A stretch of DNA of 64,000 nt, from the NCBI RefSeq assembly GCF_007990755.1, contig NZ_BJXA01000002.1:248001-312000 (forward strand). Direction: 5' to 3'. Each line of letters begins with the position of its first letter. Position 1 is the first letter of the stretch. Of this stretch, positions 1-64,000 are shown in pieces. Both the position numbers and the translations under genes were made by a program. The DNA comes from Nocardia ninae NBRC 108245 (GTDB lineage: Bacteria; Actinomycetota; Actinomycetes; Mycobacteriales; Mycobacteriaceae). The notes under the pieces were generated by a model that saw only the letters and a program-made list of their open reading frames with translations, ran no database searches and was not told the DNA's origin.

Positions 1-376
1 CCGGGTCGTCGACCAGCCGCCGCGTGCGCAGGTCGAGCAGCGCACTGACACTGCTGATCTCGGCGACGAGCGTCCCGTCCGGCTTGCGCAGGACATGCTC
101 GACACGGTGCGTCTTGCCCGTGCCCCAGACGAACGCACACGACACCTCGACCTCGTCGTCGCCGCGCAGTTCGTGGTGATAACGCAGGGTGGTTTCGAGA
201 TTGATCGGGCCGAGCCCGTCAGCAAGTAGCTTGTCGGGGGACAGCCCCGCCGCCTGCGCGCAGGCGAAGCGGGATTGATCCGCGTACTGCATGTAAACGG
301 TGTGCGCGACATGGTGCTGGGTGTCGAGCTCGTAGCTGCGGACGGCGAATCGGATGGTGAACGGTTCGGTGGTCAT
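1..376 (-). CDS. Acyl-CoA thioesterase, hotdog fold (3' end outside window)
   Basis: The 125 visible codons encode the N-terminal part of a 4-hydroxybenzoyl-CoA-thioesterase/YbgC-type hotdog protein, which hydrolyses acyl- or aroyl-CoA thioesters in the cytoplasm. The segment YELDTQHHVAHTVYMQY near residue 14 has the family pattern of an acidic residue, then H-V, then an aromatic stretch. The start ATG at 376 is chosen because GAGGAGG lies just upstream. It follows the acyl-CoA synthetase by 49 nt on the same strand, so the two probably form one unit that activates and releases acyl groups. The stop codon is beyond base 1. The family is fairly secure; the substrate is unknown. Confidence 0.8.
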   Translation of the reverse strand, partial: MTTEPFTIRFAVRSYELDTQHHVAHTVYMQYADQSRFACAQAAGLSPDKLLADGLGPINLETTLRYHHELRGDDEVEVSCAFVWGTGKTHRVEHVLRKPDGTLVAEISSVSALLDLRTRRLVDDP

Positions 377-425
377 GGTTGCCTCCTCGGCATTGCTTTG
401 GATGGGGACTGGTGACCGCATGTGG

Positions 426-2267
426 TCAAGCGGCGTACATGGCGGCGATGAGGTCGGCCTGCTCGGCGTGCACGATCGGACGTTTGACCTTCCCGGTCGA
501 CGTCAGCTCCCCGCTCTGGTCGGTCCACGGCGTCGGCAGCACCCGCCACGCCTTGACCTGCTGGAATGTGGCGAGCCGGGCATTGGCCGCCGCGACCGCC
601 GACTGCACCTCCGCCAGCACCACCGGGTGCTCGGCCAGTTCGGCCGGGCCGCCCGCGAGACCGCGCGCCGCCGCCCACGCCTGGACGACTTCGCTTGCCA
701 GGGTGAGCACGGCGACCAGATGCGGTCGCCGATCGCCGAAGACCAAGGCCTGACCGATGAGCGGGTGCTCCTTGAGCAGGTTCTCCACCGCGGCGGGCGC
801 GATGTTCTTACCGTTGGTGGTGATGATGATTTCCTTCTTCCGGCCGACCAGCGACAGGAAGCCGTCGGAATCCAGCACGCCGAGGTCACCGGTGTGCAGC
901 CAGCCGTCGCTGTCCACCAGTTCGGCTGTCTCCGTAGGTAATCCGAAGTAGCCCGGGGTACGCGCCGCGCCGCGGACCTGGATCTCGCCGTCGGGGGCGA
1001 GGCGCAACTCGATGCCCGGCAACGCGCGACCGACCGTCCCCAGTTTGAAGGCGACGGGGTTGTTGCCGGTGACCGCGCCGGTCATTTCCGTCATTCCGTA
1101 GACGTCGAGTATGAGCAGCCCGAGTCCCGCGAAGAAACGCGAAACCTCCACCGGCAGTGGGGCACCGGCGCTCATCGTGTACAGCACTCGGTCGAGTCCG
1201 AGCTGTGCACGCAGCCCCGCGAGCACCGAAGCGTCGGCCGCCGCGAACTTCTCGGCCGTTGCCGTGGTCGGCGACCGTCCGTACTGGCGACTCTCCACGT
1301 AGGCCCGCCCGGCCCGCATCGCCTCGGCGATGGTCGCGGTCTCGCCGTCCCGCGCGAGTCGCGCCTGGACGACGGCCATCATCTGTTCCCAATCCCGGGG
1401 TACGCCACGGAAGATGTGCGGGCGGGCCGCCCGCAACACGGCGGGCAACTGGGTGAGGTCGGCGCAGAAATGGGTGTGCGACCCGCGCACCACCGGCATG
1501 TACAGGTTGAACATCCGGGTGGACACGGCCGTGAACGGGATATGGGACACCTCGGTGCTGCGCGCCGCGGACGCGGCCGCCGACGAGACGGCCTCCTGGT
1601 AGAGCGCCATCCGATGGGTGATGATCACGCCCTTCGGATTACCGGTGGTCCCCGAGGTGTAGAGCAGGGTGAGCGTACTTTCGGGAGTCAGTGCCTGCCA
1701 ACGTTTGTCGATCGGTGCGGTCGCCAGCCGCTGCTGCCCGATGCGCAAAAGCTCAGTCCAGCTGAGGAATTGATCGCCGGGGGGACAGACCGCCGCGTCG
1801 ACCACGATCACCTTGCGCAGTTCCGGCAGGTCGGCCAGCACCGGCAGCCAGCGGTCGAGCTGTTCCTGACCATCGAGGACGGCGTACTTCGCGCCGCAAT
1901 CCCTTGCGACATAGGCGATCTGGTCGGCGGCGAGGCCATCGTGGACGGTGCTGGGGATCCCGCCCGCATGCACCGCACCGAGGTCGGCGAGGACGTGCTC
2001 GGTGTGGTTGCCCAGCGCCAGGACCACCACGTCATCGGGTGCCATACCCAACTCGGCAAACCCTGTGGCAACCTCCAGCACTCGCTGCCGCGTCTCGCCC
2101 CATGTGATGGTCGAACCGTGCTGGGTGAACGCGGGCAACTCGCCATGGTGGCGTGCCGTGTCGGCGAGAGCATCGCAGATCGTCCGGCCCGCGATCGCTC
2201 GCTCGAACTCCGCCCGTTCCGTCGCCGCCTGCGCGCCGCCGACCACCGGACTACTCAACAACTTCAT
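426..2267 (-). CDS. Long-chain acyl-CoA synthetase (AMP-forming, FadD15-like)
   Basis: A 613-residue adenylate-forming enzyme that activates a carboxylic acid to acyl-AMP and then acyl-CoA. The phosphate-binding loop YTSGTTGNPKG is near residue 200, the DVYGMTEMTG motif near 390, the hinge HTGDLG near 460, and the C-terminal VGRKKEIIITTNGKNIAP near 480 carries the FAAL/FadD15-type ending. ATG 2267 is preferred over an upstream GTG (2291) because AGGG precedes it and the extra residues are not family-like. It is divergent from an XRE-type regulator 85 nt away and is followed by a thioesterase. The chain length of the substrate cannot be read from sequence. Confidence 0.9.
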   Translation of the reverse strand: MKLLSSPVVGGAQAATERAEFERAIAGRTICDALADTARHHGELPAFTQHGSTITWGETRQRVLEVATGFAELGMAPDDVVVLALGNHTEHVLADLGAVHAGGIPSTVHDGLAADQIAYVARDCGAKYAVLDGQEQLDRWLPVLADLPELRKVIVVDAAVCPPGDQFLSWTELLRIGQQRLATAPIDKRWQALTPESTLTLLYTSGTTGNPKGVIITHRMALYQEAVSSAAASAARSTEVSHIPFTAVSTRMFNLYMPVVRGSHTHFCADLTQLPAVLRAARPHIFRGVPRDWEQMMAVVQARLARDGETATIAEAMRAGRAYVESRQYGRSPTTATAEKFAAADASVLAGLRAQLGLDRVLYTMSAGAPLPVEVSRFFAGLGLLILDVYGMTEMTGAVTGNNPVAFKLGTVGRALPGIELRLAPDGEIQVRGAARTPGYFGLPTETAELVDSDGWLHTGDLGVLDSDGFLSLVGRKKEIIITTNGKNIAPAAVENLLKEHPLIGQALVFGDRRPHLVAVLTLASEVVQAWAAARGLAGGPAELAEHPVVLAEVQSAVAAANARLATFQQVKAWRVLPTPWTDQSGELTSTGKVKRPIVHAEQADLIAAMYAA

Positions 2268-2320
2268 GAGTGAGAACCCTGCGCAGCCCACGACGGGGAT
2301 ACCAAGAGTCTCGCGACACT

Positions 2321-2335
2321 GGTGTTGGCAACACC
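2321..2335. promoter_or_regulatory. Perfect inverted repeat, probable operator of the XRE regulator
   Basis: GGTGTTGGCAACACC is a perfect 7-bp inverted repeat around a single G. It lies in the divergent gap between the acyl-CoA synthetase and the regulator at 2353. Its size and place fit an autoregulatory site for the neighbouring helix-turn-helix protein; binding is inferred. Confidence 0.5.
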
Positions 2336-2352
2336 TGGCAACCGATTGCTCG

Positions 2353-3231
2353 ATGATGGATCATGGGCCGGTGCCTGTGACCGCCCCATCCGCCCGCCGT
2401 ACCGAGCTCGCGGCCTTCCTGCGTAGCCGCAGGGACCGCGTCACGCCCGCCGATGTCGGCATGCCGCCCGGATTGCGGCGCCGGACACCGGGTTTGCGGC
2501 GGGAAGAGGTCGCCCTGCTCTCCGGGATCGGCGTCACCTGGTACACCTGGCTGGAACAGGGCAGGCCGATCAATGTCAGCGGGCGGGTGCTCGACGCGAT
2601 CGCCGACACCCTCCAGCTCAGCGATCCTGAGCGCGAACACCTCTACCACCTGGCCGACGTGCCGATCGCTACGGTCGCGACCAGCGCCGCCCGCATCACG
2701 CCCACCGTGCAGGCGATTCTCGACAGCATGTCCGGGTTCCCGGCCGCGGCGCTCAACAGCCGCTGGGATCTGCTCGGCTGGAACACCCCGTGTGCGGCGT
2801 TGTGGCCGCGGCTGACCGCGCCGGACAGCTCCCGCAACGTGCTGTGGGAGCTGTTCACCACCCCGGAGTGCTGCCGCCGCTTCGTGAACCGGGATACCGG
2901 GTTGCCGCACATGGTGGCCTCGTTCCGGGCCGCTTTCGGACAGCACCTCGAAGACCCGTCATGGACCGAACTGATCCGCCGGCTCGCGGCGGCCAGCCCG
3001 GAGTTCGCACGCCTGTGGGCCACCCACGATGTGGCGACCCCACCCAGCGCCATCATGACCTACCGGCACGCCGCAATCGGTGACCTCTCGTTCTCACTGA
3101 CCCGCCTCGACCTCACGGCAACCCCCGAGACCCTCATCACCGTGTGGACCCCGGCCGACGAGGAGAGCAAGCACCGAATGGACTGGCTACTCGCGCACCC
3201 CGACGCCCCCTCCGTCGACCACACACACTGA
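2353..3231 (+). CDS. XRE-family regulator with MmyB-like ligand-binding domain
   Basis: A 292-residue regulator. Residues about 10-90 form a helix-turn-helix with LRRRTPGLRREEVALLSGI followed by GVTWYTWLEQG, the signature of the MmyB group common in actinobacteria. Residues about 110-270 match the PAS-like MmyB ligand-binding domain, with paired Trp and Asp/Asn residues (SRWDLLGWN). In this family the C-terminal domain is thought to bind fatty acids or other small ligands. ATG 2353 (or 2356) is possible, but GTG 2377 is a real alternative because no strong ribosome site is seen. Divergence from an acyl-CoA synthetase suggests control of that operon. Confidence 0.85.
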   Translation: MMDHGPVPVTAPSARRTELAAFLRSRRDRVTPADVGMPPGLRRRTPGLRREEVALLSGIGVTWYTWLEQGRPINVSGRVLDAIADTLQLSDPEREHLYHLADVPIATVATSAARITPTVQAILDSMSGFPAAALNSRWDLLGWNTPCAALWPRLTAPDSSRNVLWELFTTPECCRRFVNRDTGLPHMVASFRAAFGQHLEDPSWTELIRRLAAASPEFARLWATHDVATPPSAIMTYRHAAIGDLSFSLTRLDLTATPETLITVWTPADEESKHRMDWLLAHPDAPSVDHTH

Positions 3232-3240
3232 GACCCCAAC

Positions 3241-3298
3241 GCGGATCCGCACTGGTTGCGGGCCTCCGAAGTCGGTGCGGATCCCGAGAGCGAGTGCA
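3241..3298. repeat. Intergenic palindromic repeat, copy 1 (partial)
   Basis: This stretch just after the regulator's stop contains GCGGATCCGCAC and, 24 nt on, GTGCGGATCCCGAGAG, which pair over about 11 bp. The right arm continues as CGAGTGC and matches 22 of 23 bases of the right arm of the 72-bp element at 41747-41818. Two similar palindromes, each directly behind a stop codon 38 kb apart, indicate a dispersed repeat family rather than chance hairpins. Confidence 0.6.
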
Positions 3299-3412
3299 GG
3301 ATCCACGGGGAACCTGGGTGGTATCCGAGTGGCGTGCGCACTGCGGGCGTCCGGAGCGGTTAGGGTGGACGTGCCCATGCGGACGTGGCGGCGTCCCTGG
3401 GTGAACGGGGAA

Positions 3413-3456
3413 GTGGCCCGCCCGGCCGGAGCGCGAGTTCCAGCCGGGCGGGCCAC
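3413..3456. terminator. Strong 14-bp hairpin upstream of the permease
   Basis: GTGGCCCGCCCGGC (3413-3426) and GCCGGGCGGGCCAC (3443-3456) are perfectly complementary, with a 16-nt loop. No U-run follows. It lies 58 nt before the permease start and downstream of a TANNNT-type -10 box (TAGGGT, 3361-3366), so it would sit in the permease leader. It may terminate the preceding gene or act as a leader attenuator; the sequence does not decide. Confidence 0.5.
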
Positions 3457-3514
3457 ACACCGGATCCGCGCACGGCCCGCGCGTCAACAGAGATCATCTG
3501 GGTATTGGACGAAG

Positions 3515-4828
3515 ATGGCCCTCGCACTGAAACGGGCGGTGAGCACACCGCTGCTGTATTTCTTCATTCTCGGCGACATCCTCGGGGCCGGCGTCTACGT
3601 GCTGGTCGGTGCGGTGGCCGGCGAATCGGGCGGTGCGATCTGGCTGCCGTTGCTCACCGCGCTCGTGCTCGCCACCCTCACCGCCGGTTCCTACGCCGAG
3701 CTGGTCACCAAGTTTCCGCGCGCAGGCGGTTCGGCGCACTACGTGACCACCGCTTTCGGGCCTGCCGCCGGATCGTTCGTCGGATTCTGCATGCTCGCCG
3801 CCGGGTTGGTCTCGGTGGGCGCGCTGGCCAGGGCGTTCGCGGGGGACTACCTGCAAGCGCTGATCTCGCTGCCGTCGATGGCGGTCGTGGTGGTGTTCCT
3901 GGCCGCGCTGGCTGCACTCAATATTCGCGGGATCAAGGAATCGTTGCGCGCCAACGTGGTGGCGACACTGGTCGAGCTCGGCGGTCTGGTGCTGATCATC
4001 GGCCTCGGTGCCTGGATCATCGCGCGCGGCGACGCCGACCTGGATCGGCTCACCCAGGTCGGTACCGCCGACCATGGTGCGGTCGGTGCGGTACTGGCGG
4101 GCACGGTGCTGGCTTTCTACTCGTTCGTCGGATTCGAGACGTCGGTGAACCTGGCCGAGGAAGTGGAGAACCCGCGAAAGTCGTATCCCACAGCACTGTT
4201 CGCGGCTCTGCTCACCGCGGGTGTGGTGTACGTATTGATCGGCATCGTCGCCAGCGCGAGTGTGCCGACAGAGCAACTGACACAGTCCAGCGGACCGCTG
4301 CTGGAGGTCGTCCGCGCGGCCGGTGACATACCGGACTGGGTGTTCAGCCTGATCGCGCTGGTGGCGGTCGCCAATGGTGCGCTGCTCACCGGCATCATGT
4401 CGTCCCGGTTGGCCTACGGCATGGCGCGTGACGGGTTGCTGCCGCCGGTGCTGAGCCGGATCCTGCCAGGCCGCCGCACCCCATGGGTCGCGATTCTGGC
4501 GACGACCGCAGTGTCGCTGATCCTCGCCCTGACCGGTGAAGTCGATTCGCTGGCAGCGACATTGGTGCTGCTGCTCCTGATCGTCTTCTCCGCGGTCAAC
4601 GCGGCGGTGCTGGTGCTACGGAACACCGAGGGGGAGACGGATCATTTCCGGATCCCGACCGTCATACCGTGGCTGGCGCTGGCGTCGTGCCTGTTCCTGT
4701 TCACCCGGATCGAGGGCGAGGTCTGGGTACGCGGTCTGATCCTGGTCGGGGTCGGCGTGCTGCTCGCCGCCGTCAACGCGGCCCGCGCGCGCCGGGGCGA
4801 TCTGGTGCTGCAAGGTCAGGACAGTTAG
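3515..4828 (+). CDS. APC-family amino acid permease
   Basis: A 437-residue integral membrane protein with about 12 hydrophobic segments, starting with STPLLYFFILGDILGAGVYV. The GAGVY motif in TM1, the AGSYAEL segment in TM2 and GFETSVNLAEE in TM6 are typical of the amino acid-polyamine-organocation superfamily, which exchanges or symports amino acids or amines across the cytoplasmic membrane. ATG 3515 is chosen because the membrane domain begins directly after it; the ribosome site is weak. A TAGGGT -10 box at 3361 and a strong leader hairpin lie upstream. The substrate is not predictable here. Confidence 0.88.
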   Translation: MALALKRAVSTPLLYFFILGDILGAGVYVLVGAVAGESGGAIWLPLLTALVLATLTAGSYAELVTKFPRAGGSAHYVTTAFGPAAGSFVGFCMLAAGLVSVGALARAFAGDYLQALISLPSMAVVVVFLAALAALNIRGIKESLRANVVATLVELGGLVLIIGLGAWIIARGDADLDRLTQVGTADHGAVGAVLAGTVLAFYSFVGFETSVNLAEEVENPRKSYPTALFAALLTAGVVYVLIGIVASASVPTEQLTQSSGPLLEVVRAAGDIPDWVFSLIALVAVANGALLTGIMSSRLAYGMARDGLLPPVLSRILPGRRTPWVAILATTAVSLILALTGEVDSLAATLVLLLLIVFSAVNAAVLVLRNTEGETDHFRIPTVIPWLALASCLFLFTRIEGEVWVRGLILVGVGVLLAAVNAARARRGDLVLQGQDS

Positions 4829-4908
4829 GCCGAATTCGTTACGGGCAGTGCGCGATCCGAGCTCGGCGCCGTCACCGCATAACGGGCGGGGGACTTTGTG
4901 CGAACGGC

Positions 4909-5118
4909 TCAACTCGCGCGACGACTGCGCTTGCGATGACTGGTATCGCACAGCGGATAGTTCTTCGACCGCTTGCACAGACACAACGCCACCTGAAACC
5001 GATCACAGTCGATTCGAGTGCCGTCGGCGGTCACGATCTCCACCGGCCCTTCGATCAGCGCCGGCCCGTCCTCGGTGAAAGTTATTCGCCGCCGGTCACT
5101 TTCGGGTCCTGTCGGCAC
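4909..5118 (-). CDS. CDGSH-type iron-sulfur domain protein
   Basis: A 69-residue protein whose C-terminal half, CLCKRSKNYPLCDTSH, carries the CxC...CxxxH ligand set of CDGSH (mitoNEET-like) proteins, with Thr in place of Gly. These proteins bind a redox-active 2Fe-2S cluster through three Cys and one His. GTG 5118 has GAGGAA about 10 nt upstream and overlaps the end of the methyltransferase gene by 23 nt, so the two are translationally coupled. It is the last gene of a three-gene unit with a haem-oxygenase-like di-iron protein and a methyltransferase. Cluster binding is well supported; the partner is unknown. Confidence 0.85.
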   Translation of the reverse strand: MPTGPESDRRRITFTEDGPALIEGPVEIVTADGTRIDCDRFQVALCLCKRSKNYPLCDTSHRKRSRRAS

Positions 5119-5788
5119 GGATCACCACCAATTCCTCGTCCTGCTGCCCCGGTTGGATCAGTCCTTCGTCGACGAGGTGATCGCTGCATTGTCGCATCAC
5201 GGGCCCGAACGGGATCGTCGTGCGCGCGACCGCCGCGGCCTTCAACCCGCCCCGCCGCAGCTGCGTGATGGTCAGGTCCGGGTCGGCGACCATCGAGTGC
5301 ACGATCAACGCGGTCCCGTTGGGGGCCAGCAGGTGCGGGGTCGCCGCGCAGAGCCGGTCCAGGAACGACCGGCCGTCCTGCCCGGCATGCCAGGCCCGCG
5401 CCCGGCCACGGGGCGGTGGCCCCTGCCGGACCGGCACATACGGGGGATTGGCGAGCAGCACATCGAATTGACGATGTCGCAGCATCGCCTCGAAATCCCC
5501 GCGCAGCACCTCGACGTCGATGCCGCGCAGCCGGCAATTGAGCCAGGTGGACATGCTCGCCCGGCGCGAGATGTCGACCGCGGTCACCGAGGCGGCCCCC
5601 GCCAGACCCGCGTGTACGGCCAGCGCGCCGGTTCCGCTACAGATATCGACCACGCGCCCGCCACGGGGGAGTGCGGCATCGGCCAGCGCGGCGGCCAGCA
5701 ACCATGTGTCTGTCTGCGGTCGGTAAACACCCGGGGTGCGTATCAACATCACTTTCGGGCAATGCCCGTCCGCGGCGCGATCAATCAT
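5096..5788 (-). CDS. HemK/PrmC-like class I methyltransferase
   Basis: A 230-residue S-adenosylmethionine-dependent methyltransferase. Motif I is VVDICSGTGALAV and the catalytic NPPY is present as LLANPPYVPV, which marks glutamine/adenine N-methyltransferases such as PrmC/HemK. It lacks the long N-terminal helical domain of true PrmC, so it is the short actinobacterial type. ATG 5788 overlaps the stop of the preceding gene by 8 nt; ATG 5749 (MLIRTPGVYRPQ) is an alternative with a GAAAG box. The substrate may be a protein glutamine, but the steady company of iron proteins leaves this open. Confidence 0.8.
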   Translation of the reverse strand: MIDRAADGHCPKVMLIRTPGVYRPQTDTWLLAAALADAALPRGGRVVDICSGTGALAVHAGLAGAASVTAVDISRRASMSTWLNCRLRGIDVEVLRGDFEAMLRHRQFDVLLANPPYVPVRQGPPPRGRARAWHAGQDGRSFLDRLCAATPHLLAPNGTALIVHSMVADPDLTITQLRRGGLKAAAVARTTIPFGPVMRQCSDHLVDEGLIQPGQQDEELVVIRADRTRK

Positions 5789-6782
5789 GATCACCCAGGG
5801 GTTCGCGCAGCGAAGTACGGTCCGCGCGCCAGCACCCGAGCACGTGGTCGCCGAAGCGGTCCTCCAGCATGTTGGTCACCTGGATGCCCAGCACCACGGA
5901 CTCGCGCAACTCGGGTTCCCGGTCGAGCAGGTCGGTGATCACCTCGCGCATCACCTGCTCGTGCACGGCGTCGGCCTCGACGTGCTCGTTGTAGAACAGT
6001 GCACAGGCCGGATCGGAATCCCAGCGGCCCAGCGCCTGCGCCATCCGGCGTGAGCCGGGCGGGGAGGTGATCTCCACGGTCGCGAAATGCCCGACGAGCG
6101 CGCCGCGCCAGGCGCGATGCAGGCCGAACAGCGACATCATGTCGACCAGCGCGAGCATCGGCGCGGGCACGATGTCGAGGTAATGCAGATAGTCCGGATT
6201 CAATCCGGCACCGGCCAGCAGGTCGGCGTAGAGCGTGGCGTGCACGCGTTCACCGCGCCCGCCGCCGAACTCGTCGAACTCGACCGCGACCAGCGACGCT
6301 TTGGCCTGACCACGCAGCCGGGGAATCACCCACGCGTACGGATCGGCTTCCTTGTGGTGGTAGATCGAGCGGTGCACGAAGTACTCGCGCAACTGCCACG
6401 GCTCACCCTCGTCCCGCAGAAACGCGCTGACCCCCGACTCCTCGACCGGAGTCACCAGCAACTGCTCGAGTTCGGCGTCCAGATCGGTCCCGCCGGGCAC
6501 GTCCGCCCGCAACGCGCGCAGATAGTGCTGCTCCATCGTCGCGCGCAGGGCGAGCAGTCCCGGATCCCACTCCCAGCCGTCGTCGACCGCCTGGTAACCG
6601 TAGTAATGCAGTTCGTAGCAGGTATGCAGGGCGAGCTGGAAGTCCTCGCCGTACGGGTCGACCTCGGGCAGCGTCGGGACAGCATTGCCCGGAGCGCCCG
6701 AGAGCACATCGATGATCCCGGCGGACAGCTCGCCGCGCGGCGCGGGTAAGGCGCCGACCTCGGTGTGGTGAGAGGTAGTCAT
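5781..6782 (-). CDS. Iron-containing redox enzyme, haem-oxygenase-like fold
   Basis: A 333-residue mainly helical protein of the Haem_oxygenas_2 type, a family with a haem-oxygenase-like fold that binds non-haem di-iron. Candidate ligands are the His/Glu clusters YELHYYGY near residue 60, YFVHRSIYHHKEADPYAW near 140 and YNEHVEADAVHEQ near 280. ATG 6782 has a GGAG box. It heads a minus-strand operon with a methyltransferase and a CDGSH iron-sulfur protein. Members of the fold cleave C-C bonds or oxidise amines; which applies here cannot be told. It does not carry the catabolic-locus operator and is not a classical haem oxygenase. Confidence 0.8.
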   Translation of the reverse strand: MTTSHHTEVGALPAPRGELSAGIIDVLSGAPGNAVPTLPEVDPYGEDFQLALHTCYELHYYGYQAVDDGWEWDPGLLALRATMEQHYLRALRADVPGGTDLDAELEQLLVTPVEESGVSAFLRDEGEPWQLREYFVHRSIYHHKEADPYAWVIPRLRGQAKASLVAVEFDEFGGGRGERVHATLYADLLAGAGLNPDYLHYLDIVPAPMLALVDMMSLFGLHRAWRGALVGHFATVEITSPPGSRRMAQALGRWDSDPACALFYNEHVEADAVHEQVMREVITDLLDREPELRESVVLGIQVTNMLEDRFGDHVLGCWRADRTSLREPLGDHD

Positions 6783-7049
6783 GATCTCCAGATACCCCTG
6801 ATCCAGCACTCGACGCGCAACTTCGCGCACCGGCGACATCGACCTCGTCACACACCACACTCGCGCTGGCCGCCGAACACGCGGGCCGCCGCCGGTCCGG
6901 CCTCGTTTGTGGGGACCGACGATGGGCATACCGGAACTGCTGATGAGCTCGGGGTGTGTGCATGAATCGGACTGCCGCCGAGGGCGTGAGCGGATGATCA
7001 TGACCGCACCACAGGCGAAGTGTTCCGTTGTCAGGATCGAGGTGCTGTG

Positions 7050-7799
7050 ATGACCGACGGGGGTTCCCCCGAGAACGTCGCCGAGCAACTGTCGGCGGCT
7101 TACGCCCACGCGTCCGGCTTGTTGTGGTCCGAGCAAGCTGTGGCCGAAGCGCTCGCGCGGATCACCTCGTTGGCCGCCGACGTGATTCCGGAAAGCTCGG
7201 GCTCCGGCATCAGCTTGCTCGACAGTGCGGGTCAGCGCACCACGTCCGCGGCTACCGACCCGTTGGTGGCGGAGGCCGACGCACTGCAATACAGGCTCGA
7301 ACAAGGACCCTGCCTGACGGCCTGGAACGACCACCTGCTGATCCGCGTGGACAACGTGGCCCGCGACCCGCGCTGGTCGCAATGGGCTTCGCGCGCAACT
7401 GAATTGGGCATAGCGTCGGTGTTGTCCGCGCCACTGGTGGCCGACGGCGACACCCTCGGTGCGGTGAAGGTGTATTCCAGCAGGCCGCACGCCTACACCG
7501 AGGTCAGCGAGGATCTACTGCGCCGGTTCGCCGAACTGATCAGCATCCTGTTGCTCCAGCTGCAGACCGCGCAGTCCACCCAGCAATTCAGCGACAACCT
7601 CAAAGACGCACTCCAGTCGCGCGAAACCATCGCGTTCGCCCGCGGCATCCTGATGGTGCGCGAGCAAGTCGACGCCGATCGCGCCTACCTGCGCCTGATC
7701 GAGCTGGCCGGCCAGCGGCGGATGCCGATCCGCGCGGTCGCTGCCGAGATCGTCGCGTCGACCGCTCGTAATGCAGAGGCCGGCCATGGATCGTTCTGA
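7050..7799 (+). CDS. GAF-ANTAR antitermination regulator
   Basis: A 249-residue regulator with a GAF sensory domain at about residues 25-165 and an ANTAR RNA-binding domain at about 185-245 (RETIAFARGILMVREQVDAD). ANTAR proteins bind paired hexaloop hairpins in leader RNA and prevent termination. ATG 7050 is chosen because GAGG lies 9 nt upstream. The stop overlaps the next small gene by 14 nt, so they are coupled. It is one of four GAF-ANTAR proteins in the window. The GAF ligand is unknown. Confidence 0.88.
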   Translation: MTDGGSPENVAEQLSAAYAHASGLLWSEQAVAEALARITSLAADVIPESSGSGISLLDSAGQRTTSAATDPLVAEADALQYRLEQGPCLTAWNDHLLIRVDNVARDPRWSQWASRATELGIASVLSAPLVADGDTLGAVKVYSSRPHAYTEVSEDLLRRFAELISILLLQLQTAQSTQQFSDNLKDALQSRETIAFARGILMVREQVDADRAYLRLIELAGQRRMPIRAVAAEIVASTARNAEAGHGSF

Positions 7800-8127
7800 T
7801 GCGAACGGCTACCGGGATCGACTGGCCGCGGCATACCGAGCCAGCGAGCTGACCGTCAACGAGTTGTGGCTGCGCTACTTCGCCCTCGGCGGCATCATCG
7901 GCCGGATGGAGATGGAGGCGTACCTGAGCGGATTGATGGAGCTACCGCCACTGCAGCACGACATGCTCGCGCTCGCGATCAACGAACGGCTGGACGAGAT
8001 CGCCCCGGCGCGAGCCCCTTACCTGCCCGTCGATCCACCGGAAAGCGTCAATCGGGAAACCGGCGGACCCGCGGCGAACCCCGTCACTTCGCGGCGCACG
8101 CCCGCCGAGCCCGACACCGAGAATTAG
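7786..8127 (+). CDS. Hypothetical protein coupled to a GAF-ANTAR regulator
   Basis: A 113-residue soluble protein that I do not recognise. The conserved-looking core is ELWLRYFALGGIIGRMEME at residues 25-43, followed by an amphipathic helix (MLALAINERLDEI) and a disordered Pro-rich tail. ATG 7786 has AGAGG upstream and lies inside the regulator gene, so its translation depends on it. This implies a partner, anti-factor or output role for the regulator. The final codons overlap the convergent DUF4142 gene by 4 nt. Confidence 0.75.
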   Translation: MDRSDANGYRDRLAAAYRASELTVNELWLRYFALGGIIGRMEMEAYLSGLMELPPLQHDMLALAINERLDEIAPARAPYLPVDPPESVNRETGGPAANPVTSRRTPAEPDTEN

Positions 8128-8516
8128 CGCTCCGTACGGCGCATCCCGGTATCCCACATCTGCTGGGACTGTTCGGCATTCGGCGTCAAGGGCAGTGGCA
8201 CGCCGTTGGGTAGCGCGACCGCGGCGCTCATGGCGTCGAGGCGGGTGTGGTCGGCGACCAGCATGGCGCCGATCGCGCGCACCGCCGGACACTCGCCTGC
8301 CAGGACCGCGCGGCTGCCGGAGATCATCTCCGACATGTGTGACTGATGCGAAACCATCAGGTAGGTGCTGTCCTGATAAGGCGGCGCCACCGGGTCGGCG
8401 GGTTGCGCGGAGCCGACTCCGGCGCTGCCGAATCCTACTGTGGCCGTGCCGAGCCCGAGATATGCGGCGGCAACCCCGCGCCCCGTCGGGCCTGGAGCTG
8501 GGCGAATCCCCAGCAT
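8124..8516 (-). CDS. DUF4142-like exported protein, short
   Basis: A 130-residue protein with a poor signal-like N-terminus (Gly/Ala-rich, ending GSAQP) and a helical segment with MVSHQSHMSEMISGSRAVLA and GAMLVADHTRLDA, typical of the first half of DUF4142, a ferritin-like domain of periplasmic or secreted proteins. The reading ends shortly after the PNAEQ segment, where the family usually continues for another helix pair. The 3' end abuts a convergent gene. It is therefore a short or decaying member. No clear ribosome site precedes ATG 8516. Confidence 0.55.
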   Translation of the reverse strand: MLGIRPAPGPTGRGVAAAYLGLGTATVGFGSAGVGSAQPADPVAPPYQDSTYLMVSHQSHMSEMISGSRAVLAGECPAVRAIGAMLVADHTRLDAMSAAVALPNGVPLPLTPNAEQSQQMWDTGMRRTER

Positions 8517-8691
8517 GTGTGCTCGGTTGCCGCACTCGGCTCAGCTCCGCCGCGTGAATTCGCCGATGTGGTTTGCGGCCTCGACGGCCGGGTAGGCGTT
8601 CGACGACTCGCATAACACCTGCCCCCGCTGCGCCGCGGCGAACATCCCAGCACCCGAACCTGATTCACCGACGGACCACGAAGGAGTCCAG

Positions 8692-9210
8692 ATGAGTTAC
8701 ATCGATAAAGCCAAGGAACAGCTGACGGATCTGGTCGGCAAGGTCATCGACTCCGGCAGTAGCAGCGGCGGCGCGCAGACGGTGACCATCAGCCGCCCGC
8801 GGGCCGAGGTCGAACAGTTCTGGCGCGATCCCGACAAGTTGTCGCGGGTACTCGGCGACCTCGCCGAGGTCCGCGCGGCCGGACCGACGAGCTACGAATG
8901 GATCCTGCACCGCCCGGACGAGGAGTCGGTCACCTGGGATACCAGGCTGGAAACCGAGGACAACGGCCTGCGTTTCGTGCGTGCCACCGGTAGCGGCGAC
9001 CCGTCCGAGGCCGCGGAGATCCGGGTGACGTTCCGGGACGCGCCGCGCGATCTCGGTACCGAGGTGACCCTGCGGGTGAAGTCGCCGATACCCGACTTGC
9101 TCACCGGCGCAGCGACATTCAAGGCGCTCTACCGCGCCCGTGCACTGATGCAGACCGGTGAGCTGCCCACCCTTGCCCACAATCCGAGCGCGCGTGCGGC
9201 CGCGCACTGA
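8692..9210 (+). CDS. SRPBCC-family protein (cyclase/dehydrase-like)
   Basis: A 172-residue protein of the START/SRPBCC fold, with the QTVTISRPRAEVEQFWRDP opening strand and helix of the polyketide-cyclase/dehydrase group. These cavities bind hydrophobic ligands. The start ATG has AAGGAG at ideal spacing. It precedes a zinc alcohol dehydrogenase by 16 nt and a DUF1360 membrane protein, an arrangement that suggests joint handling of an aldehyde or alcohol. It is predicted to be cytoplasmic; the catalytic role is unproven. Confidence 0.82.
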   Translation: MSYIDKAKEQLTDLVGKVIDSGSSSGGAQTVTISRPRAEVEQFWRDPDKLSRVLGDLAEVRAAGPTSYEWILHRPDEESVTWDTRLETEDNGLRFVRATGSGDPSEAAEIRVTFRDAPRDLGTEVTLRVKSPIPDLLTGAATFKALYRARALMQTGELPTLAHNPSARAAAH

Positions 9211-9226
9211 CCCTGGGAGACGACAA

Positions 9227-10396
9227 ATGCGTGCACTCTGTTGGAACGGCGTCAACGATCTGGCGGTGGAGACCGTCGACGATCCGTCATTACTCAATCC
9301 GCACGACGTCATCGTGCGGGTCGGGCTGACCACGACCTGTGGTTCGGACCTGCATTTCATCGACGGCTATCTGCCCGGCATGCGCGAAGGCGACGTGTTC
9401 GGGCACGAGTTCATGGGCGAGATCGTCGAGGTGGGCAGCGAGGTCACCGCGCGCAAAGTCGGTGATCGCGTGGTGGTTCCGTCGTTCATCGGCTGCGGGT
9501 CGTGCTGGTTCTGCGAGCACGAACTGTGGTCGTCGTGCGACACCACGAACCCGAACGCCGAACTGCAACAACCGATTCTGGGATACCCGACCGGCGGAAT
9601 CTACGGCTACACCCACCCGTTCGGCGGTTATCAGGGATCTCACGCGCAATACGTGCGGGTGCCGTTCGGCGACGTCAACTGCTTCACCATCCCCGAAGGC
9701 ATCACCGACGAGCAGGCCTTGTTCCTCTCCGACGCCGTGCCGACCGGACTGATGGGTGCGGACTTCTGCGACATCGCACCCGGTGACACGGTCGCCGTGT
9801 GGGGCAGTGGCGGGGTTGGCCTGATGGCCGGGCACACCGCCCGCTTGCTCGGCGCGGGCCAGGTCATCGTCGTCGATCGGTACCCGGAACGACTGGCATT
9901 GGCGCGCAAGCAGTTCGGCGCCGAGACCATCGACTACACCGCGGTGGACAGTGTGCCGGAGGCAATCCGGGAAATGACCGGCGGCCGCGGACCGGACGCC
10001 TGCATCGAGGCCGTCGGCATGGAAGCACACGGCACCGGGTTACAGCAGATCTATGACCGCGCAAAGCAATTGCTACGACTGGAGACCGACCGGGCGACCC
10101 CGTTGCGCGAGGCGATCATCGCCTGCCGCAAGGGCGGCGTCGTGGCGGTGCTGGGCGTCTACGGCGTGACCGACAAGTTCCCGATGGGTGTGGTGACCAA
10201 CAAGGGGCTGACGATCCGGTCCTCGCAGCAGCACGGTCAGCGCTACGTGCCGCGGATGTTCGACTACATCCAGCAGGGCGATCTCGATCCGTCGTATCTC
10301 ATCACCCACGACATGCCGCTGGAGGACGCGGTGCGCGGCTACGACATCTTCAAGAACAAGCGGGAAGGCTGCATCCGGGCGGTCTTCCGCTCATGA
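9227..10396 (+). CDS. Zinc-dependent alcohol dehydrogenase, formaldehyde-dehydrogenase-like
   Basis: A 389-residue medium-chain dehydrogenase. The catalytic zinc region shows TTCGSDLHF and GHEFMGEIVEVG; the structural-zinc lobe has GCGSCWFCEHELWSSC with four Cys; the Rossmann motif is WGSGGVGLM near residue 195. The long form with an inserted TGGIYGYTHPFGGYQGSHAQ region matches the glutathione-independent formaldehyde-dehydrogenase-like subfamily. ATG 9227 has GGGAG upstream. It oxidises an alcohol or hydrated aldehyde with NAD(P). The stop overlaps the next start by 4 nt. Confidence 0.9.
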   Translation: MRALCWNGVNDLAVETVDDPSLLNPHDVIVRVGLTTTCGSDLHFIDGYLPGMREGDVFGHEFMGEIVEVGSEVTARKVGDRVVVPSFIGCGSCWFCEHELWSSCDTTNPNAELQQPILGYPTGGIYGYTHPFGGYQGSHAQYVRVPFGDVNCFTIPEGITDEQALFLSDAVPTGLMGADFCDIAPGDTVAVWGSGGVGLMAGHTARLLGAGQVIVVDRYPERLALARKQFGAETIDYTAVDSVPEAIREMTGGRGPDACIEAVGMEAHGTGLQQIYDRAKQLLRLETDRATPLREAIIACRKGGVVAVLGVYGVTDKFPMGVVTNKGLTIRSSQQHGQRYVPRMFDYIQQGDLDPSYLITHDMPLEDAVRGYDIFKNKREGCIRAVFRS

Positions 10397-10863
10397 CCGA
10401 GAATCAGCGCCGCTTAGGCGGTTACGCGGCGACGATGACGCTCTACGCGATCATCGTCGCCGCGGTCGCACTGTTGGGCAGGGTGACCGATCGGCAACTT
10501 CCGCGCGGCATGTCGGCGCGGGATCTGATCACCACCGCCGCTGCCGCACACAAACTTTCCCGCACGGTGACCAAGGCCGCCGTCACCAGGCCTGTGCGCG
10601 CCCCGTTCACCGAGGAGACCGATACCGGTGGTCCCGGTGAAGTAATGGAGCAGCCGAAAGAGGACGCGGGCATCCGGCACAGTTTCGGCGAATTACTCAG
10701 CTGCCCTTTCTGTTTCGACGTCTGGGCGGTCACCGCCCTCACCATCGGACACGTCTTCGCACCGCGGGCGACCCGCCTGGTGGCCGACGGGATGACGGCC
10801 CTGGCCGGCGCCGACTTCCTGCACCTGGCTTACGCCAAAGCCCAACAACTGGCCGAAGGTTAG
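10393..10863 (+). CDS. DUF1360 membrane protein
   Basis: A 156-residue protein with an N-terminal transmembrane helix (YAIIVAAVALLG), the conserved TTAAAAHKLSRTVTKAAVTRPVRAPF segment split over residues 47-75, and CPFCFDVW near residue 105, all hallmarks of DUF1360. Starts with ATGA overlapping the dehydrogenase stop, so it is the third gene of that operon. Function unknown; the CPFC pair could bind metal. Confidence 0.85.
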   Translation: MTENQRRLGGYAATMTLYAIIVAAVALLGRVTDRQLPRGMSARDLITTAAAAHKLSRTVTKAAVTRPVRAPFTEETDTGGPGEVMEQPKEDAGIRHSFGELLSCPFCFDVWAVTALTIGHVFAPRATRLVADGMTALAGADFLHLAYAKAQQLAEG

Positions 10864-11260
10864 TGCTGGCTCTGGTGGGTCGGCGAGCCGAACCGGACCG
10901 GTGCTCGCGGCGGCGCGAGCACCGGGCGGTCGCCGTTCACGGGTACGCGCGGCCCCTCCTCGCGCCGGTGTCGAAGGCGCGGTCGATGAGCTCGGCGACG
11001 TCGATGCGGCTCAACGCCTGCACCCGCGGGCTGGTCACCAGGGCGTTGACGTAGGCGACCACCTGTTCGGCGACAAGGGAATTCAGGGGGGCGAAGGGCT
11101 CGGTCAGCCGAGCCACCGCGTTGCGCCCGCGCACTGTGGTGACCACGTCCTGCCGGGAAATCCGTTGATGCCGAACCAGTCGCGAAAATCTTGTTTACGC
11201 AATGGGTTCAGCGGTAGGCGCGTCGAGAAGGGGATCACTGTGATGGCCCACGAGTACCGA
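10864..11260. other. Intergenic region with only a doubtful small ORF
   Basis: This gap between the DUF1360 gene and the katE terminator holds one weak 69-codon minus-strand reading frame (listed separately). I see no RNA gene, insertion sequence or clear promoter in it. Confidence 0.5.
10937..11146 (-). CDS. Hypothetical 69-residue protein (doubtful)
   Basis: A 69-residue frame whose amino-acid composition (PRVQALSRIDVAELIDRAFD) looks protein-like, but no family is recognised. The GTG start has GCAGGA too close to be a good ribosome site. It may be a remnant or non-coding. Confidence 0.25.
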   Translation of the reverse strand: MVTTVRGRNAVARLTEPFAPLNSLVAEQVVAYVNALVTSPRVQALSRIDVAELIDRAFDTGARRGRAYP

Positions 11261-11304
11261 CACGGTCGAAGGCACCGGCGCGCGGGCCGGTGCCTTCGAC
11301 CGTG
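11261..11304 (-). terminator. katE transcription terminator
   Basis: A 19-bp perfect stem (11261-11279 with 11286-11304) and a 6-nt loop begin 5 nt beyond the katE stop on the minus strand. The stem is GC-rich without a long U-run, as is common for actinobacterial terminators. Confidence 0.85.
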
Positions 11305-11308
11305 GAAA

Positions 11309-13480
11309 TTACTTGCTGTACTCCGCGCCCCTGGCCCACACGCGGTGCTCCGGCAGCAGCGCGGCGATCGCGTCGAAGGCCGCGGCGACGGTCTTGGTTG
11401 CCGCGACACCGGCCGAGCTGTCCGGGATACCCGCGGCGCGAAGGGCATCCGCGCCGTCGGGGGTGTAGGCGATTCCCTTGAGGTGGCGATGCGCTTCCTG
11501 GAGGAGCAGGGTGAGTCGGACATCGTCGGCGGTGCTCGCGATGACGAGTGCGTCGAGCTCGATGGAGCGGACGGTGTCGAGGGTGCGCGACACCGTCACT
11601 TGTGTTCCGCCCCTTTCGAGTTCGCCGCCGTGCGGCGCGATCACCAGCGGGGTCATCGACTGCCCCGAGATGGTGGCGACGGTGGTGGCCAGGTCCTTCA
11701 GGTCGGTCGACTCGTCGGCGAAGATGCCGATGATCCGGCCGTCGGTCGGCCACTTGCCGCCGAGTTGGGAGAGCGCGGGCGACACCGCAACCTTGACCTT
11801 CTTGCCCGCCTTGCCCGGCAGCGGCAAGCCGAGACCCGCAGCGACGGTCTGAGCGAGTTGCTCATCGATCTGCCGCAGTACCGTCACGGCGCGTTGTTTG
11901 ATCGCCTTCTCGTAGCACTTGCCCAGCTCGAAGGTGTAGGCCTTGGCGACGTGCGCCTGCTCGACCGGCGACAGGCTGGCGTAGAACAGCCGCGCCGAGC
12001 TGAAGTGGTCATCGAAACTCTTCGGCGCCGCGCGCACCTTCTGCCCGGCGACCGCCTCCGGGTACTCGATCAGCGCGGCGTCCTTGTTCCCGGCCAGGAA
12101 CGGGCACCCGCCATCGAGGCTGTTCGGACGGTACGGCGCGACACCGGAATGCACTGCGGTCTGGTGCATTCCGTCGCGGAACATGTCGTTGGTGCCGACG
12201 TGCGGCCGGTTGATCGGCAGCTGCGCGAAGTTGGGCCCGCCGAGGCGCGAGATCTGGGTATCGAGGTAGGAGAACAGGCGGCCCTGCAACAGCGGGTCGT
12301 CGGTGTGGTCGATGCCACGCACCAGATGGCCGGGGTGGAAGGCCACCTGCTCGGTCTGCGCGAAGTAGTTCGTCGGGTTGGCGTTGAGCGTCATCGTGCC
12401 GATGACCTGCACCGGTGCCAGCTCCTCCGGCACGAGCTTGGTGGGGTCGAGCAGATCGATGCCTTCGAAGGTCTGGTCCTCGGTGTCGGGGAATACCTGC
12501 ACGCCGAGGTCCCACTGCGGGAAGGCGCCGGCTTCGATGGCATCGGCCAGATCGCGGCGGTGCATGTCCGGATCGACACCCGCGGCGATCTGCGCCTCTT
12601 CCCAAAGTAGCGAGTGCACACCGAGTTTCGGCTTCCAGTGGAACTTCACCAGGACGGTCTTGCCGCGCGCGTTGATCAGCCGGAAGGTGTGGACCCCGAA
12701 GCCCTCCATCATCCGGTAGGAGCGCGGGATGCCACGGTCGGACATGTTCCACAGGGTGTGCGCGGTGGCCTCGGTGTGCAGCGTGACGAAATCCCAGAAG
12801 GTGTCGTGCGCGCTCTGGGCCTGGGGGATCTCCCGGTCCGGGTGCGGCTTTCCCGCGTGGATGATGTCGGGGAACTTGACGCCGTCCTGGATGAAGAACA
12901 CCGGGATGTTGTTGCCGACGAGGTCGAACACGCCCTCGTCGGTGTAGAACTTGGTGGCGAAGCCGCGGGTGTCGCGCACCGTGTCGGCCGAACCGCGCGA
13001 ACCGAGCACCGTGGAGAAGCGCACGAAAACCGGCGTCTCCTTGCCCTTTTCGAACAGCGAAGCACAGCAGATCTTCTCCGCCGCACCGTTGGCCGCGAAC
13101 ACTCCGTGCGCGGCCGCGCCGCGGGCGTGCACGACCCGCTCGGGGATGCGTTCGTGATCGAAGTGGGTGATCTTCTCGCGGAGGTGGTGGTCCTGCAGCA
13201 GTACCGGTCCGCGCGGACCCGCCTTCAGCGAGTGGTCGGTGTCGGTCAGCCGGGCGCCCTGCGCCGTCGTGAGGTAGGCGCCCTGCTGCGCCATCGCCTC
13301 GACGGGTGCAGGCACCGGCACCCCCGTCGGCGTGCTCGGCCGGGGGGCGGCCTGGTCGGGTTTCGGCGGCAGCGGTTCGTGCGGCTGCGTCGGTTCGGTC
13401 ACCGACGGGGCGGTGACGGACGGCGCTCCGGGCACGGCGGGCGGCGTTTTCGACTTCGAACGACGGCTGGATCCGGGCAT
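11309..13480 (-). CDS. katE: Large-subunit catalase HPII (KatE)
   Basis: A 723-residue clade II haem catalase that converts hydrogen peroxide to water and oxygen. The distal His is in RVVHARGAAAHG near residue 118, the catalytic Asn in VGNNIPVFFIQD near 190, and the proximal haem Tyr in RLFSYLDTQISRLG near 405. Residues about 570-720 form the extra flavodoxin/DJ-1-like C-terminal domain (GRIIGIFADEST, VIAPHGGEL) found only in large-subunit enzymes. ATG 13480 has AGGAGGT upstream. The first 70 residues are Pro/Ser/Lys-rich and disordered. A strong terminator follows, so it is probably monocistronic. Confidence 0.97.
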   Translation of the reverse strand: MPGSSRRSKSKTPPAVPGAPSVTAPSVTEPTQPHEPLPPKPDQAAPRPSTPTGVPVPAPVEAMAQQGAYLTTAQGARLTDTDHSLKAGPRGPVLLQDHHLREKITHFDHERIPERVVHARGAAAHGVFAANGAAEKICCASLFEKGKETPVFVRFSTVLGSRGSADTVRDTRGFATKFYTDEGVFDLVGNNIPVFFIQDGVKFPDIIHAGKPHPDREIPQAQSAHDTFWDFVTLHTEATAHTLWNMSDRGIPRSYRMMEGFGVHTFRLINARGKTVLVKFHWKPKLGVHSLLWEEAQIAAGVDPDMHRRDLADAIEAGAFPQWDLGVQVFPDTEDQTFEGIDLLDPTKLVPEELAPVQVIGTMTLNANPTNYFAQTEQVAFHPGHLVRGIDHTDDPLLQGRLFSYLDTQISRLGGPNFAQLPINRPHVGTNDMFRDGMHQTAVHSGVAPYRPNSLDGGCPFLAGNKDAALIEYPEAVAGQKVRAAPKSFDDHFSSARLFYASLSPVEQAHVAKAYTFELGKCYEKAIKQRAVTVLRQIDEQLAQTVAAGLGLPLPGKAGKKVKVAVSPALSQLGGKWPTDGRIIGIFADESTDLKDLATTVATISGQSMTPLVIAPHGGELERGGTQVTVSRTLDTVRSIELDALVIASTADDVRLTLLLQEAHRHLKGIAYTPDGADALRAAGIPDSSAGVAATKTVAAAFDAIAALLPEHRVWARGAEYSK

Positions 13481-13587
13481 TCGACGCACCTCCTGAGGGC
13501 GAGCGGGCACAAAGGTCTCTCGCGACCGGCTTGCCCAGCTGTCCTCGATGCAAACAGCCCTGGTCGATTGGGTCTCCGGTGCGCCGC

Positions 13588-14568
13588 TCAGTTGGCGGGC
13601 AGGATCGTCGCTGCCGGTGCCGCGGCGACGGCAGGGGCGGCGGTCACCGCTTCTTCGGTGGTCGCGGGGTAGTAGTCGGCCGTTTTGCTGCCTGCGATGA
13701 AGTCGTCGGACCAGCCGCGGGCGAGCACTTGCAGGACCGACGTGTTCGCCACGTCCGGGGTGCCGCACAGAAGGTTCCCCATCGAATCCGAGCTGGTGCC
13801 CTCGGCGTCGGTGTGCAGACCGTTGCCGAGCCGGATGCCGAGGAACGGGCGGTTCAGATGTTGCTGCACGGCGTCGGTGCCGTTGCCGAGGTTGTTGCAC
13901 AGCGACGGTTGCGCGGCGATGGTGAGGATCGGCAGATCGGTGGGGTCGAGGTCGGCCAGCGCTCGGTCGGTGTTGTCGCCGAGGAACGATTTCACCGGAT
14001 CGAGCAGCACCAACCCGCGCAGCCGGTGCCACGTGTCCGGGTAGGCGACGTGCAGACGGTGCGCGACGAACTCGACTGCTTCCGCGCCCGCAGAGTGCCC
14101 GACGAAGACGAAGTCGCGTGGCAGTTGCGGGGGCACCCGGCCCGCGTCGGCGGCCGCGGCGGCCAGGCTCCGGAACAGTGCGCCCTCCGGATTCGCCGCG
14201 GTGCCGAACAAGTTGGCGACATTGTCGAGGAAGCGGGTGTTGTCGCCGAGATTCTGCAGTGTGCATCCGGCGAGGTCGATGAAGGGGAGTGCGGGGGCGA
14301 AGACGAGATAGCCGCCCGCGGCGAAGGTGGTGGCCAACTGCGCGACATTGCTGTGCGTGCGGGCGAAGCCGTGCTGGATCCAGACCATGCCCTTCGGCAC
14401 GCCCGTCGGCAGATACCAGTCGACGCCTTGATGCAAAGTGGTTGCGGCGCAGGGAATATCGACAACACCGGGCAGCCTGGACAGATCGGCTGCGGTGGCC
14501 GGTGCGGTGGGGGCGAGGCAGGTGACGATGGCGGCAGCGGCGGCGAGGGCCGGACCTCGAAAATTCAT
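13588..14568 (-). CDS. Secreted alpha/beta hydrolase, chlorophyllase-like
   Basis: A 326-residue exported hydrolase with a cleavable signal peptide (residues 1-27, ending PATAAD). The nucleophile elbow is FVGHSAGAEA with Ser159, and LLDPV at 188-192 echoes the DPVDG-type segment of plant chlorophyllases. At least four Cys could form disulfides outside the cell. ATG 14568 has GGAG upstream. A 17-bp dyad of the catabolic-locus type lies 28 nt before the start, so it probably belongs to the IclR regulon. The plausible role is extracellular ester cleavage, for example of a phytyl ester; a general lipase or polyesterase role is the alternative. Confidence 0.75.
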   Translation of the reverse strand: MNFRGPALAAAAAIVTCLAPTAPATAADLSRLPGVVDIPCAATTLHQGVDWYLPTGVPKGMVWIQHGFARTHSNVAQLATTFAAGGYLVFAPALPFIDLAGCTLQNLGDNTRFLDNVANLFGTAANPEGALFRSLAAAAADAGRVPPQLPRDFVFVGHSAGAEAVEFVAHRLHVAYPDTWHRLRGLVLLDPVKSFLGDNTDRALADLDPTDLPILTIAAQPSLCNNLGNGTDAVQQHLNRPFLGIRLGNGLHTDAEGTSSDSMGNLLCGTPDVANTSVLQVLARGWSDDFIAGSKTADYYPATTEEAVTAAPAVAAAPAATILPAN

Positions 14569-14595
14569 GGCGACTCCAACGGCGATGCCCAGGGT

Positions 14596-14612
14596 GTTTC
14601 CCTTGATGGAAT
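14596..14612. promoter_or_regulatory. 17-bp dyad operator, secreted hydrolase promoter
   Basis: GTTTCCCTTGATGGAAT matches the repeated 17-bp dyad of this locus, with a weaker right half. It lies between the hydrolase start (14568) and the divergent CitE-like gene. Confidence 0.6.
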
Positions 14613-14729
14613 GGCGTTTCTTAGCCGTTGGTGTTCATTAGCACCTAGATCGGGGTGACTGTCAAGCGGTGGAATGGCTTTGGGTGGACCTGAATCGATG
14701 CAGGAAGACGCTAGTGCCGCATCGTTTGT

Positions 14730-14746
14730 GTTTCCTTGTGAGAAAC
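14730..14746. promoter_or_regulatory. 17-bp dyad operator upstream of the CitE-like gene
   Basis: GTTTCCTTGTGAGAAAC has perfect GTTTC/GAAAC arms in the same 17-bp frame as the sites at 24147, 32192 and 40166. It ends 14 nt before the -35 box of the next gene, an activator-like position. Confidence 0.75.
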
Positions 14747-14760
14747 TATGTTTCGAACTG

Positions 14761-14790
14761 TTGACCCGATGAGTTGCGGCTGGTTACTGT
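14761..14790 (+). promoter_or_regulatory. Promoter giving a leaderless mRNA for the CitE-like gene
   Basis: TTGACC (14761-14766), an 18-nt spacer and TACTGT (14785-14790) form a good vegetative promoter. The GTG start follows after 6 nt, so transcription and translation should begin at the same base. No ribosome site is present, which agrees. Confidence 0.75.
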
Positions 14791-14796
14791 GATTCG

Positions 14797-15666
14797 GTGC
14801 TCGACTCTGGCCGTGGTCCTGGTGCTCGGCCTACCCGAGCCACGCGGGTGCGTTCCGCGCTGTATGTGCCCGGCAACCGGCCCGAACTATTCGACAAGGC
14901 GCTGGCCGGTCCGGCGGACGTGATCCTGCTCGACCTGGAAGACGCTGTGCCGCTGGCCGATAAGGACGCGGCGCGCGCGGCGGTCTCCGCCTGGTTGCGT
15001 GACGTCGCCCTTGCCGGGCGACAGATCTGGGTCCGGGTCAATTCCGGAGTTGCCGGGCACGATGATCTGGCGGCAGTAGCACTGCCCGCGGTGTCGGCGG
15101 TCTGCCTGGCGAAAACCGAATCGGTGGAACAGGTCCGGGCCGCGGCCGAGGTGCTGGGGGAGTACGAACCGCGGCCGGGCGCGATCCGAATCTGCCCGCT
15201 GCTGGAGAGCGCGGCGGCCGTGCTCGACGCCCGTACGATCGCCGCCGGTCCACGGGTGGCGCGACTCCAGCTCGGCGAGGCAGACCTGCGGGCCGAGCTC
15301 GGTATCGAACCGAGCGCCGACGACCGCGAACTGCTGGCGGTGCGTACTCAGGTCGTGCTGGCCAGTGCGGCAGCGGGTATCGCGGCGCCGCTGGGACCGG
15401 TCAGCACCGACTTCCGGGACCCGCAGCGGTTACGCGAATCCACGCGGGCGTTGGCGCGCCTGGGCTTTCGTGGCCGCGCCTGCATCCATCCGGCGCAGGT
15501 CCAGGTGGTCAACGAGATATTCACACCTGCCGAGGACGAGTTGGACCGCGCGCGAGCGCTGGTGGACCGCTTCGACTCCGCGGCGGGTGGGGTCCTACTC
15601 GACGAGGCGGGCAGAATGGTGGATCTGGCCGTGATCCGCCAGGCCCGCCGCCTGCTGGAAGGCTGA
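14797..15666 (+). CDS. HpcH/HpaI-family lyase, CitE-like (citramalyl/malyl-CoA lyase type)
   Basis: A 289-residue TIM-barrel lyase of the CitE branch. The opening RSALYVPGNRPELFDKAL, the acidic DVILLDLEDAV and the basic WVRVNS near residue 75 are the family's CoA- and metal-binding elements; LESAAAVLDA (Glu) and LGEADLRAELG (metal Asp) follow. Enzymes of this type cleave malyl-, citramalyl- or substituted malyl-CoA into pyruvate or glyoxylate and an acyl-CoA. The GTG start is fixed by the leaderless promoter. A locus operator lies upstream, so it probably ends the CoA arm of the pathway. Exact substrate unknown. Confidence 0.88.
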   Translation: MLDSGRGPGARPTRATRVRSALYVPGNRPELFDKALAGPADVILLDLEDAVPLADKDAARAAVSAWLRDVALAGRQIWVRVNSGVAGHDDLAAVALPAVSAVCLAKTESVEQVRAAAEVLGEYEPRPGAIRICPLLESAAAVLDARTIAAGPRVARLQLGEADLRAELGIEPSADDRELLAVRTQVVLASAAAGIAAPLGPVSTDFRDPQRLRESTRALARLGFRGRACIHPAQVQVVNEIFTPAEDELDRARALVDRFDSAAGGVLLDEAGRMVDLAVIRQARRLLEG

Positions 15667-15754
15667 AGTACATGACATATGCACGTGAAGTCCCATCCGG
15701 CGCCTCTAGTGGCTGGATCCGGCCCGACTTCGACACACGACCCGCGGATTCCGT

Positions 15755-16426
15755 GTGATCGTTTCAGGCCTCTTCCTGCTGCTCGCGGTCGGACATCTCG
15801 CCCTCGCAGTGATCGGTGTGTCGCAGATCCGCGCCGGTGCTGCCCGGATGTTCTTGCTGCCCACGGTGTTGTGTACGGCGCTGTGCTACGACAACGCCGT
15901 GCTCGCCTCGGGGAGCGTGCTGGGCGAGGGGCGCCCCCTCGAGCTGCTGAGCGTGCCGCGCTTCGTAATGCACGCGATCCTTACCCCTTTGCTTGTGCTC
16001 TGGGCGCGCGCCGCGATGGATAGGGCGGACATCCCGGTAGCGCGTCGTCGTGGCGTTCAGGCCACTGCGGTCGCTCTCGCCAGCATGCTCATCGCGATCG
16101 GGAGTCTGCACGCACTCCAGCTCGACCTGCGCCCCCGGTGGTGGGCGGGCGCACTGCGTTATACGGACGTCGCCGGCTCTGCTGCGACGGCCCTGCCCGC
16201 GATCATCGCAGGCTTGGTCGTACTCGCGGCCGGCATAGCCCTGTGGCGCCGCCATCGATACCGCCTGCTCTTCGCTACGGCAGCGGTCATGACGCTGGTC
16301 GCCGGAGCCGCGCCCGTCATCCCGCTGCTCGGCAACGCGGGCGAGCTCGTCCTCTCGGCGGGCCTGCTCGGCACCGCAGGCTGGCTCCGGCGGCGTGACG
16401 CGGACCGCTCAATGGTCCCGCAGTAG
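15755..16426 (+). CDS. Polytopic membrane protein of unknown function
   Basis: A 223-residue protein with about seven hydrophobic helices (SGLFLLLAVGHLALAVIG at the N-terminus, LLFATAAVMTLVAGAAPVI near the C-terminus). I do not recognise a family. GTG 15755 begins directly with the first helix. The end overlaps the convergent racemase-fold gene by 18 nt. It has no evident locus operator and may be unrelated to the catabolic genes. Confidence 0.7.
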   Translation: MIVSGLFLLLAVGHLALAVIGVSQIRAGAARMFLLPTVLCTALCYDNAVLASGSVLGEGRPLELLSVPRFVMHAILTPLLVLWARAAMDRADIPVARRRGVQATAVALASMLIAIGSLHALQLDLRPRWWAGALRYTDVAGSAATALPAIIAGLVVLAAGIALWRRHRYRLLFATAAVMTLVAGAAPVIPLLGNAGELVLSAGLLGTAGWLRRRDADRSMVPQ

Positions 16427-17152
16427 CGAGCCCGCGCCCTCGATCCGGTCCCGGATACCGTTGTCGCGCAGCGCCATCCACCAGGTCGCGGCATTGATGG
16501 CGATTACCGGTTTGCTCAGCCAGCGCTCGGCTTCGTCGGCCAGGCGCACCATGGACAGATTGGTGCCGCACTGGACGAGGGCGTCGATATCGTCGCTGTC
16601 CACCTCGAGCAGCGCGGCCCGTAGGTCGCTCTCCGGCACATGGGCGATGGATACCGCGGTGGGGCACCGCAATCCCTTGATCGCGGCCACCTCGAACCCC
16701 AGCTCGCCGAAGAACCGGACGACGTTCGCATCACCGATCGGTTGATAGGGCGTCACCACGCCGATCCGCTCGGCGCCGTTCAGCGTCAGCGCACGCCTGC
16801 ACGCCTCAGCGCCGGTGGCCACCTGCAGCCCGGTCGCCTCCTCGATCTGCCGCACGAACTGCTGGTTGCCTGCCACACCGCCCCAGAACGTCTCGGCCGA
16901 CATGCCCATCACCATGTAATCCGGCTCGCACGTCAGCACCCGCGCGCAGGTCGCGTCCATCTCGGCGCGGATCTGGTCGAGCAGCCGGCCCATGCCCGCA
17001 TCGTCACCCATGTTCTGGTCCCGGATATGGATGCGACCGAAATGCGCGGTCACCCCGGGCACCCCCATGCGCGCGAAATCCGGCTCCACCACGGTATTCG
17101 TCGACGGGGCGAGCACGCCGAACTTGCGCCGCCAGCCCAGAACGTCAGGCAT
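16409..17152 (-). CDS. Asp/Glu-racemase-fold enzyme A (maleate isomerase / arylmalonate decarboxylase group)
   Basis: A 247-residue member of the Asp/Glu racemase superfamily in the maleate cis-trans isomerase and arylmalonate decarboxylase branch. The N-terminal FGVLAPSTNTVVEPDF binds carboxylate. Maleate isomerase, as known from Nocardia farcinica, uses two Cys; here the first site is Ser85 (MGMSAETFW) while the second is kept as Cys195 (VQCGTNLS). A one-Cys active site recalls arylmalonate decarboxylase. It is the last gene of the tetrapyrrole-type operon, 33 nt after the SDR. A cis-trans isomerisation or decarboxylation of a substituted maleate is plausible. Confidence 0.82.
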   Translation of the reverse strand: MPDVLGWRRKFGVLAPSTNTVVEPDFARMGVPGVTAHFGRIHIRDQNMGDDAGMGRLLDQIRAEMDATCARVLTCEPDYMVMGMSAETFWGGVAGNQQFVRQIEEATGLQVATGAEACRRALTLNGAERIGVVTPYQPIGDANVVRFFGELGFEVAAIKGLRCPTAVSIAHVPESDLRAALLEVDSDDIDALVQCGTNLSMVRLADEAERWLSKPVIAINAATWWMALRDNGIRDRIEGAGSLLRDH

Positions 17153-17185
17153 AGAACATCTTCCAATCGCTACGATTCTTCGTGC

Positions 17186-17971
17186 TCATTCGGCGAACAG
17201 ATCGCGCCGCCGGAACGGAGCGGCGGCGAAGCGGCCGAGCACCTTCGTTGTGGTGAGCCAGCGGACATGCGCGCCGTTGCGCGGGTGCGCGACAGCGCGT
17301 TCGGCCAGCCACGGCGCGACGGTCTCGACCCGGTCGGCGAGAATATTGAAAATCCTGCGCGCCTTGGCCAATTCGTCGGGATCGGCGTAGCCCTGCGTCA
17401 GCAGGTCGGTGACGACCATGCCGGGGCTCAGCAGACCGACGGAGACACCGGTGGGCACCTCCTTGGCGAGTGCTTCGGTCAGATAGGTGAGTGCTCGCTT
17501 GCTCGCACCGTACACCGACAGTCCCGGTACCGAGCGGCCGTCGCTGCCGAGACCTTCCATATTCCATACGTACCCGCCGCCCGCGTCCGCCATGCCCGCG
17601 ATCGCGACGGCGGAGCCGTTGAGCGCGCCGATCAGGTTGGTGTCGAACACTTTCCGGACATCCTCGGCGGGCAGCTCCCACATCGGCGTTCGGGTATGCG
17701 TGATACCCGCGTTGTTGATCCAGACATCGATCCGGCCGAAGCGGGCGACCGCCGCATCCCAGAGCGCTTGCAGCTGAGCGCGATCGGTGACGTCGGCGGC
17801 CAGCAGCAGTGCGGCGTCGGAGAGTTCGGCTCGCAGCTTGTCGATCCGCGCGGTATCGGTGCCGCACAGCGCGACGCGATGCCCCCGGTCGAGCAACGCT
17901 CTGGCCAGGCCGAGCCCGAGGCCACGGGTGCCGCCGGTGACCACGACGGTTTTGCTCGCGGGCGCGTTCAT
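17186..17971 (-). CDS. SDR oxidoreductase resembling chlorophyll b reductase (NYC1/NOL)
   Basis: A 261-residue short-chain dehydrogenase. TGGTRGLG (12-19) binds NAD(P); WINNAG is at 84-89 and YGASK at 154-158. The unusual NMEGLGS (137-143), SPGMVVTDLL (182-191) and IFNILADRVETVAPWLA (207-223) correspond to NMDGAGS, SPGMVLTELLL and MFNIICELPETVA of plant NYC1/NOL as I recall them; these segments are not general SDR motifs. NYC1/NOL reduce the 7-formyl group of chlorophyll b. ATG 17971 overlaps the preceding stop (ATGA). With RCCR-like and Rieske genes in the operon, a tetrapyrrole side-chain carbonyl is the likely substrate. Confidence 0.85.
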   Translation of the reverse strand: MNAPASKTVVVTGGTRGLGLGLARALLDRGHRVALCGTDTARIDKLRAELSDAALLLAADVTDRAQLQALWDAAVARFGRIDVWINNAGITHTRTPMWELPAEDVRKVFDTNLIGALNGSAVAIAGMADAGGGYVWNMEGLGSDGRSVPGLSVYGASKRALTYLTEALAKEVPTGVSVGLLSPGMVVTDLLTQGYADPDELAKARRIFNILADRVETVAPWLAERAVAHPRNGAHVRWLTTTKVLGRFAAAPFRRRDLFAE

Positions 17972-18885
17972 GAGCGCACCAGCACGCCGTGCAGCACAGC
18001 GCTGAGGCTGTTGTGTTCGAACAGTTCGTAGACCACGGCGAGCTCGGTGCCCGCGCCCATTCCCGGTTCGGCGTCCATCATGAATTCGCGTCCGTTGAGT
18101 CTGCCGCCGTCGGACAGGTGCAGCGCCGGATAGTTGGCACGGCCGTAGGCCGTCGCGTTGCCCCAGGCGCCGGGCCCCTCGTGGAACGAGCGGACGCCGT
18201 CGCGGCGCACCGTCGCCTCGAAGGTGCGGTCGAGCGCGCCGCTCCAGGTGACGCGGTGCTCGGCGGTGAGCAAGCTCAGTGGCGTCACCTCGAGGACGAT
18301 CCGCACCGTGCCGCGGTGCTGCTGGTCGGCGCCCCACAGCTCGCAGTCACCGGCATAGCGGCAGTCGTCTTTGGTGGGCAGCACGAAAGGGGTCGCCCCA
18401 GAACGCGTCTCGTGCTCGATGAGGTCGTCCCGCAGTGCGGGGTCGCGGGTGTAGACGCCATTGAACACGCCGATCATCGCCGGCCCCTGGTACAGCACCG
18501 AGGAGTACACCTGCGTATCACCGAGGGTCTGGTTCCAGGTGTTCAAACCCACCTGCCAGCCGGGTCCGTAGTAGTGCGCGTCGACGAAGCCGCCGTACGG
18601 CCTACCCGCACCGTAGAAGTCGGGGCCGGTGTAGAGCCGATCGTTGTCGGAGTCGACCACCCCGAAGGCGAACGGCGCGCCGAGGGCGAACCGCCCCGCG
18701 AGCTCGCCACCGCCGGTGAGCCCGCCGTCCATGTAATAAGTCGTTGTCCCGTCGGCGAAGACCGACGATCGGCGGATGTCCTCGAAACCACGCCATACCC
18801 CGTCGGCGGCGAACAGCGATGGCCTGCCGACCCATTCGCCGGCGATGCGCTGCTGCCACTGGCTCGGCGCTGCGGCGGCGGTCAT
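17968..18885 (-). CDS. Unknown protein in the tetrapyrrole-type operon, probable beta-barrel
   Basis: A 305-residue protein that I do not recognise. It has no signal peptide or membrane helix. The repeated short stretches rich in Gly, Tyr, Trp and Phe (YYMDGGLTGGGELAGRF, GPDFYGAGRPYGGFVDAHY, YSSVLYQGPAMIGVF) suggest a beta-barrel or lipocalin-like fold. Two Cys flank CRYAGDCELWG near residue 175. It is coupled by ATGA overlaps to an RCCR-like gene upstream and the NYC1-like SDR downstream, so it should act on, or carry, the same pigment-derived intermediates. Confidence 0.8.
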   Translation of the reverse strand: MTAAAAPSQWQQRIAGEWVGRPSLFAADGVWRGFEDIRRSSVFADGTTTYYMDGGLTGGGELAGRFALGAPFAFGVVDSDNDRLYTGPDFYGAGRPYGGFVDAHYYGPGWQVGLNTWNQTLGDTQVYSSVLYQGPAMIGVFNGVYTRDPALRDDLIEHETRSGATPFVLPTKDDCRYAGDCELWGADQQHRGTVRIVLEVTPLSLLTAEHRVTWSGALDRTFEATVRRDGVRSFHEGPGAWGNATAYGRANYPALHLSDGGRLNGREFMMDAEPGMGAGTELAVVYELFEHNSLSAVLHGVLVRS

Positions 18886-19571
18886 CCGAGCAACTCCGCC
18901 CGCACCCGCTCGGCCTGCTCGTCGCCGAGCAATCCGGCCACCTGCGCCCACACCAGGTCCACCTCGGGGCTGAACAGGTTCGCGCGGTTGGCGCGGTCCC
19001 GAGCTGCGGTATCGCCGGTGACCGCCGGAACTCCCTTGTCCACCAGGGTGAGCCAGTGCTGGAGATAGCCCACGACGGTGGCATCCAATGCCTGGAAGGC
19101 GGATTCGGTGGCTCGGCACACGACCATCCACGGCGACATCATCGCCCGCTGCCGCGGTCCGATCGCCGCCGCCGATACCCCGTCTAGCTGCCATGCCGCC
19201 TCCAACAGCGGGGTGAGCGGCAGGTATGCGGCGTCGAGGTAGGCGAGATGCACCGCGAGGTCGGCACGGGGGATGAGATCGAGGTGCATGGCGTGATAGT
19301 GAGTGGACCGCACCGAGTCCAGGGTGAAGTGCGGGATCGCCGAATCCGCCGGGGTGAACGCGAAGATCATATGGCTGTCCAAGCCAATGGCCGGGACAAC
19401 CAGATCGACGGTGACGACCTTGTCGATCGGGCCACCGCGCAATACGCGCAACCTGCCGACCGGGTCGGGTGACATGGAACTGGTCAGCGCGATGTCGTCG
19501 GCGGTGGTGAGATCGAGGGCGGTGCTCAGCGTCCGCAGCGTGCGTTCGCTGAGCTCGGTGGGCAGGCTCAT
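18882..19571 (-). CDS. Red chlorophyll catabolite reductase-like protein 2
   Basis: A 229-residue protein whose layout follows the ferredoxin-dependent bilin reductase / RCCR superfamily: HFTLDSVRS near residue 81, MHLDLIPRADLAVHLAYLD at 95-113 (compare LDLPHRKDLVLNPDYL in Arabidopsis RCCR) and RAMMSPWMVV at 142-151 (compare RSAFSPTASM), then an ARDRANR helix near 198. RCCR reduces an open-chain tetrapyrrole with electrons from ferredoxin. It is shorter and more divergent than the paralogue at 21645. ATG overlaps the Rieske stop. The fold call is good; the actual bilin is unknown. Confidence 0.75.
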   Translation of the reverse strand: MSLPTELSERTLRTLSTALDLTTADDIALTSSMSPDPVGRLRVLRGGPIDKVVTVDLVVPAIGLDSHMIFAFTPADSAIPHFTLDSVRSTHYHAMHLDLIPRADLAVHLAYLDAAYLPLTPLLEAAWQLDGVSAAAIGPRQRAMMSPWMVVCRATESAFQALDATVVGYLQHWLTLVDKGVPAVTGDTAARDRANRANLFSPEVDLVWAQVAGLLGDEQAERVRAELLG

Positions 19572-20689
19572 CGCGGTGTTCCTCCGTTGCGGGCCTTGTG
19601 CACCCAGGCCTGTTCGAGTTCGGGATTGTCCCGCCGGGCTGGCGAGGCGATGACGGTGGCGGTGCGGCGTGGCCCGTCCCCGGTGATGATGTCGTCGCCG
19701 CCGACCCACCAGCCGTCCTTGATCAGCTGGGATCGCCTGCGCCGGTAGGCGACCTGCAGTGCGTCACTGCGCACGTGCAATTCGTCGGACAGGTCGAACG
19801 GCAGCAGCTCGGGGTGTTGTGACTCGACGATCGGTTTGTCCTGCAGCAGAATGTCTTTGATTCTTCGGCGGGCGTCCGCGTCGGCCCAGCGGCCGGTGAA
19901 GAAGTTCCGATAGCCGAGGATCTTGATCAGGGTGCGGTCCTGCGACAGCGGGATATTGAAGTCGTAGAGCAGCAGATCCCCGATGGGCAGCCGGATGTGC
20001 AGCTTCACCACGTTGGGCAGGTACCAGCCATTGGTGACGGTGACGAACTCCGGGCGCGGCTTGTTCCTGGACAGCAGGCCCCACAGTCCGCTCGGCGGCG
20101 GGGGACTGAGTTGGATGTCGGCCTCGGCGGACCAGTCGTCTTTGCGGACAGTGAAATTCGGGATCTCCGGCTTGTCCGGATTACCGAACCTGGTGCCGTG
20201 CACGAACGGCGTGTGCGAGGCGTCCACGACGTTCTCGAAGGTGCGTTCGTAATTCGCCTCGACCTCCATCTCGAACTGCACCATCCGGAAGGCCGGATCG
20301 TCGTGCACCGGGATGTCCGGGATCGGCGGGCGCTGGTGCTCGGGCAGGTCGCCGAGGAAGGCCCAGACCATGCCGTAGCGTTCCTGCGTGGGGTAGGCGT
20401 CGACCCTGGCCTTCTTCGGAATGGCCCGATCCGCCGAATTCGCCGGTATGCGCACGCAGGCGCCCTCGGCGTCGTACTGCCAGCCGTGGTACGGACAGGC
20501 AATACAGTCGCCGGTGAGCGTGCCCATCGACAGCGCGCCGCCACGGTGCACACACAGATCCGACAGGCATACCGCCGTGCCCGCGGTGGTGCGATACAGC
20601 ACGAAGTCCTGACCGAGGCAGGTCACCTTTTTCGGTGTGCGGCCGACCTGGTCGGCGAATTCCAGGGCGTACCAGAAGTTTTTCAACAT
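19568..20689 (-). CDS. Rieske non-haem iron oxygenase, pheophorbide-a-oxygenase-like role
   Basis: A 373-residue oxygenase. The 2Fe-2S Rieske ligands are Cys46-His48 (CVHRGG) and Cys65-His68 (CPYHGW). The mononuclear iron site is ENVVDASHTPFVHG with Asp156, His159 and His164. This is the stand-alone alpha-subunit type, as in plant pheophorbide a oxygenase (PaO), TIC55 and bacterial demethylases. Lying between two RCCR-like genes, a PaO-like macrocycle-opening oxygenation is the natural prediction, but sequence alone cannot separate this from demethylation. ATG 20689 overlaps the hydrolase by 7 nt. No dedicated reductase is in the operon, so a general ferredoxin system is needed. Confidence 0.88.
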   Translation of the reverse strand: MLKNFWYALEFADQVGRTPKKVTCLGQDFVLYRTTAGTAVCLSDLCVHRGGALSMGTLTGDCIACPYHGWQYDAEGACVRIPANSADRAIPKKARVDAYPTQERYGMVWAFLGDLPEHQRPPIPDIPVHDDPAFRMVQFEMEVEANYERTFENVVDASHTPFVHGTRFGNPDKPEIPNFTVRKDDWSAEADIQLSPPPPSGLWGLLSRNKPRPEFVTVTNGWYLPNVVKLHIRLPIGDLLLYDFNIPLSQDRTLIKILGYRNFFTGRWADADARRRIKDILLQDKPIVESQHPELLPFDLSDELHVRSDALQVAYRRRRSQLIKDGWWVGGDDIITGDGPRRTATVIASPARRDNPELEQAWVHKARNGGTPR

Positions 20690-21648
20690 TGTTCGTGCTC
20701 CGCTAGATGGGGCCGCAGCACCTGCGCCGCGACGTAGTCGGCGAGTTCGCTTCGGGCCGTTGCCGAATCGTGCAGGTGTGCGTGCAGGAAGGCGGACGTG
20801 AGCCGGGCGAACGGCGCCAGCGCGTCCACGTCGCCCGGTCCGTCGAGGAAGGCCCGTGCCGCGGTCGGATCGGCGTCGGCGATCCCGAAGTGGTTGGCCT
20901 CCGGGATGACCGCGAGCAGATGGTCACCCGGCGGCAATGCTTCGTCGAATGTCCGGGCCACCGGGTCGGGCCGGTCGGCGCCGTCCTCGCCGTACCGGTC
21001 GGCGCTGCCGTTGATGACACCGTCGTTGGTGCCGACGCCGAGCAACACGGGGCAATTGACCTGTGCGGGCAGCACGGTGCCTGCGGGCCAGCCCAGCATG
21101 GTCGCCACCATCGTGTGCGCGCCCCACGCGAAAACCGCTCCGACCGAGGGGAAGAAGCGCGCCGACTGGAGTACGACGGTCCCGCCCGCGGAATGTCCGC
21201 CGAGTGCGATGCAGTCCAGATCCAGTGCCCCGCGCAAGGGGCCGTCGCCGTTCAACTCGGTGAGCGCGTCGAGGACCGCGCCGATGGTCGGACAGGTCGG
21301 GCGGGTGCCGTAGGCGTCGGGCCGGGCCGCGTCGAGGTCGACGCCGACCGTCAATCCGCGTAGCCCGCCGAACAATTCGGCGACCCGATCGAAAGTCACC
21401 ACCACGAAACCGGTTTCGGCGACGGCGGTGGCGAAGCGGCGATAGGAATCCTGACCGACATTGACCCCGGACAGGAAGACCACCACCGGATACGGTGCGG
21501 CTGCCGGATCGGGCTCGAAGACGCCGGTCAACCGCTCGTGGTCGGAGCCGGTGGCGATCGCGGGGTAGTAGACCTTCAAATGCGCGGTATCGAAAGGCGC
21601 TTCACCCGCCGTGCGCGCCGACCACCAGAGCGAACGGACGATGCTCAT
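20683..21648 (-). CDS. Cytoplasmic alpha/beta hydrolase, chlorophyllase/PAF-acetylhydrolase-like
   Basis: A 321-residue hydrolase with PYPVVVFLSGVNVGQDSYRR (oxyanion segment) near residue 52, nucleophile elbow GGHSAGG with Ser153, and a candidate catalytic His in EANHFG near 250. The order of a short lid-less core with FLSGVN and a late His resembles chlorophyllase and plasma PAF-acetylhydrolase. No signal peptide is present, so it acts inside the cell. ATGA overlap with the RCCR-like gene upstream. It may remove a phytyl or methyl ester, for example the C13(2) carboxymethyl of a pheophorbide. Confidence 0.8.
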   Translation of the reverse strand: MSIVRSLWWSARTAGEAPFDTAHLKVYYPAIATGSDHERLTGVFEPDPAAAPYPVVVFLSGVNVGQDSYRRFATAVAETGFVVVTFDRVAELFGGLRGLTVGVDLDAARPDAYGTRPTCPTIGAVLDALTELNGDGPLRGALDLDCIALGGHSAGGTVVLQSARFFPSVGAVFAWGAHTMVATMLGWPAGTVLPAQVNCPVLLGVGTNDGVINGSADRYGEDGADRPDPVARTFDEALPPGDHLLAVIPEANHFGIADADPTAARAFLDGPGDVDALAPFARLTSAFLHAHLHDSATARSELADYVAAQVLRPHLAEHEQC

Positions 21649-22487
21649 GACCGCGCCTCGCGGATACTTGACGCTGCTTCGGCGACCGGCCGCGGCAGCA
21701 CGCGGTCGCCACCCCAGAGGCCACGCACCAGACGCTGGGTGAGTTCGGCCCCGAACATGCGCTCGCCCATCACATTCGCGGGATCGCGTTCGGCGATATT
21801 GCGGCGGACCGCGAGGTCACGTGCCGCCAATGCCGCCTGCTCGTCGGCGGGCACCGGCGCGGCGGCGTCGACCCAGCCGAGCCACTGCTCGACCCGCGCG
21901 CCGAGCAGCGCGGCGACGGTCTCCCGATTGGCTCGATGCGGCGGGAAGGAGTAGCAGTACGCGGTGGGCGACAGGCTGCCACGAATGAACCCCGTGCGGC
22001 TGGTGAACCAGGTGAAGTCGGGATGCTCTTCCTTGAACGCCAACCACGGTGCGTCGTTCTCGGCGTAGTAGCTGTCGAAGTAGTCACCGTCGCCGACCAG
22101 ATCGCCACGCGGCACCGCGTCGACATAGAACCAGCCCTCCGGCCACAGCAGCAACGCGATGCCCAGGTGCGGGACCCTGACCTGCGGACCGAGCCACACG
22201 GTGAGGTGCAGGTTGACGAAACCTGTTGCGGGGTCGCCGATCCAGGAATGCACCAACCAGTCGATCTCCGGCCCGGTGTAGGCGGCCAGGCTGCCGGACG
22301 GGCCGGTGGCCGGGTCGCCGTAGCTGTCCAGATCGTCGGTCGACGGATCTCTGGTGAGGTCGAACCGTTCGGCGATCCGAGACTTCAGCCCGCTCAACAG
22401 GTCTCGCCATTCCTGAAAGGTCTCGGTGACGTCCGTCCTGGCCGTCTCGTCGACCAACTGCTCGACATGTCGGACTGTTTCACTCAT
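21645..22487 (-). CDS. Red chlorophyll catabolite reductase (RCCR)-family protein 1
   Basis: A 280-residue protein that aligns with Arabidopsis RCCR (ACD2) over its C-terminal two thirds as I recall that sequence: VDAVPRGDLVGDGDYFDSYY at 122-141 (plant LDLPHRKDLVLNPDYLKEYY), FIRGSLSPTA at 167-176 (plant FVRSAFSPTA), and the distal ARDLAVRRNIAERD at 222-235 with MFGAEL at 244-249 (plant RRDKSFRRKSIEDD, MFGEEV). RCCR reduces the C20/C1 double bond of red chlorophyll catabolite using ferredoxin. ATG 22487 has CGGAG; the gene lies 20 nt after the nitrilase. Bacterial members are not something I know to be characterised. Confidence 0.85.
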   Translation of the reverse strand: MSETVRHVEQLVDETARTDVTETFQEWRDLLSGLKSRIAERFDLTRDPSTDDLDSYGDPATGPSGSLAAYTGPEIDWLVHSWIGDPATGFVNLHLTVWLGPQVRVPHLGIALLLWPEGWFYVDAVPRGDLVGDGDYFDSYYAENDAPWLAFKEEHPDFTWFTSRTGFIRGSLSPTAYCYSFPPHRANRETVAALLGARVEQWLGWVDAAAPVPADEQAALAARDLAVRRNIAERDPANVMGERMFGAELTQRLVRGLWGGDRVLPRPVAEAASSIREARS

Positions 22488-22507
22488 CGTCGCTCCGGGT
22501 TCTGTCG

Positions 22508-24121
22508 TCACTGTGCTTCTGTCGTCATGGCGTCGAGCGGGTGCCGCGGACGCCCGTCCACCAGGTCGGTGCCCCGGGATACGGCGCGGTTCACGGCCTG
22601 CCCGGGCCGCACGGTCGCGCGCACGCTCGGCGCACCGGGCGGGGCTTCGGTCACGATGGGGTGGCTGATCACGCCGGTGAACGGCCCGCTCCACGCGGTC
22701 CACAAGGTGAAATCGGGGCTCAGCGCGTAGATCGCGCCGACGAGTCCGCCGCGCTCGTCGCTGCCCGCGGCGACAATGTTCATCCTGTTCTCCGCGGCGC
22801 GCTCGGCCAGGCCGAGGGGCAATTCCCATGGCTCGGTGGGTGAGTACGGCACCGCGACGACGTCCACGTCCTGAATAGCGGCCAGCCGGAAGCTCTCCGG
22901 GAACAGCGCGTCGTCACCCACCACGAGTGCCATTCGGCCCCAAGGCAACTGGAAAACCGCCAGCGCACTGCCCTGCCGGGTCAACCACGGATGACGGTTG
23001 GTCGGGTGCAGCTGCGGCTGGCAGCCGACCACTCCGTCGGCGTCGACCAGCACGCCGTGATGCGCGCCGCCGGTCCGTACGCTGAGCACCGCGTGTGCGG
23101 TCGTACCGTGCAGTGCCCGCACGACTTCCGGGACCGGCATCGCCGCGAGTTCGGGGAGCACGATGAGGGCTACGCCGTCGGCCGCTAGTTCGGTGATCAG
23201 CTCGGTGTCGGCGATCGCGAGCGCGGCCGACAGCGTCGGCGACCCGGCCGGTGCACGCCGACCGAGCGGTGCGCTGGTCAGCGGGGCGTAGAGCTCGGGC
23301 CTGCGCGCGGCGAGGATATCGGTGCCGTCGGGCCTGCGTTTGTCGTCGGCCAGCGGCACGTCGATATCGGCGACCACGATCGCCTCGCCGGTGACCGGCG
23401 CCATCGCGACCGGCCTGCCGTCCGGGCCGACGATCTGGCTTTCGCCCGCGCCGTGCAGGCGATCCGGCGGCACGCCGAGCCGGGCGGCGATCTGCGGCAG
23501 TTGCTCGGCGGGCAACAGGGGCCCGACCTTGTTCGCGGCCACCACCCACACCTTGTTCTCGGCGGCGCGCACCGGTATGTGCAGGCTCGCCTCGTCGATG
23601 GCGAACGAGTTGAGACTGTTGAGCAACAGCTGCGCACCGCGCAGTGCGAGCGACCGGGCGACCTCGTTGATGACGCCTTCCATGCAGGCGTACATGCCGA
23701 TGCGGCCCAAAGGCGTAGTTAGCACCGGTGATTCGACCGTGCCCGCGTCGAGATAGTCGTTCTCGGCGCCCATCAGGATCTGCTTGTCGGACTCGCCGAG
23801 CAGCGCACCGTCCGGCCCGAACAGCAGGCCGGTGCCGGTGGTGCGGCCGTCGGCCCGCGCCAGCGTGACGCCGATCTTCACGTAGCAGTGGTGCCGCCGC
23901 GCCCGCTCGGCGACGGCGGTGAGGAAGGTGTCGCCGAGCGTGCAGGCCATTCGGCGCGCATGCGCCCGATCGTCGTACCAAGATAGATGGTTACAGAATT
24001 CCGGCAGCACAACGAGTTCCGCCGCCGCTTCGGCGGCCTGGTCGATCATCCGGAGGCAGGCGTCGAGGTTGACCGCGACGTCGGTTCCCGCAGCGAGTTG
24101 TGCGGCCGCGACTCGGGTCAT
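22508..24121 (-). CDS. Tandem nitrilase-superfamily protein, second domain degenerate
   Basis: A 537-residue fusion of two carbon-nitrogen hydrolase domains. Domain 1 (1-280) keeps the catalytic triad Glu41 (VVLPEF), Lys113 (ESDKQILMG) and Cys146 (MYACMEGV). Domain 2 (295-510) keeps Glu324 (VLPEL) but has no Lys at the expected QPQLHPT region and Asp in place of Cys (VVGDDALFPE), so it is probably inactive and structural. The family hydrolyses amides, nitriles or N-carbamoyl groups. ATG 24121 is used; longer upstream reading has no ribosome site. It is the first gene of the eight-gene operon, behind a perfect locus operator. A half-amide of a maleimide-type product is a fitting substrate. Confidence 0.88.
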   Translation of the reverse strand: MTRVAAAQLAAGTDVAVNLDACLRMIDQAAEAAAELVVLPEFCNHLSWYDDRAHARRMACTLGDTFLTAVAERARRHHCYVKIGVTLARADGRTTGTGLLFGPDGALLGESDKQILMGAENDYLDAGTVESPVLTTPLGRIGMYACMEGVINEVARSLALRGAQLLLNSLNSFAIDEASLHIPVRAAENKVWVVAANKVGPLLPAEQLPQIAARLGVPPDRLHGAGESQIVGPDGRPVAMAPVTGEAIVVADIDVPLADDKRRPDGTDILAARRPELYAPLTSAPLGRRAPAGSPTLSAALAIADTELITELAADGVALIVLPELAAMPVPEVVRALHGTTAHAVLSVRTGGAHHGVLVDADGVVGCQPQLHPTNRHPWLTRQGSALAVFQLPWGRMALVVGDDALFPESFRLAAIQDVDVVAVPYSPTEPWELPLGLAERAAENRMNIVAAGSDERGGLVGAIYALSPDFTLWTAWSGPFTGVISHPIVTEAPPGAPSVRATVRPGQAVNRAVSRGTDLVDGRPRHPLDAMTTEAQ

Positions 24122-24146
24122 GGACTCGGACCCTTTCGTTCGTAGC

Positions 24147-24163
24147 GTTTCGTAGGACGAAAC
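24147..24163. promoter_or_regulatory. 17-bp dyad operator of the tetrapyrrole-type operon
   Basis: GTTTCGTAGGACGAAAC is a perfect dyad with 6-bp arms, extended to 8 bp by flanking GC/GC. It sits 25 nt upstream of the nitrilase start at 24121. Confidence 0.85.
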
Positions 24164-24232
24164 GCAGTTTCCATCTCGTTCCGATTCTGTACCCCGGCAA
24201 AGGATCTGTCCAGGGGTGGCGGGACATTCGCC

Positions 24233-24261
24233 TTGACACTGTCCGACGTCGCGGGCACGAT
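24233..24261 (+). promoter_or_regulatory. Promoter of the transporter/neocarzinostatin-fold operon
   Basis: TTGACA (24233-24238), a 17-nt spacer and CACGAT (24256-24261). The first base of the -35 is exactly 48 nt before the locus operator at 24281, the same distance as at the hydantoinase-family promoter (40203 and 40251). Confidence 0.6.
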
Positions 24262-24280
24262 ATGGCAATCGTGAAACTGC

Positions 24281-24297
24281 GTTTCCCTCAGTGGAAC
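24281..24297. promoter_or_regulatory. 17-bp dyad operator of the transporter operon
   Basis: GTTTCCCTCAGTGGAAC is an imperfect dyad in the same 17-bp frame; the flanks extend it with GC. It lies downstream of the predicted start of transcription, which suits repression. Confidence 0.75.
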
Positions 24298-24314
24298 GCG
24301 AGTGGAGGTTACGG

Positions 24315-25520
24315 ATGACGAGGCATCGCCCATCCCTAGGTGATGCGGACAGCGGGCGCCCGTCACGGACTCCGATCGGCTACGCCGATCACCCTCGATA
24401 CAGCGTGCGCCGGACCGGGAGTGTCGGTGCGGCAGTGCTTTGCGCGGTCGCGGCAGGGCCGGTGTCGGGTGGTCAGTTGGTACTGCTCGCCAAGCCCTTC
24501 GGTGGTGTGCTCGGGGTGCCCGGGGCGGTGGTCGGTTATCTGATGCTCACCGCCGGGGTGCTCGGTCTCTTTGCCGCGGCGCTGTGTCTGTGGCGATTGC
24601 GGCTGTCGCTTGGAATGGCAAGTGCGAGTGGGAGTCTCGCCGGTGTCGCGGTAGTCGTAGCGGGTGTCGTCGACACCGTCGCGGTGTTCACGATCGCGGC
24701 GCTCGTCGCGGGTGCGGCGACGGGCCCGCTGCTGCTCGCCGGTCGTGCCCTCGCGGCCGAGTTCGGACGTGGAAACTTCGTCTTCCTCCATGCGGCGGGT
24801 GCGGGGGGAGTAGCCGTCGCCGCATGGCTGAGTGGTTACTACTACGAGGAGCCCGGTACAGGCCTGCTCATCGCGGGCGCGTTGACCACCACCCTCGGCG
24901 TGGCCGTCGGACTGGTCGGGCTTCGTGGCGCAGGCGGGCTGCCTGCGGTCCGGGTCGGTAAGAACTCGGTACCTCCTCGTTCTGTCTTATTCGGTTATGT
25001 CGCAATAGGACTCGCGGTCGGGGGTACGGTGCTGCCCGCGCTGCATTTACTGCTATTCCGGTGGAACGAATTCGGTGCTGAGCAATTCATCTGGCTCGCA
25101 TTCGCGGCCGCACCCGCGGCGGCCATCGTCGCGTTGCCGGGCCGTCGACCCGCCGCCGTTCCCGTGCTGTTGATTCTGGCGGCGGGCGGGGCGCTGCTCG
25201 TGGTGACCGCGCCGGGGCCGGTGCCATTGACGATCGGGCTGGCGGTGACGTTGGCAGCCGCCGCCCGCGCGATGACCGCGCTCGACGAGCAGGTCTGGGA
25301 GATCACGCCACCCGCCATCGGCGTTTGCGCACTTGTCGTGGCGACGGCGGGATTGGCGGGACTGGGTCTGGTCGACCTGCTGGGCCGGCTCGTCGGTACG
25401 GGGTCGGCGCTGACCGTCCTCGGTATGTGCGTACTCATTGCGGCGTGGCTGTCCGGCCGACCTGACCGACGCCTGCTCCCCGGCACGCGCGGATCGTCCA
25501 GTGAAAGAGGTGCGCCATGA
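24315..25520 (+). CDS. Polytopic membrane transporter, MFS-like
   Basis: A 401-residue protein with about 10-12 hydrophobic helices, beginning after a charged 40-residue cytoplasmic tail (VGAAVLCAVAAGPVSGG). It has the length and symmetry of a major-facilitator transporter, but no diagnostic motif is obvious. ATG 24315 has GGAGG at good spacing. It is divergent from the tetrapyrrole-type operon, each promoter carrying the locus operator, and is coupled by ATGA to two surface neocarzinostatin-fold proteins. Import of the pathway substrate is the best guess; export of an end product is possible. Confidence 0.72.
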   Translation: MTRHRPSLGDADSGRPSRTPIGYADHPRYSVRRTGSVGAAVLCAVAAGPVSGGQLVLLAKPFGGVLGVPGAVVGYLMLTAGVLGLFAAALCLWRLRLSLGMASASGSLAGVAVVVAGVVDTVAVFTIAALVAGAATGPLLLAGRALAAEFGRGNFVFLHAAGAGGVAVAAWLSGYYYEEPGTGLLIAGALTTTLGVAVGLVGLRGAGGLPAVRVGKNSVPPRSVLFGYVAIGLAVGGTVLPALHLLLFRWNEFGAEQFIWLAFAAAPAAAIVALPGRRPAAVPVLLILAAGGALLVVTAPGPVPLTIGLAVTLAAAARAMTALDEQVWEITPPAIGVCALVVATAGLAGLGLVDLLGRLVGTGSALTVLGMCVLIAAWLSGRPDRRLLPGTRGSSSERGAP

Positions 25521-26107
25521 GGAGTTTCGGTACGACGGCTCGGGTAGCGGTGACGCTGGCGCTCAGTGGCTTCCTACTCGGCTCTCCGGCGACGGCGTTC
25601 GCGGACGAACCCGCGGCGATTCAGGTCGACGCCACGTCCGAGCTGACGGAAGGCCAGCGAATCACACTGAGCGGCAGTGGCTTTCGTGCTGGACTTGCCG
25701 CCGTCGCAGTAGGCATGTGCAAAGCGGGCTTCAGCAACGGACTGAAGGACTGCGACTTGTCCGGCGGCGCGACGTTCGTCAATATCGGCGCGGACGGCAC
25801 CTTCGGCCCGCTGACCCTGACCGCGCACCCCCGATTCCACGAGATCGACTGCACCCAGCAGCAGTGTGTGCTCGCGGCCGCGCCCCTGCCCGGCACCGAA
25901 CCGCCTGCCGTCATAGCGGCGAATTCCGCTGCGGTGCCGGTAACTTTCGCGGGCGCGCGGCCACCGACCGCCACGGCACCCGTCCCCGCCGCGGCCGCGC
26001 GCTCGGACACCGACATCGAAGGTCCGTCCACCCCGCTGTGGGCGGCCACCGCCGGCCTGCTCGTGCTCGTCGCCGGTTTCGCCCTCGCCGATCGACGGCG
26101 ACTGTGA
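25517..26107 (+). CDS. Membrane-anchored neocarzinostatin-fold protein 1
   Basis: A 196-residue exported protein: signal peptide (1-30, ending AFADE), a neocarzinostatin-type beta-sandwich (about 32-150) with the paired disulfide pattern (MCKAGF...DCDL and DCTQQQCVLA), a Pro/Ala linker and a C-terminal membrane helix (WAATAGLLVLVAGFALA) followed by RRR. Neocarzinostatin apoprotein binds a hydrophobic chromophore in its cleft. ATG overlaps the transporter stop. A surface receptor that captures a flat hydrophobic pigment and hands it to the transporter is inferred from context only. Confidence 0.82.
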   Translation: MRSFGTTARVAVTLALSGFLLGSPATAFADEPAAIQVDATSELTEGQRITLSGSGFRAGLAAVAVGMCKAGFSNGLKDCDLSGGATFVNIGADGTFGPLTLTAHPRFHEIDCTQQQCVLAAAPLPGTEPPAVIAANSAAVPVTFAGARPPTATAPVPAAAARSDTDIEGPSTPLWAATAGLLVLVAGFALADRRRL

Positions 26108-26126
26108 AATCCATCAGGAGGAAAAT

Positions 26127-26738
26127 GTGAAGCTCATCGGTACCCGGCCCGGGACACAGGGGATATGCGGCAGGCCACGTCTCGTGGCGCTGGCCGCGCT
26201 CACCACGGCCGGGCTTCTCGTCGGCATGCCGACCGCACTGGCCGCCCCGGCTCTCCAGGTGAGCCAATCCACGGGACTCGCCGTGGGGCAGACGATCACG
26301 GTGACCCTGGACGGACTGCCCGCGAATACGGCGGCGGTCGCCGTCGGCCAATGCAAACCGCGGATCGCGGGTCCGGGTGACTGCAATCTGACCGGTTCGA
26401 TGATGGGTGCCGCTGATGGGCAGGGCAGTTGGCAACCCACCGGGGATAAACGGGCCATCACGCTCGTCGGTGCGATCGGTGGCACCGACTGCACCGCGGC
26501 ACCGGGTGCCTGCACGATCAGTGTCACCAGCCTGACCAACGCGACGGAGATCATCGCCTCGGTGCCGTTGACCTTCGGACCGCCCGCAGAGGCTCCGAAA
26601 CCCACTGCTGCCGCCAGTGATTCAGCCGAGAGCGACGACTCCGACAGCAACACTCCCGTCATGGCGGGCATCGGTATCGCCGCGGCGGTGCTCATCGCGG
26701 CCGCCGTGGTGCTAGTGGCCCGCCGTCGTCGCAACTGA
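26127..26738 (+). CDS. Membrane-anchored neocarzinostatin-fold protein 2
   Basis: A 203-residue paralogue of the preceding protein: signal peptide (about 1-40, ending TALAAP), beta-sandwich with QCKPRI...DCNL and DCTAAPGACTISV Cys pairs, an acidic linker (SAESDDSDSN) and a C-terminal helix (GIAAAVLIAAAVVLVA) plus RRRR. GTG 26127 has AGGAGG upstream and lies 19 nt after its neighbour. The two differ strongly in cleft-region sequence, so they may bind different ligands or form a relay. Confidence 0.82.
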   Translation: MKLIGTRPGTQGICGRPRLVALAALTTAGLLVGMPTALAAPALQVSQSTGLAVGQTITVTLDGLPANTAAVAVGQCKPRIAGPGDCNLTGSMMGAADGQGSWQPTGDKRAITLVGAIGGTDCTAAPGACTISVTSLTNATEIIASVPLTFGPPAEAPKPTAAASDSAESDDSDSNTPVMAGIGIAAAVLIAAAVVLVARRRRN

Positions 26739-26936
26739 TCGCACGGATGGTCCGGGGCGTACACAAGTCGTCCCGGATCATCGGTCGCGATCCGGGACCG
26801 GTGGCGTGTGCTTGCCTGCGGGCGCATGCGCGGTGCACAGTGGCGGCGGGGATCTGCCAGTCTGCCGCGAAAGCTGTTATCCGACAGCGCTCGGAGGATG
26901 CGCCGGGAAGGCACCCGCCGGTTACCGTGAAAACTC

Positions 26937-28367
26937 TTATCGGTGCGGCTCCGCGGACGCGCTCGGGTAAGCACCGGCGGGTAGACCGGCACCGCCCGCG
27001 CGGAAGGCGCCGGGTGCGTGCGTGACGGTCGGCTGGACGTACTCGCCCAGACCTTCCTGCGCGTACTCCCGGCCGAAGCCACTGTTCTTGGTCCCGCCGA
27101 ACGGGGCACGCAGCGACATGCCGGTGCGGTTGTGCGTATTGATGAAGGTGAAGCCCGCTTCGATGCGGGCGGCGACGGCGAAGGCGCGGTCCTCGTCGGC
27201 CGACCAGACCGATGCGGCCAGACCGAGCTCGGAATCGTTGGCGCGCGCGAGGACCTCGGCCTCGTCGCGGTAGGTGAGGATCGGCACTGCCGGGCCGAAC
27301 TGCTCCGTGCGGACCAGATCCGCGTCGTCGGGCACTCGGAGCGCGAGTACCGGATCGAGGAAATATCCCTCGCCGGTCGGCGCGCAGGCGAGCGGGACGA
27401 TCAGCGCACCGAGGTCCCTGGCGTCGGTGACCAGCCCGCGCACCCGTTCGGCGGCTGCCCGGGTCGCTACCGGACCCATGGTGACGGTTTCGTCGAGCGG
27501 ATCGCCGACGAGCAGGATGCGTTGTGCGGCAGCGATATACGACTCGACGAATTCGGCGAGCCGAGTCTCGGGCACGTACAGCCGCTTCGCGGCCATGCAC
27601 ACCTGTCCGGCCGTGGCGAACGAGGCGAGCACTAGGCGCTCGAAATCCGCTGGGGTCAAGGCGAAGTCGTCCAAGAGTATGGCCGGATCATTGCCGCCGA
27701 GCTCCAGTAGCACCGGCTTGATCGCCTCGCCCGCCGCCGCCGCGATCGCGCGTCCGGCCTGCGCACCGCCGGTGAAGGCGACCTTGCGCACCAGCGGATG
27801 GGCGATCAGCGCGTGCACCGTAGCCGGGCCGCCGTGGACCACCGTGGTGGCGGGCAGCAATTCGGCGGCGGCGGTAATGGCGAGCGGTGCCAGCGGCGAG
27901 GGTTTGAGCACCACCGCATTACCCGCGGCGAGGGCGGGACCGAGCTTGAGCATCGACAGAATGATCGGCGCGTTCCACGGCGTGATCGCGGCGACCACGC
28001 CGAAAGCCCGCGGCGACACGGTGACTCGACCTTGCGCGTCATCGGTGGTCCGGGCACTGAGCACTTCCGCCGCGTGCGCGCGCACCCAGCGCAAATAGGT
28101 GGCGGCGAAACCGATCTCACCGCGGCAATCGCCGACGGGTTTACCGGTCTCGCGCGCCAGCAAGGTCGCCAGCTCGGTAGTGCGGGCATCGAGGGCGTCG
28201 GCGGCACGGCCGAGCGCGGCCAGGCGAGCTTCCAGCGGTTGCTGCGACCATTCGCGAAACGCCGAGTGGGCGTTGCGCACAACAGCATCGACCGCATCGG
28301 GTTGCGTCGCGGTCACCGCTCCGACGATCTCCCGCGGCCGCGCCGGGTTCTCGCGTTCGATCCTCAC
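26937..28367 (-). CDS. Aldehyde dehydrogenase 1
   Basis: A 476-residue NAD(P)-dependent aldehyde dehydrogenase. The cofactor segment ITPWNAPI is near residue 130, the general base Glu in LELGGND near 235 and the nucleophile Cys in AGQVCMAAK near 270; the C-terminal FGGTKNSGFGREYA is typical. It oxidises an aldehyde to an acid. GTG 28367 overlaps the stop of the flavin monooxygenase (GTGA). It is the last gene of a four-gene unit led by an acyl-CoA-dehydrogenase-like protein under a locus operator. Confidence 0.92.
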   Translation of the reverse strand: MRIERENPARPREIVGAVTATQPDAVDAVVRNAHSAFREWSQQPLEARLAALGRAADALDARTTELATLLARETGKPVGDCRGEIGFAATYLRWVRAHAAEVLSARTTDDAQGRVTVSPRAFGVVAAITPWNAPIILSMLKLGPALAAGNAVVLKPSPLAPLAITAAAELLPATTVVHGGPATVHALIAHPLVRKVAFTGGAQAGRAIAAAAGEAIKPVLLELGGNDPAILLDDFALTPADFERLVLASFATAGQVCMAAKRLYVPETRLAEFVESYIAAAQRILLVGDPLDETVTMGPVATRAAAERVRGLVTDARDLGALIVPLACAPTGEGYFLDPVLALRVPDDADLVRTEQFGPAVPILTYRDEAEVLARANDSELGLAASVWSADEDRAFAVAARIEAGFTFINTHNRTGMSLRAPFGGTKNSGFGREYAQEGLGEYVQPTVTHAPGAFRAGGAGLPAGAYPSASAEPHR

Positions 28368-29506
28368 GGCCGGATCTCCAGCGAGTCGAGCAGACAGGCC
28401 CTACGCAGATAGGTGCGGGCAGCGACCGGGTCGGCGGCCAGTTCACGTAACTGCTCGCGGTGGCTTCCATCGCGGCCGCGGAGCCGGTTCCAGTTGTCGT
28501 GGCTGGTGCGTTGCACGTGGTCCACGGCGACGCGATGACGGTGCGCCGCAACCTCGTCCAGCCGCGCGTCGGGCCCACCTTCGATGACATCGGCCAGCGC
28601 GGACGCGAGTTGAACGGCATCATGGATGCCGCTGTTCATGCCCAGCCCGCCGAGCGGATTGTTGACGTGGGCGGCGTCGCCGATCAACAGCACCCGGCCG
28701 TGCCGGAACCGGTCGGCGACCCGCTGATGTACCCGATACAGCGTGGCGTGCGCGATCCGCCACGGCCTGCCGAGGTCGGCGACGGCCGCCAAACGGTCGG
28801 GCAGCCTGTGCAATTCGTCCTCGTCGTGGCTGTCGGCGGGTGTCGGCAGCAGTACTCGCCAATGCTCCGGTGTGCGCAGCAGCACCAGCCATTCGTCGGG
28901 ATCGAAGACGTAGTTGATCGGTGCGATACCGGGCAGCACGCCGGTCAGATCTTCCTCGACCGACGCGACCAGGAAGCGTTCCGGATAGGTGCTGCCACCG
29001 AATGCGACACCGAGACCGTGTCGGACGGCGGAGTGCGCACCGTCGGCACCGATCACCCAGTTCGCGCGTACCGGACCTTTGGCTGTCCGCAGCACCACGG
29101 CATCGTCGGTGCTCAGTAAGCCGTCGACGCGGTACCCGAACCGTACGTCGCCACCGAGGGCATCGAGCAGCAGCGGAGTGAGTTTGCTCTGCTCGCATTG
29201 CACCCGGAACGGGAACGGGGTGTCCTCGGCCAGCACGGCGAGATCCAGGGTGGCGATCTCGCCGCCGCCACGCTCGCGGTACTGGAAGGTGGAGGCGACG
29301 ATGCCCTGGTGCAGTAGTGGATCCAGGACGCCGAGGTCGCGCAGCATCTCCAAGGTCGGCGGGTGAAAGGTGGACGCGCGCGACTCGGTGGCCAGCTCCG
29401 CGCCCTGCTCCAGCACGGTCACCGCGATTCCGCGGCGCGCCAGTGTCAGTGCGGCGGTGAGCCCGACCGGCCCGGCACCGACCACGACGACCGTCGGCGT
29501 GCTCAT
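28364..29506 (-). CDS. Class A flavin-dependent monooxygenase (PHBH-like)
   Basis: A 380-residue FAD enzyme. VVVGAGPVGLTAAL at the N-terminus binds ADP, VIGADGAHSAVR is the DG motif near residue 155, and RVLLIGDAAHVNNPLGGLGM is the GD motif near 275. Relatives hydroxylate phenols, hydroxypyridines and similar rings with NAD(P)H and oxygen. It is short compared with three-domain phenol hydroxylases. Coupled by ATGA to the aldehyde dehydrogenase upstream. In this operon it may oxidise a pyrrole-type or aromatic fragment; 6-hydroxynicotinate-type hydroxylation is an alternative. Confidence 0.9.
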   Translation of the reverse strand: MSTPTVVVVGAGPVGLTAALTLARRGIAVTVLEQGAELATESRASTFHPPTLEMLRDLGVLDPLLHQGIVASTFQYRERGGGEIATLDLAVLAEDTPFPFRVQCEQSKLTPLLLDALGGDVRFGYRVDGLLSTDDAVVLRTAKGPVRANWVIGADGAHSAVRHGLGVAFGGSTYPERFLVASVEEDLTGVLPGIAPINYVFDPDEWLVLLRTPEHWRVLLPTPADSHDEDELHRLPDRLAAVADLGRPWRIAHATLYRVHQRVADRFRHGRVLLIGDAAHVNNPLGGLGMNSGIHDAVQLASALADVIEGGPDARLDEVAAHRHRVAVDHVQRTSHDNWNRLRGRDGSHREQLRELAADPVAARTYLRRACLLDSLEIRP

Positions 29507-30891
29507 GACGTGTGCAGGGCGAAGCGCCCTTCGACGCCGACGACGCGCGCCCCGGTGAAGAAGCGCAGCGTCTCCGCCGTGCCCTCCTCGCCGAGGCCGG
29601 ACAGTCCCCACGCGGGCCGCGGCGTCATCAGGTGCAGGCTCATGATCGAGGAACCGTTCACCTTCACCTCGCCCGCGCGGATCTGCCGGGCGACGCCGAG
29701 CGCCTGTTGCTCGTCGGCGCCGCAGACGTAGCCCTCCAGGCCATAGGGCACGGCGTTGGCCAGCGTTACCGCCTCCTCGGTCCGGCGGTAGGTGGTGACA
29801 CCGGCCACCGGGCCGAACACCTCGTCGCGCACATCGCCGTCGAGCAGCGTTGGGGCGAAGTAGTTTCCGTCCGCAGGCATGACACCGAAGCTCCGCGAGC
29901 CGTGCGGGTCGAGCGAAGACCGCAGCTGCTGAACGTGTTTCGAGTGCACCAGGGGGCCGAACTCGGTCAGCGGATCCATCGGCGGCCCGACCCGCAATGC
30001 TGCGAGTCGTTTGCCGATGCCGTCGAGTAGCTCGTCCGCCCGGTCCGCCGGGAGAATCAATCTGCCCAGCGCCCGGCACCATTGGCCGTTCAACGTGGTC
30101 AGCAGTTCGGCGGCCATCCGGGTCGCGGCATCGGGATCGGCGTCGGGTAGCACCACGAGCGGATTGTTGCCGCCCAGCTCGAGCTGGCACGGGCGGAACA
30201 TCGCGGCCGACGCCGTGGCGACCGAACGACCGCCGGCCGGCCCGCCGGTGAACGAGACGGCCTTGATCCGGGACGCGGCGACCAGTTGCGCACCGACTTT
30301 CGCACCACCCTGCACGAGCTGGAACATGCCCGCGGGCACGTGCTCGGCGATCACCTCGGCCAGCACCACCGAGCTGTAGGGCGCGAGTTCGCTGACTTTC
30401 AGGATCACCGGACAGCCCGCGGCGAGCGCGTTGGCCACCTTGTGCGCGGCCATGGGAGCCGGCGCGTTCCACGGGACCAGGCACAGCGCCGGTCCCAGCG
30501 GCAGCCGGAGCACCTCGACGCCGTCCTGCTCCCGGCGCAACGCACCGGACCGGATCTGCTCGGCCGCGAGCCGGAACGAGCCCGATACGATCGGGCCGAG
30601 CAGGGTCGTCTGGGCGATCGGGACACCGGTCGCGCGGGCATCCAGTTCCGCGATCCAGGGCAGCCGTGCTTCGAGATCGGCGGCGATCGCGTCCAGCACG
30701 GCGGGTTCGATTCGGCCGGAGGCGGTTTCGGCGATCGCGAGCGCCCGCTCGACCCGGTCGGTGGCGGTGGCGACGGCCCTGGCCACCGGCGCTCCGGTGG
30801 CCGGATCCTCCAGCGCGATACCGAGATCCAGCGAGGGCGTGCCCCATTCGCCGTCGATCAGGTCGGCGACCGCGGGTAGTTCGGTGCTCAC
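29503..30891 (-). CDS. Aldehyde dehydrogenase 2
   Basis: A 462-residue aldehyde dehydrogenase, only distantly similar to the enzyme at 26937. LVPWNAPAPMAAHK is the cofactor segment, LELGGNNP holds the base Glu near residue 240 and NGQWCRALG the nucleophile Cys near 275. GTG 30891 overlaps the preceding stop (GTGA). Two different dehydrogenases in one operon point to two aldehyde intermediates, or to one semialdehyde and one alcohol-derived product such as phytenal. Confidence 0.9.
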   Translation of the reverse strand: MSTELPAVADLIDGEWGTPSLDLGIALEDPATGAPVARAVATATDRVERALAIAETASGRIEPAVLDAIAADLEARLPWIAELDARATGVPIAQTTLLGPIVSGSFRLAAEQIRSGALRREQDGVEVLRLPLGPALCLVPWNAPAPMAAHKVANALAAGCPVILKVSELAPYSSVVLAEVIAEHVPAGMFQLVQGGAKVGAQLVAASRIKAVSFTGGPAGGRSVATASAAMFRPCQLELGGNNPLVVLPDADPDAATRMAAELLTTLNGQWCRALGRLILPADRADELLDGIGKRLAALRVGPPMDPLTEFGPLVHSKHVQQLRSSLDPHGSRSFGVMPADGNYFAPTLLDGDVRDEVFGPVAGVTTYRRTEEAVTLANAVPYGLEGYVCGADEQQALGVARQIRAGEVKVNGSSIMSLHLMTPRPAWGLSGLGEEGTAETLRFFTGARVVGVEGRFALHTS

Positions 30892-32162
30892 CGGCCCGCC
30901 TCGGCCGGTGCGGTGGCGAACAACTCGTTCGCCTTGGCGTCGGTGACGATCCGGGCCACCTCGAGCATGCCGCGCTCGGCCGGGAAGGTCATCACCAGGC
31001 CCATCGCCAGATCGCGCAGGGCACGCCCCGCCACCCCGCTCATCGCGGCGGCCGAGGTACCGCCCGCCTTGAAAGCGCCGAGTGCCACCTGGAAACAGGC
31101 CTCGGTCACCGCGCCCTTGCCGAGGCGCCACTGGGTGAACACCTCCTGCTTCGGTTTGAACGGCGGCTCGGCGGTCTCCACCGCGAGTTGATAACGCAAC
31201 CAGAGGTACGCGGTCTGCAACTGCCTGGTCATCTCGCCGATGAGCACCTGATGCACCGGGGAGGACGCGATCGGATCGCCGGTGTCGGCGAAGGTCTTCG
31301 TGGTCGCGGTGGCCAGCATCTCGTCGTAGACGTTCTGCGCGCAGCCGGTGTAGACGGCCGCGATGGCGAGTTGGTTGCCGACGAAACTGCCTCTGCTCAT
31401 GCTGAGCATCTTCGTGAACGCGCCGGGCACGGCCAAGGCCTCGTCCTGCGGAATGAACACCTCGTCGAGCCGGATGCCGTTGTTGGCGGTCGCGCGCATG
31501 CCGAGGCCGTCCCAGGGAGCGCGCACGTGCACGCCGGGTGCGTCGCGGGGGACGAAGAAGGTCGCCAGTCCCTCGGCGGTGTCGTAGCCCTCGATTTTGG
31601 CCGAGGTCAGGTAGTAGTCGGCCACGCCGGTCGCGCAGCCGAACGACTTCTCGCCCTGCAGGATCCAGCCGCCGTCGACCTTGCGGGCGGTGGTGGCGAT
31701 GGTGATGTTCGCGGCGGCGGTCTTGATCGCCTCGGAGGCGAAATTCGCCAGCCAGCAGCCGTCGGCCATCCGGGTGAGCAGCTTTTCGGCGAAGGCCCGC
31801 ACCACGGGAATCTCGTCGTCGGCGAACAGTCCGGCATCGATCGCCTCCAGCGGCAGCAGGCCGCGCGAGGCGCTGGTGTTGTGGAAGAAGTAGGCGAGCG
31901 CGGTGGACGGGCACGCGGTGCCCATGGCGAAGGTGGCCGCGGCCAGATCGCGCAGCGTGCCGCCGAGTCCGCCGAACTTCTCCGGCACCACCAGCCCGAG
32001 CAATCCGGCGTCGCGGAGCAGGTCGACGTGGGTGGGTGGGAAGGCGCCGAGCCGGTCGGCTTCCTCGGCGGCGGCACGCAGCGCGGGCAACACGGCGTCG
32101 ACCCGTTGTGCGCGTTCGCGTTCGGCGTCGGTCATATCTTCGACGAGTCGTGCACCGATCAT
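30888..32162 (-). CDS. Acyl-CoA-dehydrogenase-like flavoprotein lacking the usual base
   Basis: A 424-residue protein of the acyl-CoA dehydrogenase fold: N-terminal helices with GLLGLVVPEKFGGLGG, a middle beta domain (WILQGEKSFGCATGVADYYL) and a C-terminal helical domain. The normal active-site segment with Glu (EGTxEI) is not seen; the matching place reads MTFPAERGMLEVARIV. Such sequences occur in flavin monooxygenases and oxidases of this fold (DszC-like), so oxygenase activity is as likely as dehydrogenation. ATG 32162 has AGAGGA. It leads an operon whose promoter carries a perfect locus operator. Confidence 0.85.
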   Translation of the reverse strand: MIGARLVEDMTDAERERAQRVDAVLPALRAAAEEADRLGAFPPTHVDLLRDAGLLGLVVPEKFGGLGGTLRDLAAATFAMGTACPSTALAYFFHNTSASRGLLPLEAIDAGLFADDEIPVVRAFAEKLLTRMADGCWLANFASEAIKTAAANITIATTARKVDGGWILQGEKSFGCATGVADYYLTSAKIEGYDTAEGLATFFVPRDAPGVHVRAPWDGLGMRATANNGIRLDEVFIPQDEALAVPGAFTKMLSMSRGSFVGNQLAIAAVYTGCAQNVYDEMLATATTKTFADTGDPIASSPVHQVLIGEMTRQLQTAYLWLRYQLAVETAEPPFKPKQEVFTQWRLGKGAVTEACFQVALGAFKAGGTSAAAMSGVAGRALRDLAMGLVMTFPAERGMLEVARIVTDAKANELFATAPAEAGR

Positions 32163-32191
32163 CGGACCATCCTCTAGCGGTCTGTATTGCT

Positions 32192-32208
32192 GTTTCGGTA
32201 GTCGAAAC
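32192..32208. promoter_or_regulatory. 17-bp dyad operator of the dehydrogenase/monooxygenase operon
   Basis: GTTTCGGTAGTCGAAAC is a perfect dyad with 6-bp arms, flanked by T/A. It lies 29 nt upstream of the flavoprotein start. Confidence 0.85.
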
Positions 32209-32267
32209 ATTGTTACGCACACGGTAACGCCGTGCCTCGGCGGCACGCAAGCCATGATGGGGATGGT

Positions 32268-32284
32268 GTTTCCCATCGGGAAAT
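32268..32284. promoter_or_regulatory. 17-bp dyad operator at the iclR-type promoter
   Basis: GTTTCCCATCGGGAAAT pairs over 7 bp apart from its outermost base. It covers the -35 region of the regulator's own promoter, so autorepression is likely. Confidence 0.78.
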
Positions 32285-32292
32285 CCACCGCC

Positions 32293-32298
32293 TACACT
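32293..32298 (+). promoter_or_regulatory. -10 box giving a leaderless iclR-type mRNA
   Basis: TACACT is followed after 6 nt by the GTG start, the same geometry as at 14785-14797. No ribosome site precedes the GTG. Confidence 0.7.
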
Positions 32299-32304
32299 CG
32301 AGGC

Positions 32305-33090
32305 GTGTCCGAAACCGAATCCGACAACCAGAGCCGGTCGATCGCGGCGGTCGAACGCGCCATGGATGTGCTGTTGCTGTTCGGCCGCAGCGGCAGGTCC
32401 GACCTCGGCGTCACCGAGATCGCCACCGAGCTCGGCATCACCAAGGCCGCGGTGCACCGCATCCTCACCGCCCTGCGCAACCGCGACCTCATCGCACTCG
32501 AACCCACCACGCGCCGTTACGCGCTCGGCCACGCCGCCATCGCGCTCGGCCGGGCCTACCTGGCGCGCACCGATCTTCGGGTGATGGCCGCGCCGGAACT
32601 GCGCAGGCTGGCGTCGGTGACCGGGGAGACCGCGACGCTGTCGATCCGGCGCGGCGACACCCGGATGTACGTGGATCAGGTTGTGCCGGACCAGGAATTG
32701 CGGATGGAGGTCGCGCTCGGGGTGCCGTACCCGCTCTACGCGGGCAGCTCCTCCAAGGTGATCCTGGCGATGCTGCGCAAGGAGGAGATCGACGAGTACC
32801 TGAGCAGGCACGAGCTCACCGCCTTCACCGACGCGACGATCACCTCCGTCCGCAAACTGCGCACCGAACTGAACGCCACGAAGAAGCGCGGCTACGCGAT
32901 CTCGATGGGGGAGCGCCAGATCGGGGCCGCGTCCCTCGCCGCGCCGATCCTCGACCACGACGGTGGCGTGGTGGCCGCGATCAGCGTGTGCGGGCCGCTC
33001 TCGCGGTTCCAGCCACGGATGGACGAGTACGTGCCGATGCTGCTGAAGGCGGCCGGCGCGGTCTCCGCTCAGCTCGGCTACACCCCGTAA
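32305..33090 (+). CDS. IclR-family transcriptional regulator of the catabolic locus
   Basis: A 261-residue regulator. Residues 12-75 form the winged helix-turn-helix (GVTEIATELGITKAAVHRIL) and residues 85-255 the IclR effector domain (GETATLSIRRGDTRMYVDQV, YPLYAGSSSKVILA). IclR proteins bind small-molecule pathway intermediates and control adjacent catabolic operons from palindromic sites of about 15-17 bp. GTG 32305 is fixed by the -10 box 6 nt upstream. It is the only IclR protein in the locus and stands centrally among nine matching dyads, so it is the prime candidate regulator. Confidence 0.92.
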   Translation: MSETESDNQSRSIAAVERAMDVLLLFGRSGRSDLGVTEIATELGITKAAVHRILTALRNRDLIALEPTTRRYALGHAAIALGRAYLARTDLRVMAAPELRRLASVTGETATLSIRRGDTRMYVDQVVPDQELRMEVALGVPYPLYAGSSSKVILAMLRKEEIDEYLSRHELTAFTDATITSVRKLRTELNATKKRGYAISMGERQIGAASLAAPILDHDGGVVAAISVCGPLSRFQPRMDEYVPMLLKAAGAVSAQLGYTP

Positions 33091-33097
33091 CCACCGC

Positions 33098-33805
33098 TCA
33101 GAGGGCGGCACCGGGCTTGAACACGCCCAGTGCCGCCGCGGCGAGCACGCTGCCCCAGATCAGCCACACGTACGGCAGGCAACCGTCGACGCTGCGGCGC
33201 AAGGTGCGCTCGACGGATTCGCTCGAGCCAGTGGTCATCAGTGCGCCGAAGGCAGGCCCGAAGGGGCGCAACGTCATTCGGATGCCGAGCCCGGCCGCGA
33301 TGGCGAGCGTGTAGAGCAGGATTTTGCCGCCGAGCCAGCGTGGATTGGTGGTGACGCCGAATGGCTCGTGCACCAGCAAGGCATAGACGCCTGCCCCGGT
33401 CATCGCCGCGATGACCGCGAAACGCAGGCAGAGATCGGCTCGGCGCACTGCGGCGAGTTGCCCGTGTGTGCGGTGCGCGAGCACGGTGAGCGTCAACCAC
33501 ACGGCGGCGAAGATCCACACCGCCACGACGAACCACCAAGGGAACAAATCGATTCCGAACGCGCTGGCACCGTGTGGCTCCAGCGCCATCAGTGTGACGC
33601 CACTGGGTAGGAACAGCACCAGACAGATCTTGGGCGCGAGATCCAGACCGCTCATGATGGACAGCGCGGTCGCGCGAGCGGGTGGGGTGAGTGCGGGGTT
33701 GATGACGAACCGGCTGGAGTAGAAGACGCCGAGATCGCCGCCCAACCAGCAGACGAACAGCACCAGGTGCAGCATGATCCACCAGCCGTGCGGGTGTGAG
33801 CCCAT
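33098..33805 (-). CDS. Polytopic membrane protein, DUF2269/CopD-like
   Basis: A 235-residue protein with six or seven hydrophobic helices. HLVLFVCWLGGDLGVFYSSRF at the start, with His near the membrane edge, recalls DUF2269/CopD-like proteins, but the family call is weak. AGAGGA precedes ATG 33805. It lies 17 nt behind the isochorismatase-fold gene and so is the third gene of the CaiB-1 operon. It may move a small intermediate or a metal; the sequence does not say. Confidence 0.7.
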   Translation of the reverse strand: MGSHPHGWWIMLHLVLFVCWLGGDLGVFYSSRFVINPALTPPARATALSIMSGLDLAPKICLVLFLPSGVTLMALEPHGASAFGIDLFPWWFVVAVWIFAAVWLTLTVLAHRTHGQLAAVRRADLCLRFAVIAAMTGAGVYALLVHEPFGVTTNPRWLGGKILLYTLAIAAGLGIRMTLRPFGPAFGALMTTGSSESVERTLRRSVDGCLPYVWLIWGSVLAAAALGVFKPGAAL

Positions 33806-33822
33806 GGGAATCCTCTTGTCCG

Positions 33823-34521
33823 CTAGGCGAGTTCCGCGCCGGAGGCGGTCTCGGGAAGGTCGTGGTGGCTGCTTTTCGCTGAGCGCAATACGGCGAGCGC
33901 TGCTGTGCGGCTCAGCACGTCGGCGTACTTGATGTCCAGGTCGAGCAGATTGGCCTCGTGTAAGGCGGCGTTGCGATCTCCGCAGGCCTCGGCGACGACC
34001 AGTGGCCGGAAGCCGTGCTGGAGTGCGTCGGTCGCGGAGGCGCGCACGCAGCCGCTGGTGGTGAGGCCGACGATGACGAGGGTGTCGATACGGCGGGCGG
34101 TCAGCAGCGCGGCCAGTGGGGTGGCGTGGAAGGCGCTGGCGTACTGCTTGGTGATCACCGAGTCGCCGGGGACCGGTGCGGGATCGTCGAGAAAGTCGCC
34201 GAGTGGATTGCCCGCCTCGAATACCCGCAGCACCGGCACCTTTCGGCGGAACAGTCCGCCGTCCGGGCCGCCGGGCTCGAAACGCACCCGGGTGAAGATC
34301 ACCGGCAGGCCGGATTGCCGTGCCTGAGCGACGATTTCGGCGGCAGCACGCACCGCGTCGGCGACCGGCGCGTAGAGCGGCGAGTCCTCGGTGACGTAGG
34401 CGGCGCAGATATCGATCACCAGCACGGCGGGGGAGTCGCCCGCACCTAGGCGCGCGCTGTAGCCGGAGCGGCGGTACTCGCCGGATCGCTCGGTCACCGG
34501 CGCGCTTTCAGATGATGCCAT
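33823..34521 (-). CDS. Isochorismatase-fold amidohydrolase (maleamidase / N-carbamoylsarcosine amidase-like)
   Basis: A 232-residue cysteine hydrolase with the full triad: Asp in LVIDICAAY near residue 37, Lys in ITKQYASAF near 125 and Cys in GLTTSGCVRASA near 158. The long N-terminus and TSGCVRAS loop fit the N-carbamoylsarcosine amidase and maleamate amidohydrolase branch, which releases ammonia from an amide acid. It overlaps the CaiB-1 gene by 14 nt. In the proposed pathway it would deamidate a substituted maleamate. Confidence 0.88.
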   Translation of the reverse strand: MASSESAPVTERSGEYRRSGYSARLGAGDSPAVLVIDICAAYVTEDSPLYAPVADAVRAAAEIVAQARQSGLPVIFTRVRFEPGGPDGGLFRRKVPVLRVFEAGNPLGDFLDDPAPVPGDSVITKQYASAFHATPLAALLTARRIDTLVIVGLTTSGCVRASATDALQHGFRPLVVAEACGDRNAALHEANLLDLDIKYADVLSRTAALAVLRSAKSSHHDLPETASGAELA

Positions 34522-35737
34522 CGGCGGTGAGCTGTCCGATCGTGTCCGAGTCGAGGCCGAGCAGGTCGCCGTAGATGTCCTGGTTGTGTTCGCCGAGCGC
34601 AGGCCCGGGATGGCGTACGGCGCCGGGCGTCTCGCTCAACTTCGGGAAGACGTTCTGCATCGGCAGCTCGCCGAACTCCGGATGTGCCAGTCGCACAATG
34701 GCTTCGCGGGCGGCGAAGTGCGGGTCGGCGAACATGTCGCGCGCGGTGAAGATGCGGCCTGCGGGGACGCCGGCCGTATGCAGCCGGTCGAGCAGGTCGC
34801 CGGTTTCGATGGTCGCCGTCCAGCCGGCGATCAATTCGTCCAGTTCGGCCATCCGCGCGCCGCGGGCGGTATGGGTGGCATACCGTTCGTCGGTGGCGAG
34901 TTCGGGCCGGCCCATGGCCTTGGCGAGGCGGGCGAATACGGTGTCCTGGTTGGCGGCGACGAGGATCATTTCGCCGCCCGCGGTGGGATAGACGTTGCTG
35001 GGGGCGACATTCGGCAGCACCGGTCCGGTGCGTTCGCGCTGATAGCCGGTCACCGCCCACTCCGGCAGCAGCGACTCCATCATCGCCAGCACCGCCTCGT
35101 AGATGGCCGAATCGACCGTTTGGCCGCGCCCGGTGTTCGTGCGGTGGTGCACCGCGGCGAGGGTGCCGATGGTGGCGAATATCGCGGCGAGCGAGTCGCC
35201 GAGGGAGATACCGGTTCTGGCCGGGGCGTGCTCGGGATCGCCGGTGACATAACGAATGCCGCCCATGGCCTCGCCGATCGAGCCGTATCCGGCCCGCGGC
35301 GCGTACGGGCCGGTCTGGCCGTAACCCGTGACCCGGGTCATGATCAGCTCGGGATGGTGCTCGCGCAGTCGGTCGAAGCCGAGGTTCCAGCGTTCCATGG
35401 TGCCGGGCCGGAAGTTCTCGATGACGATGTCCGCACGGTCGATGAGCCGGCGCGCGAGCCGTTGCCCGGCCTCGTCACGAAGGTTGCAGGTCACCGACTT
35501 CTTGTTCCTGGCGACCACCGGCCACCACAGCGATTTGCCCTGCGACTGTTCCCGGCCCCATTGCCGCATCGGGTCGCCGGTGCCCGGCGCTTCCAGCTTG
35601 ATCACCTCGGCGCCGAGATCGCCGAGCAGCTGACCACAGAACGGCCCGGCGAGCAGCTGCCCCATCTCGACCACCCGCAGATCGGCAAGCGGCCCTGTCG
35701 ATTTCGTCGCCTCGACTGCCATGTGGCGGGTCTCCAT
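34508..35737 (-). CDS. CaiB/BaiF family III CoA-transferase 1
   Basis: A 409-residue class III CoA-transferase. The N-terminal LRVVEMGQLLAGPFCGQLLG and ADIVIENFRPGTMERW are the fold signatures; the catalytic Asp, which forms an aspartyl-CoA anhydride, is in TGISLGDSLAAIF near residue 180. Enzymes of the family move CoA between carboxylates without ATP. ATG 35737 has a GGAG box. It is divergent from the HMG-CoA-lyase-like gene, which fits CoA activation of an acid before C-C cleavage. Partner acids are unknown. Confidence 0.92.
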   Translation of the reverse strand: METRHMAVEATKSTGPLADLRVVEMGQLLAGPFCGQLLGDLGAEVIKLEAPGTGDPMRQWGREQSQGKSLWWPVVARNKKSVTCNLRDEAGQRLARRLIDRADIVIENFRPGTMERWNLGFDRLREHHPELIMTRVTGYGQTGPYAPRAGYGSIGEAMGGIRYVTGDPEHAPARTGISLGDSLAAIFATIGTLAAVHHRTNTGRGQTVDSAIYEAVLAMMESLLPEWAVTGYQRERTGPVLPNVAPSNVYPTAGGEMILVAANQDTVFARLAKAMGRPELATDERYATHTARGARMAELDELIAGWTATIETGDLLDRLHTAGVPAGRIFTARDMFADPHFAAREAIVRLAHPEFGELPMQNVFPKLSETPGAVRHPGPALGEHNQDIYGDLLGLDSDTIGQLTADGII

Positions 35738-35763
35738 CCTGTTGCACTCCGGAGGTTCGAATT

Positions 35764-35789
35764 GGATACAATGTATCCCTCAGTGGAAC
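35764..35789. promoter_or_regulatory. 17-bp dyad operator overlapping a second palindrome and a -10 box
   Basis: GTATCCCTCAGTGGAAC (35773-35789) differs by one base from the operator at 24281. It overlaps a perfect palindrome GGATACAATGTATCC (35764-35778) that contains a strong -10, TACAAT (35767-35772), for the lyase gene. With only 79 bp between the divergent starts, one site could control both directions. Confidence 0.7.
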
Positions 35790-35816
35790 ACGGCCGCAAG
35801 GCGAGTTGGAGGATCT

Positions 35817-36725
35817 GTGAACGTCACGCTGGTCGAGGTCGCCCCCAGGGACGGCCTGCAGAACGAGCCGGAAATCCTCGCCGTCGACGACAAGGTCGAG
35901 CTGATTCGGCGCAGCGTCGATGCGGGATTGCGGCGGATCGAGGCAGTGAGCTTCGTGAACCCGCGCCTGGTGCCGCAGATGGCGGACGCGGAGGCGGTCA
36001 TGGCGGGGGTGCCGCGGCGCGACGGAGTGTCCTATGCCGGACTGGTATTCAACGATCGCGGCTTGGATCGCGCGCTCGGGGCGGGTGTCGATGAGATCAA
36101 TGTTGTTGTCGTGGCTACGGATTCGTTCAGCCAGCGCAATCAAGGGTGTTCGACCATAGCAGGTGTCGAGCGGTGGGCGAAGCTGGCGGCCAGGGCGCGG
36201 GAGGCCGGGTTGCTGCGCACGGTGACCATCGCCGCTGCGTTCGGCTGCCCGTTCGAGGGGGAAGTGTCCGAATCGACGGTGCTGGAACTGATTCGCCGCG
36301 TCGCCGAGGCGGGACCGGACGAGATCGCGCTGGCCGACACCATCGGTGTCGGTACACCGGATCGAGTCCGCGCGCTGGTGGCCGGTGCGGCGGCGATCGC
36401 GCCGGAGGTCGATCTGCGTTGTCATTTCCACAACACCCGAAACACCGGATACGCCAATGCCGTCGCGGCGTTGGAGGCTGGTGTCCGAGTGCTGGATGCC
36501 AGCACCGGTGGCATCGGCGGATGCCCGTTCGCGCCGGCCGCGACCGGCAATATCGCCACCGAGGACCTGCTGTACAGCTTGGATCGGATGGGGATCGAGA
36601 CCGGCGTGCGGATCGAGCCGGTCATCGAAACCGGTTCGTGGCTCGGCGAATTGCTCGGTGAGCCGGTGCCTGCCTTGCTCGGCCGGGCCGGCCTGTTCCC
36701 GGACCCGTCACGTCCGCAGCAGTGA
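35817..36725 (+). CDS. HMG-CoA-lyase-like enzyme
   Basis: A 302-residue TIM-barrel lyase. APRDGLQNE (metal Asp and substrate-binding Arg) is at the N-terminus, CHFHNT carries the metal His pair near residue 204, and GGIGGCPFAPAATGNIATED holds the catalytic Cys near 238. Members cleave 3-hydroxy-3-methylglutaryl-CoA or related 3-hydroxyacyl-CoA into acetyl-CoA and an oxo acid. GTG 35817 has GGAGG. It overlaps the convergent MmgE/PrpD gene by 18 nt. The CoA-transferase neighbours and locus operator suggest a substituted 3-hydroxyacyl-CoA rather than HMG-CoA. Confidence 0.9.
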   Translation: MNVTLVEVAPRDGLQNEPEILAVDDKVELIRRSVDAGLRRIEAVSFVNPRLVPQMADAEAVMAGVPRRDGVSYAGLVFNDRGLDRALGAGVDEINVVVVATDSFSQRNQGCSTIAGVERWAKLAARAREAGLLRTVTIAAAFGCPFEGEVSESTVLELIRRVAEAGPDEIALADTIGVGTPDRVRALVAGAAAIAPEVDLRCHFHNTRNTGYANAVAALEAGVRVLDASTGGIGGCPFAPAATGNIATEDLLYSLDRMGIETGVRIEPVIETGSWLGELLGEPVPALLGRAGLFPDPSRPQQ

Positions 36726-38114
36726 CATCAGCTCGTCGAGGTCTCGATGTTCGGCGAGGCCGAACACCACTTTGCTGATCCGGTCCGCGCGATCCGCAGA
36801 CAGGGTGTGCTCGGTATTCAGGCGGAACTTGGTGGCGAGCTCGTCCTCGGACAGTGGATTGCCGGGCCCGCCCCGGTTCATCTCGACCCGCTCGGTGCGG
36901 ACGCTGCCGTCGCGCAGCCACGCGGTGAGCACGGCCGGGAACTGGTGCGGGAAGATGGCGTCGGAGCGTGCGTCCGCGACACAGGTGACGCGGGCGGCGA
37001 GGGCCAGCCGCTGCGCGTCGGCGGCCGCGGTGTCGGTGAAGTCTTGGTGGAAAACGCCGAGACCACCACCGCCGAGCAGTGCGGCAGCGACAGTGTAGGG
37101 ACCGGAGAAGGCGGCGTGGTAGCCGGACAGCGGGCGGATCTTCGCCGCGTGTGGCTCACCGATGGTGCGCAGCACCGCCGTTGGTGCGCCGAGCTCGAGG
37201 CGAACGATATCGGCGGCGGTGATGCCTGCGGCGCGCAGCCGCAGTGCTGCGTCGATCCCGGCGTGAGTGAAATGGTTGCAGGGATAGGGCTTGAAGAACA
37301 CCTTCGGCAACTCCCAGTCTTCGCCCAGGCCGTTGAGAATCGCGTCCGGATTGCACTGATCGCCGCAGAACGCCTGGAGTAGACCGAATCTGCCCTCGAA
37401 GACGGTCGGCGGCCCGGTCAGTCCGGCGCGGGCGAGCCCGGCCGCGGTGACGGCGGCGTGTGCGGCCCAGCCGCAGTGCACCCGCTTCACGGTGCCACCG
37501 GTTCGGTTGGCTTCCAGCAGGCCCGAACCCATGCTCGCCGCGATAGCGATCGCGTGCGCGATGGTGTCGGCGTCGGCTCCGGCGAGCATGGCGGCGGCTG
37601 CTGCGCCACCGAGCGCGCCGCAGATGGCGGTCGCGTGCAGGCCACGCTCGAAGAAGACCGAATTGCCCAGCGCCGCATCGTAACCGGCCATGCCGACGCG
37701 GACCGACAGCTCGATCCCGACCGCGACGGCGTCGAGTAGTGCGGCGCCGCTGGCTTTTCGGGCTTCGGCGACGGCGAGGGCGGCCGGGACCACCGTCGCC
37801 GAGGGATGCAAGACCGACGGCAGGTGGGTGTCGTCGAAATCCAAGGCGTGCGCGAGGGTCCCGCCGAGTAGTGCCGCACTGGCGGCAGGCCACCGGCCCG
37901 GCAGCCCGAGAGCCGTAGCCTGCGGCGTGCCGCCCCATTCCTCGACGACGGTGCGCACCGCCTGGACGGCAGGCGCGTCGAGTGCGGCGAGGCTGTTGCC
38001 GAGTGCGTCGAGCACCCGCTGGGCGGCGTTCGCGCGCAGCGTGGGACCGACGCCGCGGTCGCGGGCGGACCCGGCGAAGGCGGCCAGCCGCTGCACGATG
38101 GTTGCCTCGTTCAT
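36708..38114 (-). CDS. MmgE/PrpD-family hydro-lyase or decarboxylase
   Basis: A 468-residue protein of the MmgE/PrpD fold (2-methylcitrate dehydratase, cis-aconitate decarboxylase, and certain epimerases). The conserved LDFDDTH near residue 93 and the AASMGSGLLE and KPYPCNHFTH segments are clear. Known members act on tricarboxylates or substituted dicarboxylates without iron-sulfur clusters. ATG overlaps the cyclase stop (ATGA). It could hydrate, dehydrate or decarboxylate a substituted maleate/malate in the CoA arm; the family does not fix the reaction. Confidence 0.88.
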   Translation of the reverse strand: MNEATIVQRLAAFAGSARDRGVGPTLRANAAQRVLDALGNSLAALDAPAVQAVRTVVEEWGGTPQATALGLPGRWPAASAALLGGTLAHALDFDDTHLPSVLHPSATVVPAALAVAEARKASGAALLDAVAVGIELSVRVGMAGYDAALGNSVFFERGLHATAICGALGGAAAAAMLAGADADTIAHAIAIAASMGSGLLEANRTGGTVKRVHCGWAAHAAVTAAGLARAGLTGPPTVFEGRFGLLQAFCGDQCNPDAILNGLGEDWELPKVFFKPYPCNHFTHAGIDAALRLRAAGITAADIVRLELGAPTAVLRTIGEPHAAKIRPLSGYHAAFSGPYTVAAALLGGGGLGVFHQDFTDTAAADAQRLALAARVTCVADARSDAIFPHQFPAVLTAWLRDGSVRTERVEMNRGGPGNPLSEDELATKFRLNTEHTLSADRADRISKVVFGLAEHRDLDELMSLLRT

Positions 38115-38956
38115 CGGCCGACCGCCGCGAGCGGACGGATGGGGGAGCCGGTGCCGCCCACGATGCGTAAGGGTGCGAGCAGGAAAGTGAACTCGCCGAG
38201 CCCGGTCAGCGCGAGGTCTTCCAGTGCGAGGTGCTCCATGATGTAGATGCCGGATTCGACGAGCAGCACCCGGTGCACGGGTAGCACGCTGTGACCGGCG
38301 CCGGGCGGAATGCATTCGTACGCGGTGGTATCCGAGCCGGTCGCCACGATTCCGCGCGCGGCGAGCCACCGTGCCGCGGCGACACCGACCCCTGGGACGC
38401 CCGTTTCCTTGCCCAGATAGGCGTCGGGTTCGCCGAACAGGAGCGACCATCCGGTGCGGATCAGCACGACGTCACCCGCCACCACCTCGATCCGTGCTTG
38501 CCGGGCTGCCGTCTCCAGATCCGTCACCGTGATCTCGTAACCGCCAGGGAGCGTGTCGGTTTCGTGTGCGGCGGCGATGTCCAGCAGCACGCCGCGGCAC
38601 AGCAATCCGGGGAGGTGCTCCGCGCCGTGGGCGGTGAAGCGGCCGCCGCGCTGGGCCTCGTGTGCGTCGACGCCGCCGTGCAGTGCGCCGTGCTGGCTGA
38701 CGTGGCTGAGCGCGTCGATGTGGGTGCCGACATGCCCGCCGGTCACGATGATCTCGTTGGCGGCCGAGCCGCCGTCCGGGCGCACCAGGTCACCGTGCCT
38801 GCGCGCCAGCGTCATCCGGAAGCCGGGGTGGTTCGGTGAGCACGGCATGCCGGTGAAGAACGGCTGGCCCAGTTCGATCAGCCGGATGCCACCACGCACC
38901 GCTGCGAGCAGCGGATCAACGGTTGTCGGCCGGTCAGCGGCCCGTGGGTGCGTCAT
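38111..38956 (-). CDS. Cyclase-family metal hydrolase (kynurenine-formamidase-like)
   Basis: A 281-residue protein with the cyclase-family motif GGHVGTHIDALSH (HxGTHxDxxxH), which binds zinc or manganese, and GSDTTAYECIPPG near residue 205. Relatives include KynB, isatin hydrolase and cyclic-amide or lactone hydrolases. It is coupled by ATGA at both ends between CaiB-2 and MmgE/PrpD. Opening of a lactam, lactone or formamide derived from a pyrrole ring would suit the locus. Confidence 0.9.
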   Translation of the reverse strand: MTHPRAADRPTTVDPLLAAVRGGIRLIELGQPFFTGMPCSPNHPGFRMTLARRHGDLVRPDGGSAANEIIVTGGHVGTHIDALSHVSQHGALHGGVDAHEAQRGGRFTAHGAEHLPGLLCRGVLLDIAAAHETDTLPGGYEITVTDLETAARQARIEVVAGDVVLIRTGWSLLFGEPDAYLGKETGVPGVGVAAARWLAARGIVATGSDTTAYECIPPGAGHSVLPVHRVLLVESGIYIMEHLALEDLALTGLGEFTFLLAPLRIVGGTGSPIRPLAAVGR

Positions 38957-40140
38957 CGGATCACCCCGGCGGCGCGGAGCTCGGCCCGCTCGTTCGCGTC
39001 GACGCCGTAGCGCGCCAGCACCTCGTCGGTGTGTGCACCCAAAGGTGGTCCGGTCCACCGTATCTCGCCGGGTGTCTCGGAAAGCCGGAACAAAATGTTC
39101 TGCATACGCACGGTGCCGAGCTCCGCGTCCGGTAATGCGATGATCGAGCCGAGCGCCCGGTACTGCGGATCCTCGAGTACGTCGGCGGCAGTGTAGATCG
39201 GAGCCACCGCGGCCTCGGCCTTCTCGAAGGCGCGCACCACCTCCTCGGTGCTGTGCCTGCTGATCCAGCCACCCACCGCCGCATCGAGTTCGTCGGCGTG
39301 CCTTGCTCGTTCGGCGCCGGAGGCGAACCACGGCTGATCGATCAGATCTGGGCGGCCGACCAGCCAGAGCACTCGCTCGGCGACGGACTGTGCGCTGGTG
39401 GAGACCGCGACCCAGCCGCCGTCGGCGGTGCGATAGGTGTTGCGGGGTGCGTTGTTCGAGGATCGGTTGCCCATGCGCGGCTGTAACTCGCCCAGCTGAT
39501 CGTAGGCGATGATCTGCGGTCCGAGCAGCGTGAGGATCGGTTCGATGATGGCCAGGTCGACCTCTTGGCCGGTGCCGTCTCGTTCCCGGGCGCGCAACGC
39601 CGTCATGATCGCGAAAGCCGTTGTCAGTGCGGCGATTCCGTCGGCGAGGCCGAACGGTGGCAGGGTTGGCGGGCCGTCCGCCTCGCCTGTTACGGCGGCG
39701 AATCCGCTCATCGCCTCGGCCAAGGTGCCGAAGCCGGGACGCCGCGCGTACGGCCCGATCTGGCCGAAGCCGGTGACCCTGGCCAGCACCAATCGCGGGT
39801 TCAGTGCGCGGAGTTCGGGATAGCCGAGGCCCCAGCGTTCCAGGGTGCCGGGGCGGAAGTTCTCGATCACCACGTCCGCCTCGGCGACCATCCGCCGGAA
39901 GATCTCTTGGCCCTGTGGCGCACCGAGATACAGCGTCACCGACTTCTTGCCGCGCCCCAGCATCTTCCACCACAGGCCGACGCCGTCGCGCTGGGCGCCG
40001 TGGCTGCGCACCGGATCGCCCTTCGGGTGCTCGACTTTGATGACGTCGGCGCCGAAGTCGGCGAGCAGCGTGCCTGCCAGGGGACCGGCGAACAGTGTCG
40101 CCACGTCGAGCACTCGGATTCCGGCCAGCGGTTGCGTCAT
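38953..40140 (-). CDS. CaiB/BaiF family III CoA-transferase 2
   Basis: A 395-residue class III CoA-transferase, clearly a paralogue of the enzyme at 34508. IRVLDVATLFAGPLAGTLLADFG and ADVVIENFRPGTLERW are conserved, but the usual catalytic Asp segment reads FGLADGIAALTTAF near residue 170, keeping Asp. ATG 40140 has AAGGAG. First gene of a three-gene operon behind the most symmetric locus operator. Two transferases imply two acids to be activated. Confidence 0.92.
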   Translation of the reverse strand: MTQPLAGIRVLDVATLFAGPLAGTLLADFGADVIKVEHPKGDPVRSHGAQRDGVGLWWKMLGRGKKSVTLYLGAPQGQEIFRRMVAEADVVIENFRPGTLERWGLGYPELRALNPRLVLARVTGFGQIGPYARRPGFGTLAEAMSGFAAVTGEADGPPTLPPFGLADGIAALTTAFAIMTALRARERDGTGQEVDLAIIEPILTLLGPQIIAYDQLGELQPRMGNRSSNNAPRNTYRTADGGWVAVSTSAQSVAERVLWLVGRPDLIDQPWFASGAERARHADELDAAVGGWISRHSTEEVVRAFEKAEAAVAPIYTAADVLEDPQYRALGSIIALPDAELGTVRMQNILFRLSETPGEIRWTGPPLGAHTDEVLARYGVDANERAELRAAGVIR

Positions 40141-40165
40141 CGCCAACTCCTTAGTGCCGCGACGC

Positions 40166-40182
40166 GTTTCGCTCAGCGAAAC
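40166..40182. promoter_or_regulatory. 17-bp dyad operator of the CaiB-2 operon
   Basis: GTTTCGCTCAGCGAAAC pairs perfectly over 8 bp around one central base; flanking GC pairs extend it to 10 bp. It lies 25 nt upstream of the CaiB-2 start, as does the 24147 site from its gene. Confidence 0.88.
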
Positions 40183-40202
40183 GCTGATACGGGATCGCGG
40201 CA

Positions 40203-40232
40203 TTGACTACCAGCGCATGCTACTGCGATGAT
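40203..40232 (+). promoter_or_regulatory. Promoter of the dihydropyrimidinase-family gene
   Basis: TTGACT (40203-40208), an 18-nt spacer and GATGAT (40227-40232). The locus operator follows the predicted start of transcription. Confidence 0.6.
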
Positions 40233-40250
40233 CGCCGAAATGGTAACCGC

Positions 40251-40267
40251 GTTTCGCGTAGAGAAAC
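40251..40267. promoter_or_regulatory. 17-bp dyad operator of the dihydropyrimidinase-family gene
   Basis: GTTTCGCGTAGAGAAAC has perfect GTTTC/GAAAC arms. It lies in the 5' leader, 12 nt before the GTG start and overlapping the approach to the ribosome site. Confidence 0.82.
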
Positions 40268-40279
40268 TGGAGGGCTGCC

Positions 40280-41743
40280 GTGCCCGCGACCGAACTGCTG
40301 ATCCGCAACGCCCGTGTGGTCCGTCCGGGCGACCCCGCGTCGGACGATCCCGCCCTCGCCGACATCGCCGTTTCCAACGGCCGGATCGTTGCGATCGGGC
40401 CCGGCCTGCCGGTCGACGACCAGACGCGCATCGTCGACGCGGGTGGGCTGCTCGCATTCCCCGGCGTGGTCGACGCACATCAGCATTGGGGCATCTACCG
40501 CGAGCTCGCCGACGACACCGCGAGCGAAAGCCGCGCCTGCGCACAGGGCGGGGTCACCACCTCGCTGACCTACATGCGCACCGGCCGCTACTACCTCAAC
40601 CGCGGTGGGCCGTATCGGGAGTTCGTGCCCGAGGTGCTCGAACGGATGGCCGGACGATCCCACGTGGACTACGGCCTGCACCTCGCGCCGATGACCGCCG
40701 AGCACATCGATGAAATCCCGTACCTGGTCGAAGAATTCGGCGTCACGTCGTTCAAGATCTTCATGTTCTACGGCGGCCACGGACTGCACGGCCGATCCTC
40801 GGATCAGTCCTCGTTCCTGATGATCCCGCCGGACGAACGCTACGACCTCGCCCATTTCGAGTTCGTGATGCGCGGCATCGAGCGGGCCCGTGCGCAATCG
40901 GGCCAGCCGCTCTCCCTGTCGCTGCACTGCGAAACCGCCGAGATCATGGCCGCCTACACCGCGCTGGTCGAGCGGGACCACACGCAAACCGGCCTGCGCG
41001 CCTACAGTGCTTCGCGCCCCGCGCATTCCGAAGGTCTGGCGATCACCATGGCGTCCTACCTCGCGCACGAAACGGGCTTGGCCGACATCAATCTGCTGCA
41101 CCTGTCCTCCGCGAAGGCCGTCGCGGCCGCACTGACGATGGCGCAGGCCTTCCCGCATGTGAACTTCCGCCGCGAGGTCACCATCGGCCACCTGCTCGCC
41201 GACGTCGACACCGCACACGGCATCGGCGGCAAGGTGAACCCGCCGTTGCGCGAACGCGCCGACGTCGAAGCGCTGTGGCAGCACCTCGTGGCGGGCGAAA
41301 TCGACTGGGTGGTAAGCGATCACGCTTGCTGCCGCGACGAAGCCAAATTCGGCGCCGACCGCGACGACGTCTTCCTCGCGAAATCCGGCTTCGGCGGCGC
41401 CGAGTACCTCCTCCCCGGTTTGATCGGCGAAGGCCGGAAACGCGGACTCTCCCTACACCGCATCGCCGAACTCACCGCCACCAACCCCGCCCGCCGCTAC
41501 GGCCTGACCCGCAAGGGAACCCTCGCCGAAGGCTACGACGCCGACATCGTCCTGGTAGACCCCACCGCCCACTGGACCGTCCACGCCGCAGACTCCGAAT
41601 CCGCCCAGGAATACACCCCCTTCGAAGGCTTCGACATGACCGCCAAGGTCACCGACGTCTTCCTCCGCGGCACCCAAATCGTCCACCACGGCAAGGTCCA
41701 AAACACCCCCCAAGGCCACTACCTCCACCGCACCACCCCCTAA
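40280..41743 (+). CDS. Dihydropyrimidinase/hydantoinase-family cyclic amidohydrolase
   Basis: A 487-residue amidohydrolase-superfamily enzyme. Metal ligands expected of the family are visible: His pair in VVDAHQHWG near residue 60, the carboxylated Lys in TSFKIFMFYGG near 155, His in SLHCET near 215 and LLHLSS near 270, and Asp in WVVSDHAC near 345. These enzymes open five- or six-membered cyclic imides, hydantoins, dihydropyrimidines or allantoin. GTG 40280 has GGAGGG. Within the IclR regulon it is a candidate imidase for maleimides such as those produced by tetrapyrrole oxidation. The last 100 codons are unusually rich in ccc/acc codons. Confidence 0.92.
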   Translation: MPATELLIRNARVVRPGDPASDDPALADIAVSNGRIVAIGPGLPVDDQTRIVDAGGLLAFPGVVDAHQHWGIYRELADDTASESRACAQGGVTTSLTYMRTGRYYLNRGGPYREFVPEVLERMAGRSHVDYGLHLAPMTAEHIDEIPYLVEEFGVTSFKIFMFYGGHGLHGRSSDQSSFLMIPPDERYDLAHFEFVMRGIERARAQSGQPLSLSLHCETAEIMAAYTALVERDHTQTGLRAYSASRPAHSEGLAITMASYLAHETGLADINLLHLSSAKAVAAALTMAQAFPHVNFRREVTIGHLLADVDTAHGIGGKVNPPLRERADVEALWQHLVAGEIDWVVSDHACCRDEAKFGADRDDVFLAKSGFGGAEYLLPGLIGEGRKRGLSLHRIAELTATNPARRYGLTRKGTLAEGYDADIVLVDPTAHWTVHAADSESAQEYTPFEGFDMTAKVTDVFLRGTQIVHHGKVQNTPQGHYLHRTTP

Positions 41744-41746
41744 CTC

Positions 41747-41818
41747 CCGCACCCTCTCTCGGGATCCGCACCCACTAGGTCCGCCCCTAATGAGTGCGGA
41801 TCCCGAGAGAGAGTGCGG
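41747..41818. repeat. 72-bp palindromic element, copy 2
   Basis: Bases 41747-41774 pair with 41791-41818 over 28 bp with two mismatches; the loop is 16 nt. The core GTGCGGATCCCGAGAG is shared with 3271-3290. It begins 4 nt after the cyclic amidohydrolase stop and could act as a terminator, but its copy elsewhere marks it as a dispersed repeat. Confidence 0.75.
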
Positions 41819-41919
41819 CTGTTGCTCGGGCGCGTGCCGTTAATGCGCAACGGGACATGGGGGCGGGCTCGCGCTTTGCCGCGCCCCGGTCCTTGTTGAT
41901 CTTGAAAGCTGCCGGAGGG

Positions 41920-42813
41920 CTACTGGTAGGTGGGGGTGGCCCATTGGCCGATGGAGCGGGAGCGGACGGGTTCGACGGGGCGCGGGGTGAGGCTGTGCGG
42001 GACGTCCGGACCCCAGTTGGTGGGGTCGCCGGCGATCTCGATTTTGGCGTTGTCGGTGTACCAGTCGACCAGGTCCGCGTCGGAGCGGACGATCCAGGTG
42101 CAGCCTTGCTCCGCGTCGGCGGTGAAGTCGCCGTGGCGGATGAGGGCGGGGCGCCAGAAGTAGGTGCCGGGCCACATCTTTCCGAAGTTGTAGTCGAAAC
42201 CGCCTGCTAGGCAGTAGGCCTCTTCGCTGCACGGGTGGTGGGCCAGGGGTGCCTCGCGCCAGCCGGGCTTGGCCTTGATGAGGCGGGTGTAGAAGCCGGT
42301 TTCCGCGTCGCGGTGCAGGAGCTTGATGTAGAGCCCGGGGACGGGTGTGCCGCCCAGGTCGAAGCGCATCGGGCTGCCGTCTTTTACATCGATCCACGGC
42401 ATCGCCGCGGTATCGAGCACCACCAACTTCTGGTCTGCGCGGACGAAGTCGCGATCGGTGTCGGCCGGTTCGAAGCTCCAGTCGCCGCCTTCGCGGAACA
42501 GTAGGATCTCGGTGCCTGCGGCGACGGAGAGTTGCGGCGTAAGAACACCTTTGGGTGCCGACCAGAAACCTTCGGCCCCGAGCTTGGTCTCGCCGACGGT
42601 CACCTGACCGGACAGGACGAACCATTCGGTATCGGCGCTGTGCACCCCGGCGGGGCGGGACCAGTCGCTGAGGAAACGGACTTTCAGCGAGGCCGAACCG
42701 TCCTCCTCGTCGTAGCTGAGGTTGCGCTGTTCGGCGCTGCCGGTGGCGTGCTGGAACTCGGCGATGTGCGGGATCAGATCGCGGTCGTCGATGAGTTCGA
42801 CATGTGGACGCAT
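41920..42813 (-). CDS. Bicupin protein, DUF4437-like
   Basis: A 297-residue protein with two cupin-like halves (VHSADTEWFVLSGQVTVGE near residue 58 and HHPCSEEAYCLAGGFDYNFG near 195). The second half has the His/Glu spacing expected for a metal site (HHPCSEEAYC). DUF4437/ChrR-like cupins are often dioxygenases or sensors. ATG 42813 has AGGAGG. It is divergent from a TetR gene across a perfect TetR-type operator and lacks the IclR-type dyad. Function unknown. Confidence 0.82.
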   Translation of the reverse strand: MRPHVELIDDRDLIPHIAEFQHATGSAEQRNLSYDEEDGSASLKVRFLSDWSRPAGVHSADTEWFVLSGQVTVGETKLGAEGFWSAPKGVLTPQLSVAAGTEILLFREGGDWSFEPADTDRDFVRADQKLVVLDTAAMPWIDVKDGSPMRFDLGGTPVPGLYIKLLHRDAETGFYTRLIKAKPGWREAPLAHHPCSEEAYCLAGGFDYNFGKMWPGTYFWRPALIRHGDFTADAEQGCTWIVRSDADLVDWYTDNAKIEIAGDPTNWGPDVPHSLTPRPVEPVRSRSIGQWATPTYQ

Positions 42814-42855
42814 GGGTCCTCCTGGAGCGAGCAGTAATTCCGCTACAGAATGTAC

Positions 42856-42871
42856 TGCTTATCAATAAGCA
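42856..42871. promoter_or_regulatory. TetR-type operator between bicupin and TetR genes
   Basis: TGCTTATCAATAAGCA is a perfect inverted repeat with 7-bp arms and a 2-nt centre. It lies in the -35 region of the TetR promoter (-10 TATCGT, 42882-42887) and upstream of the bicupin gene. Confidence 0.75.
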
Positions 42872-42894
42872 AAACAAGATGTATCGTTTATTGC

Positions 42895-43464
42895 GTGAGC
42901 AAGCCAGGACGCCCTGCGGGCCCCGCCGCCGACACCGAAGAGATCGTGCTGACCGCCGCCTTGGACCTGCTGCTGACCGAGGGCGGTACCGCGTTGACGC
43001 CGCAGCGGCTGCACACCGTCACCGGCGTGGCCCGCACCACGATCTACCGGCACTGGCCGACCCCGAGGGACTTCCTCGCCGCCCTCATCTCGGTCGCCCC
43101 GCATCCGGCGGCGCGGCCGACCGGCGACCCGGTGGCCGACCTGCATGCGGAAGTAGACCTGCTCTGTGATCGCCTGCGCGACAAGCCCGTCGCGGCCTTC
43201 CTGCGCGCGCTGGTCACCGCCTCGTCCACCGATCCGGAGTGTGTCCCATTGCGCCAGCGGTATGTGCTGGACCTGTTCGCCCCCGTGCATCGCTCGATCC
43301 GCGCGCTCGGCGTCGACGCCGAAGCCGACATCGAGGAGGCGGCCACGGCCATCGTCTCGCCGCTGCTCGTGGACGCGCTGCTGCTGGACCGGACCGCCGA
43401 TCGGCAGCGAGCCCACCGCGCCGTCGACGATGTGCTGACCCGGATCGCCGACCCGATTCGCTGA
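42895..43464 (+). CDS. TetR-family regulator
   Basis: A 189-residue regulator. The N-terminal helix-turn-helix (LTPQRLHTVTGVARTTIYRHW) is at about residues 30-52 and the rest is the all-helical ligand domain. GTG 42895 lies 7 nt after a TATCGT -10 box, so the mRNA is probably leaderless. It is 31 nt upstream of a racemase-fold gene in the same direction and divergent from a bicupin gene, forming a small module next to the IclR regulon. Confidence 0.9.
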   Translation: MSKPGRPAGPAADTEEIVLTAALDLLLTEGGTALTPQRLHTVTGVARTTIYRHWPTPRDFLAALISVAPHPAARPTGDPVADLHAEVDLLCDRLRDKPVAAFLRALVTASSTDPECVPLRQRYVLDLFAPVHRSIRALGVDAEADIEEAATAIVSPLLVDALLLDRTADRQRAHRAVDDVLTRIADPIR

Positions 43465-43495
43465 CAAAACCGCTGCCCGCCAAGGAAGTACGCAG

Positions 43496-44239
43496 ATGAC
43501 CAATGCCGTCGGCCCGCGCGCCGTCTTCGGGGTGATCGTGCCGAGCACGAACACCGTTGTCGAACACGACTATTGGCGCGCGGCGCTATCCGGGATCGCC
43601 TACCGCGCCGGATCGATGTACATCCCGAACCCGGTGATGGGCAACGACGAGGACTTCCAAGCGCTGCTCGGACAGATCCGCGCCTCCATCGACACCGCGG
43701 TGCGGGATGTGCTCACCGCCGAACCCGATCGAATGGTCATGGGCATGTCCGCCGAGACGTTCTGGGGTGGCGTCGCGGGCAACGCGGCCTTCGAGCAGCG
43801 CCTGCGCGACCGCACCGGACTGCCCGTGACCACCGGTGCGAGCTCCTGCCGAGCCGCGCTGCACGCACTGGGCTGCCATCGGATCGCGGTCTTCTCGCCG
43901 TACCAGCCGATCGCCGACATCGAGGTCGGCCGGTTCTTCACCGAGGCCGGTTTCGACGTCGCCGCGATCACCGGCCTGCGTTGTCCCACCGCACCGGACA
44001 TCGCCCGCGTCGACGCCGACCGAATACGCGAGACTGTCGCGTCGATCGACGGGCCCGACGTCGAGGCCATCGTTCAGGTCGGCACCAACCTGTCCTTCGT
44101 CGCCCAGGCCGAGCAGCTCGAACACGACCTCGGCAAGCCGGTCATCGCCATCAACGCCGCCACCCTGTGGCACGCGCTGCGTGAGCACGGCTTCGACGAC
44201 CGTGTGGAGGGTGCCGGACAGCTACTGCGCGAGCACTGA
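43496..44239 (+). CDS. Asp/Glu-racemase-fold enzyme B, both catalytic Cys sites replaced
   Basis: A 247-residue paralogue of the protein at 16409, about half identical by eye (shared FGV..PSTNTVVE, MGMSAETFWGGVAGN, GLRCPTA, KPVIAINAAT). The first Cys site is Ser85 in both; the second, Cys195 in enzyme A, is Val here (VQVGTNLS). The usual thiol acid-base chemistry is therefore lost, though two other Cys (SSCRAAL, LRCPTA) are shared. AAGGAAG precedes the ATG. It may use another mechanism or bind ligand without catalysis. It is co-transcribed with the TetR gene. Confidence 0.82.
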   Translation: MTNAVGPRAVFGVIVPSTNTVVEHDYWRAALSGIAYRAGSMYIPNPVMGNDEDFQALLGQIRASIDTAVRDVLTAEPDRMVMGMSAETFWGGVAGNAAFEQRLRDRTGLPVTTGASSCRAALHALGCHRIAVFSPYQPIADIEVGRFFTEAGFDVAAITGLRCPTAPDIARVDADRIRETVASIDGPDVEAIVQVGTNLSFVAQAEQLEHDLGKPVIAINAATLWHALREHGFDDRVEGAGQLLREH

Positions 44240-45094
44240 GCGCCTCCGGCTGGACGTCGGCGCAGGACTAGCCCGCGGATGAGGCAATGCCTTCCATGTC
44301 TGGGTCGCCGGGTCATAGGCGATGTGTCCCGAGGCGGCGAAGCTTTCGAGCCATCCGAGCATCGGCCACCGCCCCCAGCGACGGTGAAAGATCGTGGCAT
44401 TACTGAGAATATCGTCGAGGTGTTCGATCGGCGGATCCGACACGGGATGGTGCTGGTGGTAGGCGTCGGCACCGCCGGCCCACCGCAGTCGGGCACCGAC
44501 GGCGGCAGCCTTGTACGCGAAGTCGGTGTCTTCGCCCCCATAACCCCGGTAACGCGTGCAGAAGCCGCCGATGCGACGCCAGGTATCGGCGGTGAGCGCG
44601 AACGACAGGGACCAGAACAGGTCGAAGTCGGTGCTGTCGAAGTGGGTGCCCGCGGGTGGGTCCGGGCGTGCTGGGTGCGGATCGCGGTGCCGATGCAGGG
44701 TGGGCAGGTCATATCCGCCTGACGGCGCGGGCGGCAGATACGTCACCGGCCCGCACAGCAGCAAGGGCTCGGCGGTGGCCAGGTTCTGGTACCGACCGAT
44801 CAGCCCCGGATCGGGAATGCAGTCCACGTCGAGAAACACGAGCAGTTCTGCACCACCGGCGATCGCGGTCCGGGCACCGAGATTGCGGGCGGCGGCCAAC
44901 GGCAACTGCGCGTCGCGCACGTCCATCCAGATCCCGTGTGCGCGTTGCTGTTCGGCGAGCGCCATGATCTCCGGGTCGCCCATGGCCACCACGACGTGCT
45001 CGTCCGGCACTCGCGCACTCATAGCCAGACCGCGAATCTGATTGCGCAGGTGCGCTGTTCGACGGGCCGCCAGGGTGATGACGGCGGTCCTCAT
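44222..45094 (-). CDS. Family 2 glycosyltransferase
   Basis: A 290-residue GT-A enzyme. The metal-binding DxD is in LLVFLDVDCIPD near residue 85, and GGFCTRYRGYGGEDTDFAYK near 180 (split by the family's catalytic ED) resembles the galactosyltransferase C-terminal segment. It transfers a sugar from an activated donor in the cytoplasm. It is last in a four-gene operon with ATGA/GTGA overlaps at each junction and overlaps the convergent racemase-fold gene by 18 nt. Acceptor unknown. Confidence 0.88.
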   Translation of the reverse strand: MRTAVITLAARRTAHLRNQIRGLAMSARVPDEHVVVAMGDPEIMALAEQQRAHGIWMDVRDAQLPLAAARNLGARTAIAGGAELLVFLDVDCIPDPGLIGRYQNLATAEPLLLCGPVTYLPPAPSGGYDLPTLHRHRDPHPARPDPPAGTHFDSTDFDLFWSLSFALTADTWRRIGGFCTRYRGYGGEDTDFAYKAAAVGARLRWAGGADAYHQHHPVSDPPIEHLDDILSNATIFHRRWGRWPMLGWLESFAASGHIAYDPATQTWKALPHPRASPAPTSSRRRSVLAQ

Positions 45095-46092
45095 GCGGCA
45101 GACCTGCTGCCCATGGCGATCCGGCCGATCGCGGCGGCGGCGCGGCCCGCGGCACCGCGGGTGTCCCACCGCCGCCACTGGCCGGTGTCCAGCCGCCGGG
45201 CCGCTTCGATCAACTCTGGCCACTCCTCGACCGCCGGGCAGGCGTCGACGCTGACCGCCATCCCCGCCTCGGCGAGAGCGGTTGCGGTGTCGTGTTGTTC
45301 GCCGAACGGGCGATCCGCCGGAATCAGAATCGCGGATTTGCCGGCGGCGGCGATATCGGCGACGGTGCCCTGTCCGGCATGCGACATGACGACATCCGCG
45401 CCACACAACGGCGGCCAGAGGTCATCGACCCATTCGCCGATACCGGCTGTCCGCCAACGGTATTGCGGATGACGGTCGGCGCATTCGCGGATCATCGCCG
45501 GGGTGAACGAGCTACCGCCCGCGCCGGAGACAACCAGCACGGTCGGCCGACCCACCCCGCCGTGCCGGGGCAGCGGAGACCGTCCCGCGAATCTGCTGAT
45601 GCCGCCGATGTAGTGGGTCTTGTGGGCATAGGGCCGGAGCCAGGGCGGCTCGTACACCGCACGCGGCCACGCCGCGATGAGACCATCGGCGATCCGGTGC
45701 ACCAGTTCATGTGGGGCATCGGTGCGAGTACCCGGCAGCACCATGGTGAGCACGGGGACGCCGTGCAGCCTGGCCAGCAACGCGACTTCCACCGACACGT
45801 CGACCACGAGCGCGTCGGGCTTCTCGGTGGCTATCCACTGCGCGATCTCGGCCATCCGATCGCGCAGTCCCGCATCGGCTTTGGGCACCCAGTGCAGCGC
45901 GCCGAAGGCGGTGGCGTCGGTGACGGTGGGTGCCGTGTTGTCCGCGGGCAGCGTGACGATGCGGTCGAAGGCGGGGTCGTCCTCGATCGACAAGGAGGTC
46001 AAAGCGGTGACGGGAGTGTCGAGTTCGGCGCAGATGCTCCGCGCGCGGATGAGGTGCCCGGCACCGTGATGGTGAATGTAGTAGCCGATCAC
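45091..46092 (-). CDS. MurG-like GT-B glycosyltransferase
   Basis: A 333-residue GT-B protein. YYIHHHGAGHLIRARS at the N-terminus resembles the acceptor-side GxGH loop of MurG/UGT enzymes, and MSHAGQGTVADI with DRPFGEQHDTA near residue 260 is the nucleotide-sugar site. GTG 46092 overlaps the preceding stop. With three other transferases it probably builds a glycan or glycolipid of the envelope. Confidence 0.85.
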   Translation of the reverse strand: MIGYYIHHHGAGHLIRARSICAELDTPVTALTSLSIEDDPAFDRIVTLPADNTAPTVTDATAFGALHWVPKADAGLRDRMAEIAQWIATEKPDALVVDVSVEVALLARLHGVPVLTMVLPGTRTDAPHELVHRIADGLIAAWPRAVYEPPWLRPYAHKTHYIGGISRFAGRSPLPRHGGVGRPTVLVVSGAGGSSFTPAMIRECADRHPQYRWRTAGIGEWVDDLWPPLCGADVVMSHAGQGTVADIAAAGKSAILIPADRPFGEQHDTATALAEAGMAVSVDACPAVEEWPELIEAARRLDTGQWRRWDTRGAAGRAAAAIGRIAMGSRSAA

Positions 46093-47195
46093 GCCGCGCC
46101 CCGGTGTGCTTCGCTGGACGAGGTGGCGATGAGCTGGTGGTAGCGCTCCAGGTACGCCTCGACCATCGCGTCCAAACCACAGGACGTCGCGGCCCGGCTC
46201 CTGGCGTGCGCGCGGGAAAGCGTGGCGGCTTGGGCCGCGCCCTCGGCCAAGGCATCGATGTCACCGGGGGTGACGAGCCTGCCGCAGTCCGAATCCACGA
46301 TCTCCGGGATGCCGCCGCGCGCGAACGCCGCGACCGGGGTGCCGCAGGCCAGCGCCTCGGCGACGACCAGCCCGTACGGCTCGTCCCACAGCGGGGTGAC
46401 CAGCGCCGCCGCACAGGAACCGACGAGCCGAGCGAGCGCCGCCTGATCCAGATGGCCGTGGTAGACCGTCTCCCGGCCGAGCAGCGGTTCGATGCTCTCC
46501 CGAAAGTACTGCGCGTCACTGACCGGTCCCGCGAGGTGCAGCCGCCGTCCGGTGCTACGCGCGGCCGCGATCGCCAGATGCGCACCCTTCTCCGGAGTGA
46601 GCCGCCCGAACCACACCAGGTCTGCGCCGCCCGGCCCCGCCGGCCACGCGGACAGGTTGATGCCGTTGGGCACCACATCGACTCCGCGCACCACGTGGTC
46701 CCAGGACTGGGCGGTATACCTGCTGACCGCGACGAAAGCGGATCCGATGCCTTTGCTGACATCGAGGGCCGATTCCAGCCAGGGGGTCGGGGGAGTGTGC
46801 AGGGTGGTGAGCATCGGCACGCCGAGGACCGGAGCCATCGCGACCGGCAGATAGTGCAGGCTGTGGTTGTGCACGACGTCGAACGAGGTCGGCGCGGTCG
46901 CACTGAGATCGGTCATCACGGTCAAATAGGCGTGGTGGTCGGCGAGAAACTGCCGCGGTGGCATCGACGAATCGGTGCTCGCCGTTGCGCTCGGGCTGAA
47001 GGCGCGCACCCGCAATATCGCGTCCGCCGCGTCTTGGTCGCTGCCGTCGGCCGCGAACAGCGTCACCCGATGACCGCGGGATTGCAGCGCGCGCGCCAGA
47101 TGCCACACGTGGGCCTCGAGTCCGCCGGCGAACGGTTGCCGGATCGGATGCCGATTCGAGGCCAGCAAGGCGATGGACAGCCGTTCGGTGCTCAT
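46089..47195 (-). CDS. Family 4 glycosyltransferase
   Basis: A 368-residue GT-B enzyme of family GT4. N-terminal FAGGLEAHVWHLARAL is the GG-x acceptor loop; WDEPYGLVVAEALACGTPVA near residue 290 is the EX7E donor site. It is a retaining glycosyltransferase. ATG 47195 overlaps the preceding stop (ATGA). Confidence 0.9.
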   Translation of the reverse strand: MSTERLSIALLASNRHPIRQPFAGGLEAHVWHLARALQSRGHRVTLFAADGSDQDAADAILRVRAFSPSATASTDSSMPPRQFLADHHAYLTVMTDLSATAPTSFDVVHNHSLHYLPVAMAPVLGVPMLTTLHTPPTPWLESALDVSKGIGSAFVAVSRYTAQSWDHVVRGVDVVPNGINLSAWPAGPGGADLVWFGRLTPEKGAHLAIAAARSTGRRLHLAGPVSDAQYFRESIEPLLGRETVYHGHLDQAALARLVGSCAAALVTPLWDEPYGLVVAEALACGTPVAAFARGGIPEIVDSDCGRLVTPGDIDALAEGAAQAATLSRAHARSRAATSCGLDAMVEAYLERYHQLIATSSSEAHRGAA

Positions 47196-48292
47196 CGCGC
47201 CAGTACCTGTTCGTAGATACGGCGGTGTGCCGCAGCGAGTTCGGCGCGCTCGGCCCGCCTCGACGGCCAATCGGCCCGTGGCGCCCGGTTCTCGTACACC
47301 GCGCGGACCGCGCGATCCAGCGACTCCGCATCGAAGTGCGTCTCGTCGAAACCGAAAACCGCACAGGGTCGCTGCTGGTGGTAGAAGCCACAACTCGGCG
47401 CGATGACCGCGGTGCCGAGGTCGTAACAGGCTTCCAGCCACCCAGAGTGGGTGCCGAACCGATACGGCAGCAACGACGCCGACAGCGACGAAAGATACTG
47501 CCACAGCTGAGAATCGGTGAAGTACTCGTGCACTCTGACGTCGACACCCGGTCGGCGGCCGAAGTCGATCAGCGCCGCGCCGGTGTCCGGGTCGTACCAG
47601 TGATTGCCCGGCTCGAACAACTCGTCGTGCACATCGATGCGCAGCACCGCGCCGGGCAGACTACGAATCGTGTCGGCCAGGACCTCCAGCACCGGCAGCG
47701 GATCCATGTTGGCGCGCAAGCTTTTCGTGTGCACACCCAGCACGAACTGTTCGACGGAGCGGGGTGCCTCGATCAGCTTGCGCTGCACGACATGCGGATG
47801 ACTCAGGACTTGCGGCCTTCGGCCCCACTGCTTTTCGATCTCCGCCGCCGCGCCCGGTGTCAGCGTGATCAGTGCGTCGGCGGCGGGGATCAGCACATCC
47901 AGTTGTGCTCGATGCCCCTGCGGATCGGGTTGGTGCGGATTGCGCAGGTCGTGCGCGGTGTAGACCAGTGGCTTGCCGTGCTCGCGGAGCTCGCCCACGA
48001 TGTCGGTCAGCACCTCGGGCTCGACCGCGTCGAAGCCGAAATGGATATGGAAGACATCGAATTGGTGGTGGTGACGGCGAATCCACAGCGGGTCGAGCAT
48101 GACCGGCGGCCACCAGCCGCCCGGCACGGTTCGCCCGTCAGCGGGCCGGGGGTCCGGCAACCGCACCACCCGGTCGGACCGGCCGACGGGGGACAGGTGC
48201 CGGACGTACACGTGCGAAGCGGGCACCGAGGCGATACGCAGGGTGCGGCTCGGTGCGGCGAGTGGTGCACGGCCGGTGACGGTCCGAGTCAT
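47192..48292 (-). CDS. GT-B glycosyltransferase, first gene of the sugar operon
   Basis: A 366-residue GT-B-like protein. HIHFGFDAVEPEVLTDIV and LVYTAHDLRNPH mark the N-terminal Rossmann half; GTHSGWLEACYDLGTAVIAP near residue 300 replaces the classic EX7E. ATG 48292 opens the operon; the 272-nt gap upstream separates it from the divergent GAF-ANTAR genes. Confidence 0.82.
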   Translation of the reverse strand: MTRTVTGRAPLAAPSRTLRIASVPASHVYVRHLSPVGRSDRVVRLPDPRPADGRTVPGGWWPPVMLDPLWIRRHHHQFDVFHIHFGFDAVEPEVLTDIVGELREHGKPLVYTAHDLRNPHQPDPQGHRAQLDVLIPAADALITLTPGAAAEIEKQWGRRPQVLSHPHVVQRKLIEAPRSVEQFVLGVHTKSLRANMDPLPVLEVLADTIRSLPGAVLRIDVHDELFEPGNHWYDPDTGAALIDFGRRPGVDVRVHEYFTDSQLWQYLSSLSASLLPYRFGTHSGWLEACYDLGTAVIAPSCGFYHQQRPCAVFGFDETHFDAESLDRAVRAVYENRAPRADWPSRRAERAELAAAHRRIYEQVLAR

Positions 48293-48564
48293 CTCGGCTG
48301 CCGCCCGGGCAGTGCGGGTCCGTTTCCCGCGCGGCGTACCGGTCGACTACCTCGCGCGATCTGCATCTCGTACCCAACCTTTCCGGATGATCATGGACCA
48401 AGCTCTCCGGTCCTACCCTGGCCGTTGCGCTGTAAACCCGGCCTGCTCGGCCGCCGCGTATCCTGCGAGGTCGACCCGTGCGGTCGCCGCGTTGTCGTGG
48501 AAGTCGGTGCCGTCGCCTCGACGGGAACCAAGACTAGAGTTGAGGTAGCAGAGGGGAGTGCACC

Positions 48565-49377
48565 GTGGAGCACGCATCCGACAACGACCCGCCGCGCCGT
48601 GGCGCCGGGCGGGAGCGCGCCGAACCTGCAGGCCGGGCTCGGTTCACCGTCGATAGCGGCTCCCTCTTCACCGGCATCGGTACCTTGTGCGCGACCGCGG
48701 TGCGGCTGACGGGGGCGGACGGGGCTGCGGTGGCCGTGCTGAGCTCCACCTCGCAGGCCAGGGAGCTGGTCTACGCCACCGACGCCACCGCTCAGCAGAT
48801 AGACGAATTGCAGTTCGTCATCGGCGAGGGGCCGTGCCTGGACTCCTATCGGCATGCCGGCGTCGAACTCTGGCCCGATCTGGGTAACGAGGTCGCGGCC
48901 GAGCGCTGGCCCGCGTTCGTGCCGGACGCGCTGGCCATCGGGGTGCGCGCCGCCTTCGCATTCCCGCTACTCGGTCGGCGGCTGCCAATCGGCGTGCTCG
49001 AGCTGTATCGCAGCACGGTCGGCGAGCTGGATTCCGCAGCGCAGGAGTCGGCGGCGGCCTGCGCGTCCGCCGTCGCAGGGACGCTGTCCGCGAATTGGGC
49101 TGTGCGCGTACAAAAGGCGGGTGGCGTCGAGCAGGCCATCGAGCTCAGCGAGCTCGAAGAGCGCGCAGCGGCCGAGAGCGAGTTCTCGCGCACCGAGGTC
49201 TACATCGCCGCGGGCATGGTGGCGGTGCAGCTGGCGGTGCCCTCCGGCGAGGGACTGGATCGGTTGCGCGCCTACGCGTATGCGCAGCGGCGTTCCATCG
49301 CGGCCGTGGCGGCCGATATCGTCGCTCGTCGACTGTCCTTGCGGGGCGACCGCGACCGAATCGAAGGTGAGGAGTGA
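48565..49377 (+). CDS. GAF-ANTAR regulator
   Basis: A 270-residue regulator: GAF domain at about 35-175 (FVIGEGPCLDSYRHAG) and ANTAR domain at about 195-260 (YIAAGMVAVQLAVPSGEGLDR). The FxxGEGPC segment is typical of mycobacterial GAF-ANTAR proteins. GTG 48565 has AGGGGAG upstream. Its stop overlaps the start of a second such gene. The three in a row probably arose by duplication. Confidence 0.88.
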   Translation: MEHASDNDPPRRGAGRERAEPAGRARFTVDSGSLFTGIGTLCATAVRLTGADGAAVAVLSSTSQARELVYATDATAQQIDELQFVIGEGPCLDSYRHAGVELWPDLGNEVAAERWPAFVPDALAIGVRAAFAFPLLGRRLPIGVLELYRSTVGELDSAAQESAAACASAVAGTLSANWAVRVQKAGGVEQAIELSELEERAAAESEFSRTEVYIAAGMVAVQLAVPSGEGLDRLRAYAYAQRRSIAAVAADIVARRLSLRGDRDRIEGEE

Positions 49378-50159
49378 TGGACACTGCGCGGACGCGGCTG
49401 GCGGTAGCGGAGCTGACCGCGACGCTGGCCACCGATTTCGATGTGCCCACCGTGCTGTACACGATTGTCAGGCACGCCTACGAATGCTTCGAGGCGTTCT
49501 CCGCGGTGGTGGTCCTGCTCGATGAGCGTAATGGCATGGACGAGAACACGATTCACATCGTCGCGGAAGCGCTGCGGGAGGGTCGCTCGGCGGATCCGCG
49601 GCTGCATGCGATCGGCCCCGGCTACACCAGCGCGCGCGATGGAGCGGTGACGATGATCTCGGATCTGCGTGCACCCGATGACACCCGTTGGCCGCGCTAC
49701 CGCGAGCACGCGGTCGCCGCCGGTATGCGGGCGGTCCGCGCGTACCCGGTGCGGTGTTTGACCGCCTCGCTCGGCTCGTTGATCGTGCACACCGACGACC
49801 CGTGGGGAACCGGGCGACCCAACGAGTTCGGCCAGGTCCTGGCCGACCTGACCGGTATCGCCCTTTCACTCGGCAGTGTCGACGGCCGCCGGGTCAGCAC
49901 CAGGGAAACCGCAGAAGCCGTGCTGGACGGCACCAGGGTGATCGCCGTCGCGATCGGCATCTTGGTCGAGCAGCTCGATCTCGATGTCGAACAGGCCCGT
50001 GCCGCCTTGGTCCGGCTGGCCCGTGCGCACGGCGTGACGCCCACCGAACAGGCGCGCGCCGTCATCGCCGGACAGGACAGCTATCCCGCGGATCCGGCCG
50101 AGTCGGGTGCGCTACACCCGCCCGCGGACCTGGCGCCGCCGAGGCGTATTGACGGCTGA
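49377..50159 (+). CDS. GAF-ANTAR regulator
   Basis: A 260-residue regulator with GAF domain at about 15-165 (FDVPTVLYTIVRHAYECFEA) and ANTAR domain at about 180-235 (RVIAVAIGILVEQLDLDVEQ). ATG 49377 shares its A with the preceding TGA stop, so it is translationally coupled. It probably works beside its neighbour as a hetero- or homodimer. Confidence 0.85.
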   Translation: MDTARTRLAVAELTATLATDFDVPTVLYTIVRHAYECFEAFSAVVVLLDERNGMDENTIHIVAEALREGRSADPRLHAIGPGYTSARDGAVTMISDLRAPDDTRWPRYREHAVAAGMRAVRAYPVRCLTASLGSLIVHTDDPWGTGRPNEFGQVLADLTGIALSLGSVDGRRVSTRETAEAVLDGTRVIAVAIGILVEQLDLDVEQARAALVRLARAHGVTPTEQARAVIAGQDSYPADPAESGALHPPADLAPPRRIDG

Positions 50160-50347
50160 GACCCGGCCTTGTCCGGCGAAAGAGGTTCCCCGCCTTGATC
50201 TCTTGCGCTCTCTTGATCACAGTGCTACAAAAAATCTATGCCTAGGAATGCAGGTTATCTAGGTGGTGTGTAGAGCAAAAGTTACATCTACCCCGTTGGG
50301 GCAAGACGAAAGGGTGTGCGGCATAAGCTCGTAAGGGATGTTTACTG

Positions 50348-51130
50348 ATGGCCGACCATGATCTGATATCCGACGACCTCGCGACGGGCCTGACGGAGTT
50401 GACCCGGACGCTGGTCGCGGCGCGCGATATCGAGCAGGCGTGGGTGGAAGTCGCCGCCATCGCCGCACGAATGGTGCCCGAGCAGCCGATGACCGGTGTG
50501 ACGCTGCGTATGGGTGGCCACGCCCGACTGGTAGCCGCCACCGATGAGCCCGTGGCGCGGATCGAGGAAGTTCAGCACCGTAGCGGGCGTGGGCCGGGGC
50601 TGGAGGCGCTCGATACCGCTGCGGCGGTGTCGGTTCCCGATGTCGGCGCCGAGCGGCGCTGGGCAGAGTGTCGCTCGGAAATGCTGGCCGTCGGTATCAG
50701 GTCCGTGCACTGCGAGCCGCTGATCGCGGACGGTCCGCCGACCGTCGCGCTGAACTTCTATTCGAAGATCCCGCACGCGTTCGACCGCCGGGCCCGCCGG
50801 CTGATCACGATCATCGCCGCGGTCGTCGCCGCGGCTACCGTGGCCGCGCGGCGGGCGGAATTGAGTGAGCAACTGCGTGCGGCGCTGGCGTCGCGGTCGG
50901 TGATCGATCAGGCGTTGGGCATCGTCATGGGGCGCGAGCGCTGCACCCGCTCGGACGCCGTGGCGATCCTCCGCGATGTCTCGCAACGTCGCAATACGAA
51001 GCTGGCGGTCGTCGCCGCCGACGTCATTCGCGGCTGTACCGGTGCCGATCCCGAGGATCTGCATTTCAACGAACCCGGCCGTCCGCCCGTGCCGCCGGGT
51101 AAACGGACGGCCGCACAGCATCCCCGGTGA
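50348..51130 (+). CDS. GAF-ANTAR regulator
   Basis: A 260-residue regulator with GAF domain at about 12-165 (VQHRSGRGPGLEALD) and ANTAR domain at about 178-235 (SVIDQALGIVMGRERCTRSD). The upstream 188 nt are AT-richer than the surroundings and contain a CCCC-GTT-GGGG mini-hairpin at about 50290-50300, so this gene has its own promoter. Confidence 0.88.
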   Translation: MADHDLISDDLATGLTELTRTLVAARDIEQAWVEVAAIAARMVPEQPMTGVTLRMGGHARLVAATDEPVARIEEVQHRSGRGPGLEALDTAAAVSVPDVGAERRWAECRSEMLAVGIRSVHCEPLIADGPPTVALNFYSKIPHAFDRRARRLITIIAAVVAAATVAARRAELSEQLRAALASRSVIDQALGIVMGRERCTRSDAVAILRDVSQRRNTKLAVVAADVIRGCTGADPEDLHFNEPGRPPVPPGKRTAAQHPR

Positions 51131-51354
51131 GAACTGTTGCCACGCCCCGACGCTACCGCGGTAGTGCCGGGGCGCCGGCCCCTCCGTCGACGTCGTGTCC
51201 CGCTTGCTGTGCGCGAAACCGGCGGTGCCCCTGCAGCTTTCATGAGCTACTCAAGGCGCGTCGTGCTGGGTTTCCTCGTTGTCGGCCGCCCCGTCGGGTC
51301 CCGGCCGCAGCAGTGCCTGCATGTCTTCACCTCCTACCCTCGTCGGAGTGTGGA

Positions 51355-52080
51355 TCAGGTAGTCGCTTCGCTGCCTTCCGGCGATAGCCCGGTGGACACC
51401 GCTTCGCTGTGCGCACTTCCGTTTTCCGCGCGAACGGGCAGGAAACCACCGTGCCGCTGATTCAGCAGGGCCACCACCTCCGCGTCGGCGACGTCGGGTA
51501 ACTCGCGGTACCACGGCCGGATCGACCCGGACAGTGGCGGTGTTTCCAGGCAGACGACGCCGTCGGCGACACCCCGCAGCGCACGCACCGCGCGCGGGGC
51601 ACCGAGCGGTGCGGCCACCACTACCCGCCGCGCACCGCGGGCCCGCGCGATCGCGACCCCTACCCGGGCGGGGGCCGTACACTTCACGCCGTCGGTGACA
51701 ACGATCACGGTGGCACCGTCGAGAGCCAGGGCGCCACCTTCGCCGCGGCAGCGAGTGACGGTGCGCCGTAACTGTTCTCGCGCCTCGCGTTGCACCGCGA
51801 GCTGCTCGGGATGGGAAACGAGCGCGCGGGCGACGACGTCCTCGTCCAGCACGCACATGTCGTGTTCGCCGAGCGCACCGAACAACAGCCACGGCTGGTA
51901 CGGGACCGCCAGTTCACACACGACCGCGATGTCCAGCCGCGCCCGCAGCACGTCGGCTACCTCGTGGGCGACCACGACACCGCCGCCACCGAGGCCGAGC
52001 AGTACCAGGTCCTGACCGCGTAAATGCCGCAGCTGCTGCGCGAGTTGGCGGCCTGCCGCACGACGATCGAGAAAAGACAT
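51355..52080 (-). CDS. Phosphoribosyltransferase-fold protein
   Basis: A 241-residue protein with the PRT fold seen in stress-linked actinobacterial phosphoribosyltransferase-domain proteins: LVLLGLGGGGVVVAHEVA near residue 25 and VIVVTDGVKCTAPARVGVAI near 125, where the PRPP-loop acidic pair is reduced to TDG. The loop change makes catalysis uncertain. ATG 52080 has GGGAG. The substrate is unknown. Confidence 0.8.
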   Translation of the reverse strand: MSFLDRRAAGRQLAQQLRHLRGQDLVLLGLGGGGVVVAHEVADVLRARLDIAVVCELAVPYQPWLLFGALGEHDMCVLDEDVVARALVSHPEQLAVQREAREQLRRTVTRCRGEGGALALDGATVIVVTDGVKCTAPARVGVAIARARGARRVVVAAPLGAPRAVRALRGVADGVVCLETPPLSGSIRPWYRELPDVADAEVVALLNQRHGGFLPVRAENGSAHSEAVSTGLSPEGSEATT

Positions 52081-52421
52081 AGCGCTCCCAAGTCCGGTGT
52101 TGCCAGGGGGTAAGCCACTCTTCGGGACTTGGAGACAGCACCGAATCTACGCCGCGCGACCAGATGGACAAACATGTTTCACAACATTTGCCAGGGTCAC
52201 CGCAAAGCTGGGCCTGATATCCCGATATCGGGGCGCGCCTGGTGCATTCGGGCAGGTGAACAGTGACCCGTCGCCCGACTGTCCGGTATGCCGTGCCGGT
52301 CCGGTCCGGGCGGCTGATCGGTTGCCGGCAGGCGCGTCGCGTCGGTCGATGGCGACGGTACCGGTCACGCGGCAACCGCTACGCCGGAGGTTTGCGCCCA
52401 ATACTTCAGGCGCGCAGACAA
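52081..52421. other. Intergenic region without a gene
   Basis: The gap between the phosphoribosyltransferase-fold gene and the katG terminator contains a perfect 12-bp palindrome CCCGATATCGGG (52221-52232) and the promoter region of the minus-strand gene. I find no convincing reading frame or RNA gene. Confidence 0.5.
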
Positions 52422-52456
52422 ATCCAGGCCGACCCCCGAAAGGGGCCGGCCTGGAT
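52422..52456 (-). terminator. katG terminator
   Basis: A 15-bp stem with one A-C mismatch and a 5-nt loop, 11 nt beyond the katG stop. On the minus strand it is followed by TTTGTCT, so it is a good intrinsic terminator. Confidence 0.85.
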
Positions 52457-52467
52457 CCGTCGATAGA

Positions 52468-55552
<3,085 letters not shown>

Positions 55553-55688
55553 CGGTACGCGCACACACGTGACTGGTGGGCAGGCGAATTCGCCTGCCCA
55601 CCAGCCTGTTTCGGGCGCACTCGGGTCGAGGCGGTGATGTTCGGCGGCGCACTGTTTGCCGGGTCGCTCGGCGGGCATCTTCCCGAGC

Positions 55689-56789
55689 ATGGAAACTCCA
55701 GCGACGGTCGGCGTCGAAGAGGAATTCTTGTTGGCCGATCCGGACACCGGCGCCCCCGTCCCCAAGAACATCGAAGTGGCTCGCACCGCCGCGGACGTCG
55801 GGGTGGAGTTGCAGCTGGAACTGACCAGTTGTCAGGTGGAAACCAGCACGGGGGTGCACTCGGACACCGCGGCACTGCTGAAGGAGCTCGGCAAACTGCG
55901 GCGTGACGTCGCGGCATGCGCCGAACGCAACGGTGCGCGCCTGCTCGCCGTGGCGGTTCCGCCTACCGTTCCCGAGGAGTACCCGATCACCGAAACGCCC
56001 CGTTATCAGCGCATTGCGCGCGAATTCGGGATGATCGCCCGTGAGCAGGGGCTGTCCGGTTGCCACGTGCACGTGGCGGTTCCGGACCGTGAAGTCGCCG
56101 TGCAGGTCAGCAACCACCTGCGGCCATGGTTGCCGGTCTACCTGGCGATGACCGCGAATTCATCGATCTATCGCGGCTCGGAAACCGGGTATGCCAGCTG
56201 GCGCAGCATTCTGTGGCGGCGGTGGCCGAGCGCGGGCCCGCCGCCGTACTTCGACTCGCTGCACGACTACGAGAGCATGGTCGACATGATGCTGTCCAGC
56301 GGCAGCATCATGGACCGGAAGATGGTCTACTGGGACGTCCGGCCGTCGGAATCCTTTCCGACTGTTGAAGTTCGGGTAAGTGACGTCCCCGCTACCGTTG
56401 CCGAAACGGCGTTGCTGGCCACGCTGGTCCGGGCAACCGTGCTGACCGCACTGGCCGAGATCGAGCAGGGGCGCACCGCGCCCGACGTACCCGCGGAGGT
56501 ACTCCGTGCCGCCTACTGGAACGCCGCGCGCTCCGGCCTCGACGGTGAGGGCCTCGACCCGCTCACCCGCCGCGTCGCACCCGTCCGCACGTTGATCGCC
56601 GGGTTGGTCGACCACACCCGATCCGCCCTCGACGAACTCGGCGCCTACCCGTTCGTCACCGACACGCTCGGCGAGTTGTCGCAGCGCGGCAACGGCGCCC
56701 GCCGCCAGCTCCGCGCCCTGCGCACCCGCGGCGAAATCACCGATGTCACAGCCGAACTCGCGGCCGCGACGTTGGAAGGCTGCCAGTGA
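55689..56789 (+). CDS. Glutamate-cysteine-ligase-family 2 (YbdK-like) carboxylate-amine ligase
   Basis: A 366-residue GCS2 protein. VGVEEEFLL at the N-terminus (ATP/metal Glu), GCHVHVAV near residue 125 and FPTVEVRVSD near 240 are the family core. These enzymes form gamma-glutamyl or other amide bonds with ATP; YbdK is a weak gamma-glutamylcysteine synthetase. ATG 55689 is inferred from the family start; the ribosome site is weak. The physiological amine is unknown. Confidence 0.88.
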   Translation: METPATVGVEEEFLLADPDTGAPVPKNIEVARTAADVGVELQLELTSCQVETSTGVHSDTAALLKELGKLRRDVAACAERNGARLLAVAVPPTVPEEYPITETPRYQRIAREFGMIAREQGLSGCHVHVAVPDREVAVQVSNHLRPWLPVYLAMTANSSIYRGSETGYASWRSILWRRWPSAGPPPYFDSLHDYESMVDMMLSSGSIMDRKMVYWDVRPSESFPTVEVRVSDVPATVAETALLATLVRATVLTALAEIEQGRTAPDVPAEVLRAAYWNAARSGLDGEGLDPLTRRVAPVRTLIAGLVDHTRSALDELGAYPFVTDTLGELSQRGNGARRQLRALRTRGEITDVTAELAAATLEGCQ

Positions 56790-56956
56790 GCGCGGCAGCG
56801 GGCGCGCCGGCCCGCCGACCCGGGGTGTTTGGGCAGGGCGATGCCGGTTACCACCCAGTAGAGGCGGATGCGTCCGGCTCATCCACGGATCGAATCAGCC
56901 GACCCCGCGATCCGGGTGCACCAGCGCATCCGGTCGCCACGTAGACGGGAGAATTC

Positions 56957-57103
56957 ATGACCCAGCAGGACGTTATCGCGCAGCTGAAGCAGGACATCAC
57001 CACGGCCGAGGACGCCGACGACAAGGCGACCGCCGATCGGCTCCGCGCCGAACTGGCGGAGGCGCAGCGCGCGGCCGGTGGGGGCGAGGAGAGTCGATCA
57101 TGA
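56957..57103 (+). CDS. Small charged helical protein, 48 residues
   Basis: A 48-residue frame with a GGGAG box before ATG 56957. The sequence (QDVIAQLKQDITTAEDADDK, then RLRAELAEAQRAAG) is a single amphipathic helix or coiled coil. It overlaps an 8-codon frame and lies 25 nt before an acyl-CoA dehydrogenase. No family recognised. Confidence 0.65.
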   Translation: MTQQDVIAQLKQDITTAEDADDKATADRLRAELAEAQRAAGGGEESRS

Positions 57104-57126
57104 CGGTGTCGATAACCGAGGTCTAG
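57100..57126 (+). CDS. Eight-codon coupling ORF
   Basis: ATG 57100 overlaps the preceding TGA (ATGA) and reads MTVSITEV before TAG. Its final codons hold the GAGG box for the acyl-CoA dehydrogenase start 2 nt later. It may only re-initiate ribosomes. Confidence 0.3.
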   Translation: MTVSITEV

Positions 57127-57128
57127 TC

Positions 57129-58508
57129 ATGGCTTTCGATCTGACCCCGACGGCGGCTCAGCACGACCTGGCCAAGCGGGCGCACGAGTTCGCGCAGGAC
57201 TGCATCAGGCCGGTCGCGCAGCATTACGACCAGGCCCAGGAGTTCCCGTGGCCGGTCCTCGAAGAGGCCGCCGAGCGCGGGTTCTACAGCCCGCTGTTCT
57301 ATCGCGACCTCATCGGTGACCCGACCGGTTTGTCGCTGCCGATGTTCATGGAGGAACTGTTCTGGGGCTGCGCGGGCATCGGGTTGGCGATCGTGATGCC
57401 CGCACTGGCCCTGTCGGCGATCGGCCAGGCCGCCACACCGGAGCAGATGTTGCAGTGGGCACCCGAATGTTTTGGCACGCCAGGAGATTTGAAGCTCGCC
57501 GCGCTCGCCATCTCCGAACCGGAGGGGGGCAGCGATGTGCGCAATCTGCGCACCAGGGCAGTCCGTGACGGGGACGACTGGATCATCGACGGCCACAAGA
57601 TGTGGATCGGCAACGGCGGCATCGCCGACGTGCACGTGGTGAACGCGGTGGTGGACCAGGAACTCGGCCATCGCGGGCAAGCACTCTTCGTAGTGCCCGG
57701 CGGCACACCAGGTTTGGAACTGGTTCGCAAACTGGACAAACTGGGTTGCCGCGCCTCGCACACCGCGGAATTGAAGTTCGACCACGTGCGCGTGCCCGCC
57801 GACAATTTGCTCGGCGGCCTCGACAAGCTCGAGCACGCCCTGGCCAAGCGGCGCGAAGCGGCTCGCGACGGCGGCCGATCGGGTTCGGTGACGCTGGGTA
57901 CCTTCGAGCAGACCCGCCCGATGGTGGCCGCGCAGGCTCTCGGAATCGCCAGGGCCGCCTTGGAATACATGACCACCTACGCGAACCGGCGCGAAGCGTT
58001 CGGCGCGCCGATCATCGACAATCAAGGCGTCTCGTTCCCCATCGCTGACCTGGCCACCCAGATCGATGCCGCGCGGTTGCTGACCTGGCGAGCGTCCTGG
58101 ATGGCGGCCAACGGGGTGCCCTTCGAGCGCGGCGAAGGATCGATGGCGAAACTGGCGGCCAGCGAGGTCGCCGTCAGAGCTACCGAACGCGCCATCCAAA
58201 CCATGGGCGGCTGGGGGTACATCACCGACCATCCGGTGGAGAAGTGGTACCGAGACGCCAAGCTGTACACCATCTTCGAGGGCACCAGCGAGATCCAGCG
58301 CATCGTCATCTCGCACGCGCTCGGCGCGGTCGACGGCAGGCCGCCGTTGCACGTCGACCTCGAGCCCTCGGGTGGGCCGCTGAACAAGATGTTCGGCCGC
58401 GGCACCGAGGTGCGCGGCCGAGCGGCGGCCTCGGCGCTGAACATGCGCGATCACGTCCCGGGGCCGATCCTGAAGGCCGCGCTCAAGATCCTGCGCCCGC
58501 CCCGCTGA
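57129..58508 (+). CDS. Acyl-CoA dehydrogenase (FadE-type)
   Basis: A 459-residue FAD-dependent dehydrogenase that forms 2-enoyl-CoA. LAALAISEPEGGSDVRNL is the FAD/substrate motif near residue 125, and the catalytic Glu is in YTIFEGTSEIQRI near 385, unlike the protein at 30888. ATG 57129 has GAGG. It is outside the IclR-type dyad set and looks like ordinary fatty-acid or branched-acid oxidation. Confidence 0.93.
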   Translation: MAFDLTPTAAQHDLAKRAHEFAQDCIRPVAQHYDQAQEFPWPVLEEAAERGFYSPLFYRDLIGDPTGLSLPMFMEELFWGCAGIGLAIVMPALALSAIGQAATPEQMLQWAPECFGTPGDLKLAALAISEPEGGSDVRNLRTRAVRDGDDWIIDGHKMWIGNGGIADVHVVNAVVDQELGHRGQALFVVPGGTPGLELVRKLDKLGCRASHTAELKFDHVRVPADNLLGGLDKLEHALAKRREAARDGGRSGSVTLGTFEQTRPMVAAQALGIARAALEYMTTYANRREAFGAPIIDNQGVSFPIADLATQIDAARLLTWRASWMAANGVPFERGEGSMAKLAASEVAVRATERAIQTMGGWGYITDHPVEKWYRDAKLYTIFEGTSEIQRIVISHALGAVDGRPPLHVDLEPSGGPLNKMFGRGTEVRGRAAASALNMRDHVPGPILKAALKILRPPR

Positions 58509-58586
58509 ATAGGTAACACCGTTTGATATTCGCGGAACCGGGAATCGCGAAGTCACATCCCGCCCGACGACCGGAGGTCCTGACTC

Positions 58587-58724
58587 ATGGCAGTGTCGCG
58601 CACCCGCCCGAACGAACCCGCTCTCATCGACAATGTCCCCGGCGTGCTCTTGACGCTGCTGTTGCTGATCGTGCTCGGCGCCCTTGTCCTCAACTACACC
58701 CTCACCGCCGCCATCCCGTACTGA
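58587..58724 (+). CDS. Small single-pass membrane protein, 45 residues
   Basis: A 45-residue protein with one strong membrane helix (GVLLTLLLLIVLGALVLNYTL) after a charged 18-residue N-terminus. ATG 58587 has GGAGG at ideal spacing, so it is probably translated. It ends 5 nt before the convergent VOC gene. Function unknown. Confidence 0.75.
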   Translation: MAVSRTRPNEPALIDNVPGVLLTLLLLIVLGALVLNYTLTAAIPY

Positions 58725-58729
58725 GGCGC

Positions 58730-59191
58730 TCAGTCCAGGCAGAATTCGTTTCCCTCGGGGTCGGTCATCACGATGTGGCCCGCCCCCAGCGGCGGCTCGG
58801 GGTCGTGGCGCTGAACTCGCTTCGCGCCCAGCGCGACCAGCCGATCGCATGCGGCCTCCAGCGCCGCCATCCGCTCCTCGCCCTGCAAGCCGGGTGCCGC
58901 GCGCACGTCGAGATGGACGCGGTTCTTGGCAACCTTGTCCTCCGGCACCTGCTGGAAGAACACCCGCGGGCCCTGCCCATCCGGATCCTCGATGGCCGAT
59001 CGCGTATTGCGCTGCTCCGGCGGCACCCCGATCCGCGCGAGGAACTCGTCCCACGCGGCCAGTGGGTCGGCATCGGCGGGCAGCTCGATGCCGGGTGGCC
59101 CGGGATGGACGTAGCCGAGCGCGTCGCGCCAGAAGGTCGACAGTGCCCGCGGGTCGTGCGCGTCGAAGGTGATCTGGATCTGGCGGCTCAT
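58730..59191 (-). CDS. VOC-superfamily protein (glyoxalase-like)
   Basis: A 153-residue protein with two beta-alpha-beta-beta-beta repeats of the vicinal-oxygen-chelate fold: IQITFDAHDPRALSTFWRDA at the start and GHIVMTDPEGNEFCLD at the end, with Glu/His metal candidates. ATG 59191 has GGAG. It is divergent from a WYL regulator across a palindrome and is likely its target. Confidence 0.88.
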   Translation of the reverse strand: MSRQIQITFDAHDPRALSTFWRDALGYVHPGPPGIELPADADPLAAWDEFLARIGVPPEQRNTRSAIEDPDGQGPRVFFQQVPEDKVAKNRVHLDVRAAPGLQGEERMAALEAACDRLVALGAKRVQRHDPEPPLGAGHIVMTDPEGNEFCLD

Positions 59192-59266
59192 CGGGCTGCT
59201 CCGTTCGTAGGTCGGTTCTGGTTCCAGACGAAGGCGTCTGCCTCCACGCGACTATCCTGACACCCC

Positions 59267-59289
59267 TAGCGGACAGTATCGGTCCGCTA
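59267..59289. promoter_or_regulatory. Palindrome between VOC and WYL-regulator genes
   Basis: TAGCGGAC and GTCCGCTA form perfect 8-bp arms around a 7-nt spacer. It is placed to control the VOC gene and the divergent regulator. Confidence 0.65.
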
Positions 59290-59314
59290 TTGCGGGCAGG
59301 CTGGGGGAGTGCAG

Positions 59315-60307
59315 ATGGCAGGCGGTGACGAGCGGGGCACGACCGAGCGGGTACTGACGCTGCTCGGCCTGCTGCAACAGCGGCCGGTGTGGACCGGTCC
59401 CGAACTCGCCGAGCGGCTCGGCGTCACCCCGCGCACGGTCCGGCGCGATGTCGAACGGCTGCGTGCGCTCGGCTATCCCGTGCACGCCAGCCACGGTGTC
59501 GGCGGCGGTTACCAACTCGGTCCGGGACAGGATCTGCCGCCGCTGCTGCTCGACGACGAAGAGGCGATCGCCACCGCGGTCTCGCTGCTCGTCGGTGCGG
59601 GTGGCGCGGTCACCGGCGCGGGCGATGCCGCGCTGCGAGCGCTGACCAAGCTCGATCGGGTGCTGCCCACCCGGCTGCGGCACGAGGTGCGCGCGCTGGC
59701 CGGCGCGGTGGAGTCGTTCGACATCGGTTATCCGCGTGTCGATTCCGAGGCGCTGATGGTCCTGGCCCGAGCCTGCCGCGACGAGGTCGAGGCGGGCTTC
59801 GACTACCCGTCTGGGGACCGAACGCGACGACGGCGGGTCGAGCCCTATCGGCTGGTCGCCTCCGACCGGCGCTGGTACCTGCTCGCCTACGACCTCGACC
59901 GCGACGACTGGCGCACCTTCCGCGTCGACCGGATGGCCGACGTGGCCGCGCGCACCTGGCGCTTCCGTCCACGCGCCGTACCGGATGCGGCCACCTACGT
60001 GCAGGAAGGGGTGGCGAGCCGGGTGTACCCACACCAGGCCCGCTTCCTCGTGCACGCCCCAGCCGACACTGTGCGCGCGCAAGTTCCGGCGTCGGCGGCC
60101 GTGGTCCACCCACGCGACGACGAACACTGCGAGCTGATCAGCGGCGCCGCCAGCCTCGACTTCGTGCTGATGCACGTGCTCCTGCTCGGCCACGACTTCG
60201 AGGTACTCGACCCGCCGGAGCTGGCCGCGCGCTGCCACACCTTCGCGCAGCGATTGCGTACGGCCGGTACAGCATTCGCGCCGTCGCCGGACATGGCTCA
60301 GTCTTGA
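59315..60307 (+). CDS. DeoR/WYL-domain transcriptional regulator (YafY-like)
   Basis: A 330-residue regulator. Residues 10-65 form a winged helix (TGPELAERLGVTPRTVRRDV) and residues 140-215 a WYL ligand domain (RRWYLLAYDLDRDDWRTFRV), with a WCX extension to 320. ATG 59315 is preferred over GTG 59309 for its spacing from GGGGGAG. It probably controls the divergent VOC gene. Confidence 0.92.
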   Translation: MAGGDERGTTERVLTLLGLLQQRPVWTGPELAERLGVTPRTVRRDVERLRALGYPVHASHGVGGGYQLGPGQDLPPLLLDDEEAIATAVSLLVGAGGAVTGAGDAALRALTKLDRVLPTRLRHEVRALAGAVESFDIGYPRVDSEALMVLARACRDEVEAGFDYPSGDRTRRRRVEPYRLVASDRRWYLLAYDLDRDDWRTFRVDRMADVAARTWRFRPRAVPDAATYVQEGVASRVYPHQARFLVHAPADTVRAQVPASAAVVHPRDDEHCELISGAASLDFVLMHVLLLGHDFEVLDPPELAARCHTFAQRLRTAGTAFAPSPDMAQS

Positions 60308-60356
60308 GCCGGGGTTCGGCGACTCAGCGCAGACCGGTCGACGCAGATCGGTCTCG

Positions 60357-61445
60357 TCACACCAGCTTGCCCGGATTCGCGGCCACTGCCCGGCGCAGCG
60401 TGGGTCGATCGGCTCGGTAGGCCGCCACCACCGACGCCAGCTCGTGCGGACTCGCCCCGTGCATGATCACCGAGTGACAGCCGAGATCGAACTCCCGCGC
60501 GATCTTGCGCACACACTGCTTCGGTGTCCCGTACGCGGCCGAGTCGAGCCATTCGTCGGGGATGAGGGCGTCGAGTTGCTCGAGTACCTCGACGGAGGCG
60601 GACGCATCGATGGGTCCGGCGGCCGCGGCGTCCAGGTAGAGCTGTGTGGTGCGAATCCGCTCCCAGACCCGGGGATCCCAGCCGTTGGCGGAGATGAGCA
60701 CGTCGGCGTAGGCCTGTAGGTAGGTGGCCAGCCGGCCCGTCCGCCGCCGCAGTTGGTCCTCTTCGGAGAGCGCGTCGCTCGCGGTCGCCAAGCACGACCA
60801 GATCCGGACACTGTCCGGGTCCTTGCCTGCCCGTTCGGCCCCACGGCGCACCGCCGCAACGGATTTCGCGGTGGCCTCGTCCGAGAAGAAGGTGTGCAGG
60901 ACGACGAAGTCGCCGATCTCGCCGGCGAGCTCGAGGGTCTTCGGGCCGACCGCGACGAAGCCGATCGGGGGCGCGTCGGCGAGTCCGTTCTGGTGGTACA
61001 GGACCGGCCACGAACCGGCGGGTCCCCGGTGATCGATGATGGTCTCGCCGGCCCAGAGGCGGCGCAGAATTCCGACGAAGTCGCGCAGTTGTGCGCCGGT
61101 GACCGCGGGCAGGCCGATCGCCTTCCAGTTCGCCGCCATGCCGCGGCCGAAGGCCATGGCGTATCGACCCTCGCTGATGGCCTGCATCGTCGAACCGATG
61201 GTCGCGGTGACCATCGGGTGCCGGGTGTGATGATTCGTGGCCGCCGCCGCGATGCCCAGGGTGGTCGTGCACGCGGCGACGCCACCGGACAGCACCGCGG
61301 AGTCCTTGACGGTCATCCGTTCACCGATCATGCACGAGCCCAGACCGATCTCTTCTGCGGTGCGTGCCTCCGGGAACAGCACCCGAGCGTCGGCGGGATG
61401 GCGGGTAATGCAGTAGTAAGCCAGTTCGTTCAGTTGCTCGATCAC
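60357..61445 (-). CDS. Luciferase-like (F420-dependent type) oxidoreductase
   Basis: A 362-residue TIM-barrel protein of the bacterial luciferase superfamily, in the branch that commonly uses F420 in actinobacteria. TNHHTRHPMVTATIGSTMQA and GRGMAANWKAIGL near residue 100 are typical cofactor-side segments; GKDPDSVRIWSCL follows near 205. GTG 61445 has GGGAG. It lies 52 nt behind an APH-like gene and probably shares its transcript. Substrate unknown. Confidence 0.85.
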   Translation of the reverse strand: MIEQLNELAYYCITRHPADARVLFPEARTAEEIGLGSCMIGERMTVKDSAVLSGGVAACTTTLGIAAAATNHHTRHPMVTATIGSTMQAISEGRYAMAFGRGMAANWKAIGLPAVTGAQLRDFVGILRRLWAGETIIDHRGPAGSWPVLYHQNGLADAPPIGFVAVGPKTLELAGEIGDFVVLHTFFSDEATAKSVAAVRRGAERAGKDPDSVRIWSCLATASDALSEEDQLRRRTGRLATYLQAYADVLISANGWDPRVWERIRTTQLYLDAAAAGPIDASASVEVLEQLDALIPDEWLDSAAYGTPKQCVRKIAREFDLGCHSVIMHGASPHELASVVAAYRADRPTLRRAVAANPGKLV

Positions 61446-61497
61446 GAGAACGCTGCTCCCACAGGATGTTCGGGACGATGGATGGCGACGGGGTCGA

Positions 61498-62631
61498 TCA
61501 GGCGCCGACTTCGGCGAGCAGCTGTTCGACGAGCGAGCGGTGATGGAACAGCGTCTCGATGTCGTCCGGGCGCGCTATCTCGCCGAAGTGGATCTGCCGT
61601 CCACCCGAGCGCATGAAGACGACGCAGTAGTTGAGGGCGGCGTACAGCGTGTACCAGGTGAGGTCACCGACCTGCACGCCCGAGTACTCGCGGTAGGTCG
61701 CGAGTACTTCCTCCGTGCGCAGAAAGTCCGGCATTCCGGGCAAGCCGAAAGTGTTGGCGATCGTCTGAAAAACGCGATGCGCGAACACCAGCCAGGCCAG
61801 GTCCATCTCGCGGGGGCCGATCGTCGACAGTTCCCAGTCGAGCACCGCGACGGGCTCGAAGTCTCGGTACATGCAATTGCCGATGCGGGCATCGCCCCAC
61901 GAGAGGACGGCCTCGGCGGCCGAGGTTTCGGGCAGATTCGCGGTGAGCCACACCAGGATCCGCTCCGCCAGCGGCGACCGCCCGGAGTCGCGGGCGGCGA
62001 ACTCATACCAACTCCTGGCGCGATTCAGGGTTCGTTCGAGCGGGCTCGCGCCGGGGTGGCGCGGGTCGAGAAAAGCGAAGGCGCTCGGCGCATCCGGGAT
62101 GGCGTGCAATGCGGCGAGCGTCTGGATCGTGCTTCGCTGGAGTCGGTGCTGCTGCTCGGGGCTTGCGTCGAAAAGCCAGTTGTCGCCGAAGGTGTAGGGC
62201 ATGACATCCGGCGGCACCACCCCGTCGACGCGGTCCATCAGCAGGAAGGGCGTGCCGAGCACCTCGCCGGTCGGTTCGATGAACCGTACGCGCGGAACAG
62301 GGACGTCGCTGGCCTCGGCCACGATGCGCATGACGTCGAACTGATCCTGCATGGCGTAGTGCTCGAGCACGGGGAAGTCGCCGGGGGCGGGCACCATTCG
62401 AGCGATCAGGTCGGTGACCTGTGCGACGCCGGATTCGGTCCAGCTCAGCTGGAGCACCAGCGTCTCCGCCGACATACCGTTGCTGTCGATGCCGGACCGC
62501 AGAGCGACCTTCGGATCGGCGGGCACCGGCAACCGGCCGGCGAGCCACTCGGTGAGGCGCGGGATCAGCGTGCTGGTTTCGCGGCTGCTGCGTTGCAGTC
62601 GCATGCCCGGCTCGGCCGGTGGTGTTGACAT
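61498..62631 (-). CDS. Aminoglycoside-phosphotransferase-fold kinase (FadE-associated type)
   Basis: A 377-residue APH/choline-kinase-fold protein. The Brenner motif reads SWGDARIGNCMYR near residue 255 (Ser-Trp in place of His), and VLDWELSTIG is the metal-binding DW motif. This branch often neighbours acyl-CoA dehydrogenases and may phosphorylate a hydroxyacyl-CoA or alcohol. ATG 62631 has AGGGG. Confidence 0.88.
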   Translation of the reverse strand: MSTPPAEPGMRLQRSSRETSTLIPRLTEWLAGRLPVPADPKVALRSGIDSNGMSAETLVLQLSWTESGVAQVTDLIARMVPAPGDFPVLEHYAMQDQFDVMRIVAEASDVPVPRVRFIEPTGEVLGTPFLLMDRVDGVVPPDVMPYTFGDNWLFDASPEQQHRLQRSTIQTLAALHAIPDAPSAFAFLDPRHPGASPLERTLNRARSWYEFAARDSGRSPLAERILVWLTANLPETSAAEAVLSWGDARIGNCMYRDFEPVAVLDWELSTIGPREMDLAWLVFAHRVFQTIANTFGLPGMPDFLRTEEVLATYREYSGVQVGDLTWYTLYAALNYCVVFMRSGGRQIHFGEIARPDDIETLFHHRSLVEQLLAEVGA

Positions 62632-62785
62632 TGGTCGCCCCTGACAAGATCGCGAACGGTAAGGCAACCTTCGGCCTGCCCGATCGCGAGTGTCAACAAG
62701 CGTTCTCGATGAATGGGACCTGGTGCAGGCGGGCCGCGATCGCCTCGACCGGACCCGGCCTGCACTCAGTGCTTCGGCATAGGCG

Positions 62786-62968
62786 CTACCGGCGACGGCG
62801 CCAGTTCCACGAACGCGCCCCGGTGCCGACGCCGGCTAGGTGCAGTGCGACGAGCAGCAGTCCGAGGGTGGTGAGGGTGCCTGCGGTGATTTCGTCACCG
62901 AGGCTGGCATCGGTCAGATCGAACAGCAAAGCGAGCCCGAACGCGACAGCGGCGGCAATGGCCATCAT
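62786..62968 (-). CDS. Small two-helix membrane protein, 60 residues
   Basis: A 60-residue protein with two hydrophobic segments (AIAAAVAFGLALLFDLTD and TLTTLGLLLVALHLAGVG) and an Arg-rich tail. AGGAGG precedes ATG 62968 at ideal spacing. This arrangement is common among mycolata membrane peptides. Function unknown. Confidence 0.75.
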   Translation of the reverse strand: MMAIAAAVAFGLALLFDLTDASLGDEITAGTLTTLGLLLVALHLAGVGTGARSWNWRRRR

Positions 62969-63046
62969 GGTGAACCTCCTGTAGTGCCAGGGAATTACCC
63001 GATGTTCGTCCGCGCAACCATTGCCGTTGCGGAATTCTCGAAGAAC

Positions 63047-63065
63047 TTCTTAACGACATTAAGAA
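63047..63065. promoter_or_regulatory. Inverted repeat in the cutinase upstream region
   Basis: TTCTTAACGACATTAAGAA has perfect 7-bp arms and a 5-nt spacer. It lies in an AT-rich stretch 90 nt before the cutinase start and may be a regulator site. Confidence 0.5.
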
Positions 63066-63154
63066 CGACACTGCGGACAATTCATGATTGGAGAATTTGA
63101 TTTAACGTGGTCGGCGGATCGCCCAGCCGAAGAGACCGTGTGCAGGAGTCAGTG

Positions 63155-64000
63155 ATGCGTTCGTCCAAGCGCTATGTGGTCACCACGCTGGTGACCGTCG
63201 GCGTTGCCGTGGGTTCGTCCGGTGTCACCGCGGTGGCACACGCCGAACCAGCTACGTGCGCAGCAACATTCAACCTGTTCATCCCCGGCACCTGGGAGAC
63301 CGACGAGGATGCCGACCCGGCGCGGCCCATCGGCATGCTCGCGCCGATCGCGGAGGCCATTCAGCGCCAGCAGGGTCCGAGGTCCGAGATCTACTTCACG
63401 CCATACATGGCTCGCGCCTTCGACAACGGCTACACCTACGCCGACAGCAAGAACACCGCGCTGGAGAATGCCACCGCCGCGCTGCGTAATTACGGAACCC
63501 GCTGCCCGACAGCACGTTTCACTATCAATGGGTACAGTCAGGGTGCCGATGCCGCAGGCGATCTGGCCGCCGCCATCGGCAACGATCGCGGTCCGGTGCC
63601 CGCCGATCGCGTCCTGGCCGTCGGCCTGCTCGCCGACCCCGGCGCGGGCACACCGGGCGAGATCGTCGTCGGGCCGGGAACAGCGGGCACGGGCATCGCC
63701 GACCCGCGGCCGCAAGGCATGGGTAAACTTTCCGGCCGGGTCACCTCGATCTGCGATCCGAAAGACCTGTACTGCTCGATCCAGAAGAGCGCCAACCCAC
63801 TGCTCGGCGCGCTGGGCTCGATCCTGAGCAAGGCCCTCAGCGGTGGTGCGCCGCCACCGGACGCGAATTTCCCGATCGGCGCCGCGCTGACCTCGGACTT
63901 CTCCAAGGCGGACCTGCCAGGACTGGCGACCGCCGTGGCCGGGCTGACCGCAGGCCTCGCTGCCCCCTCGGGGGTCGATCTGGCCCAGGTCCGCGGCAGT
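63155..64000 (+). CDS. Cutinase-family secreted esterase (3' end outside window)
   Basis: The 282 visible residues start with a signal peptide (1-31, ending AHAEPATC) and contain the cutinase nucleophile motif INGYSQGADAAGDL near residue 126, plus SICDPKDLYC near 200 with the catalytic Asp and paired Cys. The family hydrolyses cutin, polyesters or lipid esters outside the cell. ATG 63155 has AGGAG. The serine hydrolase core is complete; the C-terminal extension is cut by the window end. Confidence 0.9.
   Translation, partial: MRSSKRYVVTTLVTVGVAVGSSGVTAVAHAEPATCAATFNLFIPGTWETDEDADPARPIGMLAPIAEAIQRQQGPRSEIYFTPYMARAFDNGYTYADSKNTALENATAALRNYGTRCPTARFTINGYSQGADAAGDLAAAIGNDRGPVPADRVLAVGLLADPGAGTPGEIVVGPGTAGTGIADPRPQGMGKLSGRVTSICDPKDLYCSIQKSANPLLGALGSILSKALSGGAPPPDANFPIGAALTSDFSKADLPGLATAVAGLTAGLAAPSGVDLAQVRGS

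Follow-up and report, generated by a model that had tools for sequence, protein, structure and literature searches.

A conserved operon with two RCC reductase-type proteins in Nocardia ninae, the likely upper part of a gene cluster for the breakdown of linear tetrapyrroles or their fragments

Synthesis and degradation of chlorophyll proceed on the order of 10^12 kg per year, and what later becomes of the breakdown products during abiotic decay and herbivory is presented as largely open in the parts of PMC7318184 drawn on here; hematinic acid and maleimides are reported there as breakdown products of chlorophyll or heme. Two bacterial systems come close to the locus described below. RCCR-domain proteins occur in Nostoc and Anabaena, with an adjacent pair in Nostoc punctiforme, but these hosts are photosynthetic and the sections of PMC2716323 consulted make no mention of a catabolic operon. 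The pre-PcyA clusters resemble the present locus in their bilin-reductase-fold proteins, conserved clustering and heterotrophic hosts; the partners there, however, are Fe-S, V4R and globin proteins, and RCCR serves as an outgroup (PMC10151467, in excerpt). A search of the open-licence PMC literature, by titles and abstract openings, gave no description of a bacterial RCCR catabolic operon among the matches listed.

The window is a 64,000 nt stretch of the Nocardia ninae NBRC 108245 genome. Eight open reading frames of the operon were verified, all on the minus strand (Table 1). The sequence-only reading of this DNA had described an ATGA-coupled operon. Four of the seven junctions are indeed 4-base ATGA overlaps, but one is a 7-base overlap and two are gaps of 20 and 33 bases. 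The order and strand of all eight genes are kept in 43 of 51 loci, which is more than chance would give; the 51 include two loci from one record (L011 and L026) and two that are 99% identical (L019 and L020), and gene calls in relatives come from our own uncurated GC-frame script. RC1 is present in 51/51 loci by construction, because the loci were collected via RC1. At locus L036, RC1 stands without the seven remaining core genes (0/7). Cal, Nit and Amd had been left unnamed earlier, and the conserved neighbourhood, which reaches approximately 44 kb, had not been reported.

Table 1. Positions in the window of the operon genes and of the flanking genes.
Gene	Position	Strand	Family or product	Evidence
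CitE/RipC-like	14797-15666 (GTG start 14797, or later 14848)	+	C-C lyase	RipC 162, CitE 148.5 bits, below equivalog cut-offs
Amd	16409-17152	-	arylmalonate decarboxylase/maleate isomerase family	Amdase 69.5 bits, cut-off 25.9
SDR	17186-17971	-	short-chain dehydrogenase	adh_short 142 bits
Cal	17968-18885	-	two-domain calycin, 305 aa, without Pfam family	predicted fold
RC2	18882-19571	-	second, divergent RCCR/bilin-reductase-fold protein, 229 aa	predicted fold
RO	19568-20689	-	Rieske oxygenase, VanA-type	Rieske 76.9 and VanA_C 86.7 bits
Hyd	20683-21648	-	alpha/beta hydrolase	matches below cut-off only, best chlorophyllase 20.5 bits
RC1	21645-22487	-	RCC_reductase family protein, 280 aa	PF06405 52.5 bits, cut-off 24.9
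Nit	22508-24121	-	carbon-nitrogen hydrolase, long C-terminal part	CN_hydrolase 154 bits, two stretches
ALDH2	26937-28367	-	aldehyde dehydrogenase	Aldedh 411 bits; conserved near RC1
FADmo	28364-29506	-	FAD_binding_3 monooxygenase	Pfam, NCBIfam; conserved near RC1
ALDH1	29503-30891	-	aldehyde dehydrogenase	Aldedh 304 bits; also in Pseudohongiella, 45%
ACADmo	30888-32288	-	acyl-CoA-dehydrogenase-like flavin monooxygenase	Pfam
IclR	32254-33090	+	regulator	IclR_C 151 bits
ICH	33823-34497	-	isochorismatase-family hydrolase	Pfam (longer frame); best NCBIfam biuret amidohydrolase, below cut-off
CoAT1	34508-35737	-	class III CoA-transferase	CoA_transf_3 418 bits; best NCBIfam succinate-glutarate CoA-transferase, below cut-off
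HMGL	35817-36725	+	HMG-CoA-lyase-like	PRK05692 320 bits, cut-off 246
PrpD	36708-38114	-	MmgE/PrpD-family dehydratase	family match
Cyc	38111-38899	-	PF04199 cyclase/hydrolase	family match
CoAT2	38953-40146	-	class III CoA-transferase	family match
AmH	40280-41743	+	allantoinase/dihydropyrimidinase-type cyclic amidohydrolase	TIGR03178 238 bits, below equivalog cut-off 358
Amd2	43496-44239	+	second Amd paralogue	Amdase 84.3 bits; 55% identical to Amd

That two of the proteins are RCCR-like, as first proposed from the sequence, was borne out. RC1 matches the plant RCC reductase family (PF06405; solved structures 2zxk, 3aga, 3agb) over nearly its full length with E = 5.4e-14, and the predicted structure of RC2 is the RCCR/FDBR alpha-beta-alpha sandwich; thus the RCCR model does find a match in the operon and the predicted fold of RC2 is not a different one. 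The profile searches separate the two copies, as RC2 gives only a weak PF06405 score of 17.4 bits, under the cut-off of 24.9. Neither reaches the cut-off of the ferredoxin-dependent bilin reductases (PcyA, PebA, PebB, HY2; PF05996): RC1 scores 11.3 bits where 31 are needed, and RC2 shows no match at E<=1 in the Pfam search. By profile score RC1 is much nearer to RCCR than to FDBR (52.5 vs 11.3 bits), and a profile of the RC1 family searched against PDB sequences finds Arabidopsis RCCR at E = 2.7e-20 and GtPEBB at E = 2.1e-8.

Glu154, Asp291 and Phe218 of plant RCCR are sites with functional roles. The residue of RC1 aligned with Asp291 (D235) is invariant in 52/52 sequences, but the Glu154 place is occupied by alanine (A111, also 52/52), so the acidic pair is incomplete in RC1. 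RC2 displays an aspartic acid at the Glu154 place (Asp85, 49/49), and its Asp291 place is uncertain in the alignment. The Phe218 place is leucine in the RC1 of the window. A further difference from the plant enzyme is the presence of two diverged copies within one operon.

Superposition of the predicted structure of RC2 is equally good with bilin reductases and with RCCR, and this would fit a cluster acting on the heme side, i.e. degrading biliverdin or bilirubin that comes from the cell's own heme oxygenase or from uptake. Dpp-type transporters can take up heme. A heme oxygenase is found elsewhere in the genome (232.5 bits), although on another contig (C89), and the RC1 profile scores point away from the bilin reductases. 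The same end products are drawn for heme in the parts of PMC7318184 used here. With these points taken together, a heme-side role appears unlikely.

Cal has a predicted calycin barrel structure, and its fold matches include the bilin lyase CpeS and nitrobindin. It thus has a predicted fold in common with the DUF3598, nitrobindin and CpeS-type calycins, but without a sequence-family match: no Pfam match was found at E<=1, no NCBIfam match at E<=0.01, and the Cal profile found no PDB sequence at E<=1. From the modelled fold, Cal is a possible pigment-binding protein. Among 397 genomes from the order, RC1, RC2 and Cal each occur in 6, and these 6 are identical for all three.

The resemblance of Cal to bilin lyases could also be taken to point to synthesis, with the cluster converting a bilin into a modified product (e.g. 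a chromophore or secondary metabolite) and not degrading it. Bilin reductases of the heterotroph pre-PcyA type do occur in conserved clusters (PMC10151467, in excerpt). However, the neighbours here are amidases, CoA-transferases, lyases and aldehyde dehydrogenases, and no phytochrome or phycobiliprotein was seen among the genes scanned, which leaves a biosynthetic or modifying pathway improbable. Another explanation is that proteins with the RCCR/FDBR and calycin folds were recruited to a substrate that is not a tetrapyrrole, e.g. another N-heterocycle. The enzyme families matched with the fold (RCCR, FDBR, CPOX) act on tetrapyrroles, and two diverged copies together with a calycin are hard to explain otherwise; such recruitment has a low probability, equal to that of the heme-side role.

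The Rieske oxygenase recognized in the first reading is intact, with Rieske and VanA_C domains. The cluster ligands C46, H48, C65 and H68 are invariant in 50/50 aligned sequences, as are N153, D156, H159, H164 and D309, among which are the iron ligands expected from DdmC-type Rieske enzymes. The best solved matches are SxtDIOX/SxtT and NdmA/NdmB, with 7qwt and DdmC next, and by these sequence matches RO is a Rieske oxygenase of the VanA/DdmC/NdmA/SxtT kind. Invariant residues are likewise present in Hyd (S153, D209, H253; 50/50), SDR (Y154, K158; 47/47) and Nit (E41, K113, C146; 45/45), and these are the expected catalytic residues of a hydrolase, a short-chain dehydrogenase and a nitrilase. 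The counts leave out, by length, L038 for RO (a read-through frame) and SDR (a short frame), and the partial frames of L048 and L050 for Nit. The Amd profile finds the maleate isomerases 4fq5 and 2xed. Amd C75 and C195 are present in 45/46 sequences; in the alignment they are offset by one to two columns from the cysteines of the isomerases, and both are absent from Amd2.

Taken literally, the first reading would make the operon a bacterial counterpart of the plant PaO/phyllobilin pathway, with chlorophyll b reductase, chlorophyllase, pheophorbide a oxygenase and RCC reductase. What stands of this is the sharing of one operon by two RCCR/bilin-reductase-fold proteins, RC1 being an RCC_reductase, and an intact Rieske oxygenase, a combination also found in the plant pathway; the plant enzyme set does not stand. 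RO carries VanA_C and not the PaO domain, and the PaO family (PF08417) is absent from all 12 cluster-bearing genomes searched, the same search matching in 2 of 14 controls, one of them over the cut-off. Stay-Green (PF12638) is unmatched in the same 12 genomes, as it is in all 14 controls. The likeness of Hyd to chlorophyllase was not upheld, since the match covers 36 residues at 20.5 bits with a PF07224 cut-off of 26, and no chlorophyllase over cut-off is present in the operon, the part of the genome searched. The NYC1/NOL likeness of SDR proved non-specific, as general short-chain dehydrogenase families match it (in one search, among the best 25 of 226 matches). RC1 moreover lacks the Glu154 residue, and the bacterial cluster, unlike the plant pathway, is linked to ring-opening and dicarboxylate genes. 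The literal plant pathway was therefore rejected as stated, PaO being missing from the 12 genomes, and a copy of it is highly improbable.

Flanking genes extend the cluster. The best solved matches of ACADmo are the FAD-dependent oxidoreductases 4kcf and 3m9v, a nitrososynthase and DnmZ, with DszC lower; a flavin reductase lies at the border of the cluster in L007 and L035. ICH is probably an amidase, judging from its family matches. A CitE/RipC-like lyase match of at least 80 bits is found within the locus in 19/51 loci. Cyclic imide catabolism involves a dihydropyrimidinase-type imidase and a half-amidase. With AmH, ICH, CoA-transferases and lyases, the surroundings of the operon are in line with it, but the module here is also found without RC1. 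Four of seven RC1-lacking Nocardia searched have a PrpD relative (63–65% identical) that adjoins CoAT2, Cyc, AmH, IclR and CitE relatives, with CitE at 39–42%. Exclusive co-occurrence of this lower module with RC1 was rejected because these four genomes carry it.

The operon is conserved in several genera of actinobacteria and, in part, in MAGs of the gammaproteobacterial Pseudohongiella. One of these (G402) holds RC1, Hyd, Cal, RO, RC2, ALDH1 and ACADmo within approximately 13 kb in rearranged order. Of three further RC1-bearing genomes sampled in its class, two retain parts of the set (L085 with RO, Hyd, RC1, ALDH1, ACADmo and RC2, L084 with Nit, ACADmo, Amd2, ALDH1 and RC1) and G1154 does not. 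In another relative, G651, hydantoinase B and A and an isochorismatase are directly upstream of RC1-RO-RC2-Cal. The RC1 of the window gave no tblastn match in 72,556 plasmid records. The genome searches overlook some loci, one having missed a known Streptosporangium copy.

With reasonable likelihood, the operon forms the upper part of a bacterial cluster that catabolises linear tetrapyrroles (bilins/phyllobilins) or the di- or tripyrrolic fragments of these. In favour are RC1 as an RCC_reductase by sequence, the RCCR/FDBR fold of RC2 and the calycin fold of Cal, the three co-occurring, together with the catabolic neighbours AmH, the isochorismatase-family hydrolase, CoA-transferases, PrpD and HMGL; against it is the lower module in the four of seven Nocardia without RC1. 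Gene content and families, the predicted folds of RC2 and Cal, the expected residues of Nit, Hyd, RO and SDR, and the conserved linkage are directly established, and we infer the substrate, the order of steps and every chemical activity of the cluster.

Dihydropyrimidinases have imidase activity. In the proposed catabolic route, Cal would bind a hydrophobic pigment, RC1 and RC2 would reduce methine bridges or a ring with ferredoxin as reductant, and RO with the two flavin monooxygenases (FADmo, ACADmo) would oxidise or cleave the chain. Hyd may remove an ester, and aldehydes freed by cleavage would be oxidised by the aldehyde dehydrogenases. The ring ends would be released as substituted lactams or maleimides, and probably leave as the latter. 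Opening of these rings would require a cyclic-amide hydrolase (AmH here, the hydantoinase A/B type in G651) and the amidases ICH and Nit, and the substituted dicarboxylates would pass to the CoA-transferases, the PrpD-type dehydratase and the HMG-lyase/CitE-type lyases. In this soil-type bacterium and a scatter of distant relatives, the gene block probably dismantles opened chlorophyll- or heme-type pigments for food. More tentatively, the cluster might encode a full aerobic route on which bacteria without photosynthesis feed in soil and water on phyllobilins, the bilins derived from chlorophyll. The two RCCR-type reductases and the oxygenases would cut the chain to mono-pyrrolic imides of the hematinic-acid type, which an imidase, the amidases, the CoA-transferases and the lyases would convert to central metabolites. 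This reading is less likely than not.

A conserved bacterial cluster with two RCCR-fold reductases provides named genes for the question of the fate of chlorophyll products. That bacteria from genera without known photosynthesis carry RCCR-family proteins in an operon has a bearing on the origin of the plant enzyme. If true, the phyllobilin-feeding route would mean that microbes act as a sink for a pigment that ranks among the most abundant in biology.

The eight open frames of the operon described in the sequence-only reading are borne out at their coordinates, all on the minus strand. Their junctions are tight, with a 4-base overlap four times, a 7-base overlap once, and gaps of 20 and 33 bases. 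The window represents 64 kb of a host assembly of 9.7 Mb.

Features of the operon and its surroundings, with two features in relatives' loci (positions are those of the window or, where named, of the locus)
Feature	Positions	Strand	Description
Nit	22508-24121	-	
RC1	21645-22487	-	RCC_reductase (PF06405) protein
Hyd	20683-21648	-	alpha/beta hydrolase
RO	19568-20689	-	Rieske oxygenase with VanA_C domain
RC2	18882-19571	-	divergent RCCR/bilin-reductase-fold protein
Cal	17968-18885	-	calycin
SDR	17186-17971	-	
Amd	16409-17152	-	arylmalonate decarboxylase/maleate isomerase family member
Upstream operon	26937-32288		genes overlapping; flavin monooxygenase (acyl-CoA-dehydrogenase type), aldehyde dehydrogenase, FAD monooxygenase, aldehyde dehydrogenase
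Neocarzinostatin-family protein	25517-26107	+	39.0 bits (cut-off 25)
Neocarzinostatin-family protein	26127-26738	+	34.1 bits (cut-off 25)
Hydrophobic protein	15755-16426	+	223 aa, no Pfam match
Long catalase	11309-13435	-	PF00199, 554 bits
Locus L036, Nonomuraea corallina	2760-10822		RC1 alone of the eight core genes
Locus L051, Acidimicrobiales	9231-10975		protein start putatively Cal-calycin-like, no Pfam match

The cluster is uncommon and patchily distributed, and its genes mostly stay together. The nearest named record to RC1 is from Nocardia suismassiliense (96% identical), in the search that gave 46 named loci. These belong to Nocardia, Actinomadura, Nonomuraea, Streptosporangium, Thermomonospora, one Streptomyces, Rhizocola, Nocardioides, Acidimicrobiales MAGs, an actinobacterial MAG and Pseudohongiella MAGs. 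Five loci from another search bring the set to 51, in which one record is counted twice and two other loci are nearly identical. RC1, the search gene, is present in 51/51 by construction; RO is found in 50, Hyd and Cal in 49 each, RC2 in 48, SDR in 47, Nit in 46 and Amd in 45. The order and strand of all eight genes are kept in 43 of the 51 loci, and those of the seven without Nit in 44. RC1 (as PF06405), RC2 and Cal have one distribution in a sample of 397 genomes of the order, each being found in the same six. The RC1 profile matches 3 of 396 genomes sampled from the phylum and, in the class to which the Pseudohongiella MAG belongs, 4 of 369; both counts take in the starting genomes.

Catalytic residues are conserved across the aligned sequences. 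The expected ligands of RO and the Ser-Asp-His set of Hyd are invariant (50/50 each), the Glu-Lys-Cys set of Nit is kept in 45/45 and the Tyr and Lys of SDR in 47/47, these counts excluding frames dropped for length (L038 for RO and SDR; L048 and L050 for Nit). The best solved matches to RO are SxtDIOX/SxtT, NdmA/NdmB, 7qwt and DdmC.

At L036, RC1 is preceded by a putative flavin-reductase-like gene, a solute-binding protein family 5 gene, putative Dpp-type transporter genes and a luciferase-like monooxygenase. Genome G1154, of the same class as the Pseudohongiella MAG, carries two RC1-like genes (L082 and L083; 33%), the rest of the cluster being absent. The actinobacterial MAG G403 (L055, L070-L073) displays four PF06405 matches on four contigs, one of them below the cut-off, and further copies of RC2 and Cal. 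At L051, the protein with the putatively calycin-like start adjoins a DUF3891 protein and lies within a cluster from Acidimicrobiales.

The sequence-only reading proposed that the operon is a chlorophyll-type tetrapyrrole catabolic pathway resembling the plant PaO/phyllobilin route, and several results stand against this or against the broader bilin-catabolic interpretation. The plant pheophorbide a oxygenase, PaO, was not found in 12 cluster-bearing genomes, and Stay-Green gave no match in the same 12, in a search that had no positive control. A general scan showed no conspicuous ferredoxin or pigment importer among the genes covered. RC1 lacks one acid in comparison with RCCR, with Ala at the place of Glu154, and in the alignment to maleate isomerases the cysteines of Amd are offset by 1-2 columns. 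RC1 also occurs without other core genes, in L036 and G1154.

The upstream operon adjoins the RCCR operon in G214, G193, G399, G400 and L035; in Pseudohongiella this holds for part of it. Genes out to 44 kb encode an isochorismatase-type hydrolase, two class III CoA-transferases, PrpD, a PF04199 protein (Cyc), a cupin, regulators, a second Amd, an allantoinase/dihydropyrimidinase-type ring hydrolase (AmH) and an HMG-CoA-lyase-like enzyme (320 bits, cut-off 246). RC1-RO-RC2-Cal in G651 follows directly on genes for hydantoinase B and A, an isochorismatase and a luciferase-like monooxygenase. The wider-cluster genes belong to families known for opening cyclic amides and half-amides and for processing branched dicarboxylates.

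The adjacent neocarzinostatin-family proteins lie between both operons, and their relatives are found beside RC1 in many Nocardia loci. Weak relatives (28-32%) of the hydrophobic protein stand beside RC1 in the distant loci L049, L084 and L085. The catalase is encoded near the cluster.

Four of seven RC1-lacking Nocardia (G254, G021, G234 and G293) carry relatives of PrpD (63-65% identical), Cyc, the CoA-transferase CoAT2, AmH, IclR and CitE together. Thus the PrpD-Cyc-CoAT2-AmH module, which stands alone in these genomes, is independent and portable. A link of this module to pyrroles is one that we infer.

The pigment source could be either chlorophyll or heme; the genome does code for a heme oxygenase, at a site outside the cluster. 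The ring hydrolases and amidases fit substituted maleimides, which PMC7318184 reports as final products when chlorophyll and heme are oxidised. The presence of two RCCR-fold reductases together with a calycin suggests a bilin-like substrate for the cluster, and the neighbour genes suggest that its role is catabolic.
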